DNA of 64,000 nt from Streptomyces yatensis (GTDB lineage: Bacteria > Actinomycetota > Actinomycetes > Streptomycetales > Streptomycetaceae): assembly GCF_018069625.1 (NCBI RefSeq), contig NZ_CP072941.1, forward strand, positions 6,386,001 through 6,450,000. The letters are read 5' to 3'. The notes under the pieces were generated by a model. The model had not been told where the DNA came from and made no database searches. It was given only the letters and a program-made list of their open reading frames with translations. A program made the position numbers and the translations under genes. Shown here piece after piece: positions 1 to 64,000 of this stretch (positions are counted from its first letter, which is position 1; every line of letters begins with the position of its first letter).

Positions 1-1
1 T

Positions 2-49
2 CCGGTCCATGACCGGCTGGGCACGCTCTTCGCCCGGAGCGGCGGATAG
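2..49 (+). CDS. C-terminal end of an upstream gene (truncated by window edge)
   Basis: An open frame enters from the left edge and stops at TAG 47-49, leaving only 15 residues (ending LFARSGG). Codon positions show the usual Streptomyces GC bias, so it may be the tail of a gene in the same direction as efeO, but too little is visible to assign a family. An iron permease (EfeU) would fit the neighbourhood, but this is only a guess. Bases 50-187 hold the presumed efeO promoter region; I see no clear motif. Confidence 0.3.
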   Translation, partial: PVHDRLGTLFARSGG

Positions 50-187
50 CGGCGGCTGGTCCGGCCGCGCAGGGGCGCGGCACGGTGGCCGAGAGGCGGT
101 GACGGGGAGCTGAACCCCGGCGGAATTCCATGTCGCTCTTTCGCCATCGGGGCATTCCGCTTATCGGACTGCGCCTAGCATGCAGCC

Positions 188-1435
188 GTGCGTCGCCAAC
201 ATCTCTCCCCGGTCCCGCCGGCACGTTATCTGCTGGTCGCCGGTGCGGTGACAGTGGCCACGGCGGTCGGAATCGGCGTGCTGGCGGTCGGCGGGGACTC
301 CTCGGACGGCCCTGGTGCGAACCCCTCCACGAGCGGAAGCGCGCCCGCGAAGGCATCGGACGGGCTTCGGCACACCTCCGTCGAGGTGTCCGAGGGCGGC
401 TGCGGCCGTGGCTGGACCGACCCCACCCGTGGCAAGCAGGTCTTCGAGCTGCGGAACACCTCCAGCAGACCGGCCGAGGTCTATCTCACCGATCCGGCGA
501 ACGGCGCGGTCTACGGAGAGGTGGAGGGCCTGGGCCCCGGCACCAGCAGACCGCTGAGCGTCACGCTCGGCGGCGGCTCCTACGCCTTCGTCTGCCTGCC
601 CGATGACGCGGACGCCGTCACCGGACCCACCATCACCGTCCCCGGACCGGCGCGGGGCGGTGGACCGGCCGCGGTTCCGGTCGGCCAGCAGGATCTGATC
701 CCGCCCACCATCGCCTACCAGAAGTGGGTGACGAGCCGGATGGACGAGCTGGTGCGGCGCACGGACGCGCTGCGCTCGGCCATCCGCTGCGGTGATCTGG
801 CCACGGCCCGTGCGGCCTGGCTGCCCGCCCATCTGGTGTACGAGCGGATGGGCGCCGCCTATGGTGCCTTCGGCGATGCCGACGGGGCCATCAACGGCAC
901 CACGGCGGGGTTGTCCGGCGGGGTCCAGGACCCGGACTTCACCGGATTCCACCGCCTCGAGTACGGCCTGTGGCACGGCCAGTCCGCGAGCTCCCTGCGC
1001 CCGGTCGCCGACCGGCTGGTCAAGGATGTCCGGGGGCTGCGGGACGACTGGCCGCAGGAACGGATGGACCCGGCCGACCTGGGCCTGCGGGCGCACGAAA
1101 TCATGGAGAACACCGTGCAGTTCGAGCTGACCGGCCGCACCGACTACGGCAGCGGCACCAACCTGGCCACCGCGCGGGCCAACCTCGACGGCACCCGGGC
1201 CGTGCTGACCCGGCTGGAGCCGCTGCTCAAGCCCCGTGCCCCGTGGCTGCCCGAGCTGAAGAGCGACCTCGACCGCACCGAGCGGACCCTGGAGCGCTCG
1301 CACCACGGGGACCGCTGGACCCCGCTGGACCGGCTGAGCCGCACCGGCCACCAGCGGCTCAACGCGGACGCGGGGGCGCTGGTGGAGCGGCTGGCGCAGG
1401 TGGCGGCGCTGATGGATGTGCGGAGGACCCGGTGA
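188..1435 (+). CDS. efeO: EfeO-type iron uptake protein (cupredoxin + M75/imelysin domain)
   Basis: Predicted extracytoplasmic component of an EfeUOB-type ferrous iron system. The 415-aa product has an N-terminal membrane anchor or signal segment (about residues 12-33), then a cupredoxin-like EfeO N-domain (about 60-160), then an M75/imelysin domain from about 175 carrying the family HxxE motif (H255-R-L-E258). No lipobox cysteine is present, so it is probably anchored by the N-terminal helix or secreted. The GTG start is chosen because it precedes the hydrophobic segment directly; no strong Shine-Dalgarno is visible. Its stop overlaps the efeB start (GTGA), indicating translational coupling. 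A permease gene (efeU) is not in the window. Family assignment is secure; the transported species is inferred. Confidence 0.9.
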
Positions 1436-2652
1436 GCGAGGTGCTGCGCAGGGGCTTTCTGCTGGGCGCGGCCGCCGGTACGGTCGGCGCGGTGGCGGGC
1501 GTGGCCGGGGGCACGGCGGCCGCGAACGAGGAGGAGCGGGAGAAGAAGCCCACCCACGTCCCCTTCCACGGCACCCATCAGGCCGGCATCCTCACCCCGC
1601 CCCAGCGGGCCACCGCGCTCATCGCCTTCGACACCATGGCCGAGGGGCGCGAGGAGCTGGCCGACGCCTTCCGTACGCTCACCGAGCGGTGCCGCTTCCT
1701 CACCACCGGAGGCACCCCCGACCCGGTCGGGATCACCGCGCCGCCCGCCGACTCCGGCACCCTGGGCCCCCAGGTGGCCGCCGACCGGCTGACCGCCACG
1801 GTCGGCGTGGGCGCCTCGCTCTTCGACGAGCGGTACGGGCTGCGGGACCGCAAGCCCCGGCGGCTCACCGCGATGCGGTCCTTCCCCGACGACGATCTCG
1901 ACCCCGACTGGTGCCACGGCGATCTGAGCCTCCAGCTGTGCGCCGACAGCACGGACGCGGTGCTGCACGCGCTGCGCGACATCGCCCGCCACACCCGGGG
2001 CGCGCTGCAGATCCGCTGGCGCGTCGACGGCTTCGTCAGCCCGCCGCGCCCGTCCGGCACCCCGCGCAACCACATGGGGTTCAAGGACGGCACCGCCAAT
2101 CCGGACACCGATGACGCCCGTGCGATGGACCGTCTGGTGTGGGTGGGCGCCCACTCCGGGGAGCCGGCCTGGGCAGCCGGCGGCAGCTATCAGGTGGTCC
2201 GGCTGATCCGGATGCTGGTGGAGTTCTGGGACCGGGTCTCGATCAGCGAGCAGGAGCGCATGCTCGGCCGCAACCGGGACTCGGGCGCCCCGCTGGACGG
2301 TCAGCACGAGTTCGACACCCCGCGCTACGCACAGGACCCCAAGGGCGACATCATTCCGCTGGACAGCCATATACGGATGGCCAATCCGCGCACCGCCCGG
2401 ACCGAGGACCAGCGCATACTCCGCCGTGCCTACAACTACGACCGGGGCATGGACGCCAACGGCAACTTGGACATGGGGCTGCTGTTCTGCTGCTATCAGC
2501 AGGATCTCGCGCGCCAGTTCGAAACCGTGCAGAAGCGTCTGGCGGGGGAGCCGCTGGTGGACTACATCACCCCCTTCGGCGGCGGCTATTTCTTCGCGCT
2601 TCCCGGTGTGAAGGACCGCTCCGACTGGCTGGGACGGACCCTTCTGTCCTGA
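1432..2652 (+). CDS. efeB: EfeB, Tat-exported DyP-type heme peroxidase
   Basis: Predicted deferrochelatase/peroxidase of the EfeUOB system, 406 aa. The GTG start overlaps the efeO stop and opens with a twin-arginine signal ([12 protein letters not shown]) followed by an Ala/Gly-rich hydrophobic stretch, so it should be folded with heme before Tat export. The DyP distal motif GxxDG appears as GFKDG near residue 216, and the proximal heme-ligand histidine sits in HIRMANPR near residue 313. Length matches the family. The tight coupling with efeO supports a joint role in iron acquisition at the cell surface; a general dye-decolorising peroxidase role is possible but less likely here. Confidence 0.93.
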
Positions 2653-2808
2653 CACCGCCCCACCATCCGGTCAAGAACATCTCAAGAGTTCCTTGGATTC
2701 TCCTGACCCTCTATTCACTCGGCCGCCTCCATGGATTCCATCGGAGAGTCCTGCCCGCGGCACAGGATCAGGCGCAGGCGTGAATCGCGAAACATGTGGA
2801 GGCATGGG

Positions 2809-4683
2809 ATGGGCGGCACGGCAGGATCCGAAGGCGGCCGACGGCGTGGCCGGGTAGCGCGCTGGGGTGCCCTGGCCGGCGCCGCGGCCCTGGCGACCGT
2901 GGGCGGGGTGGCCCCCGCATGGGCCGCGCCCTCGAAGGGCGGCGACACCGCGACCCCGGTGAAGCATGTGGTGGTGATCTTCGACGAGAACATCTCGTTC
3001 GACCACTACTTCGGCACGTACCCGAAGGCGGCGAACACGGACGGCACGAAGTTCACGCCCTCCAAGCACACGCCCAAGAACATCGACACCCTGGCGCACG
3101 CCGGGCTGCTGAAGAAGAACCCCAATCTCTACAAGCCCAAGCGGCTGGCCAGTGACCAGGCCATGACCTGCGACCAGAACCACTCCTACGGACCCGAGCA
3201 GTACGCGGCCAATGGCGGCAAGGCCGATAAGTTCGTGGAGAACACCGAGGTCAGCAAGTGCACCGGGCTGTTCGGCGAGCCCGGCCTGGTGATGGACTAC
3301 TACGACGGCAACACCGTCACCGGCCTGTGGAACTACGCCCAGCACTACGCGATGAGCGACCGTTCCTTCAGCTCGGCCTACGGCCCCTCCACCCCCGGGG
3401 CGCTGGAACTGGTCTCGGGCCAGACCCACGGCGTGATCTCCACCGACCCCAAGTCCTCCACCGAGGACCCCCGGCAGACCGACAAGCCGGACGCGTACAC
3501 GGTGGCCTCGCCGGATGCCAAGGGCGTCGGCACGGTGATCAATGACCCGGATCCCGCCTTCGACGACTGCTCCAACAAGGACCACACCAGCGCGAACGCC
3601 CTGGCCCGCATGCAGGGCCGGAACCTCGGCGATCTGCTCAACGCCAAGGGGGTGACCTGGGGCTGGTTCCAGGGCGGCTTCCGCCCCAGCACCGCCTGGA
3701 ACGGCGAGCAGGACCACTACGCCAAGTGCTCCGGCACCACCCATAAGAACGTCGGCGGCGCCGAGTCGGTGGACTACAGCCCCCACCACGCCCCGTTCCA
3801 GTACTACAAGTCCACGGCCAACCCGCATCACCTCCCGCCGAAGAACGTGCGGGAGATCGGCCGGAGCGGTCAGGCCAACCACAACTACGACCTCACCGAC
3901 TTCGACGCGGCGCTCAAGACGGGCCATCTGCCGGCCGTCAGCTTCCTGAAGGCCGCCGAGTACCAGGACGGCCACGCCGCCTACTCCGACCCGATCGACG
4001 AGCAGCACTTCCTGGTCAAGCAGATCAACGCGATCCAGAAGTCGCCGCAGTGGAAGGACACCGCGGTCGTCGTCGCGTACGACGACAGCGACGGCTGGTA
4101 CGACCACGCCTACGCCAAGCCGCTCAACGGGTCGAAGGACAAGACCGCCGGCTCCAACGGCAAGGCCACCGACAGCCCCGCCTGCCAGTCCGGCCCCGAG
4201 CCCGCCGCCGGCTACCAGGACCGCTGCGGCCCCGGCCCCCGGCAGCCGCTGCTGGTGATCTCCCCCTTCAGCAAGGCCAACAAGGTCGACCACACCCAGA
4301 CCGAGCAGACGTCGATCACCCGCTTCATCGAGGACAACTGGCACACCGGCCGGATCGGTGACGCCTCCTTCGACAGCCGGGCGAACTCCCTCTCCGGGCT
4401 GTTCGACTTCCGCCACCCCAACAACACCCAGGTGCTGCTGAAGTCCGACGGTTCGGTCGCGTCGGTGCACAAGGCCGGTCACTACACGACCACCGCACTG
4501 GCCGCCCACGCCCCGATCGTGAACGCGGCGGCCCCCAACGCGCTGACCACCCGGCGTCTCGCCGACGGCCGGGGCACCTCCGTCGCCCTGCCCATCGGCC
4601 TCGCGGCGGGTGTGCTGGTGCTCGGCGGCGCCGGTACGGCGCTGGCCCTCCACCGTCGCCGCACCGTGCGGACCGCGGGCTAG
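2809..4683 (+). CDS. Secreted/membrane-anchored phospholipase C-type phosphoesterase
   Basis: A 624-aa member of the phosphoesterase family PF04185 (phospholipase C / acid phosphatase AcpA type). After an N-terminal signal peptide ending near APAWA come the family motifs FDENISFDHYFGTYP (about residues 55-70), an NHSYGPEQ segment, a YSDP segment and a VVAYDDSDGWYDH metal/phosphate-site motif. The last 30 residues form a hydrophobic helix followed by HRRR, so the enzyme is probably tethered to the membrane with its active site outside. ATG 2809 is preferred because GGAGG lies 6 nt upstream; in-frame ATGs at 2731 and 2794 lack this. Substrate is not predictable: phosphodiesters or phosphomonoesters. 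Confidence 0.85.
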   Translation: MGGTAGSEGGRRRGRVARWGALAGAAALATVGGVAPAWAAPSKGGDTATPVKHVVVIFDENISFDHYFGTYPKAANTDGTKFTPSKHTPKNIDTLAHAGLLKKNPNLYKPKRLASDQAMTCDQNHSYGPEQYAANGGKADKFVENTEVSKCTGLFGEPGLVMDYYDGNTVTGLWNYAQHYAMSDRSFSSAYGPSTPGALELVSGQTHGVISTDPKSSTEDPRQTDKPDAYTVASPDAKGVGTVINDPDPAFDDCSNKDHTSANALARMQGRNLGDLLNAKGVTWGWFQGGFRPSTAWNGEQDHYAKCSGTTHKNVGGAESVDYSPHHAPFQYYKSTANPHHLPPKNVREIGRSGQANHNYDLTDFDAALKTGHLPAVSFLKAAEYQDGHAAYSDPIDEQHFLVKQINAIQKSPQWKDTAVVVAYDDSDGWYDHAYAKPLNGSKDKTAGSNGKATDSPACQSGPEPAAGYQDRCGPGPRQPLLVISPFSKANKVDHTQTEQTSITRFIEDNWHTGRIGDASFDSRANSLSGLFDFRHPNNTQVLLKSDGSVASVHKAGHYTTTALAAHAPIVNAAAPNALTTRRLADGRGTSVALPIGLAAGVLVLGGAGTALALHRRRTVRTAG

Positions 4684-4715
4684 GCCCGTCCGCGCGCGCA
4701 CGGCACACCGCCGTC

Positions 4716-4756
4716 GGGTCCGCCGCCACACCTCCTCCCCAGGTGGCGGCGGACCC
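4716..4756. terminator. Inverted repeat after the phosphoesterase gene
   Basis: Perfect 14-bp arms (4716-4729 and 4743-4756, GGGTCCGCCGCCAC type) around a 13-nt loop, 33 nt past the phosphoesterase stop. No U-tract follows, as is usual in Streptomyces. Confidence 0.75.
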
Positions 4757-4908
4757 GGCCGTTTGGCGTGGGGCGGAGCGGCCGGGGTGGGGAAACAGCG
4801 GCGGGGAATAAAGCGGAGCCTTTCTCCGGTTGAATGCGGGCGGTAGACGTAGAGGCGTACCGAGACCGACGTACGCGCACCGCAGTGCGACCAGGGAGGC
4901 GGGCCACC

Positions 4909-6036
4909 GTGGCCGATGAGCAGGACCGGCGAGACGACCAGCAGGACCCCATCCGGGCCCGGGCCCTCGGCAGCGCACCGGTGCCCCTGTCGGTGCTGGA
5001 CCTGGCGACCGTCGGCAGCGGGGTGACGGCCGCCGAGGCGCTGCGGACCACCACCGAGCTCGCCCGGCTCACCGAGCGCCGGGGCTTCCACCGCTTCTGG
5101 GTGGCCGAGCACCACTCGATGCCCGGAGTCGCCAGCACCTCCCCGGCGGTGATCCTCGCCCACCTCGCCGCGCACACCGAGCGGATCCGGCTGGGCTCCG
5201 GCGGAGTGATGCTCCCCAACCACGCCCCGCTGGTCATCGCCGAGCAGTTCGGCACCCTGGAGGCGCTCGCCCCCGGCCGGGTGGACCTCGGCCTCGGCCG
5301 CGCGCTCGGCACCGACGGGGCCACGGCCGCCGCCCTGCGCCGCACCGACCGGCTGCGCGAGGGCGCCGACGACTTCCCCCAGCAGCTCGCCGAGCTGACC
5401 CGCTTCCTCGACGACGACTTCCCCGACGGCCACCGCTACGCCCGTATCCACGCGGTGCCGGGGCCGGTGCAGGGCACCGTGCCCGGCGGGGTCCAGTCCG
5501 CCGACCGGCCCTCGATCTGGCTGCTGGGCTCCAGCGGATTCAGCGCCCGGCTCGCCGGGATGCTCGGCCTGCCGTTCTCCTTCGCCCACCACTTCTCCGC
5601 GGCCAATACGGTCCCCGCGCTCGATCTCTACCGCGAGACCTTCCGGCCGTCCGCCGCGCTGGACCGGCCGTACGCCTCGATCGGCGTCTCGGCCTTCGCC
5701 GCCGAGGACGAGAAGGAGGCCCACCGGCAGGTGCTCACCGGCGCCCTGGCCATGATCCGGCTGCGCACCGGACGCCCCGGCCTGGTGCCGACGCCCGAGG
5801 AGGCCGAGGCGTACGAGTTCAACGAGATCGAGCGCGACTTCATCAACAGCTGGCTCGCCAACGTCGAGTACGGCACCCCGGACCAGGTCCGCGAGGGGCT
5901 CGACGGGCTGATCAAGCGCACCGGAGTGGACGAAATCAAGATCACGGCCAATGCGCACGGCCGTGAGGCCCGTCTGCGCTCGTACGAGCTGATCGCGGAT
6001 GCCTACGATCTCCCGACGGCGCAGACGGAGGCGTAG
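4909..6036 (+). CDS. LLM-class flavin-dependent oxidoreductase
   Basis: A 375-aa bacterial luciferase-like monooxygenase (PF00296 fold). Typical segments are [17 protein letters not shown] (active-site and flavin region), [16 protein letters not shown] and [15 protein letters not shown], and the C-terminal part matches the MsnO8-like group found in actinomycetes. Such enzymes use FMNH2 from a partner reductase; no reductase gene is adjacent, so the substrate is unknown. GTG 4909 is preferred over the upstream ATG 4834 because AGGGAGG lies 9 nt before it and the extra N-terminus would be a low-complexity basic stretch. Probably monocistronic, with a terminator upstream and a convergent gene downstream. 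Confidence 0.88.
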
Positions 6037-6140
6037 CCCTCATCGGCCCAGTCCTCACGACCCGGCCCTCACCGGCCCAGCCCTCATCGGGCCCTCACCG
6101 GCGCAGCCCTCACCGGCCCGGCCCAGCCCTGACCGACGTA
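6035..6140. repeat. Degenerate ~16-bp repeats between convergent genes
   Basis: The 107-nt gap between the luciferase-like gene and the c-di-GMP gene is filled by about six imperfect copies of a unit close to GCCCTCACCGGCCCAG. They run from the luciferase-gene stop almost to the convergent stop. No protein is encoded; they may contribute structure to transcript ends. Confidence 0.6.
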
Positions 6141-6143
6141 GCC

Positions 6144-8096
6144 CTACCCGGACGCCGGGCAGGTGATCATCGTCTGTATGCGGTCCGGCGGCACCGGACG
6201 GGAGTAGAACCACCCCTGTCCGGTATCGCAGCCGATTCGCCTCAGCCGCTCCGCCTGCTCGGCGCTCTCCACGCATTCGGCCGTCACGGTCAGGCCCAGC
6301 CGGTGCGCGAGCTGCACCAGCGCCTCGACGATGGTCTCGTCGGCCGGATTCGGATGCTCCTCGGCCCGGAACCCCTGGACGAACGAGCCGTCCAGCTTGA
6401 GCGTGGAGACCGGCAGCCGGCTGAGATAGGCGAGGTTGGAGTAGCCCGTCCCGAAGTCGTCGATCGCGATGGGCACCCCCATGTCGCTGAGCCGCTGCAG
6501 CGCCTGCAGCGGACGCCCCGTCGACCCCATCACCGCCGACTCGGTCAGCTCCAGCTGCAGCAGATGCGGCGGCAGCCCGGTCTCCGCCAGGATCGTGCCG
6601 ACATCGGCGACCAGGTCGGAGTCCCACACCTGGCGGACCGCCACATTGACGCTGACCACCAGCGGATGGGTCGGATTGGCCAGCTGCCAGGCGCGGGCCT
6701 GGCGGCAGGCGGTGCGCAGCACCCATCGGCCCAGCGGCACGATCGCGCCGTTCTCCTCGGCCAGCGGGATGAACCGGTTCGGCGACAGCCGCCCGAACTG
6801 CGGATGGTCCCAGCGCACCAGCGCCTCCACCCCCCGGACGACCCCGTCGCCCAGCCCCACCAGCGGCTGGTAGTCGAGCACGAACTCCTCGCGCTCGACC
6901 GCCGGGCGCAGAGTGCTGGACAGCGCCTGCCGGGTCATCCGATGGGCGTTGCGCTCCGGGTCGAAGAGCGTCCAGCGCGCCTTGCCGTCCTCCTTCGCCC
7001 AGTACAGCGTGGTGTCCGCGGCCTGCATCAGCCAGGTGGTGTGGGTGCCGGCCGCGGGCCGCTCCACCACGCCGATGCTCGCCGACACCGACAGCCGCTG
7101 ACCGCCCACGTCGAACGGTTCCTGCAGGGCGGCCAGCAGCGACCGGGCGAGGTCGCACAGCTGCTCGGTGCCGGTGGAGTTGCGGACCAGCAGGGCGAAC
7201 TCGTCCCCGCCGAGCCGCGCCACCAGATGGCCGCCGGGCGCGGCGCATTCGGTGAGCCGCTGGGCGACCGCGCCGAGCAGCCGGTCACCGACCCGGTGGC
7301 CGAGGGTGTCGTTGACCGCCTTGAAACCGTCCAGGTCGAGATAGCAGAGCCCGATCCGGCCGGTGCCCCCGTGGTCGTAGGTGGCCGCCTCCAGCGCCGA
7401 GGTCATCCGCTCGAAGAACAGGCTCCGGTTGGGCAGCCGGGTGACCGGATCGTGCATCTGCAGATGGCGCAGCCGCCCCTGGAGATCCCGCTGGTCGCTG
7501 ATGTCGGCCATCGACAGCAGCAGGCTGCAGCTGTCCGGCGCGGGCTCGATGGTGATCTCGGCCCACAGGGCATGGCCGTCGGCGCGCAGCAGCCGCCGGG
7601 TGCGGCGCAGCCGGGCGAGACGGCCGCCCAGGACGTCCCGGTACTCCTTCCAGGTGCGCGGATCCTCGCGCAGATTGGCCAGATCCGCCGCGCTGCGGGT
7701 GGTCAGTACGGCCGGATCGGTGCCCAGCAGGGCGCCGAGCGCGGGGTTGGCGTCACGCACTCTGCCCTCGCGGTCGACGACGGCCATGGCGAGGCGCGCC
7801 ACATTGAAGGCGGCGCGGTAGTCGCCGGGCGCGGGGCCCGGGGCCGGGCCGGCGCCCGGGGGCGCGCCTGACGCCGAGGGCGCCCCGGGCGCTGGGGGCG
7901 CGCCCGGGGGCGACGGCGCGTCGATGGCCGGGCGAGGTGCGCCGGCGTCCTCCGCAACAGGGAGGACGCTGGGGGCAGCATCACGCTCTGTGATCGTCGG
8001 CAGCGTCGCGCCCAGGGCGCGGCCCTGCCCGTCAGGGATTCCGCTCACCGCTCGCTCCCGCGTGGCGTTCGTTGTGTCCAGGTTGTTCGTACGCAT
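6144..8096 (-). CDS. PAS-GGDEF-EAL c-di-GMP turnover protein
   Basis: A 650-aa cytosolic-looking protein with a disordered Pro/Ala/Gly-rich N-terminus (about 1-90), a PAS-like sensor (about 92-220), a GGDEF domain (intact GGDEF in ARLGGDEFALLV, about 310-325) and an EAL domain to the C-terminus. The EAL residues look catalytic: EALVRW, VSVNVAV, ELTES, DDFGTGYS, LKLDGSF and AECVES. The usual RxxD inhibitory site five residues before GGDEF is absent (the site reads GGHL). It may both make and degrade c-di-GMP, which controls Streptomyces development. No membrane helix is seen. The start has only a weak ribosome site. It faces a divergent metalloprotease gene across a 318-nt gap. Confidence 0.9.
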   Translation of the reverse strand: MRTNNLDTTNATRERAVSGIPDGQGRALGATLPTITERDAAPSVLPVAEDAGAPRPAIDAPSPPGAPPAPGAPSASGAPPGAGPAPGPAPGDYRAAFNVARLAMAVVDREGRVRDANPALGALLGTDPAVLTTRSAADLANLREDPRTWKEYRDVLGGRLARLRRTRRLLRADGHALWAEITIEPAPDSCSLLLSMADISDQRDLQGRLRHLQMHDPVTRLPNRSLFFERMTSALEAATYDHGGTGRIGLCYLDLDGFKAVNDTLGHRVGDRLLGAVAQRLTECAAPGGHLVARLGGDEFALLVRNSTGTEQLCDLARSLLAALQEPFDVGGQRLSVSASIGVVERPAAGTHTTWLMQAADTTLYWAKEDGKARWTLFDPERNAHRMTRQALSSTLRPAVEREEFVLDYQPLVGLGDGVVRGVEALVRWDHPQFGRLSPNRFIPLAEENGAIVPLGRWVLRTACRQARAWQLANPTHPLVVSVNVAVRQVWDSDLVADVGTILAETGLPPHLLQLELTESAVMGSTGRPLQALQRLSDMGVPIAIDDFGTGYSNLAYLSRLPVSTLKLDGSFVQGFRAEEHPNPADETIVEALVQLAHRLGLTVTAECVESAEQAERLRRIGCDTGQGWFYSRPVPPDRIQTMITCPASG

Positions 8097-8414
8097 CTTG
8101 TTGTCTCACACCGGGTGCCGGGCAGACCGTAATTTCCTGCCTGAAGGGGGATTCCCCGCTGGACATGTGCCGATCATAGGGGCTCGTACTCCGGGCGTTT
8201 CCTCGACGTCATCGCGCTCACCGCCGCCTTGACAATGTGTTTGGTCGTATCTGTTCGACTCTGCGCGGGCCAACAGCCGCTCTGACCGATTGTGACCGTC
8301 TGTTACGTACCCGGATCGCGGCCTCTTCACTCGACCAGCCCATCCCAACAGGGCGTACCCCGCCAATTCACCTCAGGGTGGAGTGGGTGTTCGGACTACG
8401 CCCGGGAGGTCGAC
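8097..8414. other. Divergent intergenic region, 318 nt
   Basis: Lies between the c-di-GMP gene (leftward) and the metalloprotease gene (rightward) and must hold both promoters. It is less GC-rich than its flanks. I see no strong palindrome, riboswitch or small gene. Confidence 0.5.
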
Positions 8415-9680
8415 ATGGTGCGTCCTCAGGTACCCGAGGGGGTGCACCGGCAGCCTCGGCTGCGTCGGACCGGGGCCCTGCTGACCTCGTTGAGCGCGCT
8501 CATCGCGACCACCGTGGTGGCGGGCCCCGCTGTCGCGGCCGGCCCCGGCGGACCCTGTGACCTGGAACGTACCGACGCCCACCACTCGGAGGGCCTGGAC
8601 ACCTGGAACTCCCGCTACCCGCGCCCGGTGCGCCGGCTGGACGCGGCGATGGTCTTCCTGTCGTTCCCGGACGCCAAGCCCAGAGTAACGCCGGCCCGGC
8701 TGGCCGCCGACCATGTCCCGGCGACCCCCGACTTCTTCAAGCGGGCGTCCTACGGGAAGTTCGCGCTGCGGGTGCATCCGCTGCGGCGCTGGCTCACCAT
8801 GCCCCAGCGCTCCACCGCGTACGCCATACAGCGCGACTGGAACGCCAAGCGGCGGGCCGCGTATCTGCGCGACGCCATCGCGTCCGCCGATCCGCACCTC
8901 GATTTCGGCCGCTATGACCTCGTCTATCTGGTCGCCGACCCCGATGCCCCCGGTGTGGACGCCGACGCGACGAAAGTGGTCAACTTCGAAAAGCCGCTGC
9001 GCGCCGACGGTGTTGATCTGCGCCGTCTGGTGACCGTTTTCGAACACCATCCGCCGGACCGCAATGTCCTGGCCCATGAGACCGGCCATGTCTTCGACCT
9101 GCCCGACCTCTACCACCGGCCGAAGGACACCGACGCCAGCGCCGAATGGGACACCTACGTCGGCGACTGGGACCTGATGGGAAGCCAGTTCGGCATGGCA
9201 CCCGATCCGTTCGGCTGGCACAAGTGGAAGCTGGGCTGGCTCGGCGCGCGCCAGGTGGCCTGCGACCGCGCCATCGGTCCGCGCCGCTACACCCTCCAGC
9301 CGCTCGCCGCCCCCATGGGGCGGGGCAGACCCGGCGCCGACACCCGCACCCGGCTGGTCGTCGTCCGCACCGGACCCACCACGGCGCTGGCCATCGAGGC
9401 GCGCGGCGGCCGCGGCAACGACGCGGGCACCTGCACCGAGGGCGTACTGGTCTACCGCGTCCACAACGACAAGGCGTCGGGCGACGGCCCCGTCCAGGTG
9501 CTGGACGGCCACCCGGCCACCTCCGCCTGCTGGAACGAGTCGGTCTACCCCGAACTCGCCGACGCACCGCTCGGCGTCGGCGACAGCCTGTCGGTCAAGG
9601 AGGACGCCGTACGGATCACGGTGGCCGGCCGCACCGCCGACGGGGGCTGGACCGTCCGGGTCAACCGCCGGGCGCGGTGA
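8415..9680 (+). CDS. Secreted M6-type zinc metalloprotease
   Basis: A 421-aa predicted exported peptidase. A basic N-terminus leads into a hydrophobic signal segment (about 18-40) ending near VAAGPG. The zinc site is HETGHVFDLPDLY (H221 and H225, with Asp downstream), the HExxHxxxxxD arrangement of M6 (immune inhibitor A-like) proteases, followed by a conserved WDLMGSQ Met-turn segment. Several Cys in the second half could form disulfides. ATG 8415 has GGAGG 5 nt upstream. The target is unknown. A strong family call rests on the zinc motif and the Met-turn. Confidence 0.87.
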   Translation: MVRPQVPEGVHRQPRLRRTGALLTSLSALIATTVVAGPAVAAGPGGPCDLERTDAHHSEGLDTWNSRYPRPVRRLDAAMVFLSFPDAKPRVTPARLAADHVPATPDFFKRASYGKFALRVHPLRRWLTMPQRSTAYAIQRDWNAKRRAAYLRDAIASADPHLDFGRYDLVYLVADPDAPGVDADATKVVNFEKPLRADGVDLRRLVTVFEHHPPDRNVLAHETGHVFDLPDLYHRPKDTDASAEWDTYVGDWDLMGSQFGMAPDPFGWHKWKLGWLGARQVACDRAIGPRRYTLQPLAAPMGRGRPGADTRTRLVVVRTGPTTALAIEARGGRGNDAGTCTEGVLVYRVHNDKASGDGPVQVLDGHPATSACWNESVYPELADAPLGVGDSLSVKEDAVRITVAGRTADGGWTVRVNRRAR

Positions 9681-9869
9681 TGACGGTGCCGCGCCGGTCT
9701 TCCACCACTCCTCGGCCCGCTGACGACGCCGCGCGGATGACCAGGTCGGGCGGCTGACGGAGCCGCGCCGATGGCCGGGGCGCGTGCATAACCGGTGATC
9801 AAGTCGGCTTCGAGGTGCCGCTTCGAGACTGTGGGCCCCTTTTCGACGTCGGGCGCCCGGGAGTTGAGA

Positions 9870-11513
9870 ATGCCGCGACACGCGAATCTGGCCGAGGCCC
9901 TGAAGGAACGCGCCCTCCGGTGCGCCGACGGTACGGCGCTCGCCCACCCCGCCGACGACGGCACCGAACACCGCGTGTCCTACGCCGCGCTCGACGCCCG
10001 CGCCGACGCCGTGGCCGCCTGGCTGCGCGCCCGGGACGCGGCAGGCCGCCGGGTGCTGCTCGCCATGGACCCCGGTCCGCACGCCGCGGTGGCGCTGCTC
10101 GGCTGTCTGTACGCGGGCGCCGTCGCGGTGCCCGTCGCCGCGCCGTCCGCCTCCCGGACCGATGCCGAGCGCACCGCCTCGATCGTCCGTGACGCCGCCG
10201 TGGACCTCGTCCTCACCGAGACCGCCCACGCCACCGAGACCTCCCGCAGGCTCTCCCGGGTCGGCCGCGCCGGTCTGACCTGCCTCGCCGTCGACGGACT
10301 CCGCCGCGACGGGTACGACGGCGCGCCCCGGCAACCCGTCCGCACCACCGGCGACAGCCTCGCGCTGCTCGCCTACGACTCCGGGCCCGCCACCGCCCCA
10401 CGTGGTGCCCTGCTCACCCATGGCAGCCTTACGGCGGCCATGGCGGGACTGCGGCGGACGCTCGGCACCGACCGCCACTCCCGGATCGGCGGCTGGCTGC
10501 CCCGCCGCCACACCCCCGGGCTGATCGGGCAGGTGCTGCATCCGCTGTGGCTGGGCGCCACCGCCGTGACGCTTCCGGCGGAGCCGTTCCGCACCGATCC
10601 GCTCGGCTGGCTGCGGGCCATCAGCCGCCACGGCATCACCGAAACCGTCGCGCCCGACATCCTCCACGCCCGCTGCGCCGCCCTCCTCGGCGACGAGCCA
10701 CCGGCCGGGCTCGACCTCTCCCGCTGGCGGACCGCGCTGAACGCCGGGGAGCCCGTCTCGGCCGGGACCATGGCCGCCTTCCCCCACCGCTGCGCGCCCC
10801 TGGGGCTGCGCCCGGGCGCCCTGGTGGCCGGATACGTCCCGGCCGAGGGGTCCCCGGTGGCGCTGGCCACGGGGCGCGCACCGGTGCCGGGCGCGGACTT
10901 CGCCGTCGTGGACCCGCTGACCGGGCGCCGGCTGCCGGACGGGGCGCCGGGGGAGATCTGGGTGCGCGGCCCCGCCGTCGCCACCGGCCACTGGGGCGGT
11001 CCGCCGGACACCGCGCCGCTGTTCGCCGCCCGCGTCGCCGAGGGGCCGGGCGGCTTTCTGCGCACCGGCGATCTCGGCCTTACGGTGAACGGCCAGCTCC
11101 GGATGACCGGCCGGCTCCGTGACGCCCTCCTGGTGGACGGCCACACCCTGCATCCACAGGACGTGGAGCGCGAACTGCTGCGCTGCGCGCGGGCGCTGGG
11201 GTCGGCCCGGGTGTTCTGCGCGGGGCCCGGTGCGGGGGCGCTGGTGGTCGTCCAGGAGGTCGTCCGTACGGCGGGCGGGACGCGCACCGGGCTGCCCCGG
11301 CTGGCGGCGCGGATCCGCGCCCTGATCGCGGAGGAGTTCGGTGTCGTGACCGGCGCGCTGCTGCTGGTACGCCCCGGCACCGTGCGCGGGGCGGGAGCCG
11401 CCAAGGTGCGGCGCGCCCTGCTGCGCGAGCGCTACTTGCGGGGTGAAGTGCGGGCCCTGCACGCCGAGTTCGGGCCGGAGGTGGGTGAGCCCTGCCGGGG
11501 TGGTGCGGCATGA
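9870..11513 (+). CDS. Fatty acyl-AMP ligase-like adenylate-forming enzyme
   Basis: A 547-aa ANL-superfamily protein closest in pattern to fatty acyl-AMP ligases, which activate acids for polyketide or lipopeptide carriers. Visible motifs are GEIWVRGPAVATGHW, FLRTGDLGL and GRLRDALLVDGHTLHPQDVE (the FAAL form of the hinge region), and a C-terminal KVRR segment. The phosphate-binding loop is unusual: YDSGPATAPRG in place of the common YTSGSTGxPKG. No carrier protein or synthase is adjacent, so it is an orphan. GGGAG lies 8 nt before ATG 9870. Activity is plausible but not certain because of the altered loop. Confidence 0.75.
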   Translation: MPRHANLAEALKERALRCADGTALAHPADDGTEHRVSYAALDARADAVAAWLRARDAAGRRVLLAMDPGPHAAVALLGCLYAGAVAVPVAAPSASRTDAERTASIVRDAAVDLVLTETAHATETSRRLSRVGRAGLTCLAVDGLRRDGYDGAPRQPVRTTGDSLALLAYDSGPATAPRGALLTHGSLTAAMAGLRRTLGTDRHSRIGGWLPRRHTPGLIGQVLHPLWLGATAVTLPAEPFRTDPLGWLRAISRHGITETVAPDILHARCAALLGDEPPAGLDLSRWRTALNAGEPVSAGTMAAFPHRCAPLGLRPGALVAGYVPAEGSPVALATGRAPVPGADFAVVDPLTGRRLPDGAPGEIWVRGPAVATGHWGGPPDTAPLFAARVAEGPGGFLRTGDLGLTVNGQLRMTGRLRDALLVDGHTLHPQDVERELLRCARALGSARVFCAGPGAGALVVVQEVVRTAGGTRTGLPRLAARIRALIAEEFGVVTGALLLVRPGTVRGAGAAKVRRALLRERYLRGEVRALHAEFGPEVGEPCRGGAA

Positions 11514-11656
11514 CAAGGGGGCGCACGGTCGCGCTCGCGCGCGACGAGATATGTGTTCGACGGGCGCATTTGCCCGCGAATCCATGGAAGAGCCCGGGAG
11601 GGTGGGGGAATAATCGGCATGCGGGGGATAACGGGGCGGGGAAGGCAGGGGGCGGG

Positions 11657-12262
11657 ATGGTCAGGGTGCTGATCGCGGAAGACATGCATATGTTGCGCAA
11701 GGCCCTGGTCGCCCTGCTGGAATTCGAACCGGACATCGAGGTGGTGGCCGAATTCTCCAGCGGCGCCGATATCCTGCCGCGCGCCCGTGAACTCCGCCCG
11801 GATGTCGCCGTCCTCGACATCGATCTGCCGGGTATGGACGGGCTCACCGCCGCGGCCGAGTTGAGCACCGCCGTTCCCGAATGCCGCACCATGATGCTCA
11901 CCAGCCTCGGCCGCCCCGGAAATCTGCGCCGGGCGCTGGCCGCCCATGTCTCCGGCTTTCTGCTCAAGGACAGCAGCCCGGACAAGCTGAGCGACGCCAT
12001 CCGCGCCGTCGCCCGGGGCGAGCGGGTGATCGATCCGCAGCTGGCGCTGGCCGCCCTGGACGACGGTCCGCAGCCGCTGACCCCGCGTGAGCTGGAGGTC
12101 CTGCGGTTCGCCGCGAAGGGGGAGGAGTCCGCGCAGATCGCGGCCAAGCTGTTTCTGTCGGTGGGCACGGTGCGCAACTACCTGACGTCCGCCGTGACCA
12201 AGCTGGACGCCCGCAACCGCGTCGACGCCATCCGGATCGCCCGCGAGGCGGGCTGGCTGTAG
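11657..12262 (+). CDS. NarL/LuxR-type response regulator
   Basis: A 201-aa response regulator: receiver domain (about 1-120) with acidic pair E8-D9 and phosphoacceptor D54 in VLDIDLPGMDG, then a LuxR-type DNA-binding domain (LTPRELEVLRFAAKG through VGTVRNYLTSAVTKL). It belongs to the DesR-like group. ATG 11657 follows a purine-rich GGCAGGGGGCGGG; an upstream extension would be non-homologous. Its probable partner is the DesK-like kinase convergent with it 10 nt away. The preceding gene ends 143 nt upstream. Confidence 0.9.
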   Translation: MVRVLIAEDMHMLRKALVALLEFEPDIEVVAEFSSGADILPRARELRPDVAVLDIDLPGMDGLTAAAELSTAVPECRTMMLTSLGRPGNLRRALAAHVSGFLLKDSSPDKLSDAIRAVARGERVIDPQLALAALDDGPQPLTPRELEVLRFAAKGEESAQIAAKLFLSVGTVRNYLTSAVTKLDARNRVDAIRIAREAGWL

Positions 12263-12272
12263 GAGCACACCC

Positions 12273-13571
12273 TCACGCCGTCACGGTCGGCCCCGGGCCG
12301 TACTCCTCCTTCGAGTCCTTGGAGTCCTTGGATTCCCTGGAGTCCTTCGCGTCCTTCGAACGGCGCTCCCGGCCGCTCCGCGGCGGCGCGTCCACGGACA
12401 CATCCAGCTCCGCCCGTAACTCGAACCAGCCGTCCGACCGCACGCCCGCGCGCAGCCGCCCGCCGAGGTTCTCCACCCGGACCCGGAGGTTGCCGATTCC
12501 GCTGCCGCCGTCCGTGCTGTCGGTGCGCAGGATCGTGGACGGCCGGCCGACCCCGTCGTTGACCAGGGTCAGCCACACCTGGCGTCCGCTGCGCCGCGCC
12601 TCGATCGCGCAGTGGTCGGCCTTGCTGTGGCGCAGCACATTGGTCAGTCCCTCGCGCAAGACGCTCGCCAGCACCGTGTCCACCAGCTCCGGCAGCGGTC
12701 CGCAGTCGATCTCGGAGGTGGTGCTGATGCCCGCCGCGGCCAGCATCGAGCGGGCCGTCGCCGACTCCGCCGACAGCGACATCTTGCGGTAGCCGCTGGC
12801 CACGGCCCGTACGTCGGCGAGGGCCTGACGGGAGGTCTGCAGGATCTCCGAAAGCTCCTGCTGGGCCCGGGAGTTCTGGCGGGGCACCAGCCGGTGCACC
12901 AGCTCGCATTTGAGGGTGATCGTGGACAGGCTGTACCCGAGCAGATCGTGCACATCCCGGGAGAACCGCAGCCGCTCCTGGGCTACCGCCAGCCGGGCCA
13001 GCTCCGCCCGGGACCGGGACACCTCGGAGACCAGCCCGGACAGCCGCGAGAGCCCGAAGACCACCAGCCCGGTCAGCGCGGTGGAAACCGAGGTGTACGC
13101 GACCTGGCCCCAGCCGAAGCCCACCTGGAACAGCAGCACATCCGTGCACAGCAGGATGGCCGCGAACGCGGGCCACGCCAGCGCCGGTGCCAGCACCAGC
13201 AGCGAGGAGCCGGCCAGAAAACCCGGCATGCCCAGCCAGGCGTGTTTGAAGACCGCGAAGGGGGCGAAGGTCAGCACCGCCTGGAGCGCCAGCGTCCGGC
13301 GCCGTGCGCCGCTGAGCCGGGGCGCGAGACCGGGGAAGGAGTGCAGCATCTGGAGGCAGAGCAGCATGGTCATCGGCAGCAGCGCCAGCCCGAGCATCGC
13401 CGCGTCGATCGTCCTGCCCGAACGATTGCCGTCGACCACATAGGTGACGGCCACGGCGAAGTAGCCCACCAGCACCAGGACCGTGATGACGACGGCCAGG
13501 CGCGGCGCCAGATTGTCGTGGTGGCGCGGTGGGTGGTTCCCGGCATCGTCGGGCAAGAGGCTCCCCTGCAC
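12273..13571 (-). CDS. DesK-type sensor histidine kinase
   Basis: About 432 aa. Several hydrophobic helices occupy roughly residues 20-165, then a HisKA_3 dimerisation domain with H208 in HDLLGYSLS and an HATPase domain with an SGIGNLRVRVENLGG segment. This architecture pairs with NarL-type regulators, so the convergent 11657-12262 gene is the likely partner. The tail is a low-complexity repeat of Ser-Lys-Asp units encoded by imperfect 9-bp repeats near 12305-12360. GTG 13571, with GGAGG 4 nt upstream, is the preferred start; a GTG at 13688 would add 39 unlikely residues. Codon 385 is TTA, so translation may depend on bldA. Confidence 0.86.
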   Translation of the reverse strand: MQGSLLPDDAGNHPPRHHDNLAPRLAVVITVLVLVGYFAVAVTYVVDGNRSGRTIDAAMLGLALLPMTMLLCLQMLHSFPGLAPRLSGARRRTLALQAVLTFAPFAVFKHAWLGMPGFLAGSSLLVLAPALAWPAFAAILLCTDVLLFQVGFGWGQVAYTSVSTALTGLVVFGLSRLSGLVSEVSRSRAELARLAVAQERLRFSRDVHDLLGYSLSTITLKCELVHRLVPRQNSRAQQELSEILQTSRQALADVRAVASGYRKMSLSAESATARSMLAAAGISTTSEIDCGPLPELVDTVLASVLREGLTNVLRHSKADHCAIEARRSGRQVWLTLVNDGVGRPSTILRTDSTDGGSGIGNLRVRVENLGGRLRAGVRSDGWFELRAELDVSVDAPPRSGRERRSKDAKDSRESKDSKDSKEEYGPGPTVTA

Positions 13572-13694
13572 TCGTCCTCCGGATGGTCGGGCCGGATTGG
13601 GTGGCTTGCCCGAGAGTATCCGATCTTTACTCGGGGTGGAGAGGCCACGTGGAAGGCTCATGGTGTACGCAGAGTTACGCGTTATCACGGGGGA

Positions 13695-16103
13695 TCACAG
13701 GAAAAACGGAATCGGGTTGAGATCCGCGTAGGGCGTGGGCCCCGGCAGCCGTCCGAGCGCGACCGGGACGTCGAAGAGCCGGCCGGGTGCGAACCGGGCC
13801 CAGTGCGGGCGCATTCCGGGCACCAGCACCTTGGCCACCGGCAGCCCCACATCCGGCCGGGTCTGGTCCAGCACCAGCAACTCCATCCCGCGCCGCCGCA
13901 CCACCTCCCTCACGGCGGCCAGGGCGCCGCCCTCCGGGGGGCCGGATATCGCCCGGGGCGGTACGGCGGCGGCCGGATCGGGCGTCAGATACGGGTGGTC
14001 GGCCGGGGTCGCGGTACGGAACCAGCGCAGCGCCTCGGGCTCGGCGGTGCCGTAGCCCCCGCCGTCGGCGCGGGCCTCGACCACCGCCGGGAGCATCTGG
14101 TTCAGCTCGGCGAGGGCGTGGCACAGCGCGGTGTGCCGGTCGAAGTGGGCACCGAAACCGAGGGTGATGTCCTCGGCGGGCTTGTCCAGGCGCCGGGAGA
14201 GCGCGGCGACCACCGGGATGCCGAAGTCCGTGGTGAGGTCCAGGGCCCACACCTCGCGCCGCAACCCCCGGTGTACGGCGCGCACTTCGGCCGGCCACGG
14301 GTCGTCGAAGGCGTCCAGGGCCACGGCGGGCTGCCGGGTGCGGTTGTACCACCACAGGGCGACCGCGTCCCGCTCCACCAGCTCCAGGAAGCCCCGTACG
14401 ACGGCGTCGGCCAGTGTGCCGCCCGCCGCCGCGCCGTTGGAGTCCGCCCGGCAGCAGCGGCGGCCCGGGGGCTGCGGGGCGCCGTAGTACAGCAGCGCGG
14501 TGGGCAGCAGCCGGTGGCGTTCGGCGGTGAGCGACCACACCGGGGTCCAGTCCAGCTCCGCGTCCTCGTCGAACGGATCGTGGATCCGGTGGCGCGCGGG
14601 CAGGGCGGGGTCGCGGAACTGGCGCGGGTCGAAGAGCTGGACGGTGTCCGGGTGCACCGCGTCGTCCGGGTGCAGATCGCGGTAGCGGGCGCGCTGCCGT
14701 GGCTCGTCCCCCTGGAAATGGCCGCTGTAGTGCTCCAGGGCCTCGCACAGCGCGCTCGCCCGTGCCTGTTCGGCGGTGCGGCCCTTACCGTGGGCGGCAG
14801 CCCGCAGCCCGGCCCTTACGGAGTCCAGGCCGCTGTGGGGACCCGCTCCCGCGTACGAAGGGTGGCGGGCGTGGAAGCAGTTGAGGACGGCGGGGCCGCG
14901 CGGATCGCGCCGGATCTCGGTGACCAGCCCGGTGACCGGGTCCACCAGATGTCCGTAGCGCTCCATGATCCGGCGCGGGGAGGTGTCGGTGCCGGGTTCG
15001 GCCAGCGGCTCCCGTGGCGACGGCAGCGCCAGGGGCGCCCGTATCCGGGCCGCGACCAGCGCCGGATCGCCGCAGCCGGCGCACTGCGGGCGGCGGGAGA
15101 GCGGATGGCGGTCCACGGTGGCGGTGAGGCTGTCCAGGGTGCGCAGCTCCCGCTGACCCGGATGCCGGTGCCCGGCCAGCCACTTGGCGGCCTCCAGGGC
15201 GGCGAGCTGGAGCGCGGCGGCGCGGCTCGCGGGCAGTGAGGCGGGTGGGCGCGGCACCGGTCCGGGGCGGCCCAGCCGGTGCTGGAGATACGCCTCGGCC
15301 TGCCGTCCGCGCCACAGCCGGTCGGCCAGACAGACCCAGCACGGGTCGTCGGGGGCGCCGAGGAACGGGCCCAGCCACGCCTGGGTGCCCACCGGTTTGA
15401 CGGGCAGCCAGCGACGGCCGGCGGCGCGGTGGGCGGCGTCCACGGCGGCGAGCCGCGGATCGAGGTAGTCATCGCACGCCACAAGGGTGAGTTCTGCGTC
15501 GCCATGTTGACGGGGAGCGATTTGACATATCTCTCGCCGAGGGCTAGTGGCCCCGGAAGCCGTCGGATCGCCGTCCGCCGTCTTGCCGTTCACCGCCTCG
15601 CCACCCGCCGCCTCGCCTTGCGCCGCCTTCCCGTCCACGGTCCTCAGGTCCGCGATCCTCAGCCCCGCGGCCCGCAGCGCCCCGACCACCTCGCCCGGGT
15701 CGGCCGAGCCGAGGACCAGCGGGGCCACGGCGGGGCGGGACGGCGGGGGTCCGGGGGCCGGGGCGGAGCCGCCCGCGGTGTGCAGCCCGGCCAGCTCCCA
15801 GTACGCCTCCTCGGGGGTCCAGGCGTGGTCCCGCTCGGAGACCAGCCCGGCCGCGCGGAGGCGGGCGATCACGCGCTCGGCCTGCCCGGCCGGGACCGCG
15901 CCGGGCGGACCCGCGGCGCCGGCGGGCGCGGCGGCCTCGGTGAGGATGTGGGCGAGGTCCCGCGACCCGTCGAGCAGCGGCGCGAGCGCGGCGATGGCCC
16001 GTCCGTGCAGCGCCGTGACCCCGTGCTCGGAGACCAGATACACGGCCTCGCCCGGCACCGGCTCGACCCGCAGATGTGGTGTGAAGCCCAGTTCGCCGGT
16101 CAT
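13695..16103 (-). CDS. Fused E1-like/YcaO RiPP cyclodehydratase
   Basis: An 802-aa azoline-forming maturase. The N-terminal part resembles TOMM leader-peptide-binding proteins: a recognition region (about 8-60), then an E1-like fold with two zinc CxxC pairs (C255/C258 in CWVC, C341/C344 in CAGC). From about 380 it is a YcaO domain, with GRTAEQARASALCEALEHYSG and ELVERDAVALWWYN as ATP-site segments, ending in NPIPFFL, a variant of the proline-rich YcaO tail. YcaO enzymes use ATP to cyclise Cys, Ser or Thr on a precursor. It starts 7 nt after the stop of the candidate precursor gene, so the two are probably translated together. No SagB-type dehydrogenase is nearby. Confidence 0.88.
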   Translation of the reverse strand: MTGELGFTPHLRVEPVPGEAVYLVSEHGVTALHGRAIAALAPLLDGSRDLAHILTEAAAPAGAAGPPGAVPAGQAERVIARLRAAGLVSERDHAWTPEEAYWELAGLHTAGGSAPAPGPPPSRPAVAPLVLGSADPGEVVGALRAAGLRIADLRTVDGKAAQGEAAGGEAVNGKTADGDPTASGATSPRREICQIAPRQHGDAELTLVACDDYLDPRLAAVDAAHRAAGRRWLPVKPVGTQAWLGPFLGAPDDPCWVCLADRLWRGRQAEAYLQHRLGRPGPVPRPPASLPASRAAALQLAALEAAKWLAGHRHPGQRELRTLDSLTATVDRHPLSRRPQCAGCGDPALVAARIRAPLALPSPREPLAEPGTDTSPRRIMERYGHLVDPVTGLVTEIRRDPRGPAVLNCFHARHPSYAGAGPHSGLDSVRAGLRAAAHGKGRTAEQARASALCEALEHYSGHFQGDEPRQRARYRDLHPDDAVHPDTVQLFDPRQFRDPALPARHRIHDPFDEDAELDWTPVWSLTAERHRLLPTALLYYGAPQPPGRRCCRADSNGAAAGGTLADAVVRGFLELVERDAVALWWYNRTRQPAVALDAFDDPWPAEVRAVHRGLRREVWALDLTTDFGIPVVAALSRRLDKPAEDITLGFGAHFDRHTALCHALAELNQMLPAVVEARADGGGYGTAEPEALRWFRTATPADHPYLTPDPAAAVPPRAISGPPEGGALAAVREVVRRRGMELLVLDQTRPDVGLPVAKVLVPGMRPHWARFAPGRLFDVPVALGRLPGPTPYADLNPIPFFL

Positions 16104-16110
16104 CGGCCGG

Positions 16111-16377
16111 TCATTCGGCGCCGACGGTGCAGATGCAGATGGCGGGCGCGCCGAGGGGCCAGGCGGCGTCGGAGAGGTCCTCGATGACCAGGTCGTCGTC
16201 CTCGGCGGGCGGCTGAACGGCCTCGGCGGCGGTCCCGGCGGCCCCGGCGCGCTGGGCGACCCTGGCGCGCTCGGCGATCTCGACGACCCCGGTGACCCGG
16301 GTGACCTCGGTGTTCTCGGCGGAATGAGCCAGGACGGCGGGGCTCGTGGACTCATGGGGGACGGGCGTATCGGTCAT
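16111..16377 (-). CDS. Candidate RiPP precursor peptide for the YcaO enzyme
   Basis: An 88-aa peptide directly upstream of the cyclodehydratase gene. The first 70 residues are a leader-like region with an acidic patch EDDDLVIEDLSD (59-70), the sort of segment bound by leader-recognition domains. The C-terminus reads APAICICTVGAE (77-88), with C81, C83 and T84 as candidate azoline sites. It has no hydrophobic signal and no similarity I recognise to a named family. ATG 16377 is preferred because AGAGAG precedes it; ATG 16392 would add five residues. The precursor role is inferred from position, size and composition. Confidence 0.75.
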   Translation of the reverse strand: MTDTPVPHESTSPAVLAHSAENTEVTRVTGVVEIAERARVAQRAGAAGTAAEAVQPPAEDDDLVIEDLSDAAWPLGAPAICICTVGAE

Positions 16378-16392
16378 CGCGGACTCTCTCAT

Positions 16393-16558
16393 CGCCAGGG
16401 TGTGAATTTGTCATGGTGCGGCGCTCTGGAACTCATATCGAGCTCGTTACTCCAGCACTGGCCGCACAGGTCGCCCACAAGCGAGGCTCTTAAATGCCTC
16501 GGTGGCAGGCCGCGCGGCCAGGAGGCACTTGACGGACCGTTGACGGAGGTACACGACC
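16393..16558. promoter_or_regulatory. Divergent promoter between precursor and SARP genes
   Basis: A 166-nt region separating the precursor/YcaO operon from the SARP gene, with locally lower GC. It contains the palindrome CGAGCTCG near 16439-16446. SARP proteins bind direct heptamer repeats near -35 elements; I cannot identify such repeats with confidence. Auto-control and control of the RiPP operon from here are the natural expectation. Confidence 0.45.
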
Positions 16559-17383
16559 ATGGACATCAAGGTGTTGGGGCCGCTGAGCGTCGAGGCGTGC
16601 GGTCAGTCGATCGTGCCCAGCGCGGGCAAGCCGCGCCAGATCCTTGCACTGCTTTCCGTCTACGCCAACCAGATGCTGCCGGTGCCCACTCTTATGGAGG
16701 AAATCTGGGGCACGCAGATGCCGCGCAGCGCGCTCACCACTTTGCAGACCTACATCCTGCAGTTGCGCCGCAGGCTGGCCGCGGCCTATGGCCCGCAGGC
16801 CCCGCAGGCTTCCAAGGACGTCCTCGCCACGCGCTACGGCGGATATGTGCTGGAGGCGCAGCCGGGCGCGGTGGACATCCATGAGTACGACCGGCTGGTG
16901 GCCGCGGGGCGGGACGCGCTGGACGCCGGCGACGATGTCCAGGCGTCCCTGCTGCTGCGCGAGGCGCTGGCCGTCTGGCGTGGCCCGGCGCTGGTGGATG
17001 TGAAGGTCGGGCCGGTCCTGGAGATCGAGCTGGCCCGTCTGGAGGAGAGCCGGCTCGGCGTCCTGGAGCGCCGTATCGAGGCCGATCTGCGGCTGGGCCG
17101 CCATGCCGAGCTGCTCACGGAGCTCACCGAGCTGACCGCCCGCCATCCGCTGCACGAGGGGTTGCACGCCCAGTGCATGGCCGCGCTCTACCGCGCGGGC
17201 CGCCCCTGGCAGGCGCTGGAGGTCTACCAGGGGCTGCGCGCCAGACTGGTCGAGGACCTCGGGCTGGAGCCGTCGCCGCGGCTGCAGAAGCTCCAGCAGG
17301 CGGTGCTCGCCTCCGACCCGGCGCTCGATCTGGACCTGGACGGTCACTGGCGCCGCCCGGTGCTCGACCTGTTCGCCGCGTAG
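16559..17383 (+). CDS. SARP-family pathway activator
   Basis: A 274-aa AfsR/DnrI/RedD-type regulator: an OmpR-like winged helix (about 1-95, with TLQTYILQLRRRL as the recognition-helix segment) followed by a bacterial transcriptional activation domain (about 100-250, HEYDRLVAAGRDAL and HPLHEGLHAQCMAALYRAGR). Small SARPs activate adjacent natural-product genes. GGAGG lies 9 nt before the ATG. It diverges from the precursor/YcaO operon and lies upstream of an FAD monooxygenase, so it is the likely activator of this locus. No TTA codon is seen. Confidence 0.93.
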   Translation: MDIKVLGPLSVEACGQSIVPSAGKPRQILALLSVYANQMLPVPTLMEEIWGTQMPRSALTTLQTYILQLRRRLAAAYGPQAPQASKDVLATRYGGYVLEAQPGAVDIHEYDRLVAAGRDALDAGDDVQASLLLREALAVWRGPALVDVKVGPVLEIELARLEESRLGVLERRIEADLRLGRHAELLTELTELTARHPLHEGLHAQCMAALYRAGRPWQALEVYQGLRARLVEDLGLEPSPRLQKLQQAVLASDPALDLDLDGHWRRPVLDLFAA

Positions 17384-17557
17384 ACCAACAGCCAATAGCC
17401 AGCAGCAAACAGCCAACAGTCCACAGCCCCACAGCCGATAGCCCCACAGCCCCGACACCGCCCCTCGTCCGGAGCCCCGTAAGTTCCCCGACCAGCCGTC
17501 CCCGTCCGGCGAACCATCCCCCCAAGAACGCCCGGCGCCGCCCTTCAGCCGGGCTTG

Positions 17558-17605
17558 CTACGGCTCCGCTGCCCGATCCCCCCGCGCGGGCAAGCGGAGC
17601 CGTAG
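17558..17605. terminator. Strong hairpin between SARP and monooxygenase genes
   Basis: Arms 17558-17575 and 17587-17605 pair over 18 bp with a single bulged A and a C-rich loop. It ends 65 nt before the monooxygenase start, so it may end the SARP transcript or act in the leader of the next gene. The preceding 17384-17460 region is an Ala-Thr-Gln-poor, imperfect ACAGCC-rich repeat with no gene. Confidence 0.65.
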
Positions 17606-17670
17606 TGCGTCCAGGGGAGGTCACAGGCGCCCGATGCCCATGCCCTGGAGCTCGACCAGCAGGAGGCGCG

Positions 17671-18906
17671 ATGACGCGCGAGATCGACACCGATGTGTGC
17701 GTCGTCGGCGGCGGCCCGGCCGGTCTGGTGCTGGCGCTGCTGATGCTGCGGTCGGGGGCCCGGGTGACCGTGGTGGAGTGCGCCCGCGCACATCAGCGCG
17801 TGTTCCGCGGCGAAATCCTCCAACCCGGCGCGATGGCGCTGCTGGACGCGCTGGATGTGCTCGCCGGCGCCCGCGCCCGAGGCGCCCATGAGCACGACCG
17901 ATTCCTGGTGATCGAGGGCGAGCGAGTGCTGCTGGAGGCCGACTACCGGCTGCTCGCGGCCCCGTACGACCACCTGTTGAGCGTCCCGCGCCCCCATCTG
18001 CTCGATGAGCTCCTCGCCCGCTGCCGCCGCTCGCCCGGCTTCCGTTATCTGCCCGGACGACGGGCCGGGGCCCTGCTGTGGCGCGAGCGGCGGATCGCCG
18101 GGGTCGTCGCCGAGGGGCCGCCGGGCCGCTGCGCCGTACGGGCCCGGGTCGTCGTCGGCGCGGACGGCCGGTTCTCGCGGATCCGGCGGCTGGCGGGCAT
18201 CGGGGCGGGCCGCGCCGACGCGTTCGCCCAGGACGTGCTGTGGTGCACGCTCATCGCGCCCCGCGAAGAGCCGCCGCTCCGCGATGTGCGGGTGTTCCGC
18301 ACCGGCGGCGGCCCGGTGCTGGTCTACGGCTCCTGGCCGAACCGGATCCAGATCGGCTGGACCCTGCCGCAGCGGAGCCACGGCCATCTCGCCGCCCTCG
18401 GCCTCGACCACGTCAAGGAGCGCCTGGAGCGCGCCGTGCCGGGGTACGCCACGCTGATCCGCGATCAGCTCCGCACCCCGGCCGACCTCGGCGCGCTCGA
18501 GGTCTTCTCGGCACGCGCCGAGCGCTGGGTCGCCGATGGGCTGGTGCTGATCGGCGACGCCGCCCACACCCACAGCCCGATCGGCGCCCAGGGCATCAAC
18601 CTCGCGGTGCAGGACGCGGTGGTGCTGCACCCCCTGCTGGCCCGCGCCCTGGCCGAGGGCGACACCAGCGCCGAGCGGCTGGCGGAGTTCGAGCGGCGCC
18701 GAGGGCCCGATATCGCGGCGGTGATGCGGATGCAGACCCTGCAGAGCCGGGCGATCCTCTCGCAGGGCGCCTTCACCACCCGGGTGCGCCCCCGAATCGC
18801 GCGGGCGCTGCGTCGTACGCCGCTCTATCGCAAGATCCTGCGGCGCATGGCCTACGGCAACCCGTCGATCCGCATCGCCGACGCCGGAGTGTGCGGCCGG
18901 ATATGA
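17671..18906 (+). CDS. FAD-dependent aromatic-hydroxylase-type monooxygenase
   Basis: A 411-aa group A flavoprotein monooxygenase (PF01494 fold). It has the dinucleotide motif VVGGGPAGLVLALLMLRSGA (about 9-28), the middle GADGRFSRIRRLAG motif and the FAD-pyrophosphate motif LIGDAAHTHSPIGAQGINL (about 290-308). An AGGAGG sits 4 nt before ATG 17671. In this position it is a candidate tailoring enzyme of the RiPP locus, for example hydroxylation or oxidation of a modified residue. A role unrelated to the peptide is equally possible, since no substrate feature is recognisable. Confidence 0.88.
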   Translation: MTREIDTDVCVVGGGPAGLVLALLMLRSGARVTVVECARAHQRVFRGEILQPGAMALLDALDVLAGARARGAHEHDRFLVIEGERVLLEADYRLLAAPYDHLLSVPRPHLLDELLARCRRSPGFRYLPGRRAGALLWRERRIAGVVAEGPPGRCAVRARVVVGADGRFSRIRRLAGIGAGRADAFAQDVLWCTLIAPREEPPLRDVRVFRTGGGPVLVYGSWPNRIQIGWTLPQRSHGHLAALGLDHVKERLERAVPGYATLIRDQLRTPADLGALEVFSARAERWVADGLVLIGDAAHTHSPIGAQGINLAVQDAVVLHPLLARALAEGDTSAERLAEFERRRGPDIAAVMRMQTLQSRAILSQGAFTTRVRPRIARALRRTPLYRKILRRMAYGNPSIRIADAGVCGRI

Positions 18907-19000
18907 CACCCCCGGAGCGCGATGGCCGGAAACCACCTCTGCGCCCACTTCTCGCCACCCCGACTTCGACCCTCCATGCCGCACCGCCTAGGTTGAGGCC

Positions 19001-19951
19001 ATGCACACTGTCGTGATCCTGGCGCTGGACCAGGTGGTCCCCTTTGATCTGGCCACCCCGATCGAGGTGTTCAGCCGCACCCGGCTGCCCGACGGCCGGG
19101 AGCCCTACCGGGTCCGGGTCTGCGGCCCCGCCCCCAGCGTCGACGCCGGGGTGTTCGCCCTCCAGGCCCCGTACGGGCTCGAGGCGCTCGCCGAGGCCGA
19201 CACGATCGTCGTGCCCGGCCGCGGCGACGCCCTGCTCCCGGTCCCCGACGAGGTGATCGGCGCGCTGCGGGACGCCGCCGACCGGGGCACCCGGATCGCC
19301 TCGATCTGCTCCGGGGCGTTCGTCCTCGCCGCCACCGGGCTGCTCGACGGACTCCGCGCCACCACCCACTGGCTCGCCGGTGCGCTGCTTTCCGAGCTCC
19401 ATCCGAAGATCCAGGTCGACCCGGATGTGCTCTATGTGGACAACGGCCAGTTCCTCACCTCGGCGGGCGCCGCGGCCGGGCTCGATCTGTGTCTGCACAT
19501 GATCCGGCGCGACCATGGCTCCGCCGTGGCCGCCGACGCCGCGCGGCTGTCCGTGATGCCCCTGGAGCGGGAGGGCGGGCAGGCCCAGTTCATCGTTCAC
19601 GACCAGCCGCCCGTACCGCGCGGATCGGTGTTCGAACCCCTGCTGCGGTGGATGGAGGACAACGCCGGGCGTGACCTCACCCTCCACGAGATCGCCGCCC
19701 ACATCGGCATGAGCACCCGCACCCTCAACCGCCGCTTCCGGGAGCACACCGGGACCACCCCACTGCAATGGCTGCACCGCGCCCGGATCCGGCAGGCGCA
19801 GTATCTGCTGGAGGCCACCAACTACCCGGTCGAGCGCATCGCCGGCCAGGTCGGCTTCGGCTCGCCCACCTCCTTCCGGGACCGCTTCAAGCGCGTCGTC
19901 GGCACCAGCCCGCACAGCTACCGCTCCGCCTTCCAGCGAAACGCGGGATAG
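19001..19951 (+). CDS. GlxA-type regulator (DJ-1/PfpI + AraC domain)
   Basis: A 316-aa transcription factor with an N-terminal DJ-1/PfpI-like domain (about 1-190), which keeps the cysteine elbow ASICSGAFVLAATGLL, and a C-terminal AraC domain with two helix-turn-helix units (LHEIAAHIGMSTRTLNRRF and YPVERIAGQVGFGSPTSFRD). Such proteins respond to small metabolites, usually amidated or amine compounds. It sits 94 nt after the monooxygenase gene on the same strand and 103 nt before the SDR gene, and may control either. Confidence 0.9.
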   Translation: MHTVVILALDQVVPFDLATPIEVFSRTRLPDGREPYRVRVCGPAPSVDAGVFALQAPYGLEALAEADTIVVPGRGDALLPVPDEVIGALRDAADRGTRIASICSGAFVLAATGLLDGLRATTHWLAGALLSELHPKIQVDPDVLYVDNGQFLTSAGAAAGLDLCLHMIRRDHGSAVAADAARLSVMPLEREGGQAQFIVHDQPPVPRGSVFEPLLRWMEDNAGRDLTLHEIAAHIGMSTRTLNRRFREHTGTTPLQWLHRARIRQAQYLLEATNYPVERIAGQVGFGSPTSFRDRFKRVVGTSPHSYRSAFQRNAG

Positions 19952-20054
19952 CCGCCGAGCGGTCCCCTGGGCAGCCTCGGGCGCGGGTCGAGGCGGACTC
20001 GAGTCACGGCGGCGACCATGTCCTTCTCAGTGGGAACGACCGCGAGGAGCGCCC

Positions 20055-20825
20055 ATGTTGGACCTCGGCCTGGAGGGGCGCACGGTCCTGGTCACCGGGG
20101 CCACCGGGGCCATCGGCCGGGCCGCCGCACGCGCCTTCGCGGAGCAGGGCGCCCGGGTGGCGCTCGCCTTCCGATACCAGCGCGAGGCCGCCGAGGCGCT
20201 GGCCGCCGAGCTCTCCGGACCGGACGGCGGCAGGGCCTTCGCCGTGCCGTACGCCCTGGACGACGCCGCGTCGCCGCGCTGGGTCGTGGCCGCCGTCGAG
20301 GAGCACTGGGGCGGGCTGGACGTGCTGGTGGCGGCCGCCCGGCGGCGGGGCGCGCGCCGCGATCCGCACACCCGGTTCGAGGACGTACCGGAGGAGCACT
20401 GGCGGCCGCTCGTCGCCGACGGCTTCGTGCCCGCGGTCCGCACCGTCCAGTGGGCCGTCGCCGGGATGCGCAAGCGCGGCTGGGGCCGGATCGCGCTGGT
20501 GGCCTTGGCGCGGCCACCGGACGGCGCGGCCGACGGGGAGTTCCATGCGGTGGCACGGGCCGGGCTGCACGGTCTGGTCCGCGGTCTGGCGGGCGAAGTG
20601 GGCGGCGACGGCGTGCTGATCAACGCCGTGTGCCCCGGGCCGACCCCGCCCGACCGGCCGCCGACCGCGTCCGACCAGCGGTCCACCCCGCCCGACCGGC
20701 CGTTCACCCCGCCCGACCGGCCGCCTGCCGCTCCCGAGGAGATCGCCCGCGCCCTCCTCTTCCTGTGCTCGGCGGCCAACGGCACGATCACCGGCGAAGC
20801 GCTGACGCTCACGGGATGCCGCTGA
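20055..20825 (+). CDS. SDR-fold protein with a degenerate active site
   Basis: A 256-aa Rossmann protein. The cofactor motif TGATGAIGRAAARAF is intact near the N-terminus, but the usual catalytic YxxxK is replaced by FHAVAR (Tyr to Phe, Lys to Arg), and the preceding serine position is not recognisable. After PGPTPP it carries a proline-rich insertion built of imperfect PPDRP units (about 198-228). It may bind NAD(P) without reductase activity, or act as a dehydratase-like or scaffolding protein. It lies between the GlxA-type regulator and a glycosyltransferase on the same strand. Confidence 0.8.
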   Translation: MLDLGLEGRTVLVTGATGAIGRAAARAFAEQGARVALAFRYQREAAEALAAELSGPDGGRAFAVPYALDDAASPRWVVAAVEEHWGGLDVLVAAARRRGARRDPHTRFEDVPEEHWRPLVADGFVPAVRTVQWAVAGMRKRGWGRIALVALARPPDGAADGEFHAVARAGLHGLVRGLAGEVGGDGVLINAVCPGPTPPDRPPTASDQRSTPPDRPFTPPDRPPAAPEEIARALLFLCSAANGTITGEALTLTGCR

Positions 20826-20917
20826 GCCCGGCGAGGGATGCGAGGGGGCGGCTCGGTGTCATGTCCATCGGCCGGACGGGGCGGTCCGGCCGGCTCGACC
20901 TCTGCGGGAGGTGAACC

Positions 20918-22174
20918 GTGCGCGTCCTGTTCACGACCTGGGCCTCCGGCGCCCATCTCGTTCCCATGGTGCCGCTGGCGCGCGCCCTGCTCGGGGCCGG
21001 GCACCAGGTGCGGGTCGCGGTGCCGTCCGACTGCGCGGCGGCCGTCGCCCGGACCGGTCTGGTGCCGGTGCAGCTCGGTGCCCTGCCCATGGCGGTGGTC
21101 AGGGCACCGGACGCGACGCGGCGCCCGCGCGGCATCTGGCCGACGGACTGGCCGGTGCGCCCCGCCGCGCTCACCCCGGAACAGCACGGGGTGCTGCGCG
21201 CGTTGGGCGATCGGCAGGTGCGGATCGCCGAGGCGATGGCCCAGGGGCTGGTGGCCTTCGCCCGCTGCTGGCAGCCGGAGCTGGTGGTGCATGACGCGAG
21301 CGCGTACGCGGGCACGGTGGCTGCGGGGGCGCTGGGGGTGCCCGCCATCGGTCAGCTCTGGGGGAGCGCGGCCGTGCTGCGGCTGGACCGGCAGCGGCTC
21401 GAAGGCCCGCCACTGCCCGGCTACGCCCGGTTGATGCGGCGTTACGGCGCCGACCCGGCGCGCGAGCCCGACCTGTGGCTCGACCCCTGCCCGCCGAGCC
21501 TCGCGCTGCCCTCGCGGGCGCGGCGCCTGCCGGTGCGCCTCGTTCCGCAGGACGGGCCGTCGCCGCATGAGACGCCATCGCCTTACGAGGCCCGCCGCGC
21601 CGGGCCGCACCCCGCGCGCCGGGCCGCCGTGCCGAACGGGCGGCGCGGGCCGGGCGGCCCCAGGCGCTCCGGGCCGGTGCGGGTGTGCGCGGCCTGGGAC
21701 GACGCCAGTGGCCCGCCGGACGCCGTAAGGGCCGCGCTGTGGGCCGCCGAGGCGCGGGGCGTGGAGGTCGTCCGGGTCGGCAGCGCCGCCGAGGGGCGGC
21801 CGCCCGCCGGGCCGCTGCACCGGGTGCTGCCGGGCTGCCGGGCCCTGCTCCACCAGGGCGGGGGCTCGGCGGTGCTGGCCGCCGCCACTGCCGGGGTGCC
21901 ACAGCTGGTCGTCGCACCCGGCCTCGAGCAGCAGCTGAACGGGGCGCGGCTGGCCCGGGCGGGCGCCGGGATGTATCTGCCCGCCGACGCCCTCGACGGC
22001 AGCCGGTGCGGGGCGCGGGCGGTGGGCGGGCGGCTGGCCCTGGACCTGTTCGCCCTGCTGGAGCAGCCGTCGTACGCGGCGGCGGCGCATGCCCTGCGGC
22101 GGGAGGCGCTGGCGATGCCCGGCCCGGACAAGGCGGTCCTGGCGGTCACCCGGCTCACGGGCCCGGCGATGTGA
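20918..22174 (+). CDS. GT-B fold glycosyltransferase (GT1-like)
   Basis: A 418-aa nucleotide-sugar transferase. The N-terminal half begins MRVLFTTWASGAHLVPMVPLARAL, typical of natural-product GTs that bind the acceptor. The C-terminal half carries the donor-site segment HQGGGSAVLAAATAGVPQLV and a following NGARLARAGAG. A low-complexity basic linker (about 210-250) joins the halves. GGGAGGTG lies 5 nt before the GTG start. Acceptor unknown; position suggests decoration of a product of the neighbouring locus. Confidence 0.85.
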   Translation: MRVLFTTWASGAHLVPMVPLARALLGAGHQVRVAVPSDCAAAVARTGLVPVQLGALPMAVVRAPDATRRPRGIWPTDWPVRPAALTPEQHGVLRALGDRQVRIAEAMAQGLVAFARCWQPELVVHDASAYAGTVAAGALGVPAIGQLWGSAAVLRLDRQRLEGPPLPGYARLMRRYGADPAREPDLWLDPCPPSLALPSRARRLPVRLVPQDGPSPHETPSPYEARRAGPHPARRAAVPNGRRGPGGPRRSGPVRVCAAWDDASGPPDAVRAALWAAEARGVEVVRVGSAAEGRPPAGPLHRVLPGCRALLHQGGGSAVLAAATAGVPQLVVAPGLEQQLNGARLARAGAGMYLPADALDGSRCGARAVGGRLALDLFALLEQPSYAAAAHALRREALAMPGPDKAVLAVTRLTGPAM

Positions 22175-22243
22175 GGGCCGGACCCTCGTACGCGGACGGC
22201 CCCGCCCTGGGTAAGGAGGGCCCCGCCTCGGGCAACAGGCCAC

Positions 22244-22279
22244 GCGAAAGGCCCCCCACCGAAGTGGGGGGCCTTTCGC
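22244..22279. terminator. Bidirectional terminator before tRNA-Lys
   Basis: A perfect 16-bp stem (22244-22259 with 22264-22279) around the tetraloop CGAA. It separates the rightward glycosyltransferase gene from the leftward tRNA gene and can serve both. Confidence 0.92.
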
Positions 22280-22285
22280 TGTCTG

Positions 22286-22359
22286 TGCGCCGCCAGGGAC
22301 TCGAACCCCGGACCCGCTGATTAAGAGTCAGCTGCTCTAACCAACTGAGCTAGCGGCGC
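22286..22359 (-). tRNA. tRNA-Lys (anticodon CTT)
   Basis: A 74-nt cloverleaf: acceptor GCGCCGC/GCGGCGC with discriminator A, D-arm AGCTCAGTTGGTTAGAGC, anticodon stem around loop CTCTTAA, and T-arm with GGTTCGAGTCC. CCA is not encoded. Confidence 0.97.
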
Positions 22360-22415
22360 CTGCTGACGTAGGAGACCTTAGCACCCGGACGCCACGGAGT
22401 GAAAATCGATAACTT

Positions 22416-23087
22416 TCAGCCCGGAAAAACGGCGGGTGTGCTGGTCACAGCCGTGCCGACAAGATCATCACCGGCGGCGCGGGCCGCCCTCACACAGGCC
22501 CACAGCAGCACCTCGGGACCGGGCAGCCAGGGCTTGCGGACATCGGGCGCGACGAGCCAGCGCGGCGACGGCACGGGGGCGGGCTCGCGGTCGCCGGACT
22601 CGCGGCCGCCGGTCTTCCGGGCGCCGGTCTCCGGGGTCCCGGTCCCCCGGGCCTCGTGCTCCAGGGGCGCCGCCTCCGGCTGGTCGGGGTCCGGCGGGAA
22701 GAGCGGCGGCACGGTCACCGCGTCGCCCCGCCCGTAGCAGAGCAGTGGGGGAGCGGTCGCGCCCCACTCCTCCCAGCCGAGCAGCGCCGGCAGCCGCTGG
22801 GCGGTCCCCGGGGTGGCGAAGAGCAGGACGCGGCCGCCCCGGGCCGCGACCGGCCCGGTGCCGGGGCCGTCGGTCCATAACCGGCCCACCACCCGGCGGC
22901 CGAAGAGCGCGTCCATGCTGATGACGTCGAACGCCGTACCGCACGGCAGCGTCACCGCGGCGGTCGGGGCCGCGGCCCACAGGGCCTGCACACCGCGCGG
23001 CGAGGCGCTGGCCGAGGCGAGCCAGTCCGCGCCCGCCGGGGTGACGTAGGCGGCGGTGTGAAGTGCGTCCTGCGGCGTTCTGGTCAT
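22416..23087 (-). CDS. Bifunctional DNA primase/polymerase N-terminal-like protein
   Basis: A 223-aa protein resembling the small Streptomyces proteins that carry a Prim-Pol N-terminal domain (PF09250): the segment LWAAAPTAAVTLPCGTAFDV with a following RVVGRL and the LLFATPG region fits this family. It lacks a helicase partner and has a variable, Gly/Arg/Glu-rich linker (about 145-175), so it is probably not a full replication primase. Codon 70 is TTA. It is transcribed away from the small 121-aa gene upstream on the same strand. Confidence 0.6.
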   Translation of the reverse strand: MTRTPQDALHTAAYVTPAGADWLASASASPRGVQALWAAAPTAAVTLPCGTAFDVISMDALFGRRVVGRLWTDGPGTGPVAARGGRVLLFATPGTAQRLPALLGWEEWGATAPPLLCYGRGDAVTVPPLFPPDPDQPEAAPLEHEARGTGTPETGARKTGGRESGDREPAPVPSPRWLVAPDVRKPWLPGPEVLLWACVRAARAAGDDLVGTAVTSTPAVFPG

Positions 23088-23201
23088 GTTTCCACCTTTA
23101 CCGTCGGCGATGACGGTGTAGAGAGATGCGGCGAAACCGGGACATCGCGTGTTGGCATCGGGTATCTTCCGCCCGCATATGCCCCAGGCTCACGCCTGCC
23201 G

Positions 23202-23567
23202 TCAGTCCGGCAACTCGCCGCTCCGCATCAGCTCACGGCCGAACTCGACCATCTTCTTGGCGTAGTCCTCGGTCCACTCGGCACGCTCGGCGATCACGGC
23301 GGGGGTCAGCCGATCGAACCGCCTCGGGTCGGCGAGCTGGGCGGCCGCCATTGCCTGGAACTCCATGGCCCGGTCCGTCGCCGCGCGGAACGCCAGCACC
23401 AGCTCCGTCGAGCGGGACAGCAGCTCACGCGGGTCCTCGATCGACTCCAGGTCGAAGAAGTGCGCCTCGTCCGAGGCGGCGGCGGCCGGTTCGAAGAGCA
23501 GGGGGGCTGGTTTCAGCCGCCGGGGCGCGGAGCCGTGCCGGCCTTGAGCCGAATCCGGCTCGGGCAT
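23202..23567 (-). CDS. Small conserved hypothetical protein, 121 aa
   Basis: Starts MPEPDSAQG, with AGGAGGAG 6-9 nt upstream of ATG 23567. The last 80 residues are predicted helical and rich in Ala/Arg/Glu, with an FFDLESIEDPRELLSRS segment. No signal peptide, membrane helix or known motif. Function unknown. Confidence 0.75.
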   Translation of the reverse strand: MPEPDSAQGRHGSAPRRLKPAPLLFEPAAAASDEAHFFDLESIEDPRELLSRSTELVLAFRAATDRAMEFQAMAAAQLADPRRFDRLTPAVIAERAEWTEDYAKKMVEFGRELMRSGELPD

Positions 23568-23937
23568 GTGATCTCTCCTCCTGGGTCGTGAGGCACCTAC
23601 GGTTCGCGGTGGTCCTGTTGTCTCCATTGTCGCGCGTAGGGCAAGGGCGCCCCCGCCGTACGCCGCCGACCTGGGGTCTCTCCCCACCCCGCCGCCCCCT
23701 GAACCATGGCCGGACCGTCGCCCCTGGTGACGTGCCGTACGGCCGCCGCTGAGGCGACGCCCTTACGGCAGCCACCGACCCGCCCACGGCCGCCGCCGAC
23801 AAGCCCTCACAGCCGCCACCGCCCCGCCGTCACGGCCTTACGGCGGCCACGGACTCGCCCTCACGACAGCGCCAGGGCGCCCCTTGCGCCCAGCCAAATC
23901 CGCCCCCAACGCGGCCATGGCCACCCTCAACGCGCCC
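23568..23937. other. Intergenic region, 370 nt, with degenerate repeats
   Basis: No gene is evident. It contains three copies of CCTTACGG (23761, 23836, 23936) inside imperfect repeats of CGGC(C/A)GCCAC-like units, and must include the promoter of the leftward 121-aa gene and the terminator of the leftward helicase operon. Confidence 0.5.
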
Positions 23938-25323
23938 TTACGGCCGCCATGTCACGCGGTGCTCGGCCAGATGCGCCAGCACCGCGTGGTTGGCCTCCCA
24001 GCCGTCCGGGAACTTCACCGTCACGCCCAGCTGCACCGGCTCCGTGGACGGATGCTCGTCCAGCAGCTCGGCCACCCCCGCCCGGCACACCACCACGCAC
24101 GCCTGCCGGTGCCGCGACGTCAGCACGCACAGCCGCCCCGTCTCCAGATGGAACGCCGTGGCGTCCGGCCGCCCCGACAGCGGGTGCAGAACGACCGTGA
24201 CCTCGAACTCACGCCCTTGGAGTCGATTGGCGGTGTCGACGGTGACGCCGGAGACCCCGAGCCCCGTCAGCGCCGCCCGGACGGCCGCCGCCTGGTCGCG
24301 GTGCGCCGTGCCCACCGCGATCCGGTCCGCCGCGACCGGCAGCGGTTCGTCGGACCGCTCGCTGACCGCCACCGCGCCCCGGTCCAGCAGCCGCCGCACC
24401 ACCTGGGCCACGGCCGCCACCGCCTCCGGGTCGGTGCGCGGGGTGCGCCGGGCGGGCAGCTCCAGCAGCCCCCAGCCGGACGCGGCGGCCTCGTCCAGCA
24501 CCCGGTCCGGGCCCGAGCCGTCGGAGGCCACCCCGAAGCTCAGCCGCCGCTCGCCGTGGCCGGTGCCGCTGCGGAAGGGGGTGTACGGATAGAACGCGTC
24601 CGAGACCAGCGGCGCGGCCGAGGCCGGCAGCCGCCAGGACACCGGCAGCCGGTGCTGCGGAAGCCGCGGATTGTGCGCGAGCAGGGTGGTGACCGCGCTC
24701 GCCGACGGGTCGTACGAAAGCCCCGCCCACTGGTCGGCGCCCACCACGCTGAACGGGTCCAGCTGCCCCGGGTCGCCCACGAACAGCGCCCGCTCGAACA
24801 GCCCGGCGACCGCCAGCAGCGCGTCGGAGCGCATCTGGTACGCCTCGTCCACGATCGCGTGCCGCCAGGGCTCGACGTTCTTGATGTGCGCCCACTTCGC
24901 GGCCGTGGAGACGACGATGTCGAGCCCGGCGAGGTCGCCGATCTTCGCGGAGGCGCGGACCGACGCATGGCCGTCGAGCACCGGGTCGTACGGATGCGGA
25001 TCGCTGCTGTGCAGCCGCCCCACCGGAAGCTCGGGGTCCGCCGTGGCCAGCCGGTCCACCAGATCGTCGACCTGGGCGTTGGTCTGCGCGACCACCATCA
25101 GCGGCCGCCCGGCGGCGGCCAGCTCCCGCGCCGCCCGCACCACCAGTGTCGACTTGCCCGCACCGGGCGGGGAGTCCACGACGACGCCGCGGTCCGCTCC
25201 CTGCAGCGTGTCCCGCAGGATCGCCTCGGTCGCGCGCGCCGCCGCGGCCGACGGGTCGAACGGCTCGCCCGCTCGGGCGCGCCCGGCGTGGGCCGCGCCG
25301 GCGGCCGGGTCCGCGGCGATCAC
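23938..25323 (-). CDS. Superfamily 1 (Upf1/Dna2-like) helicase
   Basis: A 461-aa ATPase with Walker A GAGKST (in SPPGAGKSTLVVRAA, near residue 50), motif II IVDEAYQM, motif III-like LFVGDPGQLDPFS, and C-terminal motifs NRLQGREFEVTVVLHPLSG and LTSRHRQACVVV, the order seen in Upf1/Dna2-type SF1B helicases. The GTG start overlaps the stop of the preceding gene (GTGA), with AGGAGG upstream. It is the last gene of an operon with a Cas4/RecB-type nuclease and an unknown 553-aa protein, so it probably unwinds DNA for that nuclease. Confidence 0.85.
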   Translation of the reverse strand: MIAADPAAGAAHAGRARAGEPFDPSAAAARATEAILRDTLQGADRGVVVDSPPGAGKSTLVVRAARELAAAGRPLMVVAQTNAQVDDLVDRLATADPELPVGRLHSSDPHPYDPVLDGHASVRASAKIGDLAGLDIVVSTAAKWAHIKNVEPWRHAIVDEAYQMRSDALLAVAGLFERALFVGDPGQLDPFSVVGADQWAGLSYDPSASAVTTLLAHNPRLPQHRLPVSWRLPASAAPLVSDAFYPYTPFRSGTGHGERRLSFGVASDGSGPDRVLDEAAASGWGLLELPARRTPRTDPEAVAAVAQVVRRLLDRGAVAVSERSDEPLPVAADRIAVGTAHRDQAAAVRAALTGLGVSGVTVDTANRLQGREFEVTVVLHPLSGRPDATAFHLETGRLCVLTSRHRQACVVVCRAGVAELLDEHPSTEPVQLGVTVKFPDGWEANHAVLAHLAEHRVTWRP

Positions 25324-26981
25324 AGATAGTCCTCCTCGGTCATCGCGTCGGGCTCGGGGCCCTGGGCCGGCGCGGCGGCGTCCGGCGGGCCGCCGTGGGT
25401 CCACGGAGTGCTCTCCGCGTCGGGCAGCTCCGGGCCGCCGCGCGGGGCGTGCTCGAAGAGCGTCCAGCACACCCGGTCGCCCTTCTCGGGCACCGAGCCC
25501 GGCTCCGGCTGCTTGCCCCGGCCCATCCCACCGGTCAGCCGCACCACCAGCGCGCGGGCCGGGTCCTCCGCAGAGCCCGGGGCGTCCGCCCCGTCGAGGC
25601 CGTCGGGCTCATCGGCTGCGCCCGCCTCGTCGGTGTCCGCGAAACCGGCGAACTCCCCGCTCTGCGCCTTGCCGTCGGCCATGACCCGGTGCAGCTTGAC
25701 CCGCTCGGCCAGATGCGGACGGTCCTCGGTGCGGACCGTGACCAGCGGGCGCGGGCGTGGCACCTTCGCGTCCGACCAGGCCATCTCCACATCGATCACC
25801 TCGCCCGCGAACGCCTCACCGGCCAGCCGCCGCCCCGCCATGACCAGCGGATCGTCCAGCGCCTCATGGGCGTCGAGCTGGGCCTGCGCGGTCTCGCGCG
25901 CGGCGAGCTTCTGCGCCGCCGTCACCGCGTCGTCCCGCTTGGGCTGCGGCGGCTCCCCGGCCCGGACCCGGTCCCGGTGGCCGGTGTAGGACCAGCGATC
26001 GCGCTTCCAGCGGTCCGCCACCCGCGCGCCCTCCGGGAGGGAGCGCAGCAGATCCACCCCGCGCCACAGCGCGTCCCAGGTGGGCCGCAGCTGCGACTCG
26101 ATCAGCCCGCGCAGCTCCGCCTCGGCGAGCCGCAGCCGCGCCTCGCCCCCGGCCACGCCCTGGGACGTCTCGGCACGCGCCGCGTCGTAACGGGACATCG
26201 CCGGTGCCAGCAGCTTGTTGTCGAAGGCGGGGTCGGTGGCCGGGCCGGCGGGTGGGCAGCGCAGCTGCCCGGCCTCGTCCCGCTCCGACTCCGCCCGCAG
26301 CGCCGCCTCCGCCCCCGGCACGCCCGGCGGGGGGTCGATCCAGGCCAGCAGCGAGCCCAGGTGCTGGTCCTCCAGATTGCTCTGCCCGGTCGCCCAGTGA
26401 CGGCTCAGCAGCTCGGTGAGCGACAGCAGCAGACAGGAGCCGGGCACCCGCGACCGCTCCCCGTAGTGGGTCAGCCAGCGGCCGAGCAGCGGCACCCGCG
26501 CGGGTGCCGGGAAGGGCGTCTCCGGGTCCTGCTCGGCGGTCCGCCGGAACCGCATCGACCGGCCCAGCAGCCGGACGAACGCCACGCCCGCGGCGCTGGG
26601 CACCAGCAGCTGCGGCGCGTCCTCGCACAGCTCGACCTGGACCGGCACCTTCTTACCGGTCTCCGGATCGGTCTCCTTGCGCTCCTCCAGCTCGACCTGG
26701 TCCGCGTACGAGTCCAGATACGGCTGGATCTCCTCCGCGAGCTCGGCGAGGAACGCGAACCGCAGGTCGCGGTCGCGCGGCTGGGCCACGATCAGCAGCC
26801 GCGGCGCGTCCCGGTCGGTGCCCACCAGCGCCCCGAGCGGTGCCCCCGCCTCACCGGCGGTGGTGAGCGGGACGAACGCCAGCGGGCGCTCGGACAGGTG
26901 GCGGTGGCGCACGGTGGTCAGGGGCTGGGCCCGCCCCTCCCGGACCGCCTCCATCCGGGCCAGGGTGGTGATCAGCGACAT
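25320..26981 (-). CDS. Unknown protein between nuclease and helicase genes, 553 aa
   Basis: No recognised domain. The N-terminal region (about 1-190) looks globular, with RLLIVAQPRDRDLRFAFLAELAEEI; the middle (about 250-400) is helical and charged; the last 90 residues are acidic and low in complexity. It overlaps the upstream nuclease gene by 10 nt and the downstream helicase start by 4 nt, so all three are almost certainly made together. It may bridge or regulate the nuclease and helicase, but nothing in the sequence shows this directly. Confidence 0.8.
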   Translation of the reverse strand: MSLITTLARMEAVREGRAQPLTTVRHRHLSERPLAFVPLTTAGEAGAPLGALVGTDRDAPRLLIVAQPRDRDLRFAFLAELAEEIQPYLDSYADQVELEERKETDPETGKKVPVQVELCEDAPQLLVPSAAGVAFVRLLGRSMRFRRTAEQDPETPFPAPARVPLLGRWLTHYGERSRVPGSCLLLSLTELLSRHWATGQSNLEDQHLGSLLAWIDPPPGVPGAEAALRAESERDEAGQLRCPPAGPATDPAFDNKLLAPAMSRYDAARAETSQGVAGGEARLRLAEAELRGLIESQLRPTWDALWRGVDLLRSLPEGARVADRWKRDRWSYTGHRDRVRAGEPPQPKRDDAVTAAQKLAARETAQAQLDAHEALDDPLVMAGRRLAGEAFAGEVIDVEMAWSDAKVPRPRPLVTVRTEDRPHLAERVKLHRVMADGKAQSGEFAGFADTDEAGAADEPDGLDGADAPGSAEDPARALVVRLTGGMGRGKQPEPGSVPEKGDRVCWTLFEHAPRGGPELPDAESTPWTHGGPPDAAAPAQGPEPDAMTEEDYL

Positions 26982-28195
26982 GCCACCGCCTCGGCGCGGG
27001 ACGCGAGCGCCTCGGCGCGCAGGGCCGCCGCGCGGCGCAGGGCGTCCACGGTGGGGTCGCCGGTGGGGGTGCCGTCGGCGGGGCGTTCCATGGCGGCCGT
27101 AAGGACGGCGTCCATGGTGGTGAGCCCGCCCAGCTCGCCCCGGACGCCACGGCCCAGCGCCTCGACCCGGCCCGCCGCGCGGGACCGCGTCCGGCAGTGG
27201 GCGGCCAGCTCGCAGGTGGACAGGCACTCCGGGGCGTACGCCGCGTCCACCGCCTCGACGGCGGCCGTCAGCTCCTCGACCGGCCGGGTCGGGGTCCGGC
27301 CGTCGTCGGTGAGCCGGAGATCGAAGGTGGTGCCCTCGGGGAGGGCGGCGGCGATGTCCTCGATCCGGGTCAGCCGGTCCAGCTGCCGCCGGGTGACCGC
27401 GAGCTGCTTGCGCACATCGACCATTTCGGCGGTCGGCAGGTTGGAGAAGTCCTTGGGGCAGACGAGCAGCACATGATGGCGCACCCGGGCCCGTACGGAG
27501 GCGCCCTCCGCCGGGGTCACCGAGCCCTCGCGCGCCGCCGCGTCGTCCCCGCCCTCCGGCGGCCGGCCGGTCATCGCCGCCACCCGCTCCAGCGCCAGGG
27601 TGTAGACCGCGGACTGGCGGGCGGCCGCGCCCACCTTGGCCGGGTCGGCGGAGCCGTCCACCATGGGGAAGGACTTGATCTCCACGACCGTCCACGACCC
27701 GTCGGGGTGGACCACGACCGCGTCCGGCTCCAGGAAGGCGGGCGAGCCCGCGACGTCCAGGCTCACCATCGGATGGTCCAGCAGCGCCCAGCGCCCCGCC
27801 TCCGTGGCCTCGCGCAGCGCGAGCGCCGTACGGGCCGTGCGGCCCTGCGGCCCTGGCGCGGTCAGATCGGGGGTCGCCACGGCGCCGGGACCGGGCGCCT
27901 CCGAGCCGTCACGCAACCGCTCGTGCAGCAGCCGCACCAGATCGGCGCCGCCGTCCGCCTTGACCCGGGCCTCGAAGGAGTTGCCGCGCTGATGCGCGAA
28001 CTGCGACTGCCCGAAGTTCGCGGGAGCCCCCAGCGCCGACGCCAGCGCGCCCTTGTCGACCCCGGCCCCGTCCAGCAGCGCGCGGCGGCGGCAGCCCGGG
28101 TTGGCGGCCAGCGCGGCCAGCGCGCGGGCGTCCATCGGATGGGGAACGGTGGCCGGGCCGCGCAGCTCAGCGAGCCGCTGCCGCAGCCCCGTCAC
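26972..28195 (-). CDS. Cas4/RecB-like PD-(D/E)XK nuclease with four cysteines
   Basis: About 407 aa. The nuclease core has an H-x-RGNxFE segment (H68, E75), D158 and E172-I-K174 (in EPDAVVV and VVEIKSF), and QxxxY (Q194, Y198), the RecB-family motif. One cysteine near the N-terminus (C35) and three near the C-terminus (C324, C328, C334; CLSTCELAAHC) match the Fe-S cluster layout of Cas4, AddB and Dna2. The start is uncertain: GTG 28195 limits overlap with the upstream gene; GTG 28339 or ATG 28135 are possible. It heads the operon with the 553-aa protein and the helicase. Confidence 0.82.
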   Translation of the reverse strand: MTGLRQRLAELRGPATVPHPMDARALAALAANPGCRRRALLDGAGVDKGALASALGAPANFGQSQFAHQRGNSFEARVKADGGADLVRLLHERLRDGSEAPGPGAVATPDLTAPGPQGRTARTALALREATEAGRWALLDHPMVSLDVAGSPAFLEPDAVVVHPDGSWTVVEIKSFPMVDGSADPAKVGAAARQSAVYTLALERVAAMTGRPPEGGDDAAAREGSVTPAEGASVRARVRHHVLLVCPKDFSNLPTAEMVDVRKQLAVTRRQLDRLTRIEDIAAALPEGTTFDLRLTDDGRTPTRPVEELTAAVEAVDAAYAPECLSTCELAAHCRTRSRAAGRVEALGRGVRGELGGLTTMDAVLTAAMERPADGTPTGDPTVDALRRAAALRAEALASRAEAVACR

Positions 28196-29189
28196 CTGCC
28201 GCGGGGGCCGAACCGCCCGCGGTGGCTCCCCGGCCGCTGGTACCGGCACCGGCTCCCCGGCCGCCGTCGTCCGCGGCACCGTCGGTGCGTTGCCTGTCCG
28301 CGCCCCTGCCCTGCTGTCGGGGGATCCGTTCCCGTTCACGCGCCGAAGTCTCGCACTTGTCACCGACATTCGCGGGCACACCCGCGTTTCGGGAGGCGGT
28401 GACGGTCTCGCGGGCGGGACGCAGGCGGCTGCGCAGCGACTCCGTGAGCCGCAGCGCGGGGCGCGTCAGCAGCGCCCCGAGCGCCATGGTGGCGGCGCCG
28501 GCGACCGCGTCCAGGAAGTAGTGGTTGGCGGTGCCCATCACCACGAGCGTGATCGTCAGCGGATAGCCGACCGCGCCGATCTTGGCCCACGTGGAGCGTC
28601 CGTGCCGCCACAGGGCGACCCCGCACCACAGCGCCCATCCCACATGGAGGCTGGGCATCGCCGCGTACTGGTTGGTCAGCCCGCCCAGTCCGCGCGGTGC
28701 GCTGGCGTCCCCGCCCCACCAGCCGTACGAGCGGTACTGCGCCATGGTGTCGACGAAGCCGTGGCCCGCCTCCAGAAGCCGCGGCGGGCAGGTCGGCAGC
28801 AGCGTGAAGCCGATGAGCCCGATGATCGTGGATACCAGCAGCCAGGTGCGCAGAAAGCGGTAGTCCGACGCCTTACGGCGCTTCCACATCCACAGCAGGA
28901 TCGCGGGGGTCAGGACGTAGTGCAGCGAGGCGTAGGCGAAGTCCGCCGGTATGCCCAGGAGCGCGTGGGCCGTGAACAGATCGTTCAGCGGCGACTCGAA
29001 GTCGATGTTCAGACGCTGTTCGAAATGGAGGATCGCCAGACCATGATCGACGGCGGTGGACACGTCGCCGCGGGCCAGCAGCCGACCGGCCGAGTAGGCG
29101 GCGTACACCACCGCTATGAGCGGCAGTTCGGTCCACCAACGGGGCCGACTGCCCTGTGCTGCTCCGGCACGGGGCACCGTATGGGGCAT
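28167..29189 (-). CDS. PAP2-superfamily membrane phosphatase/transferase
   Basis: About 340 aa with roughly six hydrophobic helices. The catalytic PAP2 histidines are in PSLHVGWALW and GTANHYFLDAVAG, the form found in inositol-phosphorylceramide synthase-like PAP2_3 proteins. It probably acts on lipid phosphates at the membrane. ATG 29189 has GGAGAG 7 nt upstream. The last 70 residues are a hydrophilic, low-complexity tail whose codons overlap a second open frame leading into the downstream nuclease gene. Confidence 0.85.
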   Translation of the reverse strand: MPHTVPRAGAAQGSRPRWWTELPLIAVVYAAYSAGRLLARGDVSTAVDHGLAILHFEQRLNIDFESPLNDLFTAHALLGIPADFAYASLHYVLTPAILLWMWKRRKASDYRFLRTWLLVSTIIGLIGFTLLPTCPPRLLEAGHGFVDTMAQYRSYGWWGGDASAPRGLGGLTNQYAAMPSLHVGWALWCGVALWRHGRSTWAKIGAVGYPLTITLVVMGTANHYFLDAVAGAATMALGALLTRPALRLTESLRSRLRPARETVTASRNAGVPANVGDKCETSARERERIPRQQGRGADRQRTDGAADDGGRGAGAGTSGRGATAGGSAPAAGDGAAAAAR

Positions 29190-29500
29190 TCGGACGCTCT
29201 CCAAAGTTCAGGCGGCCACAAGAAGGCGCGCGGTCAACCGTACGGTGTAGGCGAAGCGACCAACGCACCGCCCCCGTCCGCGAGCGGCGCCCACTGTCGG
29301 AACCCCCCTGGCGGACCCGCGCGCAGACAGGAAGACGCCAGGAGTGACCCGGAGGTTGCCTGCCGATCACATGCGCGATGATGGAGGGATGGTGATCGGC
29401 CATGTGCCGGTTCCCGAAGAGTGCATGAAACCGCAGGCAGCGACGTGTAATGGGGCACGGCGGCGCCGCGGTGCGAAACCGGTGAAAGAAGGCAGTACGC
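29190..29500. other. Divergent intergenic region, 311 nt
   Basis: Promoter region for the PAP2 gene (left) and the histidine phosphatase (right). It contains a perfect 9-bp inverted repeat GCCGATCAC / GTGATCGGC (29362-29370 and 29392-29400), a candidate operator or hairpin. A short open frame from 29344 lacks convincing support. Confidence 0.5.
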
Positions 29501-30094
29501 ATGCCCCCACGCATCCTCCTGGCCCGGCACGGACAGACGCGGTGGTCGCTCTCCGGGAAGCACACCGGCCGTACGGACATCCCGCTGCTGGACGAGGGGC
29601 GGCGCGGCGCCAAGCTGCTCGGCGAGCGGCTGCACCACGGCCCCTGGGCGGGCCTTCCGGACGCCGAGGTGCGCACCAGCCCGCTGTCGCGGGCGAAGGA
29701 GACCTGTGAGCTGGCGGGCTTCGGCGACCGGGCGCGGGAGTGGGACGCGCTCCTGGAGTGGGACTACGGCGCGTACGAGGGGATGACCCCCGCCGAGATC
29801 AAGGCCGCCCGGCCCGACTGGCTCATCTGGCGCGACGGGGTGCCCGAGGGCGAGTCGATCGCCTCGATCGCGGCGCGGGCCGACGAGGTCGTGGCGTGGG
29901 CGCGCTCGGCCGACCGCGATGTGCTGGTCTTCGCCCATGGCCACATCCTGAGGACACTGGGCGCCCGTTGGCTCGGCCATGACGTCTCCTTCGCCGCCCG
30001 GATCCGGCTCGATCCGACGTCCCTGTCGGTGCTCGGCTGGGCCTACGGCGAACCCGCCATCGAGCGCTGGAACGACACCGGCCATCTCGACTGA
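29501..30094 (+). CDS. Histidine phosphatase (phosphoglycerate mutase-like)
   Basis: A 197-aa member of the histidine phosphatase superfamily. The catalytic RHG motif is [10 protein letters not shown] (about residues 7-16), and the second histidine lies in [12 protein letters not shown] (about 145-156). Conserved [10 protein letters not shown] completes the phosphate pocket. The length fits small broad-specificity phosphatases rather than glycolytic phosphoglycerate mutase. Substrate unknown. GAAGG lies 9 nt before the ATG. Confidence 0.92.
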
Positions 30095-30108
30095 GAGCCG
30101 AACCGGTG

Positions 30109-31539
30109 TCAGACCGGGCAGGCGCGGCCGGCCGTCTCAGGGCGGGTGACGGTCGCCTCATGGCGGTCGAGGAAGTCCGCGACCGCCTCATCGCGACCGT
30201 AAGGACGCAGTATCCGGGCCGTGTCGTCGAGCATCCGGCGGATCCGCGACGACTTCACCTGGTCCAGCAGGCCCAGGGCCCGGCCGGCCGCGGCGGCGGC
30301 CGCGTCGGGCGCGCCCCCGGCCACCAGATCGCTCGCCAACTCCGTGGTGAACAGCGCGATATTGCGCGTGAAGTGCGGGTTCTGGAGGGCGACCGCGTGC
30401 CGGGCGTGCTCCACGGCGCGTTTCCAGTCGCCCAGTGCCGACCAGCACTGCGCCTCCAGCCCCTCCAGTTCGGCCTCCCCGAAGAAGCTCATCCACTCGG
30501 GGTCGGCGTCGCAGGGCCCGCGCCCGAACTGCGTCCGGGCGCGCAGCAGCGCCCGCTCGCAGCCGCCCCGGTCGGGCAGCCAGGCGAGCCCCCCGGCCTC
30601 GCGCAGCGCGAGCAGCGACAGCAGCCGCGGCGAGGCGAGCCGCTCGGCGACCCGCTGGGCCGCCTGTGCCGCCCTTACGGCCTCGCGGGGGCGGCCGGCG
30701 TCGCGGGCGAGGAAGGCGGTGTTGCAGAACGCGTGGGTCTCCAGGGCGGCGTCGCCGGAGACCCGCGCGGTGGCCAGGGCCTCGGCGTAGTGGGACCGCG
30801 CGTCGGACAGCCGCCCGGAGTCATGGGCCAGCCAGCCCACCGAGATGGCCAGTTCACCGGCGCCCGCGAAGAGCCGCTCGGCGATGGAGCGGCTGTAGCC
30901 GCCCGCGTCGAGCAGCGCGTAGGCGGCGCTCAGCGGCTTGGCGGTGTGCGCGTAGAGGGAATCGGCGCCGTGCCGGTCGTCCAGTAACCGGATCCGCCGT
31001 ACGGCCTCCTCCACGGCGGCGGCCTCGGCCTCCCCCACTCGCCGTCCCGCCCGCCGGGGCGGCGTTCCGGTCCGGGGCGCGGCGGCCACGGCGGCGGCCG
31101 CCGCCCCACCGGCCATGAACGAGCGCCGTAGCAGTTCGCTCTCCTCGAAGATGTCGACGGTCCCCCTGCCCTGGGGCTCGGGAGGCCCGGGGCGCGGGCC
31201 GGGGAGGGATACGGGGACGGACAGGGGTACGGGTACGGGAGGGCCCATGGGGCCGCGGGCCTGGTGGCCGCGCACCGACTCACGGGAGGCGAAGCCGAGA
31301 TCCGTAAGGGTGCGGCCGGGGAACATATGGCGGAAGACCCGCTCGTACGCGTAGTTGGGGCAGCGGATCGCTCCCGACTCGACACGGCCGATATAGCGGG
31401 CGTCGCAGGAGACCTGCTCGCCGATCTCGAGGGCCGCGCGGCGCACGGACGCCGCGAACTCGGCGGGCGAGAGCTGTCCGCGCAGTCGGCGGAACGCGGT
31501 GTTCGGCCGGGGAGGCGGGGGCTCCGGAAGCGGCGTCAT
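30109..31539 (-). CDS. HTH-TPR regulator with a TTA codon
   Basis: A 476-aa protein. An XRE-like DNA-binding region near the N-terminus (about 15-75, SCDARYIGRVESGAIRCPNYAY) is followed by a Pro/Gly-rich linker, then an all-helical part (about 165-470) with tetratricopeptide-like repeats (AHDSGRLSDARSHYAEAL, ARDAGRPREAVRAAQAAQ). This resembles the helix-rich Streptomyces regulators that modulate development, but no named member is recognised. A short hydrophobic run follows the FMAGGAAAAAV segment. Codon 185 is TTA, so production may be bldA-dependent. GGGAGAGG precedes ATG 31539. Confidence 0.82.
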   Translation of the reverse strand: MTPLPEPPPPRPNTAFRRLRGQLSPAEFAASVRRAALEIGEQVSCDARYIGRVESGAIRCPNYAYERVFRHMFPGRTLTDLGFASRESVRGHQARGPMGPPVPVPLSVPVSLPGPRPGPPEPQGRGTVDIFEESELLRRSFMAGGAAAAAVAAAPRTGTPPRRAGRRVGEAEAAAVEEAVRRIRLLDDRHGADSLYAHTAKPLSAAYALLDAGGYSRSIAERLFAGAGELAISVGWLAHDSGRLSDARSHYAEALATARVSGDAALETHAFCNTAFLARDAGRPREAVRAAQAAQRVAERLASPRLLSLLALREAGGLAWLPDRGGCERALLRARTQFGRGPCDADPEWMSFFGEAELEGLEAQCWSALGDWKRAVEHARHAVALQNPHFTRNIALFTTELASDLVAGGAPDAAAAAAGRALGLLDQVKSSRIRRMLDDTARILRPYGRDEAVADFLDRHEATVTRPETAGRACPV

Positions 31540-31744
31540 GCTGTGCCTCTCCCTTGGGGATGCCAGGTGGGCGGGGGAGAACCGTACCGGCTGCGAGATC
31601 TCCGACACTCGGAGATTCCCGGCAAACGTTATATACCGCCCATGATCTGCCATGAACTGCCATCCTTTACGGCGGCATTCGGCCGTAGCCGTTGACACCG
31701 CCGCGCGTTGAATGAGGTGCGACCCGATGAAGAGGGAGGCCGGA

Positions 31745-32272
31745 GTGGACATCAGCCGCTCGCGGACTACTGCCCAGCACCCCCAGCGCCAGGACTGCGA
31801 TCTCGTCACCGTGCCCGCCCGCCAGGGGCTGGAGGCGGTGGACATCCTGCGTCGTGCGTGCGACGGCCTCGGTCCCGTCCTGCATGACAACGCCTGCGAC
31901 ACGCTCGGCTTCCTGGTACCGCCCGGAACGGCGGACGGCTGGGATCTGCCGGGCTCGGCGTGCACCCAGACATCCGGGCGTGGCATCCGGATAAATATCG
32001 GCTCCGGCACCGGCGCACCCGCCGAAGCCGGAGACACCCACACCGCGGGGACCCGGGCCGGGGACACCCCGTCCGGAGACGCCGCCCACGGAGGCACCGA
32101 AGCCGGAGGCACCGAATCCGGAGTGGCCGGGGACGACGCGCCGCCCGGTATCGGCACCGGCTGGCTGGTGCCGCCCGACGCGGCGTACACGGTCGCCACC
32201 GATCCCGCCGAGCTCCGGGCGGCGCTCGGCGAGGCGGCCCGCACGATCGAGGCCGTCGACCGCTGCCAGTGA
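31745..32272 (+). CDS. Conserved hypothetical protein, 175 aa
   Basis: Starts at GTG 31745 with GGGAGG 5 nt upstream. The N-terminal half (about 20-75, LVTVPARQGLEAVDILRRAC and LGFLVPPGTADGW) looks globular and recalls small Streptomyces proteins of the Prim-Pol/nucleotide-binding group, but the match is not secure. The middle is a Gly/Thr/Ala repeat linker (about 90-140). Function unknown. It is divergent from the HTH-TPR gene, sharing a 205-nt promoter region in which I see no clear motif. Confidence 0.65.
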   Translation: MDISRSRTTAQHPQRQDCDLVTVPARQGLEAVDILRRACDGLGPVLHDNACDTLGFLVPPGTADGWDLPGSACTQTSGRGIRINIGSGTGAPAEAGDTHTAGTRAGDTPSGDAAHGGTEAGGTESGVAGDDAPPGIGTGWLVPPDAAYTVATDPAELRAALGEAARTIEAVDRCQ

Positions 32273-32365
32273 TCCAGACCCCGGGTGACCGCCGCCATCA
32301 GCGGTGACCATCCGCCCCTCCCTGCCGGCGACCGGCTGTCAGCGGTCCGCCGCATACTGGGACAC

Positions 32366-33256
32366 ATGGCGAAAGGCACGAACAAGCGAGCCGCGCGCGG
32401 GCGCGGAGCGGCGCGGGGGCGCAGCCCCGAGCCGGTCACCGCATCCGTCGACGGGGGGCTCGCCGAGCTCGTGCCGGACCGGGACCGGCCGCGAGGCTGG
32501 ACGCTGCTGCTCGACGGCAAGCCGCAGTCGCATGTGGATCTCGACGATCCCGCGTATCTCGACTTCGAGTACCAGCGCAGATTCGGCCATCTCGCCGATC
32601 TCGTCGCCCCTCCCGGCCGCCCGCTGCACGCGGTCCATCTGGGCGGCGGCGCCTTCACCCTCGCCCGCTACATCGCGGCGACCCGCCCGCGCTCCACCCA
32701 GCAGATCATCGAGATCGACGCCCCGCTCGTCCAGTTCGTCCGCGGTGAGCTGCCGCTGGACCCCGGCGACCGGATACGGGTGCGCGGCGCCGACGCCCGG
32801 GCCGGGCTCGCCAAGGTGCCCGACGGCTGGGCGGATCTGATCATCGCGGATGTCTTCAGCGGGGCCCGTACGCCCGCCCATCTCACCAGTGTGGAGTTCC
32901 TCGCCGAGGTGCGGCGCGCCCTGCGCCCGGACGGGTGGTACGCGGCGAATCTCGCCGACGGCCCGCCGCTGGCCCATCTCAAGGCCCAGATCGCCACCGC
33001 CCGCGCCGCGTTCGCCGAGGTGTGTCTGACCGCCGACCCCGCCCTGCTGCGCGGCCGCCGCTTCGGCAACGCCGTGCTGCTGGCCGCCGACCGCGATCTG
33101 CCGCTGGCCGAGCTCACCCGCCGGGCCGCCGGAGATCCGCACCCCGCCCGGGTCGAACACGGTCGCGCGCTCGCGGACTTCACCGGTGGCGCGGCCCCGG
33201 TCACCGACGCGACCGCCGCCCCCTCCCCGGCCCCGCCACCCGCCGTCTTCACCTGA
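32366..33256 (+). CDS. Spermidine synthase-like methyltransferase-fold protein
   Basis: A 296-aa protein with the fold of polyamine aminopropyltransferases: HAVHLGGGAFTLARYI is the SAM/decarboxylated-SAM binding motif I, IIEIDAPLVQFVRG the acidic strand-2 end, and DLIIADVFSGARTP the post-II motif. It lacks the complete spermidine-synthase active-site tetrad region, so a methyltransferase or uncharacterised transferase is possible. A basic N-terminal tail (KRAARGRGAARGR) is unusual for the family. The ribosome site before ATG 32366 is weak. Confidence 0.8.
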   Translation: MAKGTNKRAARGRGAARGRSPEPVTASVDGGLAELVPDRDRPRGWTLLLDGKPQSHVDLDDPAYLDFEYQRRFGHLADLVAPPGRPLHAVHLGGGAFTLARYIAATRPRSTQQIIEIDAPLVQFVRGELPLDPGDRIRVRGADARAGLAKVPDGWADLIIADVFSGARTPAHLTSVEFLAEVRRALRPDGWYAANLADGPPLAHLKAQIATARAAFAEVCLTADPALLRGRRFGNAVLLAADRDLPLAELTRRAAGDPHPARVEHGRALADFTGGAAPVTDATAAPSPAPPPAVFT

Positions 33257-33258
33257 GC

Positions 33259-33287
33259 GGGGGCGGACCGGCAGCCGGCCCGCCCCC
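33259..33287. terminator. Hairpin after the spermidine synthase-like gene
   Basis: Interrupted stem of 8 bp (GGGGGCGG/CCGCCCCC) plus 4 bp around a small loop, directly after the stop at 33256. Convergent with the leftward 33351 gene. Confidence 0.7.
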
Positions 33288-33350
33288 CTAAGCGGCCACG
33301 ACACAGCCGCGGAGGAACGACCGCACCTCGCGGCACTTCCCGCGGAGCGC

Positions 33351-33935
33351 TCAGTGCTCGTCGATACGGACCTGCGGCGGGCCGTCATGCCAGGTGCAGA
33401 AGATCGTGGTGGTGTCGGCCCCGGAGACGAAGTCCACCCGGATCCACTCGGTCTGCTTCCACACCTGCATCTGCCATCCGCCGTCCGGTGTCGCCGAGAC
33501 CAGATCCGCCGACGCCGCCCGGATGTCGAAGACCGCCCGGCCGCCCTTGGCCGGATAGCTGCGCACCTCTCCGCTCTCCTCCGGCCGCGCCGTTTCCTTC
33601 CGGGGCGGCGCCTGCGTCGGCTTCCGGGCGCGCCCGGCCGAACCAGCTCCCGTCCCCTTATCCCCATCGGATCCCGCGTCCGCCCCCGGGCGCGAAGGCG
33701 AGGACGACGAAGAGGGTGAAGTCGCCGAGGGCGACGGCGGTTTGGGCCGGTGCGTCGAGGAGGACCAGGCCCCGTTCGCCGAACGGGAGCCGTCCGCGAT
33801 CGGCAGTGCGCGCGGCGGATCGTAGGCCGTTCCGGTCAGCACGGTCCGCACGCCGTACCACGACAGCGTGACCGCGGCGCCGGTCGCCAGGACCCACGCC
33901 AGACATTGGACCAGACCTCTTCGCATCTTCCCCAT
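33351..33935 (-). CDS. Exported or membrane-anchored hypothetical protein, 194 aa
   Basis: An N-terminal hydrophobic helix (about 8-30) is followed by a long Ser/Pro-rich low-complexity stretch (about 50-110) and a C-terminal globular part (about 120-194, WQMQVWKQTEWIRVDFVSG and CTWHDGPPQVRID). No lipobox. The architecture suggests a membrane-anchored extracytoplasmic domain on a flexible stalk. It is divergent from a two-component system and may be a target or accessory. Confidence 0.75.
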   Translation of the reverse strand: MGKMRRGLVQCLAWVLATGAAVTLSWYGVRTVLTGTAYDPPRALPIADGSRSANGAWSSSTHRPKPPSPSATSPSSSSSPSRPGADAGSDGDKGTGAGSAGRARKPTQAPPRKETARPEESGEVRSYPAKGGRAVFDIRAASADLVSATPDGGWQMQVWKQTEWIRVDFVSGADTTTIFCTWHDGPPQVRIDEH

Positions 33936-33968
33936 CCTGCCTCACCCGAATGGCGTACGGTGCCGCTC

Positions 33969-34682
33969 ATGGCAAGTGTGCTCGTCGTCGAGGACGACCA
34001 GTTCGTACGCTCAGCCCTCATACGGCAGTTGACCGAGGCGTCCCATACCGTGCGCAGCGTCGGCACCGCCCTGGAGGCGTTGCGCGAGGTGGCACAGATC
34101 GGATTCGACGTCGTCATCCTGGACCTCGGCCTGCCCGATCTGGACGGGGCGGAGGCACTCAAGATGCTGCGCGGCATCACCGATGTGCCGGTCATCGTGG
34201 CCACCGCCCGTGACGACGAGGGCGAGATCGTCCGGCTGCTCAACGACGGCGCCGACGACTACCTGGTCAAGCCGTTCTCCGTGGCGCATCTCTCCGCCCG
34301 GATGACCGCCGTGCTGCGCCGGGTGCGCGGGGGCGGGGCGGGCGAGCCGGGCCGGGCGGCGGCGCCCCCGGCGGTGCTCCGGGTCGGCGGGCTGGCCGTC
34401 GATCCGCTGCGCCGCCAGGCCCACTTGGACGGGGTGACGCTCGATCTGACCCGGCGGGAATTCGATCTGCTGGCCTACCTCGCCGGGCGGCCCGGCGTCG
34501 TGGTGCCGCGCCGCGAGCTCCTCGCCGAGGTCTGGCGGCAGGCGTACGGGGACGACCAGACGATAGACGTCCATCTGTCCTGGCTGCGCCGCAAGCTGGG
34601 CGAGACGGCCGCCCGGCCGCGCTATCTCCATACGCTGCGCGGGGTCGGCGTCAAACTGGAGCCCCCGGCGGAGCCCACGTGA
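33969..34682 (+). CDS. OmpR-family response regulator
   Basis: A 237-aa regulator: a receiver domain with ED/D and VILDLGLPDLDG carrying the phosphoacceptor Asp near residue 52, K in YLVKPF (about 103), and a winged-helix C-terminal domain (FDLLAYLAGRPGVVVPRREL to IDVHLSWLRRKLG). Its stop overlaps the start of the histidine kinase gene (GTGA), so the pair is co-translated. Confidence 0.94.
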   Translation: MASVLVVEDDQFVRSALIRQLTEASHTVRSVGTALEALREVAQIGFDVVILDLGLPDLDGAEALKMLRGITDVPVIVATARDDEGEIVRLLNDGADDYLVKPFSVAHLSARMTAVLRRVRGGGAGEPGRAAAPPAVLRVGGLAVDPLRRQAHLDGVTLDLTRREFDLLAYLAGRPGVVVPRRELLAEVWRQAYGDDQTIDVHLSWLRRKLGETAARPRYLHTLRGVGVKLEPPAEPT

Positions 34683-36082
34683 GATGGGCCCTGGTCAAGG
34701 TCTGCCTGGCGGTCACCGCGATGGTGGTGGTCGCCTTCGCCGTACCGCTCGGCCTCGTCGTCAAGGAGCTGGCCCGGGACCGGGCGTTCGCCGACGCCGA
34801 GCGGCAGGCCGCCACCATCGGCCCGGCGCTCGCCATCACCACCGAGCGGGCGCGGCTGCAGCGCGCGGTGGCCAGCACCCAGGCGGGCGGGGACGGCCGG
34901 ATGGCGGTGCATGTCCCCGATGAGCCGGGCGAGCCGGGGAGCGGCTACGACCTCGGCAAGAGCCGTGCGGCCAAGGGCGAGCTGGCCACCGCGCGGCGGC
35001 TGGGCCGCGCCTCGGTGTCCGACGCCCCCGGGGGCTACGCACTGCTCCAGCCGACCGCACTGGGCAGCGGTCAGGTCGCGGTCGTGGAGGTGTTCGTCCC
35101 GCGTGGGGTGGTCACCAGCGGGGTGACCACGTCCTGGCTGGTGCTGGCGGGGGTGGGTCTCGCGCTGATCGTCGGCGCGGTCGCCACCGCCGACCGGCTC
35201 GGCACCCGGCTGGTGCGTCCGGCCGGGCGGCTCGCCGACGCCGCCCACGACCTGGGCCATGGCGAGCTCGGGGTGCGGGTCCCGGAGGACGGCCCGGCCG
35301 AACTCCGCGCGGCCGCCGCCGCGTTCAACTCCATGGCCGACCAGGTGGTCCAGCTGCTGGCCGGTGAGCGCGAGCTGGCCGCCGACCTCTCCCACCGGCT
35401 CCGTACCCCGCTCACTGTGCTGCGCCTCAACGCCGCCTCGCTGGGCGAGGGACCGGCGGCCGACCAGACCCGCGCCGCCGTCGCCCAGTTGGAGCGCGAG
35501 GTCGACCAGATCATCCGCACCGCGCGCCAGCAGAAGACGCACACCCCGTCCGGCTGTGACGCCTCCGAGGTGATCCGGGACCGGATGGAGTTCTGGTCCG
35601 CGCTGGCCGAGGACGAGGACCGTAGGGTGCGGCTGGCCGGGGTCGACCGGACCGTACGGGTGCCGGTGGCCCGCCCCGAACTCGGCGCCGCGCTGGACGC
35701 CCTGCTCGGCAATGTCTTCCGGCACACGCCCGAGGGCACGGCGTTCGCGGTCGACGTGCACGATGGTGGGGACGCCAGCAACTCAGTGATCATCCTGGTC
35801 TCCGACGCGGGCCCCGGCATCGCCGACCCGGACGCGGCGCTCCGCCGCGGCCACGGCGACGGCGGCCCCGGCTCGACCGGCCTCGGCCTGGACATCGTGC
35901 GCCGGGTCGCGGAGTCCACGGGCGGCGATCTGCGGATCGGGCGGTCGGTGCTGGGCGGCACCGAGGTACGGGTGTGGCTCTCGCTGAACGGCGGCGGCTC
36001 CGCGGACCCGGGGCAGCGGCGGCGCGGCCGTAAGCGGAAGACCCGGGGCCGCGCCCGGCCCAAGGAGACCGCGGAGCATTAA
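34679..36082 (+). CDS. HAMP-type sensor histidine kinase
   Basis: A 467-aa kinase. One helix near the N-terminus (about 5-28), an extracellular loop (about 30-145), a second helix (about 148-170), a HAMP-like region, then HisKA with H239 in DLSHRLRTPLTVL and an HATPase domain with NVFRHTP, DAGPGI and STGLGLDIVRRV. It ends in a basic RKRKTRGRARPK tail. It pairs with the preceding OmpR-type regulator. The signal is unknown. The following gene is a chitinase, but co-regulation is only suggested by proximity. Confidence 0.93.
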   Translation: MRWALVKVCLAVTAMVVVAFAVPLGLVVKELARDRAFADAERQAATIGPALAITTERARLQRAVASTQAGGDGRMAVHVPDEPGEPGSGYDLGKSRAAKGELATARRLGRASVSDAPGGYALLQPTALGSGQVAVVEVFVPRGVVTSGVTTSWLVLAGVGLALIVGAVATADRLGTRLVRPAGRLADAAHDLGHGELGVRVPEDGPAELRAAAAAFNSMADQVVQLLAGERELAADLSHRLRTPLTVLRLNAASLGEGPAADQTRAAVAQLEREVDQIIRTARQQKTHTPSGCDASEVIRDRMEFWSALAEDEDRRVRLAGVDRTVRVPVARPELGAALDALLGNVFRHTPEGTAFAVDVHDGGDASNSVIILVSDAGPGIADPDAALRRGHGDGGPGSTGLGLDIVRRVAESTGGDLRIGRSVLGGTEVRVWLSLNGGGSADPGQRRRGRKRKTRGRARPKETAEH

Positions 36083-36098
36083 TCGCCGCCCATGGGTT

Positions 36099-36118
36099 CC
36101 TTAAGGCAGCCATAAGAT
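36099..36118 (+). promoter_or_regulatory. Direct-repeat candidate operator upstream of the chitinase gene
   Basis: Two AT-rich hexamers, TTAAGG (36101) and ATAAGA (36112), are spaced 11 bp apart, one helical turn, within an otherwise GC-rich 138-nt gap. This is the spacing used by OmpR-type regulators. Assignment to the adjacent regulator is inference. Confidence 0.35.
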
Positions 36119-36220
36119 CCATGGCCGGTGCACGGATCCTGCCGTTTGTCCGACTTCCCCTCGCTAGCGTGGCGCCCGCACCATCACCCCCCACACCCGC
36201 ACAGCGAAGGCAGGGACCTG

Positions 36221-37276
36221 ATGAGCAGCACGCACCGTCGCAAGGCGAGCCGGACCACCAAGGCGATCGGCGCGACCGTCGCCGCCGTCGTGGCCGGCGG
36301 CACGGCGTTCGCGCTCAGCGGGGCGGCGAACGCCGGCACCGTCTCCGAGAAGCCCGCCGCGTCCGAGAAGGCCGCGGCGGCGGCGAGCGGCGGCTTCGCC
36401 CCGTACATCGACACCTCGCTCTACCCCGCCTACGACATGGTGGGCACCGCCGAGAAGACCGGCGTCAAGCAGTTCAACCTCGCCTTCATCACCTCCGGTG
36501 GCGGCTGTACCCCCAAGTGGGGCGGCGTCACCGAGGTCGGCGACAACGAGGTGGCCAAGCAGACCGAGAAGCTGCGGGCGGCCGGCGGCGACGTCCGGGT
36601 CTCCTTCGGCGGCGCGTCCGGCTCCGAGCTGGGCCTGGCCTGCACCTCGGCGGACGAGCTCGCCGCGGCCTACGGCAAGGTCGTGGACGCCCTCAAGCTC
36701 ACCAAGGTCGACTTCGACATCGAGGGCAGCGCGCTCCCGAACAAGGAGGCCAACACCCGCCGCGCCCAGGCCATCGCCAAGCTGCAGCAGAGCAACCCCG
36801 ACCTGGACGTCTCCTTCACCCTTCCGGTGCTCCCGACCGGCCTCACCCAGGACGGTGTCGACCTCGTCGCCGACGCCAAGAAGAACGGGGTGAAGGTCTC
36901 CGCCGTCAACATCATGGCGATGGACTACGGGGCCTCCTTCGACGACGACATGGGCCAGTACGCCATCGACGCCGCCACGGCCACCCAGGGCCAGATCAAG
37001 GGCGCCCTCGAGCTGAGCGACGAGGAGGCGTGGAAGGCCGTCGCGGTCACCCCGATGATCGGCGTCAACGACGTCAAGAACGAGATATTCAAGGTCGACG
37101 ACGCCTCCCAGCTGGTGGAGTTCGCCAAGTCCAAGGGGCTGGCCTGGCTGTCGATGTGGTCCGCGACCCGCGACAAGCAGTGCCCCAGCCCGCAGGACAC
37201 CGCGTCGCCGACCTGCAGCTCGATCGACCAGGAGGAGCTCGCCTTCACCAAGGCGTTCGGCGCCTTCAACGGCTGA
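36221..37276 (+). CDS. Secreted GH18 chitinase
   Basis: A 351-aa endo-chitinase-type protein. Signal peptide (about 1-36, ending ALSGAANA), a short Ala/Lys/Glu-rich linker, then a GH18 catalytic domain. The catalytic segment KVDFDIEG (about 165-172) carries the DxDxE residues, with E the acid; SFGGASG is the upstream substrate motif and AWLSMWSATRD the C-terminal one. No chitin-binding module is present. The family includes catalytically simple bacterial chitinases that hydrolyse chitin to oligosaccharides. CAGGGA precedes ATG 36221. A palindrome matching the DasR operator (ACTGGTCTAGACCAGT type) is not apparent upstream. Confidence 0.92.
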   Translation: MSSTHRRKASRTTKAIGATVAAVVAGGTAFALSGAANAGTVSEKPAASEKAAAAASGGFAPYIDTSLYPAYDMVGTAEKTGVKQFNLAFITSGGGCTPKWGGVTEVGDNEVAKQTEKLRAAGGDVRVSFGGASGSELGLACTSADELAAAYGKVVDALKLTKVDFDIEGSALPNKEANTRRAQAIAKLQQSNPDLDVSFTLPVLPTGLTQDGVDLVADAKKNGVKVSAVNIMAMDYGASFDDDMGQYAIDAATATQGQIKGALELSDEEAWKAVAVTPMIGVNDVKNEIFKVDDASQLVEFAKSKGLAWLSMWSATRDKQCPSPQDTASPTCSSIDQEELAFTKAFGAFNG

Positions 37277-37333
37277 CGACGACGTAGTCGTCCAGGCCCC
37301 GCATTCGCCACCCCCCACGGAAACCCCCCACAC

Positions 37334-37374
37334 GGCGGGGCGCGGAAGGAATCCCCCACCCACCGCGCCCCGCC
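37334..37374. terminator. Hairpin after the chitinase gene
   Basis: Perfect 12-bp arms (37334-37345 and 37363-37374) around a 17-nt loop, 58 nt past the chitinase stop. Confidence 0.8.
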
Positions 37375-37412
37375 GCTTCCGTCGGTTTACTCCTCCCCGC
37401 CCCTTCCCGTAC

Positions 37413-37450
37413 CAGGGGCTCCGCCCCTGGACCCCGGGGCGGAGCCCCTG
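37413..37450. terminator. Second strong hairpin between chitinase and qcrB paralogue
   Basis: Perfect 15-bp arms (37413-37427 and 37436-37450) with an 8-nt loop, the GGGGCTCCGCCCC-type element common in Streptomyces intergenic regions. A shorter 7-bp hairpin (37498-37514) follows. Both lie between convergent genes. Confidence 0.8.
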
Positions 37451-37575
37451 CAAGCGGCCGAGCCGCACCCCGGGCGCTGCGTGGCAGGGGCCGGGGTCTG
37501 GGGCGGAGCCCCAGTTTCGGGAAGGGGCGGGGAGGGGAACAGCCCGCCGCAGGCGTCACGATCCGGTGGAGACCC

Positions 37576-39258
37576 CTAGGGACGCTGGGGCTCCTCGGCC
37601 CGTTCCGGCTCCTCATGCTCCTCGTGCTCCGCCACCTGCTCCTTCGTGGGCTTGGCGATCTGGCCGTTGATACCGAAGTAGCTCCGGGACAGCGAGACGC
37701 GCAGCCTCTCCATGAAGGAGAGCTTGCGGGCGACTCCGGCCTCGTCGACCGTCGGCGGCAGCTCCAGCGGCTCGTACTGTTCGTACGCGGTCAGCGTGTA
37801 CTTCTCCTCCGGCGACAGCGGCTCGTGCACTTCGACGAACTCGCCGTGCGGCAGCCGCTCGATGATGCCGGTCTCGCGGCCGTGCAGCAGCAGCTCGCGG
37901 TCCTTGCGCTGGAGGCCGAGACAGATCCGTTTGGAGATGATGAAGACCACGACCGGCACCACGAAGAATCCGATCCGGCAGGCCCAGGTGATCGCGTTGA
38001 TCGACAGATCGAAGTGGGTGGCGATGAGGTCGTTGCCGCCGCCCAGCAGCAGGACCCCGTAGAGGGCGACCCAGGCGTTGCCGAAGGCGGTGCGGGTGGG
38101 GGCGTTGCGCGGGCGCTGGTTCAGATGGTGCTCGCGTCTGTCCCCGGTGATCCACGCCTCCAGGAAGGGATAGAGCCAGATCACCAGCAGCACCGTGGGG
38201 AAGATCAGGAAGGGGATCAGCACCCCGAGCACCAGGGTGTGGCCCCACAGATTGATCTCCCAGCCCGGCATCAGCCGGATCAGCCCCTCCGAATAGCCCA
38301 TGTACCAGTCGGGCTGGGCGTCGGTGGACACCTGGTCGGGCCGGTAGGGGCCATAGGCCCACACCGGGTTGATCTGGGCGATGGCCGACATCAGGGTGGT
38401 GACGGCGAAGACCAGGAAGAAGAAACCGCCGGACTTGGCCACATAGACCGGCCACAAAGGCGGCCCCACGATATTCATGTTCCTTCTGCCGGGCCCCGGG
38501 AGATGCGTGTGCTTGTGATAGACGAGCAGGATCATATGGAGCGCCAGCAGCCCCAGCATGATGCCCGGAATCAGCAGTACGTGCACGGTGAACAGCCGTG
38601 GCACGATCGAGGTTCCCGGGAATTGGCCGCCGAAGAAGAAGAACGACAGATAGGTGCCGACGATCGGGATCGACAGGATCGCGCCCTCCATGAAGCGCAG
38701 ACCGGTGCCGGACAGCAGATCGTCGGGCAGCGAATAGCCCATGAAGCCGTCGAACATCCCGAGAATCAGCAGACCGGCGCCGGAGAGCCAGTTGATCTCG
38801 CGCGGTTTGCGGAAGACGCCGTTGTAGAACGTGCGCATCATATGGGCGAGCATGCTGGCGATGAAGATGATCGCCGCCCAGTGGTGGACCTGCCGCATCA
38901 GCAGGCCACCGCGCACATCGAAGCTGATGTCCAGGGTGGACTCGTACGCCTGCGACATGCGGATGCCGTTCAGCGGCGTCCACCGGCCGTCGTAGACCAC
39001 CTCGTTCATGGCCGGTTTGAAGAACAGGGTCAGATAGACGCCGGTCAAGATGATGATGACGAAGGTGTAGAGGGCGATCTCGCCGATCAGGAAGGACCAG
39101 TGGTCGGGGAAGACCTTGCGCAGATTGGCCTTGGCCATCTTGTAGAGGCCCACCCGGCCGTCGAACCAGTCGGCGAGGGCCTCGCCTTTTCCGGCGGGCG
39201 CGCGCCGACCGGATCCCTCATCGCGGAACCTCTGGCGGCGCTCCGGAAATGCTCTCAT
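37576..39258 (-). CDS. qcrB: Stand-alone cytochrome b subunit (QcrB paralogue)
   Basis: A 560-aa cytochrome b of the actinobacterial bc1 type. About nine membrane helices; two bis-histidine heme sites are visible (HHWAAIIFIASMLAHMM and HVLLIPGIMLGLLALHMILL). A hydrophilic C-terminal tail rich in Glu/Pro closes the protein. The core complex in actinobacteria is encoded as qcrC-qcrA-qcrB next to cytochrome c oxidase genes; here neither qcrA nor qcrC is adjacent, so this is an orphan copy. It may substitute under special conditions or partner subunits encoded elsewhere. The ribosome site before ATG 39258 is weak. Confidence 0.88.
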   Translation of the reverse strand: MRAFPERRQRFRDEGSGRRAPAGKGEALADWFDGRVGLYKMAKANLRKVFPDHWSFLIGEIALYTFVIIILTGVYLTLFFKPAMNEVVYDGRWTPLNGIRMSQAYESTLDISFDVRGGLLMRQVHHWAAIIFIASMLAHMMRTFYNGVFRKPREINWLSGAGLLILGMFDGFMGYSLPDDLLSGTGLRFMEGAILSIPIVGTYLSFFFFGGQFPGTSIVPRLFTVHVLLIPGIMLGLLALHMILLVYHKHTHLPGPGRRNMNIVGPPLWPVYVAKSGGFFFLVFAVTTLMSAIAQINPVWAYGPYRPDQVSTDAQPDWYMGYSEGLIRLMPGWEINLWGHTLVLGVLIPFLIFPTVLLVIWLYPFLEAWITGDRREHHLNQRPRNAPTRTAFGNAWVALYGVLLLGGGNDLIATHFDLSINAITWACRIGFFVVPVVVFIISKRICLGLQRKDRELLLHGRETGIIERLPHGEFVEVHEPLSPEEKYTLTAYEQYEPLELPPTVDEAGVARKLSFMERLRVSLSRSYFGINGQIAKPTKEQVAEHEEHEEPERAEEPQRP

Positions 39259-39386
39259 GTCTCAATGGGTTTACCAGGCATTCTCAAGGGATGACGGCGC
39301 TCTTCGGCCGGGTGGATCAGGGTGTAACCCCTTTGAAGGAAGAACGCACCGGCCCGGTTGCGCACCTGTGCGCCGCCTCGACCGCC

Positions 39387-39428
39387 GTCCGCGGCGCCGC
39401 CCGCCCCCCAGCGGGCGGCGCCGCGGAC
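39387..39428. terminator. Strong terminator of the bglC/ceb block
   Basis: A perfect 18-bp stem (39387-39404 with 39411-39428) around a 6-nt loop, 10 nt past the bglC stop on the minus strand. It closes the leftward ceb-bgl transcripts. Confidence 0.92.
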
Positions 39429-39437
39429 GCGGGTCCG

Positions 39438-40844
39438 CTACGCCGCCGGAAGCTCTCCGGTGCGGGCCACCTGGGCATACCAGCGGGCGCTGGACTTCGG
39501 CACCCGGCCTTGCGTCTGATAGTCGACGTAGACCGCGCCGAAGCGCTTGCTGTAGCCGTACCCCCATTCGAAATTGTCCATCAGCGACCACAGGAAATAG
39601 CCGCGCAGATCGGCGCCGTCCGCGATGGCCTGGTGGGCGACGGCCAGATGGTCCCGGAGGTAGTCGATCCGCCGCGGGTCGTGGACCGCGCCCTCCGCGT
39701 CCGGCTTGTCGTCGAACGCGGCGCCGTTCTCGGTGATGTACAGCGGTACGCCCGGCGCCTCGCGGGTGTAGCGCATCAGCAGGTCGTGCAGTCCGGTCGG
39801 GTCGATCGTCCAGCCCATCTCGGTGCGCTCGCCCGGCGTCTGGTGGAAGGCCACCTGCTCCGAGCCCGGCCAGGGGGAGTGGGCGCTGGCGCCGTGGCCG
39901 TCGTGGCGGGCGGGCGAGCCCTCGTCGTCGGTGCCGGCTGCTACCAATGACGGGGTGTAGTAGTTGATGCCCAGCGCGTCGAGGGGGTGCTTGATGACGG
40001 CCAGATCGCCGTCCCGGACGAACGACCAGTCGGTGATCGAGGCGGTGTCCTTGATCAGGTCGGTGGGGTACGCCCCGCGCAGCAGCGGCCCGGTGAAGAC
40101 GCGATTGGCCAGCGCGTCGATACGCCGCTGAGCATCCAGGTCCCCGGGCTTGTCGCTGAGCGGCCGGACCACGGCCGGGTTGAGGCTGATGGCGATCTGG
40201 GCGCGGGCGGGGAGCGCGGCGCGCAGCGCCTGGGCGCCGAGGCCATGGGCGAGGTTCAGATGGTGGGCGGCGCGCAGCGGGGCCAGCCGCTCGGTGCGGC
40301 CCGGGGCGTGCACCCCCGAGCCATAGCCCAGGAAGGCGCTGCACCACGGCTCGTTGAGGGTGGTCCAGAACTCGACGCGGTCGCCGAGCGCCCCCGCCAC
40401 GATGCCCGCGTACTCGGCGAACCGCTCGGCGGTCTCGCGCTCCGGCCACCCGCCGGCGTTCTCCAGCTCCTGGGGGAGGTCCCAGTGGTAGAGGGTGAGC
40501 ACCGGCTGGATGCCCGCGCCCAGCAGCTCGTCCACCAGCGAGCGGTAGAAGTCGAGCCCGCGCTGCACGGCCGGTCCCCGGCCGGTGGGCTGCACCCGTG
40601 ACCAGGACACCGAGAAGCGGTACGCCGCCAGGTTCAGCTCCGCCATCAGCCGGACGTCCTCGCGGAAGCGGTGGTAGTGGTCGACCGCCACATCACCGGT
40701 GTCACCGGCGAGCACCTTGCCGGGGGTGTGGCTGAAGGTGTCCCAGATGGACGGGGTGCGGCCGTCCTCCTGGGCGGCGCCCTCGACCTGGTAGGCGGCC
40801 GAGGCAGCGCCCCACAGGAATCCGGGCGGGAAGGTAAGGGTCAT
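39438..40844 (-). CDS. bglC: GH1 beta-glucosidase BglC
   Basis: A 468-aa family 1 glycoside hydrolase without a signal peptide, so it acts in the cytoplasm on imported cellobiose and cello-oligosaccharides. The acid/base motif is TLNEPW (about residue 165) and the nucleophile motif YITENG (about 365). The position 3' of cebEFG on the same strand and the CebR-like operator at its start identify it as BglC. That operator covers the Shine-Dalgarno and abuts the ATG, unusual placement that could allow repressor control of transcription and initiation together. Confidence 0.95.
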
Positions 40845-40857
40845 GGAAGCGCTCCCA
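40844..40857. promoter_or_regulatory. CebR-type operator overlapping the bglC start
   Basis: TGGAAGCGCTCCCA, one mismatch to TGGGAGCGCTCCCA. On the minus strand it reads TGGGAGCGCTTCCA, where GGGAG serves as the ribosome site and the last A is the first base of the bglC ATG. Confidence 0.9.
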
Positions 40858-40916
40858 TTCGAGGTCGTGGGGAGGGGGAAACGGGGAGGGAGGACCGAGT
40901 GGTGGTGGCGGGCGGC

Positions 40917-41831
40917 TCAGCCCTTGACCGCGCCCTGCATGATGCCCCCCACAATCTGCTTGCCGAAGAGGACGAAGGCGATCAGCAGCGGCAGGGTGCC
41001 CAGCAGCGCCCCCGCCATGATCAGTGATTGATCCGGGGTGTACCCCCGGCTCAGACCCGTCAATGCCACCTGCATGGTCGGGTTGCCGTTCTGCGTGAGC
41101 GCGATGAACGGCCAGAAGAAGTCGTTCCACGATTGGACGAAGGTGAGCATTCCCAGCACCGCCATCGCCGGACGCGCTGCCGGGAAGACGACATGCCAGA
41201 TGATCCGCAGGCTGCTCGCGCCGTCCATCCGCGCCGCCTCGATCAGCTCGGTCGGCAGCGCCTGGGTGAGGTACTGCCGCATGAAGAAGACCCCGAAGGC
41301 GCTGACGAGCGTCGGCACGATGACCGCCTGGAGTTGGTCGGTCCACTCCAGCTTGGCCACCATCATGTACAGCGGCACCACGCTGAGCTGGGGCGGCACC
41401 ATCATCGTCCCGATGGTGAGCATCAGCAGGATGTTCTTGAAGCGGAAGCGCAGCTTGGCGAAGGCGAAGCCCGCGATGGTCGAGAACAGCACGGTCGACA
41501 CCGCGACCGTGCCCGCCACCACCGTCGTGTTGAGCAGCGCGGTGCCCATGTTGGCGCCGTTCCACGCCTTGTCCAGGTTGTTGAAGAGGTTGCTGCCGAA
41601 CCACAGGGGAGGGGGTGTCTGGGCCAGCCGGGTGTTGGTGCGGGAGGCGGCGATGGCGGTCCACACCAGCGGGAAGAGCGAGCCGATGGTGAACAGGATC
41701 AGCACGGCATAGGTGATCTTGCCCCCGTGCAGCTGCCTGCCCGCTCGGCCGCGGCCCCTTCCGCCCCGCGGAGCGGTGTGCGCGGGAGCTGCCGGATCGC
41801 GTGTCTGCCGGGAAGAGACAGTGGCGCTCAT
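40917..41831 (-). CDS. cebG: Cello-oligosaccharide ABC permease CebG
   Basis: A 304-aa inner-membrane permease of the carbohydrate uptake type 1 family with six hydrophobic helices (first near 28-50) and the EAA loop EAARMDGASSLRIIWHVVFP in the second half. It partners CebF. ATG 41831 is preferred because GAGGAG lies 5 nt upstream; a GTG at 41852 overlapping the cebF stop is possible. No ATPase gene is present, as expected for systems that share MsiK. Confidence 0.94.
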   Translation of the reverse strand: MSATVSSRQTRDPAAPAHTAPRGGRGRGRAGRQLHGGKITYAVLILFTIGSLFPLVWTAIAASRTNTRLAQTPPPLWFGSNLFNNLDKAWNGANMGTALLNTTVVAGTVAVSTVLFSTIAGFAFAKLRFRFKNILLMLTIGTMMVPPQLSVVPLYMMVAKLEWTDQLQAVIVPTLVSAFGVFFMRQYLTQALPTELIEAARMDGASSLRIIWHVVFPAARPAMAVLGMLTFVQSWNDFFWPFIALTQNGNPTMQVALTGLSRGYTPDQSLIMAGALLGTLPLLIAFVLFGKQIVGGIMQGAVKG

Positions 41832-41848
41832 GGTTCTCCTCGTCTCCC

Positions 41849-42874
41849 TCACTGGCTCTTTCGCAGCCGTCGCGCGAACAGCGCGTTGGCCGCGGCGATC
41901 AGCAGCAGGATCAGGAACATCGTCCAGGCGATGGCGGAGGCCCGGCCGAGGTGCAGGTTCACCCAGCCCTGCTCGTACATGTACAGGCCGAGCGTCTGGT
42001 ACTGGTGATCGGCGCCGCCGGTGGCCGTCCCCGCGGTGTTGAACAGCAGCGGCTCACCGAAGAGCTGGGTGGCCCCGATCGTGGAGACGACGACCGTGAA
42101 GAGGATGGTGGGCCGCAGCGACGGGACGGTGACATGCAGGAACTGCTTCCAGCGCGAGGCCCCGTCCAGCGCCGCCGACTCGTACAGATCGTTCGGCACG
42201 GCCTGCATGGCGGCCAGGTAGATCAGCGCGTTGTAACCGGTCCACCGCCAGATGACGATCGTGGAGACCGCGATCTGCGAGGTCCAGGTGCCGTTCTGCC
42301 AGTCGATGCCGTCCAGTCCGACCAGCCCCAGAGACCAGTTGACCATGCCGTAGTCGTGCCCGAAGAGCAGCGCGAACACCAGCGTGGCGGCAGCGACGGA
42401 GGTGGCGTACGGAGTGAGGATCGCCACCCGGAAGAACATCGAGGCGCGCAGCCGGTAGTTGAGCAGATGCGCGATCCCGAGGGCCATCATCAGCTGGGGA
42501 ACGGTGGAGATCACCCCGATGGTGAAGGTGTTCCGCAGCGCTTTCCAGAAGAACTCGTCCTCCCACAGCCTGGAGAAGTTGTGCCACCCCGCCCACTCCA
42601 TATGGGTCGGGTCGGTGAGCTCCACTTGGTGCAGCGAGGCCCACCCCGTATAGAGCAGGGGGAAGAGGCCGAAGGCGGCGAAGAAGACGAAGAAGGGGGC
42701 GACGAAGGCGTACGGGCTCCATCGCACATCCCAGCGGTAGCGGCGGCTGCGCCGGTCGCGACGCCGCTGCTCGGCCGGATCGGGCGCCGGCGCGGTCGCG
42801 GTGCGCGGGGCCGCGCCCCCCTGCCCTGCGGGGGGCGCGGCCGTATCAGGGGTGAAACCGGAAGGTGCGGTCAT
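41849..42874 (-). CDS. cebF: Cello-oligosaccharide ABC permease CebF
   Basis: A 341-aa permease with a Pro/Ala/Arg-rich cytoplasmic N-terminus (about 1-45) and six helices, the first near 50-75 (YAFVAPFFVFFAAFGLFPLL). The ATPase-contact loop is ESAALDGASRWKQFLHVTVP. It starts 7 nt after the cebE stop, consistent with one cebEFG operon. Transports cellobiose/cellotriose by analogy with the S. griseus and S. scabies systems. Confidence 0.94.
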   Translation of the reverse strand: MTAPSGFTPDTAAPPAGQGGAAPRTATAPAPDPAEQRRRDRRSRRYRWDVRWSPYAFVAPFFVFFAAFGLFPLLYTGWASLHQVELTDPTHMEWAGWHNFSRLWEDEFFWKALRNTFTIGVISTVPQLMMALGIAHLLNYRLRASMFFRVAILTPYATSVAAATLVFALLFGHDYGMVNWSLGLVGLDGIDWQNGTWTSQIAVSTIVIWRWTGYNALIYLAAMQAVPNDLYESAALDGASRWKQFLHVTVPSLRPTILFTVVVSTIGATQLFGEPLLFNTAGTATGGADHQYQTLGLYMYEQGWVNLHLGRASAIAWTMFLILLLIAAANALFARRLRKSQ

Positions 42875-42881
42875 GTCCGGG

Positions 42882-44216
42882 TCACTGGTCCAGCGCGTTG
42901 TCGTTCGTCTTGATCGCGGCCTTCCAGCCTTCGTCGGCGGACTTGCCCTGCTGCTCCACCTGGAGCAGGCCGACATCGGTGAAGTTCTGCTTGATGACGG
43001 CGTCCTTCGGGCCCAGGACCTGCGTCGGACTGGCCTTCGCGGCCTGGGAGAAGATCTTGCCGATGGGCGCGTTGTTGAAGTAGGGGAGCTTGGCGTCGGC
43101 CACCTGGGGCAGGTCGTACGCGGCCTGGGCGCTGGGGAAGCTCGCCTGCTTCTCGAAGAGCTTGGCCTGCTGTTCGGGCGCGGTCAGCCAGGTGGCGAGC
43201 TTGACCGCCTCGTCCTTGTTCTTCGCCACCTGCGGCACGGAGAGGAAGGAGCCGCCCCAGTTGGCGGGCTTGGGGGCGGCGGCGACGTCCCATTTGCCCT
43301 TGTACTTGTCCCCGGCGTACTCCTTGATCTGGCCGAGCATCCAGGCCGGGCAGGAGGCGGTGGCGAACTTGCCGTTGGCGAGCGCCTGCTGCCAGGGCTT
43401 GGTGAACTCCTGCAGCCCCGCGGAGAGTTTGGCCGCGGACGCGTCGGTCGCCAGCTTCCACGCCTCCTTGACGGCCGGGCTGTCCTTGTAGATGGGCTTC
43501 CCGCTCTTGTCGTAGTAGACCTCCGAGCTGCCGGAGACCGCCGCGTTGAACAGCCCGCCGGCCGAGTCCAGGAAGGCGGCTCCGCCCGGCGCCTTCTTCG
43601 CGTAGTCCTTGCCGGCCTCGAGGTACTTCCGCCAGTCGCCGGCCCAGAGCTCGGAGACCGCGTCACGGTCGGCCGGGAGCCCGGCCTGCTGGAAGAGGTC
43701 CTTGCGGTAGCAGATCGCCATCGGGCCCACGTCCGTGCCGAGACCGATCGTCTTTCCGTCCTTGGCGGTGGCCTGCGACCACTTCCAGCCGAGGAAGTTC
43801 TCCTTTTTGACGCCGTCCGCCTTCGAAAGATCAACGAACTTGTCGGCCTGGGTGGTGGTCACCTCATTGATGTTTCCCACCTCGACCGCCTGGATATCGG
43901 CGAGCCCGCTGCCCGAGCCGAGATGGGTGAGCAGTTGCGGGTAGTAGTTCGAGGCCGGGTCGATCACACTCTCTTTGATCTTGATATCCGGGTGCAGCTT
44001 TGTGTATTCGTCATAGAGCCCGGCCTGTTTGAAACCCATGACGCCGTACGTGCCGACGGTCACGACCGTCTTGCCGTTGCTGTCGCCGCCGCCGGACGAG
44101 CCGGCGGATCCGTCGTCGCCGTCATCGGCGCAGCCGCTGAGCAGCCCGGCTCCTAAAGCGGCGACGGCCGCGAGGACCACGGCTGTGCTGCGGTGACTAC
44201 CAGTGTTCCTGCGCAT
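42882..44216 (-). CDS. cebE: Cello-oligosaccharide-binding lipoprotein CebE
   Basis: A 444-aa extracellular solute-binding protein (family 1). The signal peptide ends in the lipobox LLSGC (Cys29), giving a membrane-tethered lipoprotein, and the mature chain follows the family pattern (GKTVVTVGTYG, a central EVTTTQADKFVDLSK and YYDKSGKPIYKD). Codon 21, within the signal peptide, is TTA, so translation could be limited by the bldA tRNA. It diverges from cebR across a region with a perfect CebR operator. Ligand specificity is assigned from the locus, not from residues. Confidence 0.95.
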   Translation of the reverse strand: MRRNTGSHRSTAVVLAAVAALGAGLLSGCADDGDDGSAGSSGGGDSNGKTVVTVGTYGVMGFKQAGLYDEYTKLHPDIKIKESVIDPASNYYPQLLTHLGSGSGLADIQAVEVGNINEVTTTQADKFVDLSKADGVKKENFLGWKWSQATAKDGKTIGLGTDVGPMAICYRKDLFQQAGLPADRDAVSELWAGDWRKYLEAGKDYAKKAPGGAAFLDSAGGLFNAAVSGSSEVYYDKSGKPIYKDSPAVKEAWKLATDASAAKLSAGLQEFTKPWQQALANGKFATASCPAWMLGQIKEYAGDKYKGKWDVAAAPKPANWGGSFLSVPQVAKNKDEAVKLATWLTAPEQQAKLFEKQASFPSAQAAYDLPQVADAKLPYFNNAPIGKIFSQAAKASPTQVLGPKDAVIKQNFTDVGLLQVEQQGKSADEGWKAAIKTNDNALDQ

Positions 44217-44332
44217 TCCGTCCTCCTAGCGCCCCGCCCAACGACTTCCGGCCAATACGTAGCGATACATGGTTCTTTGAGATGCATCGAGCCGGGTGGA
44301 CATCGTGCGGGTTGTGTATGGCTCAGGTACTG

Positions 44333-44346
44333 TGGGAGCGCTCCCA
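44333..44346. promoter_or_regulatory. CebR operator between cebE and cebR
   Basis: A perfect 14-bp palindrome, TGGGAGCGCTCCCA, in the 279-nt divergent region. It matches the known CebR consensus from Streptomyces. It would repress cebEFG and possibly cebR itself until cellobiose is present. Confidence 0.95.
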
Positions 44347-44495
44347 GCTGTGATGTGTTGAAGGGTCGCGGCTCCCCGCTGGGGTGTCAAGGGAGCGCGC
44401 GAAACAACTTCCCGAAACCACACTGCTGTTGAATGGCCCCGCGGCCGCCCATTGGGGGGTTGGAGCTGCGGGGTACGGACGGCTGGAGGCGCGAT

Positions 44496-45542
44496 ATGGC
44501 AGGAACGCGGCGGCATGGCGCGGGGCGGGGACGGCCGACCCTCGAGGAAGTGGCGGCCCGTGCCGGAGTCGGCCGCGGCACCGTCTCCCGCGTGATCAAC
44601 GGTTCGCCGCGGGTCAGCGACCGCACCCGGACGGCCGTCGAGCAGGCCGTCGCCGAACTCGGCTATGTGCCCAACCGGGTGGCCCGCGCGCTCGCCGCCA
44701 ACCGTGCCGACGCCGTCGCCCTGGTCATCCCCGAGCCCGAGACCCGGCTCTTCGCCGAACCGTACTTCTCCGACATCATCCGCGGCGTCGGCGCCGAACT
44801 CGCCGACACCGATCTGCAGCTGCTGCTGACCCTCATCCGCACCCCCAAGGAACGGCAGCGGCTCGCGGACTACCTCTCCGCACACCGGGTCGACGGGGTG
44901 CTGCTGGTCTCCGTGCACGCGGACGATCCGCTGCCGGACCTGCTGGAGCGGATCGAGATGCCCGCGGTGCTCAGCGGCCGCCGCTCCGCGCACGAATCCG
45001 TGCCGTACGTCGACTCGGACAACACCGGGGGCGCCCAGTCCGCCGTGGAACACCTCATCGGCCGCGGCCGCTCGACGGTCGCCACCATCACCGGACCGCT
45101 GGACATGTATGTCGCACAGTGCCGCCTGGAGGGCTACGGCGCCGCGGTCCGCGCGGCCGGCCGGGAGGTGGAACCGGAGCTGGTGGCCTCCGCGGACTTC
45201 ACCGAGGAGGGCGGCCGCCGGGCCATGCGCCAACTGCTCGACCAGCGCCCGGAGCTGGACGGGGTCTTCGCCGCCTCGGACGTGATGGCCGCGGGCGCCC
45301 GGCAGGTGCTGCGCGAGAGCGGACGCCGCGTCCCGGACGATGTGGCGCTGGTCGGCTTCGAGGACTCGGCCGTCGCCCGCCACATGGACCCTCCGCTCAC
45401 CAGCGTCCGGCAGGCCACGGAGGAGATGGGCCGGGCGATGGTGCGGGTGCTGCTGGAGGAGATCGGGGGGCTGACGGACCGCACCTCCAAGCGGCCGCAG
45501 ATGGTCCTTCCTACCCAGCTGGTGCGGCGCGAGTCGTCCTGA
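44496..45542 (+). CDS. cebR: LacI-family repressor CebR
   Basis: A 348-aa repressor, close to the 350-aa length of CebR proteins. The HTH (TLEEVAARAGVGRGTVSRVI) opens the protein, followed by the hinge (VARALAANRA) and a periplasmic-binding-protein fold for the inducer. ATG 44496 has GGAGG 6 nt upstream; a longer frame begins at 44433. It is divergent from cebE, and the four palindromes in this window are its expected targets. Cellobiose/cellotriose release it in characterised species. Confidence 0.96.
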   Translation: MAGTRRHGAGRGRPTLEEVAARAGVGRGTVSRVINGSPRVSDRTRTAVEQAVAELGYVPNRVARALAANRADAVALVIPEPETRLFAEPYFSDIIRGVGAELADTDLQLLLTLIRTPKERQRLADYLSAHRVDGVLLVSVHADDPLPDLLERIEMPAVLSGRRSAHESVPYVDSDNTGGAQSAVEHLIGRGRSTVATITGPLDMYVAQCRLEGYGAAVRAAGREVEPELVASADFTEEGGRRAMRQLLDQRPELDGVFAASDVMAAGARQVLRESGRRVPDDVALVGFEDSAVARHMDPPLTSVRQATEEMGRAMVRVLLEEIGGLTDRTSKRPQMVLPTQLVRRESS

Positions 45543-45554
45543 GGGGCAAAGCGT

Positions 45555-45594
45555 GTGGGGCCGGTGGTCGCGTCTTCGCGACCACCGGCCCCAC
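45555..45594. terminator. Bidirectional terminator between cebR and GH6
   Basis: A perfect 18-bp stem (45555-45572 with 45577-45594) and a TCTT tetraloop, serving the convergent cebR and GH6 cellulase genes. Confidence 0.93.
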
Positions 45595-45615
45595 CTCAGG
45601 GGACGGGCCAGGCGC

Positions 45616-46983
45616 TTACAGCGCCGGATAGGCGTTCTTCAGCAGCTCCTGGAACTGGGCCGAGAACCAGTGGCCCGACAGCGGAGCGTTCCCCAGCGCG
45701 CCCGACATGTTGTTGCCGTTGCGCGGGTTGCCGGTGTACGTCGGGTCGCACATCCGGTCGAAGCCCTTGCCCTCGTCGTTCGGGATCGCGGAGCTGGAGC
45801 CGTCGGACTCGCCCGGGGGCTTCATCCACACATACGCGTCGATCCCCGATGCCGGTGCCGCCTTGGGCCGCTCACCGAGCCCGGCGCCGGACTGGTTGCA
45901 CCAGTTGCCGATGTGGATCCGGCGGTCGTAGCGCCCGCCGTTGACGTACGTGTCCACGTCCGTCTTCGCACCGGGGCCGCTGGGCCGGGCGCTGCCGCCC
46001 CAGCCGTTGCGGGAGGTGTCGATCAGCGCGCCGACGTTGCTCGGGAAGCCGACGTTGACCAGCTCCTGGCGGAACGCCTGGGCGAAGGAGAGCTCGTCCA
46101 CGTACCGGTTCCAGTCCACCCACTTCGACTGGCGCACGGTGGTCCCGTTGACCGAGTCGTTGACGGTGTAGTTGTTCTCCTTCAGGGCGCTGTAGTTGGC
46201 CGTGTTGACGATGATGCCGGCCACCTTGTCGACCGTGCTGCCCTCGGCCGTCGCGGCCTGCTTGAGCACCTGGGCGGTGGGGTTGAAGTTGTCGTCCCAG
46301 CCGATCCAGCCGTGGTGGCCCGCGTCCACGTAGTTGTAGACGTTGCCGATGGCGCCCAGCTTGTTCAGGGCGTAGCCGACGCCCTTCACATAGTTGCCGT
46401 TGGCCTTCATGGTGTCGCACTGCGGGGTCGCGGTGGGACGGCCGCCGGTGTTGGTGACCAGGTTGGGCAGCGAGTCGATCTCGATCGTGGTGACGATCCG
46501 CAGATTGGAGTTGGCGTACTTCGACTCGGAGAGGATCGCCGCGATCGGGTCGATGAACTGCGTCTTGTACTTGTCGATCTCGGTCGGGCCCAGCTCGCCG
46601 TTGGACGCCAGCGCGGAGCAGTCACGGCCGGGCAGGTCGTAGACCACTAACTGGACGACGGTCGGGCTGCCGGCCGACTGCTGCAGCGCCTTGTCGAGGT
46701 GGGCGCGCAGCCCCATCGCGCCGCCCGTGCCGTTGATCGCGGCGATCCGGTCCAGCCAGATGCCGGTGGGCTGGTTGGAGATCTTGCTGCCGCCCGGTTC
46801 GGCGGCGGCCTTCGCCGACCAGTCGGGGTTCACGTACACCTTGGCGCCCGCGTACGGGTTGTCGACCTTCGCGGCGGCCGCCCTGCCGCTGTCCACCTGG
46901 GCGGAGGCCACACCGGTCAGCGCCCCCATGGTCAGCGCGGAGGCGGCGAGCAAGGTGCCCGCCATTCGGATTCTGCGGCTCAT
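45616..46983 (-). CDS. Secreted GH6 cellulase (cellobiohydrolase type)
   Basis: A 455-aa exported enzyme. Signal peptide (about 1-28, ending VASAQ), then a GH6 domain with YVNPDW, GIWLDRIAAI, QLVVYDLPGRDCSALASNGE (Asp of the catalytic base region), YVDAGHHGWIGWDDN and IDTSRNGWGG as family signatures. The extra loop insertions favour an exo-acting cellobiohydrolase. No cellulose-binding module is present. Its ATG overlaps the GH5 stop (ATGA), so it is the second gene of a GH5-GH6 operon. Codon 112 is TTA. Cellobiose from this enzyme is the inducer of CebR. Confidence 0.93.
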   Translation of the reverse strand: MSRRIRMAGTLLAASALTMGALTGVASAQVDSGRAAAAKVDNPYAGAKVYVNPDWSAKAAAEPGGSKISNQPTGIWLDRIAAINGTGGAMGLRAHLDKALQQSAGSPTVVQLVVYDLPGRDCSALASNGELGPTEIDKYKTQFIDPIAAILSESKYANSNLRIVTTIEIDSLPNLVTNTGGRPTATPQCDTMKANGNYVKGVGYALNKLGAIGNVYNYVDAGHHGWIGWDDNFNPTAQVLKQAATAEGSTVDKVAGIIVNTANYSALKENNYTVNDSVNGTTVRQSKWVDWNRYVDELSFAQAFRQELVNVGFPSNVGALIDTSRNGWGGSARPSGPGAKTDVDTYVNGGRYDRRIHIGNWCNQSGAGLGERPKAAPASGIDAYVWMKPPGESDGSSSAIPNDEGKGFDRMCDPTYTGNPRNGNNMSGALGNAPLSGHWFSAQFQELLKNAYPAL

Positions 46984-48170
46984 TGCATTCCCTTCAGGTG
47001 ATCACGGAGTCCCACGCCGAAGTTGGTCGGCGTGCCGTTGTAATCGCTGATCAGAGACGGGCCCGAGGAACAGTCCCAGGTGTTCCAGGTCCAGCCCAGA
47101 TACGAGGCGCCCTTGGCGTCCAGCCAGGCCATGACCCGGTCGATATAGCCGTGGGAGCAGGTGTTCTCGCCGATCTCGCCCGCCACGAACGGGACCTGGG
47201 CGATGACCGGGGCGAGCTGTTCGTCGAAACAGCTCTCGCTCGAGCAGGTGTTGAAGTTGTAGGTGTGCCAGGCGGCGGCGAGATTGCCCGCCGGGTCTTT
47301 CGGCTTGTACGTCAGCCACTGGCGCAGATCGTTGGAGTAGGCGACGCCGGGGATCAGGACCAGGTTCTTGGCACCCGCGGTCCGCACGGCGTTCAGCAGG
47401 GTCTGCATCCCGGCGACCTGGAAGTCGATTCCGGGGCAGCTCCCGCCGTCGCGCCAGCACTTCCACGCCGCCGTCAGGTCGGAGGTGGCGCGGTCCGGGA
47501 ACGGCTCGTTGAACAGGTCGAAGACCACGGCCCGGTCGCTCTTGAAGGTCTGGGCGACCGAGCTCCAGAAGGCCGGGGTGTACTGCGCGTTCGGCATCGG
47601 CTTCTGACAGGTGGCGTACGCGGTGCCGGGGCAGTGGCTGTCCCCACCGGTGTAGGTGCCGTGGGACCAGTGGAGTTCGACGATGGGCGTGATGCCATGG
47701 GCCTCCAGCCGGGCGACGAGTGCCTTGACCGCCGTGATGTAGTTGGCCCCTCCGTAGGCCGGGTTGATATGGGACAGGCCCAGCCAGCACTCCTCGTTGA
47801 GCGGGATCCGGACCCCGTTGACCTTCCAGTCCGCGATGGCCTTGACGGAGGCGTCATCCACGGGGCCGTCGAAGATGCCGTAGCCCTGGACGCACATGAA
47901 CTCACCGCCGGAGCGGTTGACGCCGAGCAGCCGCCGGGTGGCGCCGTTCTCGTCGACGAGCTTGTTGCCCGAGGCGCGCAGCTTCGGGGGTGCGGCGGCG
48001 GTGTTCGGGCGGAGCGGCTTGGACGGCGCGTCGGCCGGGGCGACCGACGCGGTGGTCGTGGCCGATGCGCTCGCAGCCGAGGCGGTGGCGGTGGTGGGCA
48101 CCAGGGCGGCGCCCACCACGGATAAGACCGCGGCGGCCACCAAGGCATAAAGGCGCGGGGGTGCTCGCAT
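46980..48170 (-). CDS. Secreted GH5 endoglucanase
   Basis: A 396-aa exported cellulase. After a signal peptide (about 1-28) and an Ala/Pro linker comes a GH5 domain with the acid/base LFNEPF (about 215) and nucleophile GEIGEN (about 330), plus RIPLNEECWLG and IVELHWS. ATG 48170 is preceded by AAGGAG 7 nt upstream; a longer frame at 48233 is rejected. No cellulose-binding module. Codon 16, in the signal peptide, is TTA. It heads a GH5-GH6 operon, with a CebR-like box upstream at 48219-48232. Confidence 0.93.
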   Translation of the reverse strand: MRAPPRLYALVAAAVLSVVGAALVPTTATASAASASATTTASVAPADAPSKPLRPNTAAAPPKLRASGNKLVDENGATRRLLGVNRSGGEFMCVQGYGIFDGPVDDASVKAIADWKVNGVRIPLNEECWLGLSHINPAYGGANYITAVKALVARLEAHGITPIVELHWSHGTYTGGDSHCPGTAYATCQKPMPNAQYTPAFWSSVAQTFKSDRAVVFDLFNEPFPDRATSDLTAAWKCWRDGGSCPGIDFQVAGMQTLLNAVRTAGAKNLVLIPGVAYSNDLRQWLTYKPKDPAGNLAAAWHTYNFNTCSSESCFDEQLAPVIAQVPFVAGEIGENTCSHGYIDRVMAWLDAKGASYLGWTWNTWDCSSGPSLISDYNGTPTNFGVGLRDHLKGMQ

Positions 48171-48218
48171 GGAGCGACTCCTTGGGGTCCAAGCGCCGTT
48201 CGATACGGCGCAGACTGC

Positions 48219-48232
48219 TGGAACCGCTCCCA
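48219..48232. promoter_or_regulatory. CebR-type operator upstream of the GH5-GH6 operon
   Basis: TGGAACCGCTCCCA, two mismatches to the consensus, 49 nt upstream of the GH5 start and within the divergent GH5/GH48 region. Probably the weaker of the two operators here. Confidence 0.8.
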
Positions 48233-48363
48233 CTGGTTGAAAGTGAAGGTAGCGCTCGACAAGCTCATGTCAACAGTCCCCGTTCACGGAGTTATCGGTA
48301 GAAGACCTCTGAGCACCGGGTGTTGTTCAAAGACTTGACACCTCATCGGGCTGACCCGAACCT

Positions 48364-48377
48364 TGGGAGCGCTCCCA
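48364..48377. promoter_or_regulatory. CebR operator upstream of GH48
   Basis: A perfect TGGGAGCGCTCCCA palindrome, 51 nt before the GH48 start, overlapping the expected promoter. Confidence 0.93.
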
Positions 48378-48428
48378 CTGGTTCGCACTTTCCCCCACCA
48401 CCCGCACGAACCGCGAGGAGGTCCCCCG

Positions 48429-51407
48429 ATGCGCGTACAGCGTGGCTCCCCCTTATCCGGCGCCCGATTTTCGAGGGCACGGCTCTCAGGCGCACGGCTC
48501 GGGGCACGACGACGCATGAGACGGCTGGTGACCGCCCTGGCCGCCGCGCTCTCGCTCCCCGTGGCCATGACCGCGGCGGGCGGCGCCGCCCCCGCTCACG
48601 CCGCGGCGGTCCAGTGCGGGGTCGACTACAAGACCAACGACTGGGGCTCCGGCTTCACCGCCGACCTCACCCTCACCAACCCCGGCACCGACGCCATCGA
48701 CGGCTGGACGCTGACCTACGACTACGCCGGCAACCAGAAGCTGAGCAACGGCTGGAACGGCAGCTGGTCACAGTCCGGCAAGACCGTCACCGTCACCAAC
48801 GCCGGGCACAACGCGAAGATCGCGGCCGGGGGCAATGTCACCACCGGCGCCCAGTTCACCTACAGCGGCACCAACGCCGCCCCCACCTCGTTCGCCGTCA
48901 ACGGCGTGGCATGCCGGGGCGCCCATCAGCCGCCCATCGCGGTGCTGAGCAGCCCGTCCCCCGGCGCTGTCTTCACCTCCGGCGGCACCGTTCCGATGAC
49001 GGCCACGGCCGCGGCGGCCGACGGGGCGACGATCACCAAGGTCGAGTTCTACAGCGACACCAAGCTCCTGGGCACCGACACCACCTCCCCGTACGCCTTC
49101 GACCACAAGGACGTCCCGGCGGGCGACTACTCGCTCTACGCCAAGGCGTACGACAGCCAGGGCGCCTCCGCCGAGTCCACCCCCGTCGGCATCCATGTGG
49201 CGGCCGGTCCCGCGCTGGTGGCGAGCCCCGGTCAGCTCGGGGTGCAGCAGGGCAAGAGCGGGACGTTCGGCGTCAAGCTGTCCACCAAGCCCTCCGGAGA
49301 CGTCACCGTCTCCGTGGCCCGCACCTCGGGCAACACCGGGCTGACGATCTCCTCGGGCGCCACCCTCACCTTCACCCCCGCCAACTGGGACACCGCCCAG
49401 CAGGTGACCGTGGCCGCCGCCACCAGCGGGACCGGCGCCGCCACCTTCACGGTGACCGCCGCCGGCCACACCAAGGCCGAGGTCACCGTCACCCAGCTGG
49501 CCGCCGCGAAGGTCTACGACGCCCGGTTCCTGGACCTCTACGGCAAGATCACCGCACCCTCGGCGGGCTACTTCTCGCCCGAGGGCATTCCGTACCACTC
49601 GGTGGAGACCCTGATCGTCGAGGCCCCTGACCACGGCCATGAGACGACCTCCGAGGCGTACAGCTATCTGATCTGGCTGCAGGCGATGTACGGCAAGGTC
49701 ACCGGCGACTGGTCCAAGTTCAACAACGCGTGGGACATCATGGAGAAGTACATGATCCCCACCCACGCCGACCAGCCCACCAACAGCTTCTACAACGCCT
49801 CGAAGCCGGCCACCTACGCGCCCGAATGGGACCAGCCCTCCCAGTACCCCTCGCAGCTCAACGGCAATGTGCCGGTCGGCAACGACCCCATCGCCGCCGA
49901 GCTGAGGAGCGCGTACGGCACCGATGACATCTACGGCATGCACTGGATCCAGGACGTCGACAACGTCTACGGCTACGGCAACGCGCCCGGCAAGTGCGAG
50001 GCGGGCCCGAGCGACACCGGCCCGAGCTATGTCAACACCTTCCAGCGCGGCCCGCAGGAGTCGGTCTGGGAGACCGTGACCCAGCCCACCTGCGACGGCT
50101 TCAAGTACGGCGGCAAGAACGGCTACCTGGACCTGTTCACCGGCGACGCCTCGTACGCCAAGCAGTGGAAGTTCACCAACGCCCCCGACGCCGACGCCCG
50201 CGTCGTCCAGGCCGCCTACTGGGCCTCGGAGTGGGCCAAGGCGCAGGGCAAGGGCGGCCAGATCTCCGGCAACATCGCCAAGGCCGCCAAGATGGGCGAC
50301 TATCTGCGCTACGCGATGTACGACAAGTACTTCAAGAAGATCGGCAACTGCGTCGGCGAGACCGGTTGCCCGGCCGGCAGCGGCAAGAACAGCTCCCACT
50401 ACCTGCTGTCCTGGTACTACGCCTGGGGCGGCGCCACCGACACCTCCGCGGGCTGGTCCTGGCGCATCGGCTCCAGCCACGCCCACGGCGGCTACCAGAA
50501 CCCGATGGCGGCCTGGGCCTTGAGCTCGTACGCCGACCTCAAGCCCAAGTCGGCGACGGGCGCGAGCGACTGGTCCACCAGCCTGGGGCGCCAGCTGGAG
50601 TTCTACCGCTGGCTGCAGTCCAGCGAGGGCGCCATCGCGGGCGGCGCGACCAACAGCTGGCAGGGCCGCTACGCCACACCGCCGTCGGGCACGTCCACCT
50701 TCTACGGCATGTACTACGACGAGAAGCCCGTCTACCACGATCCGCCGTCCAACCAGTGGTTCGGCTTCCAGGCGTGGTCCATGGAGCGGGTCGCGGAGTA
50801 CTACAACCGCACCGGTGATGCCTCGGCGAAGACGGTCCTGGACAAGTGGGTCAAGTGGGCGCTGTCCAAGACCACCGTCAACGCCGACGGCACCTACCAG
50901 ATCCCGTCCACCCTCCAGTGGTCCGGCCGGCCCGACACCTGGAACGCCTCCAGCCCCGGCGCCAACGCGGGCCTGCACGTCACCGTCGCCGACTACACCA
51001 ATGACGTGGGCGTGGCGGCCGCGTACGCCAAGACCCTGTCCTACTACGCCGCCAAGTCCGGCGACACCCGGGCCAGGGACACCGCGAAGGCGCTGCTGGA
51101 CGGCATGTGGAACAACGACCAGGACGCCCTCGGGATCGCGGTCCCCGAGTCCCGCGCCGACTACAACCGCTTCGACGACCCGGTCTACGTCCCCAGCGGC
51201 TGGACGGGGACCATGCCGAACGGTGACAAGATCGACTCCGGCTCCACCTTCCAGTCGATCCGCTCCTTCTACAAGAACGATCCGGCCTGGTCGAAGGTCG
51301 AGGCGTATCTGAAGGGCGGCGCGGTGCCCAGCTTCACCTACCACCGGTTCTGGGCCCAGGCGGATATCGCGCTGGCGATGGGGTCGTACGCGGACCTCTT
51401 CGAGTAG
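48429..51407 (+). CDS. Secreted CBM2-Ig-GH48 exocellulase
   Basis: A 992-aa modular exocellulase. A long basic signal region (about 1-58), a CBM2 cellulose-binding module (about 60-160, [19 protein letters not shown]), a bacterial Ig/FnIII-like domain (about 163-255), a second beta-sandwich linker (about 258-355) and a GH48 catalytic domain (about 360-992, with [19 protein letters not shown]). GH48 enzymes release cellobiose from reducing ends and act with GH6. GAGGAGG lies 8 nt before ATG 48429; with this start codon 9 is TTA. It is the only cellulase here with a cellulose-binding module. A 22-bp repeat duplicates its stop region. Confidence 0.95.
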
Positions 51408-51442
51408 TCACCAGCGCGCGTTCGAGTAGTCACCATCGCGCG
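51399..51442 (+). repeat. 22-bp tandem duplication at the GH48 stop
   Basis: Two adjacent 22-bp units (51399-51420 and 51421-51442) differ at one base. The first carries the real TAG stop, the second repeats it out of use. A slippage duplication is the simplest origin. Confidence 0.85.
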
Positions 51443-51476
51443 ACGGCGGGGCTCCCGGGACCGGGGGCCCCGCCGT
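51443..51476. terminator. Terminator after GH48
   Basis: Arms 51443-51452 and 51467-51476 pair perfectly over 10 bp, with an inner CCC/GGG pairing in the loop. Confidence 0.8.
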
Positions 51477-51557
51477 GGTGCCGCGTGGGGGCGGCGGGCT
51501 CACGCGTCCGGCGTTTCCGAGGTGCGGTGTGAGGGCGTGGGGAGCAGCCTGGGACAT

Positions 51558-51902
51558 ATGACCGAATCCCAGGCCCCGCGCATTCACCGGCCTCCGATCG
51601 TGGTGCTCGGCGTGCAGCAGAACGACCCCCCGTACCGTCTGGTCGAGATCGCCGGTGAGCTGGCGGGCAAGGCGCACTCGGTCCTGGACGTCATCGAGAT
51701 CGCCCGGGAGGTCGGGCTGGACGACGTCGATCTGGACGATCCGGACGTGGTCCGGTGGGTGGGCGGCGACAAGTTCACGTGGACGTCGTTCTGGCCCCCG
51801 CACCGGTCGCACCGGCCGCACGGGTGGCACGGGTCGCACGGGTCGCACCACGAGCACCGGGCCAGGCGGTCCCGCGGGGCGGGCTCCGGTGATGTGGATT
51901 GA
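51558..51902 (+). CDS. Small hypothetical protein with a His-rich tail, 114 aa
   Basis: The first 75 residues are a compact acidic domain (VVLGVQQNDPPYRLVEIAGE, VLDVIEIAREVGLDDVDLDD). The C-terminal tail (about 80-105) has eight histidines among Arg/Gly/Ser and could bind metal, which is inference only. No signal peptide. It lies 50 nt before the Clp-N/HTH gene, which has its own operators. Confidence 0.7.
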   Translation: MTESQAPRIHRPPIVVLGVQQNDPPYRLVEIAGELAGKAHSVLDVIEIAREVGLDDVDLDDPDVVRWVGGDKFTWTSFWPPHRSHRPHGWHGSHGSHHEHRARRSRGAGSGDVD

Positions 51903-51904
51903 CT

Positions 51905-51921
51905 GTCAACCCAACGTTGAC
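51905..51921. promoter_or_regulatory. Upstream palindromic operator of the Clp-N/HTH gene
   Basis: GTCAAC and GTTGAC arms flank a 5-nt spacer. A second, better palindrome lies 29 bp downstream (centre to centre). Confidence 0.65.
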
Positions 51922-51933
51922 GCTTCCCGAAGT

Positions 51934-51950
51934 GTCAACCTATGGTTGAC
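51934..51950. promoter_or_regulatory. Downstream palindromic operator of the Clp-N/HTH gene
   Basis: GTCAACC and GGTTGAC arms flank TAT, a perfect 7-bp palindrome, ending 2 nt before ATG 51953. It occupies the ribosome-site position, so no normal Shine-Dalgarno is present. Confidence 0.75.
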
Positions 51951-51952
51951 GC

Positions 51953-52702
51953 ATGACGAAACCAGTCGGACTCAGTCATCCCGTACGCCTCGACGATCTG
52001 ATCGAGGCCATCAAGAAGGTCCACGCCGACGCTCTCGAGCAGCTCACCGACGCGGTGATCGCCGCCGAGCACCTCGATGAGGTGGCCGACCACCTCATCG
52101 GCCACTTCGTGGACCAGGCCCGCCGCTCCGGCGCCTCCTGGACCGACATCGGCAAGAGCATGGGGGTGACGCGGCAGGCGGCCCAGAAGCGCTTCGTCCC
52201 CAAGGCGCCCGGCGAGCCGTCGGACCTCGACCCCAGCCAGGGCTTCAGCCGCTACACCCCACGGGCGCGGAACGCCGTGATGGCGGCGGCGAACGAGGCC
52301 CGTGCGGCGTCCAACGGCGAGGTGCGCGCCGAGCACCTGGTCCTGGGCCTCCTCCACGACCCGGACGGCCTCGCCGCGAAGGCGATCCTCGCCCAGGGCG
52401 TCCTGCTCGACACCGTCCGCCAGGCGGCCACCGAGGCCCTTCCGCCGGCCGCCGAGGAGGTGCCCGAGCTCATCCCGTACGACGCGGGCGCCCGCAAGGT
52501 CCTGGAGCTCACCTTCCGCGAGGCCCTGCGGCTGGGCCACAACTACATCGGCACCGAGCACATCCTCCTCGCCCTCCTCGAACACGAGGACGGCGCGGGC
52601 GTGTTGACCGGCCTGGGCATCGACAAGGCCACCGCCGTGGACACTCTCACCAGGACGCTGACCCGAATCGCCGAGGCCGTCAAAGACGAGATGGAGGCGT
52701 GA
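51953..52702 (+). CDS. Clp N-domain protein with an N-terminal HTH
   Basis: A 249-aa protein. An HTH-like segment (SWTDIGKSMGVTRQAAQKRF, about 62-81) precedes two Clp N-terminal repeats (about 90-165 and 168-240: NEVRAEHLVLGLLHDPDG-type and IGTEHILLALLEHEDG). It has no AAA ATPase domain. Such proteins may sense Clp substrates or act as transcription factors; the paired GTCAAC palindromes immediately upstream suggest auto-repression. Its 3' end overlaps the convergent STAS gene by 23 nt. Confidence 0.85.
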   Translation: MTKPVGLSHPVRLDDLIEAIKKVHADALEQLTDAVIAAEHLDEVADHLIGHFVDQARRSGASWTDIGKSMGVTRQAAQKRFVPKAPGEPSDLDPSQGFSRYTPRARNAVMAAANEARAASNGEVRAEHLVLGLLHDPDGLAAKAILAQGVLLDTVRQAATEALPPAAEEVPELIPYDAGARKVLELTFREALRLGHNYIGTEHILLALLEHEDGAGVLTGLGIDKATAVDTLTRTLTRIAEAVKDEMEA

Positions 52703-53165
52703 CCGAGCGACCCTCGGTGGCCCGACGGCAGGGACGCGGGGGCAGGAACAGCGGTGATGTGCCGGTCAGGGTGAGGACTCGCCTGACCGCGCGACTCGGG
52801 GAGCGTACGGTGACCGTCTTGCCGTGTGCGAGCGCCTCTCGGCGAAGCCTCAGCAGCGCGTTGAGGCCCGAGCAGTCCCAGAACCCCACCCCGCTCAGGT
52901 CCACGTCGACGCCCTCGGCGGACGCGCGGAGGGCGTCGCGCAGGGCGGCGGACAACGCGGGGGCGGTCTCGTAGTCCACTTCGCCCCGGACCACGGCAAC
53001 CTTTCGGGGTCCCTCCTGGTAGCTGTCGGTGATGAGGGTGGTCGAGGGTGCGGGGGACGGGAGCGACGGTGTCGGCGCGGCTGACACCACGGGTGCCGCC
53101 TCGTGTATGGGCCGGTACGGCGAGCGGTGTCCGGGCTCGGGTGAGGAGACCTCTCGTGCGTGCAT
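52680..53165 (-). CDS. STAS-domain anti-sigma factor antagonist
   Basis: A 161-aa protein. A variable N-terminus (about 1-50) precedes a STAS domain with the phospho-acceptor loop VDLSGVGFWDCSGLNAL (Ser near 101), as in RsbV-type antagonists, which release a sigma factor from its anti-sigma kinase when unphosphorylated. GGGAGA precedes ATG 53165. An RsbW-like kinase gene lies 3 kb away but the link is unproven. Confidence 0.88.
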   Translation of the reverse strand: MHAREVSSPEPGHRSPYRPIHEAAPVVSAAPTPSLPSPAPSTTLITDSYQEGPRKVAVVRGEVDYETAPALSAALRDALRASAEGVDVDLSGVGFWDCSGLNALLRLRREALAHGKTVTVRSPSRAVRRVLTLTGTSPLFLPPRPCRRATEGRSVTPPSRL

Positions 53166-53198
53166 CTGTCTGTCTCCCTTCGAGTCGTCGGGCTACCA

Positions 53199-53220
53199 TT
53201 ACACGACTTCTTTTACACGA
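53199..53220. promoter_or_regulatory. Direct repeat between STAS and winged-helix genes
   Basis: Two copies of TTACACGA spaced 14 bp apart (53199 and 53213) in an unusually AT-rich divergent promoter. Candidate binding site for the adjacent winged-helix regulator. Confidence 0.4.
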
Positions 53221-53272
53221 AGCGCGATTCATGTTTCCAGATGCATCATCGCTTTGGCAATATCATGAGGCC

Positions 53273-53629
53273 ATGGGAGGACTGCCTGAATCACACATCG
53301 GATGGACGTTCCTGACGAACCACGCCCGCGTGCTGGCCGCGATCGCCGATGACCCGAATGTACGGATTCGCGACATCGCTGCGCACTGCAGGCTGACGGA
53401 GCGTGCCGTGCAAAAGATCATCGCCGACCTGGAGCAGGACGGATATCTGTCCCACACCCGTGAGGGGCGTACGAACACCTACCGCATCGAGCCGGGGAAG
53501 GTCCTGCGCCACCCGGCCGAGGCCGGACTCCCCGTGGCCTCGCTCCTCTCCCTGCTCGTCGAGGACGAGGCCCGGCGCAAGCACGTCGTCGACGAGTCCG
53601 TCGGCGGTGGGAAACCGACAGCGCACTGA
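53273..53629 (+). CDS. Winged-helix (MarR-like) transcriptional regulator
   Basis: A 118-aa DNA-binding protein with a winged-helix domain: NHARVLAAIADDPNVRIRDI, LTERAVQKIIADLEQDGYL as the recognition helix, then HTREGRTNTYRI as the wing. This small group is common in actinomycetes. ATG 53273 gives the compact domain; an ATG at 53231 would add 14 residues. It is divergent from the STAS gene. No ligand-binding domain is evident. Confidence 0.82.
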   Translation: MGGLPESHIGWTFLTNHARVLAAIADDPNVRIRDIAAHCRLTERAVQKIIADLEQDGYLSHTREGRTNTYRIEPGKVLRHPAEAGLPVASLLSLLVEDEARRKHVVDESVGGGKPTAH

Positions 53630-53712
53630 CGCTCCCGCCCGAGCGAGGTCCGGCCCCGCCGCACCACACCTCGACTACGCTGAAACGACCCTTGACGTCA
53701 GAGGTAGGAGTC

Positions 53713-54093
53713 ATGGTGCGTATAGGCGAACTCGCCGCCCGGACCGGCGTCAGTGTGCGAGCGCTGCGCTACTACGAGGAGCAGCACCTGCTCACCTCGG
53801 AGCGCAGCCCCAGCGGCCAGCGCCACTACCCGGACACCGCGGTCGCCCACGTCCTGATGATCCAGTGCTTCTACGCCGCGGGCCTGTCCAGCAAGACCAT
53901 CCGTGAACTCGTCCCCTGCATGCACACCGGCGTCGCCACCCCCGCCATGCGCGCCCGCCTGACCTCCGAACGCGACCGTATGAACGCCCAGATCGCCGAC
54001 CTGGCCAAGGCCCGCGACCACTTGGAGGCCCTCATGGCCGCGGGCGACGGCATGGTCGACGGCGAGACCGCGTGCGTTCCGCAAAGCGCTTGA
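53713..54093 (+). CDS. MerR-family transcriptional regulator
   Basis: A 126-aa MerR-type protein: HTH MVRIGELAARTGVSVRALRYYEEQHLL, then a dimerisation helix (ARLTSERDRMNAQIADLAKARDHLEALM). It lacks conserved effector-binding cysteines of metal sensors; a single Cys pattern near the C-terminus (CVPQSA) is not a known metal site. GGAG precedes ATG 53713. Its target is not evident; the following gene is convergent. Confidence 0.92.
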   Translation: MVRIGELAARTGVSVRALRYYEEQHLLTSERSPSGQRHYPDTAVAHVLMIQCFYAAGLSSKTIRELVPCMHTGVATPAMRARLTSERDRMNAQIADLAKARDHLEALMAAGDGMVDGETACVPQSA

Positions 54094-54123
54094 TCCACCG
54101 CGACGGCTGAGGCGGACGGCCGG

Positions 54124-54753
54124 TCAGCGTCGGGCGCCGCTCCCGCCGTGATAGTCGAGTTCGAGGTAGCGGGCGCGGGTGCTCCAGGAGCCGAGGTCGG
54201 GCGTGTTGGCCAGGACGTCGTGCCAGCGCGAGCCCCTGGAAGCCGCCTCACCGGAAGCCGCCTTACCGGAAGGGCCCCCCGGGTCACGCGCCGGGCGCCC
54301 GGCCCAGAGCCGCACCCCCGACCGCGCCTCGGACTCACGGACCGGCTCCCACAAGCCCATCGAGAACATGCCGGCGAGCTCGTGCATGGCGATGAAGCCG
54401 ACGATGCCCTCCTCGGGGTCCGAGGAGTCCGAGGAGGCCAGGCGCTCGGTGAGGGCGTGCCACAGGAAGTACGGGTTCGGCAGCCGCACATCGGGCTGGA
54501 AGCGGTAGACCAGCCGGTCCAGCCTGATCGAGCCGATGCGCGGCAGCTTCATCCGGTTGAGCGGGACGACCTCGCGCTTGCCGCCGTTCCAGGTCAGCCT
54601 CTCCCAGCGGCCCGTGTAGCCGGGCTCGCTGTAGACCGTGACCTGAAGGCGTTCCCTGCGATCGGGCCGCCGGTTGTGCACCATGCCCGCGCCGACGACG
54701 GCGCCGCCCACGGACGCCAGGCCCGCCAGGAGGATTCTGGTCTTGCGCTTCAT
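54124..54753 (-). CDS. Membrane-anchored hypothetical protein, 209 aa
   Basis: An N-terminal helix (about 6-27, ILLAGLASVGGAVVGAGMV) followed by an extracytoplasmic domain of unknown type (YSEPGYTGRWERLTWNGGK, GSIRLDRLVYRFQPDVRLPN). A Gly/Ser/Ala/Arg-rich insertion lies near 165-185. ATG 54753 is preferred because it directly precedes the helix; ATG 54798 would add 15 residues. Function unknown. Confidence 0.65.
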   Translation of the reverse strand: MKRKTRILLAGLASVGGAVVGAGMVHNRRPDRRERLQVTVYSEPGYTGRWERLTWNGGKREVVPLNRMKLPRIGSIRLDRLVYRFQPDVRLPNPYFLWHALTERLASSDSSDPEEGIVGFIAMHELAGMFSMGLWEPVRESEARSGVRLWAGRPARDPGGPSGKAASGEAASRGSRWHDVLANTPDLGSWSTRARYLELDYHGGSGARR

Positions 54754-54982
54754 CGGGACGCGACACCTCGCTTCTGACGGGACGACCGCCTTCGCCATGT
54801 GCCACGCCGAAGAGGACCTTCATGGTTCCCCGTATCCCGCCGCGCGCATCGCTGCCCGAACCAATTCACCCAGCCGGGGCGGAAGTTCCTCGCGCCCCCG
54901 CTTCGGAGGAGGTGCGGCCCGAGCCGCGGCCAGGGGCATGCCCGGCGGATCGTGCCGGACAGACCCCTGGTCCCGAGGAGGC

Positions 54983-55531
54983 TCAGCGCTTGAGCGTGAA
55001 GGTGAAGTCGCCGGAGAACTTGCCGTTCAGCCGGACTGCCGAAACGAGTTTCCCCTCCGTGATCAGTCTCTCGGTCTCGGCCCGTGAGAGTCCGCACCCT
55101 TCCGCTATCAGCCGTACCGGCCGGACGGGAATCCGCGCCGCAAAGCGGACCGAGACGTCGATCACGTCGCGGTCCAGGTGATCCGAACCGCCGGTGTCGA
55201 GGCGCCAGGCGTTGTCCCAGTCGAGGGCGATGCGATGGCGGCGCCGCACAACCGGATCCTGGAGCAGCTCAGCTGCCAGACCAGGGTCGTTGGCATGCAG
55301 CCGGTCCAGCAGCTCAGGCCGTACGGACCGCACATGCATCCGCTCCAGGACCGTGAGCTTTGCGGTTTCCCCGCACGTGGTACAGAGCGCGAGGAGCCAG
55401 GCGTCGATGAGCTTGTGGTTCGCGTTGACGCGAAATTTGCCGCTTGTCCGGAAGCGCTCGGACGCGCACGCGTGGCAGCGGCGGAGGACGAGCGGCAGGC
55501 AGGTGGGCATGACCACCCAGTTTTTGAGCAC
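54983..55531 (-). CDS. DUF1062 family protein
   Basis: A 182-aa protein matching DUF1062: two CxxC pairs (CHAC near 19-22 and CTTC near 50-53) that probably bind zinc, followed by a helical domain (ERMHVRSVRPELLDRLHANDPGLA) and a segment AEGCGLSRAETERLITEGKL. Biochemical role unknown. The GTG start at 55531 is not backed by a strong ribosome site; ATG 55510 is possible. Confidence 0.82.
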   Translation of the reverse strand: MLKNWVVMPTCLPLVLRRCHACASERFRTSGKFRVNANHKLIDAWLLALCTTCGETAKLTVLERMHVRSVRPELLDRLHANDPGLAAELLQDPVVRRRHRIALDWDNAWRLDTGGSDHLDRDVIDVSVRFAARIPVRPVRLIAEGCGLSRAETERLITEGKLVSAVRLNGKFSGDFTFTLKR

Positions 55532-55791
55532 AGAAGTACACCGGTTTCAGTGAGAAATCCGCAGCAGAAAGGAGCGCGGCGCACATGCGCGACGCGCGAC
55601 GAATCAGCACTCGGGAGGTCTCACAGGGTGTACAACGGCACGTCCTTGACTGGGCGACTTGGTCCGGCAGCACAGTAATGGCGCACGGCGGCGCTGCTCC
55701 ACTGCTTTTCGGGAGCCTCACCGCCGGGGATGGGCCGCTGCGGTGAGGTCACGCGGTCGGCCGTGCGGCCGGTGCTCGGCGCGGCGGATGA

Positions 55792-56205
55792 TCAATCGCA
55801 CCTCAGCTCACCCCAGACCTGCTTGCCCCAGCGGTACCGGTCCGTCCCCCACCGGTCCGTGAGGGCGTCGACCAACAGCAGCCCCCGGCCTCGGGTGTTG
55901 TCGCCGTTGGAGTCCGTCCGCAGGAAGGGAACATTGCGGGACCTATCCACGACCCCGAGGCGGACGAATTTCTCGGACGGTCTGCTGACGACGACCCGGA
56001 TCGACTCCAGACGGGCGTGGTCGACGGCGTTGGAGACCAGCTCGGTGATCACCAGCTCGGCGTCCTCGATCAAGTCCTCCTGGCCCCAGGCGGCCAATGC
56101 GGTCCGCACCAGCTTGCGGGCCGCTTCCGCGCTCGCCGGTAAGCGGCGCATGGTCTGGGAGTATCCGGGGTGCCCCGTGGGGCGAGGTGTAGCGGTCACG
56201 GTCAT
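55792..56205 (-). CDS. RsbW-like ATP-binding (anti-sigma) protein
   Basis: A 137-aa HATPase_c_2 protein, the type that acts as anti-sigma serine kinase. The N-box is AELVITELVSNAVDHA (about 49-64) and the G-boxes lie in VVDRSRNVPFLR and TRGRGLLLVDALTDRWG. A partner antagonist could be the STAS protein encoded at 52680-53165, but there are dozens of each in Streptomyces. Codon 22 is TTA, so its translation may be developmentally restricted. Confidence 0.88.
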   Translation of the reverse strand: MTVTATPRPTGHPGYSQTMRRLPASAEAARKLVRTALAAWGQEDLIEDAELVITELVSNAVDHARLESIRVVVSRPSEKFVRLGVVDRSRNVPFLRTDSNGDNTRGRGLLLVDALTDRWGTDRYRWGKQVWGELRCD

Positions 56206-56384
56206 CAGCGCTCCCCCATGGAGATGCCTCTACGGTCCGTGAATGTGGTGGGACGACTGAAGCGTGAGACATGCTGTCTGTACCAAACGTGACCCGTCCT
56301 GTGCATACGGTTATGCGTTGTGCGCATGCGCTTGGCGGAATCACTTCGCGGCGAGGTACCAAGGTGTCGGGGGGAACCAGAGCA

Positions 56385-57653
56385 ATGAACCGGTCGACTC
56401 AAGCGGTACGAGACGCATCGCGCAGCGGTGACTACGGGCGTGTGGTCAAGCTCGTCCGGGTCGATGCGCGGCTCTCCCAGAAGCAGTTGGGGCAGGCGTG
56501 TGGCTTGAGCCAGTCCGCGATCTCGCGACTGGAGGCGCACGGCGCCGCGACCTACAACATGACCCTCTTGGCGAGGGTGGCCACCCACCTGAACATCCCA
56601 TTGCGGCTGGTCGGCCTCGCCGATCAACCCGCGGTCCAGACCGCCGATGTGGACGGATCAGACGTGGAAAGGCGCACCTTCCTTCACGGGTCGGCGGCGA
56701 TAGTCGCTGCTCCGATACTCACCCCGGCCTCCATGGCGCACCGTCATCAAGGCGGCGACGGAGGCCAGGCAGCCAGCCTCAGGCTCGCCACGACGGCGTT
56801 CCGGCGTCTCGACGGCACAACGCCGTCCAGACAGCTTCAGGAGCCCGTACTCGCCCACCTTCGCCTCGCACAGACCATCGCCAGCGAGGCTGACAACCAG
56901 GAGGCCAGGTATCGCCTTGCCGCGGTCGGGAGCGAGGTCGCGAGCTTGGCCGGATGGCTGGCCTGGGACATGGGTGACTACGGTTCCGCCAGGACCTGGT
57001 ACGGGAACGCCATCAAGGCGGCCCGCAGCTCCGGAGACCGCCTCCTGGCCGCCTATCAACTCGGCTCCCTCGCCCAGTTCGAGGCTCATGCCGGCAATGC
57101 CGTGCAAAGCCTGAACCTCCTCAACCAGGTCCGTAGCCGGCTCGAAGAACGACCCATCGCCACGGCCACCGCGTGGCTGAGCGCCTCCGAGACCCTGGCG
57201 CATGCCGTAGCGGGTGATGCCCGGATGTCGGACCGGGCCCTGGCCCAGGCAGCCAAGGCTGCCGAGCAGGTGTCCACCGAGGACCCCGCGCCCTGGCCTT
57301 GGATGTTCACGTTCAACGGCGCCAAGGTCGCGGCCATGCGCTTGACCTGCGGAGCGCGACTCGGGCTCCCTGAATGGGTCAGGGCAGCCCAGGACGAGGC
57401 GGGCGAGGCCATGACCTCCGGACATGAGAAGCAGCGGGCCCTGATCATGCTCGATCTCGCCTCCGCTCACCTGGTCTCGGGGCGGTTCGACGGAGCATTC
57501 TCCCTGGCGACCAGGGCATTGGAGACGGGCGTGCGCTATCGATCCGGACGGATCGTGGAGCGGTCCCGCGCGTTGCGCCGATCCTTCACCTCGGCCAACA
57601 AGCCACAAGTGGTCAGGGAGTTCGACGAGCGCTTGCACGGAATCTATCTGTGA
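56385..57653 (+). CDS. XRE-type regulator with TPR-like C-terminus
   Basis: A 422-aa protein. The HTH (LSQKQLGQACGLSQSAISRLEAH, about 30-52) is followed by a linker with a short hydrophobic run and a helical region (about 140-420) of TPR-like units (LAAVGSEVASLAGWLAWDMG, YGSARTWYGNAIKAARSSGD). It is 98 nt upstream of the SLOG-type gene, with a 7-bp tandem repeat between them that begins at its TGA stop, so the two probably form one transcript. Confidence 0.88.
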   Translation: MNRSTQAVRDASRSGDYGRVVKLVRVDARLSQKQLGQACGLSQSAISRLEAHGAATYNMTLLARVATHLNIPLRLVGLADQPAVQTADVDGSDVERRTFLHGSAAIVAAPILTPASMAHRHQGGDGGQAASLRLATTAFRRLDGTTPSRQLQEPVLAHLRLAQTIASEADNQEARYRLAAVGSEVASLAGWLAWDMGDYGSARTWYGNAIKAARSSGDRLLAAYQLGSLAQFEAHAGNAVQSLNLLNQVRSRLEERPIATATAWLSASETLAHAVAGDARMSDRALAQAAKAAEQVSTEDPAPWPWMFTFNGAKVAAMRLTCGARLGLPEWVRAAQDEAGEAMTSGHEKQRALIMLDLASAHLVSGRFDGAFSLATRALETGVRYRSGRIVERSRALRRSFTSANKPQVVREFDERLHGIYL

Positions 57654-57755
57654 GCAGTGAGCAGTGAGCAGTGAGCAGTGAGCAGTGAGCAGTGAGCAGT
57701 GAGCAGTGAGCAGTGAGCAGTGAGCAGTGAGCAGTGAGCAGTGAGCAGTGAGCGG
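57651..57755 (+). repeat. 7-bp tandem repeat (TGAGCAG)n
   Basis: Fourteen perfect copies of TGAGCAG from 57651 to 57748, then a variant TGAGCGG. The first TGA is the stop of the XRE gene; the array ends 12 nt before the SLOG-gene start. Unit length is not a multiple of three and TGA recurs in each frame every 21 nt, so no long protein crosses it. Confidence 0.97.
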
Positions 57756-57767
57756 AAGGATGAGGCT

Positions 57768-58244
57768 ATGCGACTGGGGATCACCGGGCACCGGGGGCTG
57801 CCCAAGGACAGCGGGAACCTGGTTCGTACCGCTCTCGCGGTAGTGGTCCGGAAGTACGGCAGCGATGATCTGGTCGGGGTCTCGTGCATCGCGGACGGTC
57901 CGGACTCCTGGTTCGCCGAGTTCGTTCTGGACCACAGAGGGCAGATCGAAGTGGTGATCCCGGCAGACGAGTACCGCGCCGGCCTTCCCACCTGGCACCA
58001 CCCCGCCTATGACGCCCTGCTCATGCGCGCTTCCGAGACCCATTCGACCGGTCTCAAGGAGTCCACCTCGGAGGCTCACCAAGCGGCCAGTGAGATCCTC
58101 GTGGGTGTGGTGGACAAGCTGATCGCCGTCTGGGACGGACAACCCGCTCGCGGATACGGCGGCACTGCGGACGTCGTGTCCTATGCGGAGAGGACAGGTG
58201 TACCCGTGGAGAGGGTCTGGCCAGCGGGCGCGACACGGGACTGA
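57768..58244 (+). CDS. SLOG-type nucleotide-binding protein
   Basis: A 158-aa Rossmann-like protein. GITGHRGL near the N-terminus, an ADGPDSWFAEFVLDHRG segment, VVIPADEYRAGLP and VWDGQPARGYGGTADVV follow the pattern of SLOG proteins (Smf/DprA-LOG superfamily), which bind nucleotides or nucleotide-derived signals. GGAAGGATGAGG precedes ATG 57768. The pairing with an XRE-TPR regulator recalls signal-sensing or conflict modules, but no effector gene is present. Function unknown. Confidence 0.7.
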   Translation: MRLGITGHRGLPKDSGNLVRTALAVVVRKYGSDDLVGVSCIADGPDSWFAEFVLDHRGQIEVVIPADEYRAGLPTWHHPAYDALLMRASETHSTGLKESTSEAHQAASEILVGVVDKLIAVWDGQPARGYGGTADVVSYAERTGVPVERVWPAGATRD

Positions 58245-58526
58245 CGTGAACGCACGGGGTCCGTGGGGCCCAGGGACGACGGGGGACGTGCAGCCGCCCA
58301 CCGGTGACTGACTGCGCCCCGCGGGAAGTCACCGCACGCCGGTCGGTGTTTCCATCGCGCTCTGTTGCCTGCCGGGCCCGCTTCGTAGCGTCGTCAGTAC
58401 GGTCGCATGCACCAGCGCGATCCCTGGCCGAATGCGCTCACTTCTCGGTGACTTCTACCGCGACTTGATCACTCTCGCCCCCGACGCGGGCGTCGCCCGA
58501 GAGTGGGGAGACCGCTACCGAACCGA
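58245..58526. other. Gap with a possible gene remnant
   Basis: 282 nt with no convincing gene. A 36-codon frame (58432-58542) with plausible composition (LLGDFYRDLITLAPDAGVAR) reads into the interrupted acetyltransferase; it may be the tail of a decayed gene. Confidence 0.4.
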
Positions 58527-58820
58527 ATGGAGCCGATCTTGAGTGCCGCTGGTCTGGACGCCCGCCATTTCACCCACGCGGATTTCCCGGAGATCCGCCA
58601 GACGCTGATCGACGTACACGCCGGGGCCTATGCGGACGCGATGGACGACGAGTTCAACCAGCGCTTCTCCTGGTTCGTGGACCACTGGGGCGGCAACCCG
58701 GAGTTCTCCTGAGTGATCGCGTTCGACGGCGACAAGGCAGTGGGCTTCGCGTACGGCGCCCCGTCCGCGGACTCTCCGCTCTTCGCCGTGATGCTCGCGG
58801 AGCTTCCGCTGCCGAGCTGA
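58527..58820 (+). pseudogene. Interrupted GNAT-type acetyltransferase
   Basis: The frame from ATG 58527 encodes an acetyltransferase-like N-terminus (ARHFTHADFPEIRQTLIDVH and FSWFVDHWGGNPEFS). A TGA at 58710-58712 stops it, and the same frame resumes with VIAFDGDKAVGFAYGAP, the expected beta strands, then ends at TGA 58818 before the acetyl-CoA motif. The protein is thus both interrupted and truncated. A true short protein or a sequencing error is possible; decay is more likely because the C-terminus is also missing. Confidence 0.7.
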
Positions 58821-58828
58821 CGCCGGAC

Positions 58829-58878
58829 ACGCCGAAGCGCCCTCTCACCTGCGGCCAGGTGAGAGGGCGCTTCGGCGT
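58829..58878. terminator. Bidirectional terminator
   Basis: A perfect 22-bp stem (58829-58850 with 58857-58878) and GCGGCC loop between the acetyltransferase remnant and the convergent lipoprotein gene. Confidence 0.95.
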
Positions 58879-58886
58879 GATGGGGG

Positions 58887-59489
58887 CTAGCCGATCTTCC
58901 ACTGGCCGGTCTCGTCGGCGAAGCCACTGTTCATCGTGAATTGCAGCGTGGCGACCTTCGACGTCTTGGGCACCTCGATGACGATCCAGCCGAGTGCCTT
59001 GTCGCCTGCGGGGAGTTTGAGGTCGGATGTCATCTGTGGCCCGGCCGTGATGTCGCCGAACGTGGCGTCGAACCGCTGGCCTTCACTGTCAGCGGCCTGG
59101 ACGCAGTTGGACGGACTGTCGCTGTAGACGGTGGTGCCGGTGTTGGTGAGCTGAAGTTGAACAGCGACCCAGCGCTTGCCGGACCCGGGCGCGGTGAACT
59201 CGTCGGCGCTCTTGGCGGGGTCCAGCCACTTCTTCACGGTGACGTCGAGCTTGTCGCCGTCGTTCTGGCCCGAGAGGGTGAGCGTGTCGCCGACGCGGGC
59301 GTCTTGGGCCTGCTCGGGTTCGTCTGTTGCGGCCGGTGTCCGCGCGGGGTCTGCGGCCTCGCTGGTGGTTGCGGCCGGCGAGGAGGACTGAACCTTGGGG
59401 CTGGTGCTGATCTTGCTGCCCTCGTTGCCGCATGCGGTGAGCGGCAGGCAGAGGATGGCGGCGGTGAGTGCGATGGCGCGAGTGCGCAT
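58887..59489 (-). CDS. DUF4352-type lipoprotein
   Basis: A 200-aa lipoprotein. Signal peptide with lipobox LTAC (Cys20), a Ser/Thr/Pro/Ala linker (about 25-65), then a DUF4352/telomeric-repeat-like beta domain (RWVAVQLQLTNTGTTVYSDS and ALGWIVIEVPKTSKVATLQF). Anchored outside the membrane, it may bind ligands or cell wall; no partner gene is adjacent. Confidence 0.88.
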   Translation of the reverse strand: MRTRAIALTAAILCLPLTACGNEGSKISTSPKVQSSSPAATTSEAADPARTPAATDEPEQAQDARVGDTLTLSGQNDGDKLDVTVKKWLDPAKSADEFTAPGSGKRWVAVQLQLTNTGTTVYSDSPSNCVQAADSEGQRFDATFGDITAGPQMTSDLKLPAGDKALGWIVIEVPKTSKVATLQFTMNSGFADETGQWKIG

Positions 59490-59702
59490 GGTTCCCCCCT
59501 GAGTGCGTGCTGATGCGCTGTGTGTGGGGGGATGAGCACTGTATCGGTCGTCTGGCCTGGTGTGGAGGGATACGGCGGGACATGTCGCCGCCAGCCGGTG
59601 TCGACGGGGCGGGTCGCCCGAGCACTGCCAGGAGCGCGGGCCGTCGGCGGTGCGCGCCCCGAAGGCGCGATGTCCTTCGGGGCGCGCTGCAGGGGTTCGG
59701 GT

Positions 59703-60452
59703 TCAGGCGTTGTAGCCACCGTGGGCGTCCAGCACCGCGCCCGTGACGTACGACGCGGCGGGGCTCGCCAGAAAGGCGATCGCCGCGGCGATTTCCTCGG
59801 GGCGACCCAGGCGTTGCAGGGACAGCGAGCTGACCAGGGTCTTGAGGGTCTCGGGGTCCGGCGCGTCCATGCCGCCGTCCATCAGTCCGGCCTCCACGAC
59901 GTTGGCCGTGATGTCCCGGGGCCCGAGGTCTCGTGCGGCCCCCATGGTGTACCTCTCGATCCCTGCCTTGGTCGCCGAGTAGTCGGCAGCTCCCGGGACA
60001 CCGACCCGGGAGCCCAGTCCGGAACTCACCGTGACGATGCGGCCGCCCGCGCGCAGCACTCGGGAGGCGGCCCGGATGACGGCGATCACACCGAGGTAGT
60101 TGGTGGCGTGCATCCGGTCCAGCGCGGCGGTGTCGGCGTCAGGGTCGTCCACCGTGCCGGCCGCGGAGATCGCCGCATTGTTGACGAGGATGTCCAGGCC
60201 GCCGAAATGCGCGACCACGTCGTCGATCAGCGCCGGCGCCCGACTCGTGTCCGCCTGGTCGGACTTGAAGGCGACGGCGTTCGCTCCCTTGCCGCGCACC
60301 TCGTCGACGACAGCCTGCGCCTGCTTCTCGGAGCTGACATAGGTGAAGGCGACGTCGGCGCCCTGCTCGGCCAGCAGTCGTACGGTCGCGGCTCCCAGTC
60401 CGCGCGATCCCCCGGTGACCAGGGCGACCTTGCCCGTGAGTGGCTTGCTCAT
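59703..60452 (-). CDS. SDR-family oxidoreductase
   Basis: A 249-aa classical SDR with intact motifs: TGGSRGLGAATVRLLAEQGA, NNAA (VNNAAISAAG), the catalytic Ser in VSSGLGS and YxxxK as DYSATKAGIERY. The C-terminal YVTGAVLDAHGG is typical of 3-oxoacyl-ACP reductase-like enzymes. GAGG lies about 8 nt upstream of ATG 60452. It is divergent from an Rrf2 regulator with three operators between, so its expression is probably controlled by that regulator. Confidence 0.94.
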   Translation of the reverse strand: MSKPLTGKVALVTGGSRGLGAATVRLLAEQGADVAFTYVSSEKQAQAVVDEVRGKGANAVAFKSDQADTSRAPALIDDVVAHFGGLDILVNNAAISAAGTVDDPDADTAALDRMHATNYLGVIAVIRAASRVLRAGGRIVTVSSGLGSRVGVPGAADYSATKAGIERYTMGAARDLGPRDITANVVEAGLMDGGMDAPDPETLKTLVSSLSLQRLGRPEEIAAAIAFLASPAASYVTGAVLDAHGGYNA

Positions 60453-60485
60453 TCTTCTCACCTCGTTGATTGACGCTTCCCGACA

Positions 60486-60508
60486 GTCGCAACATTAATT
60501 GTTACGAC
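60486..60508. promoter_or_regulatory. Rrf2-type operator 1
   Basis: 23-bp inverted repeat: arms GTCGCAACA and TGTTACGAC around TTAAT. Confidence 0.8.
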
Positions 60509-60513
60509 AGCCT

Positions 60514-60536
60514 GTTGCAACCTTCACTGTTACGAC
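60514..60536. promoter_or_regulatory. Rrf2-type operator 2
   Basis: 23-bp imperfect inverted repeat: arms GTTGCAACC and TGTTACGAC around TTCAC, 28 bp downstream of operator 1. Confidence 0.72.
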
Positions 60537-60542
60537 TGGGCT

Positions 60543-60565
60543 GTCGTAACATAAAGCGTTGCGGC
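60543..60565. promoter_or_regulatory. Rrf2-type operator 3
   Basis: 23-bp imperfect inverted repeat: arms GTCGTAACA and CGTTGCGGC around TAAAG, 29 bp after operator 2 and ending 15 nt before the rrf2-type start. Confidence 0.75.
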
Positions 60566-60580
60566 CGAGAGGAGGGGTTC

Positions 60581-61015
60581 ATGAGTGCCAACAGCAGGTT
60601 GACCATCGCCGCCCATGCGCTGGCCTGGATCGGTCTCTACCAGCGCCAGGGCCATGAGGTCGCCACCTCCGAACAGATCGCGACCAGCGCGAACACCAAC
60701 CCCGTGGTGATCAGACGGCTGCTCGGCGAGCTGCGCAGGGCCGGGCTCGTGGAGTCCCGGCGGGGCGTGGGCGCGGGCTGGTCGCTGGCGCGCGAGCTGG
60801 AGTCGATGACCCTGCTCGACGTGTACGAGGCAGTGGAACCCGGACCGCTGTTCGGGATGCACCGCACCACCCCGGACCAGGGATGCGTGGTGGGTTACGG
60901 CATCCAGCCGGCGATGCAGGGCGTCTACGAGGGCATCGAGGAGACCCTGAGGCGCGAGCTGGCCCGCGTCACGCTCGCGAACGTACTCCGGGACGTACTC
61001 GCGGCACCTCGCTAG
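60581..61015 (+). CDS. Rrf2-family transcriptional regulator
   Basis: A 144-aa Rrf2 protein: a winged helix (SRLTIAAHALAWIGLYQRQG to NPVVIRRLLGELRRAGLVES) and a C-terminal dimerisation helix. It lacks the three-cysteine Fe-S site of IscR/NsrR: only one Cys (GCVVGYG) is present, so it probably senses a non-Fe-S signal, as YwnA-type members do. GGAGGGG precedes ATG 60581. The three tandem operators directly upstream indicate autoregulation and control of the divergent SDR gene. Confidence 0.92.
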   Translation: MSANSRLTIAAHALAWIGLYQRQGHEVATSEQIATSANTNPVVIRRLLGELRRAGLVESRRGVGAGWSLARELESMTLLDVYEAVEPGPLFGMHRTTPDQGCVVGYGIQPAMQGVYEGIEETLRRELARVTLANVLRDVLAAPR

Positions 61016-61145
61016 CCTTCCCGTGACGCCCTGACATCACCAAGATCCCCATCCATGCTGATCCAGTACGCCGAGGAAAGCGGTGTGGGTCCCGGCCGTG
61101 TGAGCCGCCTCGATACGCCATGGGGGCGACACCCGGCGGGGCTTG

Positions 61146-61709
61146 ATGCGGTCGTCAGTGCATCGGGCACGGCATGGTCGGGCGGATGCGGTTCGCGCTG
61201 CACGCGACCACCTGGACCGAGGCGAATCGAGTACCTCGCAGATACCAGCCGCCTACGACATCCCCACCCCAGAAGAGGCGGTCTTCCGCAGCCGCAGACC
61301 AAGCTGCCTGACGGCCGATGACCCGGCAGACCGGGCCTCCTGGTGGCGGCCGTGGCTGGACCTGATCCAGGACACCGTTGCCCGCGGCGTCGTGGTGCGC
61401 CGCGCCCGGATCGTGTCGGAGCCAGTCAGCGAATACATCCGCTTCGAGCATTCCGGCACCTTCACCAACATCGCGGCAGGCGAACAGGTGCGTTGGCTTC
61501 CACGGCGCCGCGCGTCCGACATCGCCCTGCCCGGCAATGACTTCTGGCTCTTCGACAGCCGCATCATCCGGTGGAACCACTTCACTGGCGACGGCGGATC
61601 GGCGGGCCAGGACGTCTCAGACGATCCCGCCGCCGCCAAACTGTGCGCCGCCGCATTTGACGAGGTATGGGCCGCGGCCATCCCGCACGAGCAGTACGAG
61701 CTCCACTAG
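61146..61709 (+). CDS. DUF6879 family protein
   Basis: A 187-aa protein with the DUF6879 core: WWRPWLDLIQDTVARGVVVR, RIVSEPVSEYIRFEHSGT, GEQVRWLPRRRASDIALPGN and FWLFDSRIIRWNHFTGDG. Proteins of this family are encoded beside XRE/DUF5753 regulators in actinomycetes, as here. The N-terminal 50 residues do not fit the family well, so the start may differ. Upstream (61016-61145) there is no other clear gene. Function unknown. Confidence 0.82.
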   Translation: MRSSVHRARHGRADAVRAARDHLDRGESSTSQIPAAYDIPTPEEAVFRSRRPSCLTADDPADRASWWRPWLDLIQDTVARGVVVRRARIVSEPVSEYIRFEHSGTFTNIAAGEQVRWLPRRRASDIALPGNDFWLFDSRIIRWNHFTGDGGSAGQDVSDDPAAAKLCAAAFDEVWAAAIPHEQYELH

Positions 61710-61733
61710 TAGAAAGCATCGGTAAGCCAGCTC

Positions 61734-62588
61734 ATGCCTGTCTCCCCATCCTCGTCTGCCCAGGACGCTCGCGAGGCTGTCGCTGGACGACTGCGCGACC
61801 TCCGCAAAGAGGCAGGACTGACGATCACCGAGCTGGCAAACCGGTGCGGCTGGCACCACTCCAAGACGTCCCGTATCGAGAACGCGATCACCGGCCCCAC
61901 GGCCAAGGACATCCGCCAGTGGTGCGCTGCCATCGGTGCACAGTCGCAGGTGCAGGACATCATCGTGCAATCGGTGAACGCCGAGTCGATGTACACGGAG
62001 TGGCGTCACCAGATCCGCAGGGGCCTTACGGGGCTACAGGAGAACACCGGCAAGCTCTTCCGCACCACGAGCCATTTCCGCGTGTACTCGTCCACGCTCG
62101 TCCCTGGTCTACTGCAGACCGAGGGCTATGCGGTCAGCGTTCTCGGGGCGGCAGCCCGTTTCCGTGAACTCCCTGTTGACGACAGCACCGAAGCCGCGCG
62201 TGCCCGGGTCGACCGCTCGCGAGTTATCCACGACCCTGGCCGCCGCTTTGCCCTGCTCATCGAAGAGTCCGTTCTGCATTGCCAGATCGCCGACATCGAT
62301 GCGATGGCAGCCCAGCTCGGCTACCTCCTCACTGCTGGCGCGATCCCCACAGTGTCCCTGGGCATTATCCCGGCAGCCGCGCGCCTGCGTTGCCAGTGGC
62401 CACGCGAGACCTTTCACGTGTATGACGACAAGCTGGTGTCCATGGAGCTGGTGTCCGCCAGGGTACGGATCACCCAGCCCTCGGAGGTCGCGCTGTATCT
62501 GAAGGCGTTCGAGGAGCTGCGCGGCATGGCCGTGTACGGGGGCGAGGCGAGGGCGTTGATCCTGAAGGCCATCGAGGCCCTGAACTGA
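61734..62588 (+). CDS. XRE-family regulator with DUF5753
   Basis: A 284-aa regulator. HTH: LRDLRKEAGLTITELANRCGWHHSKTSRIENA (about 25-56, seen across adjacent helices), followed by a DUF5753 domain (about 100-280, TLVPGLLQTEGYAVSVLGAA, FALLIEESVLHCQIADIDAM). DUF5753 regulators pair with small effector-like proteins, here the 24-nt-upstream DUF6879 gene. Probable two-gene operon; ligand unknown. Confidence 0.93.
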   Translation: MPVSPSSSAQDAREAVAGRLRDLRKEAGLTITELANRCGWHHSKTSRIENAITGPTAKDIRQWCAAIGAQSQVQDIIVQSVNAESMYTEWRHQIRRGLTGLQENTGKLFRTTSHFRVYSSTLVPGLLQTEGYAVSVLGAAARFRELPVDDSTEAARARVDRSRVIHDPGRRFALLIEESVLHCQIADIDAMAAQLGYLLTAGAIPTVSLGIIPAAARLRCQWPRETFHVYDDKLVSMELVSARVRITQPSEVALYLKAFEELRGMAVYGGEARALILKAIEALN

Positions 62589-62633
62589 CTCCGGGCGCGG
62601 CCGTGGGGAGATCGGCCGCAGGGAGATACGAGA

Positions 62634-62673
62634 AAGAGGCCGCTGTCCCACTTACACAGGTCAGCGGCCTCTT
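62634..62673. terminator. Terminator between XRE and tRNA-His
   Basis: Perfect 12-bp arms (62634-62645 and 62662-62673) and 16-nt loop, serving the rightward XRE gene and leftward tRNA gene. Confidence 0.85.
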
Positions 62674-62680
62674 CGCAGAG

Positions 62681-62754
62681 GGTGAGTAACGGGACTCGAA
62701 CCCGCGACATCCTGGACCACAACCAGGTGCTCTACCAGCTGAGCTATACCCACC
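62681..62754 (-). tRNA. tRNA-His (anticodon GTG)
   Basis: Acceptor GTGGGTA/TACTCAC with one wobble pair, D-arm AGCTCAGCTGGTAGAGC, anticodon stem CCTGG/CCAGG around TTGTGGT, and GGTTCGAGTCC T-arm. A genomic G at position -1 (62754) pairs with discriminator C, the His identity element. CCA is not encoded. Confidence 0.95.
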
Positions 62755-62864
62755 ACGACCGGCGCTTTCCGCACCGGCCGAGAAAAAGTGTACAGGGTCC
62801 GAAGGGGTGCTCGCTCCCGGCTTTCGGGGTGTCGGGAGCGAGCACCGGGTCGGGCCGGCCCGGG

Positions 62865-63473
62865 TCAGGTCTGGCGGGCGGGCAGGACGTGCTTGGCCGC
62901 GATGGTCTTCGCCGTGTCCGAGTCCGGGCCGGGCGCGGGGACGAAGACCGCTTCACGGTAGTAGCGCAGCTCGGCGATGGACTCGTGGATGTCCGCGAGC
63001 GCGCGGTGGTTGCCGTTCTTCTTGGGGCTGTTGAAGTAGGCCCGCGGATACCAGCGGCGGGCCAGCTCCTTGATCGAGGAGACGTCGACGATCCGGTAGT
63101 GGAGGTAGCTCTCGAGCGTCGGCATGTCCCGGAGGAGGAAGCCCCGGTCGGTGCCGACCGAGTTTCCGCACAGCGGGGCCTTGCCGGCCTCGGGGACGTG
63201 CTCGCGGATGTAGGCCAGGACCTGGTCCTGGGCATCCTCGAGCGTGGTCCCGCCCTCGAGCTCGGCGAGCAGGCCGGAGGTGGTGTGCATCTCGCGCACC
63301 ACCTCGGGCATGGTGACCAGCGCTTCCGCGGGGGGGCGGACAACGATGTCCACTCCCTCGCCCTGGATGTTGAGCTCGGAGTCCGTGACCAGCGCGGCCA
63401 CCTCGATAAGCGCGTCGTTCGCCAGCGAGAGCCCGGTCATCTCGCAGTCGATCCACACCATGCGATCGTTCAT
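62865..63473 (-). CDS. orn: Oligoribonuclease
   Basis: A 202-aa DEDDh exonuclease. ExoI motif WIDCEMTGL (D and E), ExoII region GNSVGTDRGFL, ExoIII with NHRALADIHESI (the catalytic His and Asp). It removes 2-5-nt RNA fragments, and in bacteria using c-di-GMP it clears pGpG made by EAL phosphodiesterases, a link to the GGDEF-EAL protein at 6144-8096. It lies 5 nt after the adpA stop, the order known in S. coelicolor. Confidence 0.97.
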   Translation of the reverse strand: MNDRMVWIDCEMTGLSLANDALIEVAALVTDSELNIQGEGVDIVVRPPAEALVTMPEVVREMHTTSGLLAELEGGTTLEDAQDQVLAYIREHVPEAGKAPLCGNSVGTDRGFLLRDMPTLESYLHYRIVDVSSIKELARRWYPRAYFNSPKKNGNHRALADIHESIAELRYYREAVFVPAPGPDSDTAKTIAAKHVLPARQT

Positions 63474-63478
63474 ACGTC

Positions 63479-64000
63479 TCACCCTACGGGGCGTTCCCGC
63501 TGGCCGGGCAGGGACGGACGGCCCGGAGCGCGGCCGGCGGCCTGTTCGGGCAGACGTGGGGCGTAGGCGTCCGACTCCGGTTTGCCAGGGTCCGGATGCG
63601 GAGCGTGATGGTGGTGCGGTGGATGCCCCGAGTGACCGGTGGGACCGCCGGGCGCGCCCTGTCGCCGCAGCGGCAGGGAGTGGTCGCCCGAGCGGGGTTC
63701 GATCACCTCGGCGCGGTCGGGCCGGTCGGCCCGCTCCAGCCGCTCCAGGCGGTCGGGGCGGTCCGTGCGCTCCGCCGGCCCGCCCTGGGGCCTGCGGGCG
63801 CGGTACGCGGCCCGGTAGGCGGCCGGGGAGGACCCCAGCTGCCGCCGGAAGTGCCCGCGCAGCGCGACCGGCGAACGGAAGCCGCAGCGGCCGGCGACCT
63901 CGTCGACCGAGTAGTCGGAGGTCTCCAGGAGCCGCTGCGCCTGCAGTACCCGCTGGGTGATCAGCCACTGCAGTGGAGCGCTCCCAGTGAGCGAGCGGAA
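63479..64000 (-). CDS. adpA: AdpA developmental regulator (3' part, truncated by window edge)
   Basis: The C-terminal 173 residues of an AraC-family protein running off the right edge. The end of the first HTH and the second HTH (VDEVAGRCGFRSPVALRGHF), then RQLGSSPAAYRAAYRARRP and a long Pro/His/Gly/Asp-rich tail (ERTDRPDRLERLERADRPDR type) match AdpA/BldH. Position next to orn supports the name. AdpA controls development and secondary metabolism. The upstream region, including the N-terminal domain, lies outside the window. Confidence 0.93.
   Translation of the reverse strand, partial: FRSLTGSAPLQWLITQRVLQAQRLLETSDYSVDEVAGRCGFRSPVALRGHFRRQLGSSPAAYRAAYRARRPQGGPAERTDRPDRLERLERADRPDRAEVIEPRSGDHSLPLRRQGAPGGPTGHSGHPPHHHHAPHPDPGKPESDAYAPRLPEQAAGRAPGRPSLPGQRERPVG

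Follow-up and report, generated by a model that had tools for sequence, protein, structure and literature searches.

A YcaO cyclodehydratase, its precursor peptide and a linked two-component system in Streptomyces yatensis: a candidate azoline-peptide signalling cassette

Genes and candidate sites at the locus

The window, the whole stretch of 64,000 nucleotides of Streptomyces yatensis DNA that was analysed, holds a short peptide gene, a fused cyclodehydratase and a histidine kinase in tandem on one strand, flanked by regulatory and biosynthetic genes on the other. The features, in window coordinates, are:

9861-11513 (+), AMP-ligase-like (fatty-acyl-AMP-ligase-like) gene beside the response regulator; PF00501, E 1.9e-50
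11660-12262 (+), NarL-type response regulator, oriented convergently to the kinase; matches NarL/MadR-like models of NCBIfam at scores under their equivalog cut-offs
12273-13688 (-), histidine kinase, the next gene downstream of YcaO and co-oriented with it; PF07730, 57.2 bits
13695-16103 (-), fused E1-like/YcaO cyclodehydratase, 802 aa; PF02624, TIGR03604, TIGR03882
16111-16392 (-), ORF of the precursor peptide, 93 aa; 88 aa if translation begins at the ATG at 16377
16402-16414 (+), dyad 1, GTGAATTTGTCAT, RTGA-N5-TCAY, 23.7 bits; candidate response-regulator site
16441-16464 (+), dyad 2, AGCTCGTTACTCCAGCACTGGCCG, 20.8 bits; about 45 bp from dyad 1
16559-17383 (+), SARP activator, divergent from the precursor; BTAD domain PF03704, E 3.6e-46
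17668-18906 (+), FAD monooxygenase-like gene; PF01494, E 5.2e-42
19001-19951 (+), AraC/DJ-1-type regulator, between the monooxygenase and the SDR
20055-20825 (+), SDR; PF13561
20918-22174 (+), EryCIII-like glycosyltransferase; PF06722, PF21036

The enzyme carries a YcaO domain (PF02624, E 4.5e-94; TIGR03604, 242.1 bits, cut-off 219.25) fused to an E1-like part (TIGR03882, 128.6 bits, cut-off 36.9), and an N-terminal winged-helix match falls just short of its threshold (PF21084, 23.3 vs 24.1). The closest known enzymes are the cyanobactin cyclodehydratases LynD (E 4.7e-139, aligned with YcaO residues 196-800), TruD (4.3e-138) and MusD (8.4e-129), which have the same fused architecture; the N-terminal leader-binding part aligns weakly with LynD (12.7 bits). 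YcaO domain, fused E1-like partner and an adjacent precursor with a leader and a Cys core, all features of a TOMM pathway, are present. The Pfam/NCBIfam scan of the locus recovered no SagB-type dehydrogenase adjoining YcaO, and azolines rather than azoles are therefore the simplest product to predict here; a SagB-type gene lies within three genes downstream of YcaO in 15 of the 64 clade relatives described below.

The precursor contains EDDDLVIEDLSD and ends in APAICICTVGAE, with DDLVIEDLSD as its leader and AICICTVGAE as its core, and its stop (16111) lies 7 nt from the YcaO ATG (16103). Database searches returned 41 homologues at E <= 0.01. Among 42 aligned close precursor sequences, 21 columns are listed as invariant, the leader DDLVIE.LS and the core ICICT show no variation, and C81, C83 and T84 are constant. 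In a wider set, a leader-like pattern, defined post hoc after the sequences had been inspected, occurs in 53 of 62 called precursors vs 9 of 348 other small ORFs from the same loci. The homologues, the invariant columns and this enrichment led us to reject a chance ORF as the identity of the precursor. The best PDB profile match reached an E of only 0.91, a text search for the core found nothing, and a search of the strain's own genome gave no second copy (next best E 0.044).

Much of the first-pass annotation of this stretch holds. The acidic leader and Cys/Thr-rich end 7 nt before a fused E1-like/YcaO enzyme, the thiazole/oxazole-type arrangement, the lack of an adjoining SagB-type dehydrogenase, the divergent SARP and the monooxygenase, SDR and glycosyltransferase that follow were all borne out. 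The tail was called unfamiliar, and the window peptide indeed matches nothing in Pfam or NCBIfam at E 0.1. The kinase and the response regulator were absent from that description, as were the AMP-ligase-like and AraC/DJ-1-type genes.

Linkage and neighbourhoods across relatives

In a quick YcaO tree of 91 loci, with SH-aLRT support, midpoint rooting and no bootstrap, one supported clade of 64 loci represents the cassette type. One locus (L099) was left out because it lies on the same plasmid as L051, ten others (L001-L008, L010 and L011) served the synteny comparison instead of the tree, and 12 of 21 plasmid matches were fetched. A cassette-type YcaO is present in 30 of 91 sampled Streptomycetaceae genomes.

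Within the clade, 63 of 64 loci have the kinase directly downstream of YcaO or separated from it by one SagB/f8 gene; the same adjacency is seen in 46 of the 47 clade loci retrieved without a kinase query and in none of the 27 loci outside the clade. The response regulator accompanies 63 of 64 (three that the gene caller had missed, in L043, L102 and L173, were recovered by hand, and a search in L157 did not find one), and the SARP 47 of 64. A small ORF precedes YcaO in 63 of 64 loci; the precursor of L101, also missed by the gene caller, was recovered by hand, and a manual search did not find one in L173. Of 62 called small ORFs, 52 end no more than 70 nt away from where YcaO is called to start, and the remaining gaps reach up to 790 nt. 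The proposed precursor role would have been weakened by orthologous loci lacking the peptide gene or by variation in the leader and C81/C83/T84, and it was not refuted on either count.

Clustering of 48 loci by protein family placed the kinase in all 48, and each family beyond kinase, regulator, YcaO and SARP in at most 13. The AMP-ligase-like family (13/48) appears to be an optional part of the cassette; the monooxygenase family occurs in 6/48, the SDR and glycosyltransferase families in 11/48 each, an ABC-ATPase family in 6/48 and an MFS family in 7/48. No exporter, protease or immunity family recurs. These distributions bear on the reading of the locus as a small azoline-peptide natural product (e.g., an antibiotic) whose production would be under a linked two-component system and SARP, in the manner of autoinducing lantibiotics, and which the flanking enzymes would tailor. 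The TOMM precursor and cyclodehydratase are what such a pathway would contain, and the FAD monooxygenase, SDR and glycosyltransferase are constant beside the cassette throughout violaceusniger-type loci. In wider relatives, however, unrelated biosynthetic sets take the place of these tailoring genes and the kinase and regulator persist, and no family dedicated to export, proteolysis or immunity recurs. We consider this explanation unlikely, and its stricter form, a closed compact antibiotic locus, was rejected since the biosynthetic neighbours differ among the 48 loci. The first-pass annotation had likewise drawn a compact locus ending at YcaO and a self-contained system that took in the three tailoring genes; its precursor and azoline part is supported, but the closed small system is not. 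That neighbours change while kinase, regulator and often SARP stay points, at the level of sequence, to a regulatory cassette.

The maximal ORF of the window kinase is 471 aa (the gene caller starts it at 13571), and hydropathy segments indicate that its N-terminal half is hydrophobic and has no large sensor domain. In 346 of 351 pairs this half is more variable than the kinase half. Distances of the kinase correlate with those of YcaO (r 0.60 over 42 loci, 0.81 over the 30 with a SARP), and YcaO distances with those of the SARP (0.49), though linkage alone can produce correlated divergence of kinase and YcaO. A two-component system that responds to another input (the cluster product or envelope stress, for instance) and is merely inherited together with the peptide pathway could account for the kinase, regulator and SARP found without YcaO in seven loci of 18-20 kb and two contigs of less than 4 kb. 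There is a precedent in AbsA1/A2 of S. coelicolor, likewise a cluster-linked two-component system. According to the title of a reference cited in PMC3098853 it targets promoters of pathway-specific regulatory genes, and it does so with no peptide involved; the passages considered here describe no ribosomal peptide or cyclodehydratase partner for it. The near-obligate adjacency of this YcaO clade to one kinase clade (63/64) and the correlated divergence of the two make mere co-inheritance improbable.

In a further locus, L109, the cluster is 77-92% identical to those of L093 and L094 but lacks precursor and YcaO, and its kinase is just 57-60% identical to theirs, which counts in favour of the signalling reading given below. 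A role of the modified peptide as a component attached to the neighbouring product, giving a peptide-polyketide or acyl-peptide hybrid for which the AMP-ligase-like gene would provide the acyl donor, is very improbable, even with the AMP-ligase and KS families each in 13/48 loci. The adjoining pathways are too dissimilar, L109 retains its cluster without the peptide genes, and no AMP-ligase-like gene turned up in L003, L004, L007 or L008.

Paired dyads between SARP and precursor

The intergenic region between the SARP and the precursor carries two dyads, which we propose as a response-regulator operator. Comparison was made over 34 regions with a divergent SARP directly upstream, after removal of four near-copies, some of the remainder still being interrelated. 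One of these (L009) was excluded from the spacing count because its precursor start is called inside the operator, where a dyad is still visible. Two dyads spaced 22-24 or 45-47 bp occur in 33 of 33 scored regions, against a mean of 1.4 and a maximum of 6 in shuffled controls, and leave-one-out scores exceed the shuffled 99th percentile in all 33.

The strict form of dyad 1 matches three times in the 10.4-Mb genome of the strain, once at this locus. The other two matches, at the end of a LysR-type ORF and near a luciferase-like ORF, do not clearly extend the regulon. Across 61 genomes there are 48 strict matches, nine of them in that sample's 14 cassette loci (0.026 expected). The shuffle comparison and this rarity, in the strain's own genome and in the 61, led us to reject chance operator matches.

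At 18 bits, dyad 1 is found in 43 of 63 cassette loci vs 1 of 28 others (L049 being among the 28). Outside the motif training set it reaches at least 17 bits in 16 of 29 cassette loci, three of which (L036, L088, L161) are near-copies of training loci, and falls short of that score in 13; non-training examples lie upstream of precursor, f8 or SARP (L032, L044, L097, L157, L174). Among the nine loci that have the kinase but no YcaO, dyad 1 appears just in L111, away from any called SARP, and dyad 2 stands alone upstream of the SARP in L108 and L112. This distribution disfavours dyad 1 as a general SARP-promoter element.

A candidate peptide signal

Peptide, modifying enzyme, kinase and regulator occur together at the window locus. 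The order of the genes, their linkage throughout the clade, the conservation of leader and core, the paired sites and the variable neighbours lead us to infer, with somewhat better than even confidence, an azoline RiPP autoinducer that is sensed by a dedicated two-component system and drives its own operon and the SARP. The acidic VIEDL leader would hold the 88-aa precursor on the fused cyclodehydratase, which would convert the Cys residues of ICICT, and perhaps the Thr, into azolines; the rings may remain in that state, no oxidase being encoded at the window locus. Leader removal and export would fall to enzymes encoded outside the cassette. The modified peptide would then be the ligand of the adjacent membrane histidine kinase, which would phosphorylate the NarL-type regulator, and the regulator would bind at least two dyads on one DNA face between precursor and SARP. 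Its binding would raise transcription of the precursor operon (feedback), of the SARP, or of both, and the SARP would switch on adjoining biosynthetic genes, for which the monooxygenase, SDR and glycosyltransferase are possible candidates.

In the wider precursor set the leader is common and the cores are variable, which favours a signal. Several observations count against one. The stricter leader pattern is absent from 9 of 62 called precursors, and those of L163 and L166 have no Cys after the leader motif. In 20 of 63 cassette loci dyad 1 does not reach 18 bits, and in the window the distance between it and the precursor ATG is about 31 bp, which is short if a protein bound there is to activate the precursor gene. 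The cassette has no recurring exporter or protease, and kinase, regulator and SARP are also found in loci without YcaO. No SARP was seen within the fetched stretch in 17 of 64 clade loci, regulator and kinase distances correlate more strongly (0.83, 42 loci) than those of YcaO and kinase (0.60), and a response-regulator-like gene lies near SagB in 13 of 24 outside loci without the kinase.

Among known systems, autoinducing lantibiotics of the nisin type likewise encode at a single locus a ribosomal peptide that is modified and the kinase and regulator that belong to it. There the peptide itself is the antibiotic, and exporter, protease and immunity genes are present; in the cassette no such genes recur and the outputs vary. 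LynD, TruD and MusD likewise adjoin a precursor with a leader and Cys core, and repeated cores occur here in the precursors of three loci (L033, L035, L104). Cyanobactins differ in host family and gene neighbourhood, the cassette being linked to kinase, regulator and SARP. PatA/PatG-type subtilisin proteases are a defining feature of cyanobactins; none was found among the window neighbours scanned with Pfam/NCBIfam, and no cyanobactin macrocyclase or protease gene was recognised at the locus. Goadsporin, as described in the passages considered, is also a Streptomyces TOMM with a fused cyclodehydratase, and this azole peptide promotes secondary metabolism in actinomycetes, which favours a signalling role for the cassette. 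Its clusters carry a dehydrogenase (B protein), and its core holds six azoles and two dehydroalanines (PMC5303826). The window locus is unlike it: the single core contains two Cys, no oxidase is encoded, and there is a dedicated two-component system.

A broader form of the autoinducer proposal is more tentative, at slightly less than an even chance: a widespread hormone system of Streptomycetaceae in which each locus has a core of its own and its azol(in)e peptide serves as a private autoinducer, acting through a dedicated kinase and regulator on dyad pairs separated by two or four turns of the helix, ahead of the SARPs of unrelated antibiotic-type clusters. It would be a peptide counterpart of the gamma-butyrolactone hormones. 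Searches of open-licence PubMed Central found no paper describing this YcaO/kinase/regulator/SARP arrangement. If true, Streptomyces and its relatives would possess a class of ribosomal azoline-peptide hormones controlling diverse biosynthetic clusters. From each core one could then predict a synthetic inducer of the adjoining cluster, which is often silent, and the peptide/kinase pairs would become candidates for orthogonal switches. The proposal would also account for small YcaO loci inside polyketide-type, NRPS-like and deoxysugar clusters. Such host clusters have no obvious need for a thiazoline peptide.

The NCBIfam putative TOMM peptide family TIGR04351 (TOMM_nitrile_2) does not match the L033-type or window precursors. 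It does resemble the leaders of three distant precursors tested, of the L161 (E 9.5e-17), L102 (1.6e-10) and L046 (9.3e-8) types, all below cut-off, the best reaching 60.3 bits vs 65.

The cassette in the window and its precursor

The compact, putative azoline-peptide locus described in the first-pass annotation was recovered from the sequence in its parts: the peptide ORF, the 7-nt gap to the fused E1-like/YcaO cyclodehydratase, and the divergent SARP gene, followed by FAD monooxygenase, SDR and glycosyltransferase genes. The locus lacks a SagB-type gene, as had been stated. Two genes had been overlooked, the kinase and the regulator.

Cassette features in the window
11660-12262, convergent with the kinase, NarL-type response regulator
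12273-13688, minus strand, HisKA_3 histidine kinase, next gene after the cyclodehydratase
13695-16103, fused cyclodehydratase
16111-16392, minus strand, precursor peptide ORF
16559-17383, divergent from the precursor, SARP

Among solved structures, the nearest relatives of the cyclodehydratase are LynD, TruD and MusD. The SARP is unusually conserved, with 100% identity to its counterparts in five fetched relative loci (L001, L002, L006, L011 and L088) in which the YcaO is only 83-90% identical. A PAS/GGDEF/EAL protein (6144-8096) is retained near the cassette in close loci.

The precursor is a genuine gene. Among ~5.8 billion proteins searched it has 41 homologues at E <= 0.01, hosted by Streptomyces wherever the source names an organism and often by the violaceusniger/malaysiensis/antimycoticus group. 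The leader segment and Cys/Thr-rich end that had suggested a precursor proved to be conserved: in an alignment of 42 sequences an N-terminal MxDT, DDLVIE.LS, W73 and ICICT are invariant and the middle region varies in sequence and length, a pattern that fits the leader, spacer and core of a RiPP. The more distant locus L009 has the core ACICICTAGD, and distant cores are strongly unlike one another (ICICT, TCICW, FVCW, SICVV) or repeated, with FTLCAGP twice in one precursor and an FTFCA-type core three times in another. An LVIEDL-like leader, a pattern picked post hoc, is common to distant precursors (53 of 62 called ORFs vs 9 of 348 other small ORFs). In 55 precursors matched by a somewhat different leader pattern, 98 of 108 cysteines lie after the leader; C-x-C occurs downstream of it in 19, and a post-leader Cys is absent from two (L163 and L166).

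Distribution and architecture of the cassette

At E <= 1e-60, YcaO relatives were recovered from 15 of the 61 Streptomyces genomes searched, from 47 of 91 at family level (18 of the 91 being Streptomyces) and from 6 of 89 at class level (three of the six being Streptomyces), and 21 plasmid records carry a match at E 1e-30. The kinase, used as a second query, matched 40 of 111 genomes. Counted per genome, cassette-type YcaO is found in 30 of 91 family genomes.

A tree of YcaO from 91 loci contains a single group of 64 (SH-aLRT 100). Within this clade the kinase lies directly 3' of YcaO, or one SagB/f8 gene further, in 63 loci, the exception being L049 (three genes away); 17 loci were retrieved through the kinase query, and setting these aside leaves an unbiased 46 of 47. 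The response regulator is present in 63 of 64, the SARP lies within the fetched stretch in 47, and the pairing of a small upstream ORF with YcaO, first noticed in the window, is retained in 63. After gene calling, the recurrent order is divergent SARP, small ORF, YcaO, optional SagB or f8, histidine kinase and response regulator. Eight close loci with full flanks share the gene order of the window, save that no AMP-ligase-like gene was found in L003, L004 or L007. Outside the clade, none of 27 loci has an adjacent kinase of the cassette family (three have one six genes off), and an RR-like gene lies near SagB in 13 of the 24 loci without a kinase of that family. No kinase/regulator pair is listed beside YcaO in six non-Streptomyces control plasmid records; the Nostoc MS1 plasmid has a large sensor kinase two genes past YcaO and no regulator.

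Of the 64 clade relatives, 15 have a SagB-type gene no more than three genes downstream of YcaO (in L039, TIGR03605 scores 92.6 bits vs a cut-off of 78.4), and 15 have f8 in that range. The f8 protein (L032:14415-15035, minus strand; ~200 aa) has no Pfam or NCBIfam match; judged by eye, its first residues look like the N-terminal part of SagB-like f14 proteins, and it is possibly a SagB remnant retaining only a peptide-binding part.

Pairwise distances of the cassette proteins correlate, part of which could be explained by linkage alone. For all 42 loci and for the 30 with a SARP, respectively, r is 0.60 and 0.81 for kinase and YcaO, 0.43 and 0.74 for regulator and YcaO, and 0.83 and 0.76 for regulator and kinase; for YcaO and SARP it is 0.49. 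In the focal group YcaO and kinase drift together and SARP and regulator are near-constant, identity between the window and L037 being 69.2% (YcaO), 71.7% (kinase), 92.0% (SARP) and 84.4% (regulator).

Other arrangements were also seen. Same-family histidine kinases form a tandem pair in L038, L090, L152, L154 and L111. Loci L175-L188 are a separate YcaO/SagB type in the family; most encode three large proteins upstream, and a kinase of the cassette family is absent. L120 and L190-L197 are a third type, with YcaO, SagB, then proteins of ~270, 750 and 990 aa, without a kinase.

Variable neighbours and a possible signalling role

Kinase, regulator, YcaO and SARP aside, each protein family is confined to at most 13 of the 48 loci. 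At annotated plasmid loci the cassette adjoins an MbtH/adenylation/tryptophan-dioxygenase set, deoxysugar genes, ketosynthase/ACP genes or a ketosynthase/chain-length-factor/ACP set, and at others aminomutase, chorismate-mutase and deoxysugar genes. One plasmid carries, shortly after the cassette (L051:14856-17434), a second YcaO-like and TfuA-like pair with a second two-component system.

Cluster genes of L109 are 77-92% identical to those of L093 and L094, the SARP included at 88%, and its kinase is 57-60% identical to theirs; precursor and YcaO are absent from the 397-bp stretch that separates SARP from kinase (L109:9047-9443). Their absence is a natural deletion or the ancestral state. Maintenance of the cluster without them argues against the predicted peptide being a structural component of the product of L093/L094/L109-type clusters.

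The constant parts read as a predicted signalling circuit and the variable parts as its outputs. On this basis the preferred reading is an autoinducing azoline peptide served by its own kinase and regulator. The putative peptide made by the cassette would be the autoinducer, the kinase and regulator would couple it to transcription, and the regulator would act on the operon of the peptide and on the SARP. There are two precedents: the azole peptide goadsporin, reported to promote secondary metabolism in actinomycetes, and the two-component system AbsA1/A2, which by a reference title in PMC3098853 acts on pathway-specific regulator promoters. TOMM pathways are already known, as are peptide-sensing two-component systems and SARP control. 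No description of the three combined was found in open-licence papers, and the outline, one section and passages of a 2015 TOMM survey lack the terms histidine kinase, two-component and response regulator. That the system represents a new class of Streptomyces hormone is a tentative proposal, to which we give slightly less than an even chance.

Putative regulator sites between SARP and precursor

An ATGA-N4-TTCA dyad occurs in 24 of 34 SARP/precursor intergenic regions (8 for the commonest dyad in five shuffles). Motif fitting resolved two dyads, cATGAaATTTTCATg and TCGTGA.....tCACTGG, both inverted repeats. SARP sites usually take the form of direct repeats, so the dyads better fit a dimeric NarL-type regulator, and the DNA-binding part of the regulator is conserved in the clade (mean pairwise identity 0.68). 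In all 33 loci scored, the dyad centres lie 22-24 or 45-47 bp from one another, against a mean of 1.4 loci and a maximum of 6 in shuffles; the leave-one-out score of dyad 1 exceeds the shuffled 99th percentile in all 33.

Strict dyad 1 has three matches in the 10.36-Mb own genome, one of them at the cassette, and 48 in 61 genomes vs 9 for a reversed control pattern. Nine of the 48 lie inside the 14 cassette loci of this sample, vs 0.026 expected, seven of the nine (or near-copies) having been motif training material and those of genomes G015 and G017 not; the other five cassette loci lack a strict match. In the window, ~31 bp separate dyad 1 from the precursor ATG and 151 bp separate it from the start of the SARP, and given these distances the SARP may be the main regulatory target there. 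Dyad 1 also occurs upstream of f8 in several loci. A strong but lone dyad 2 match (21.0 bits) at window 42868-42891, beside the called ORF 42882-44216, is probably due to chance.
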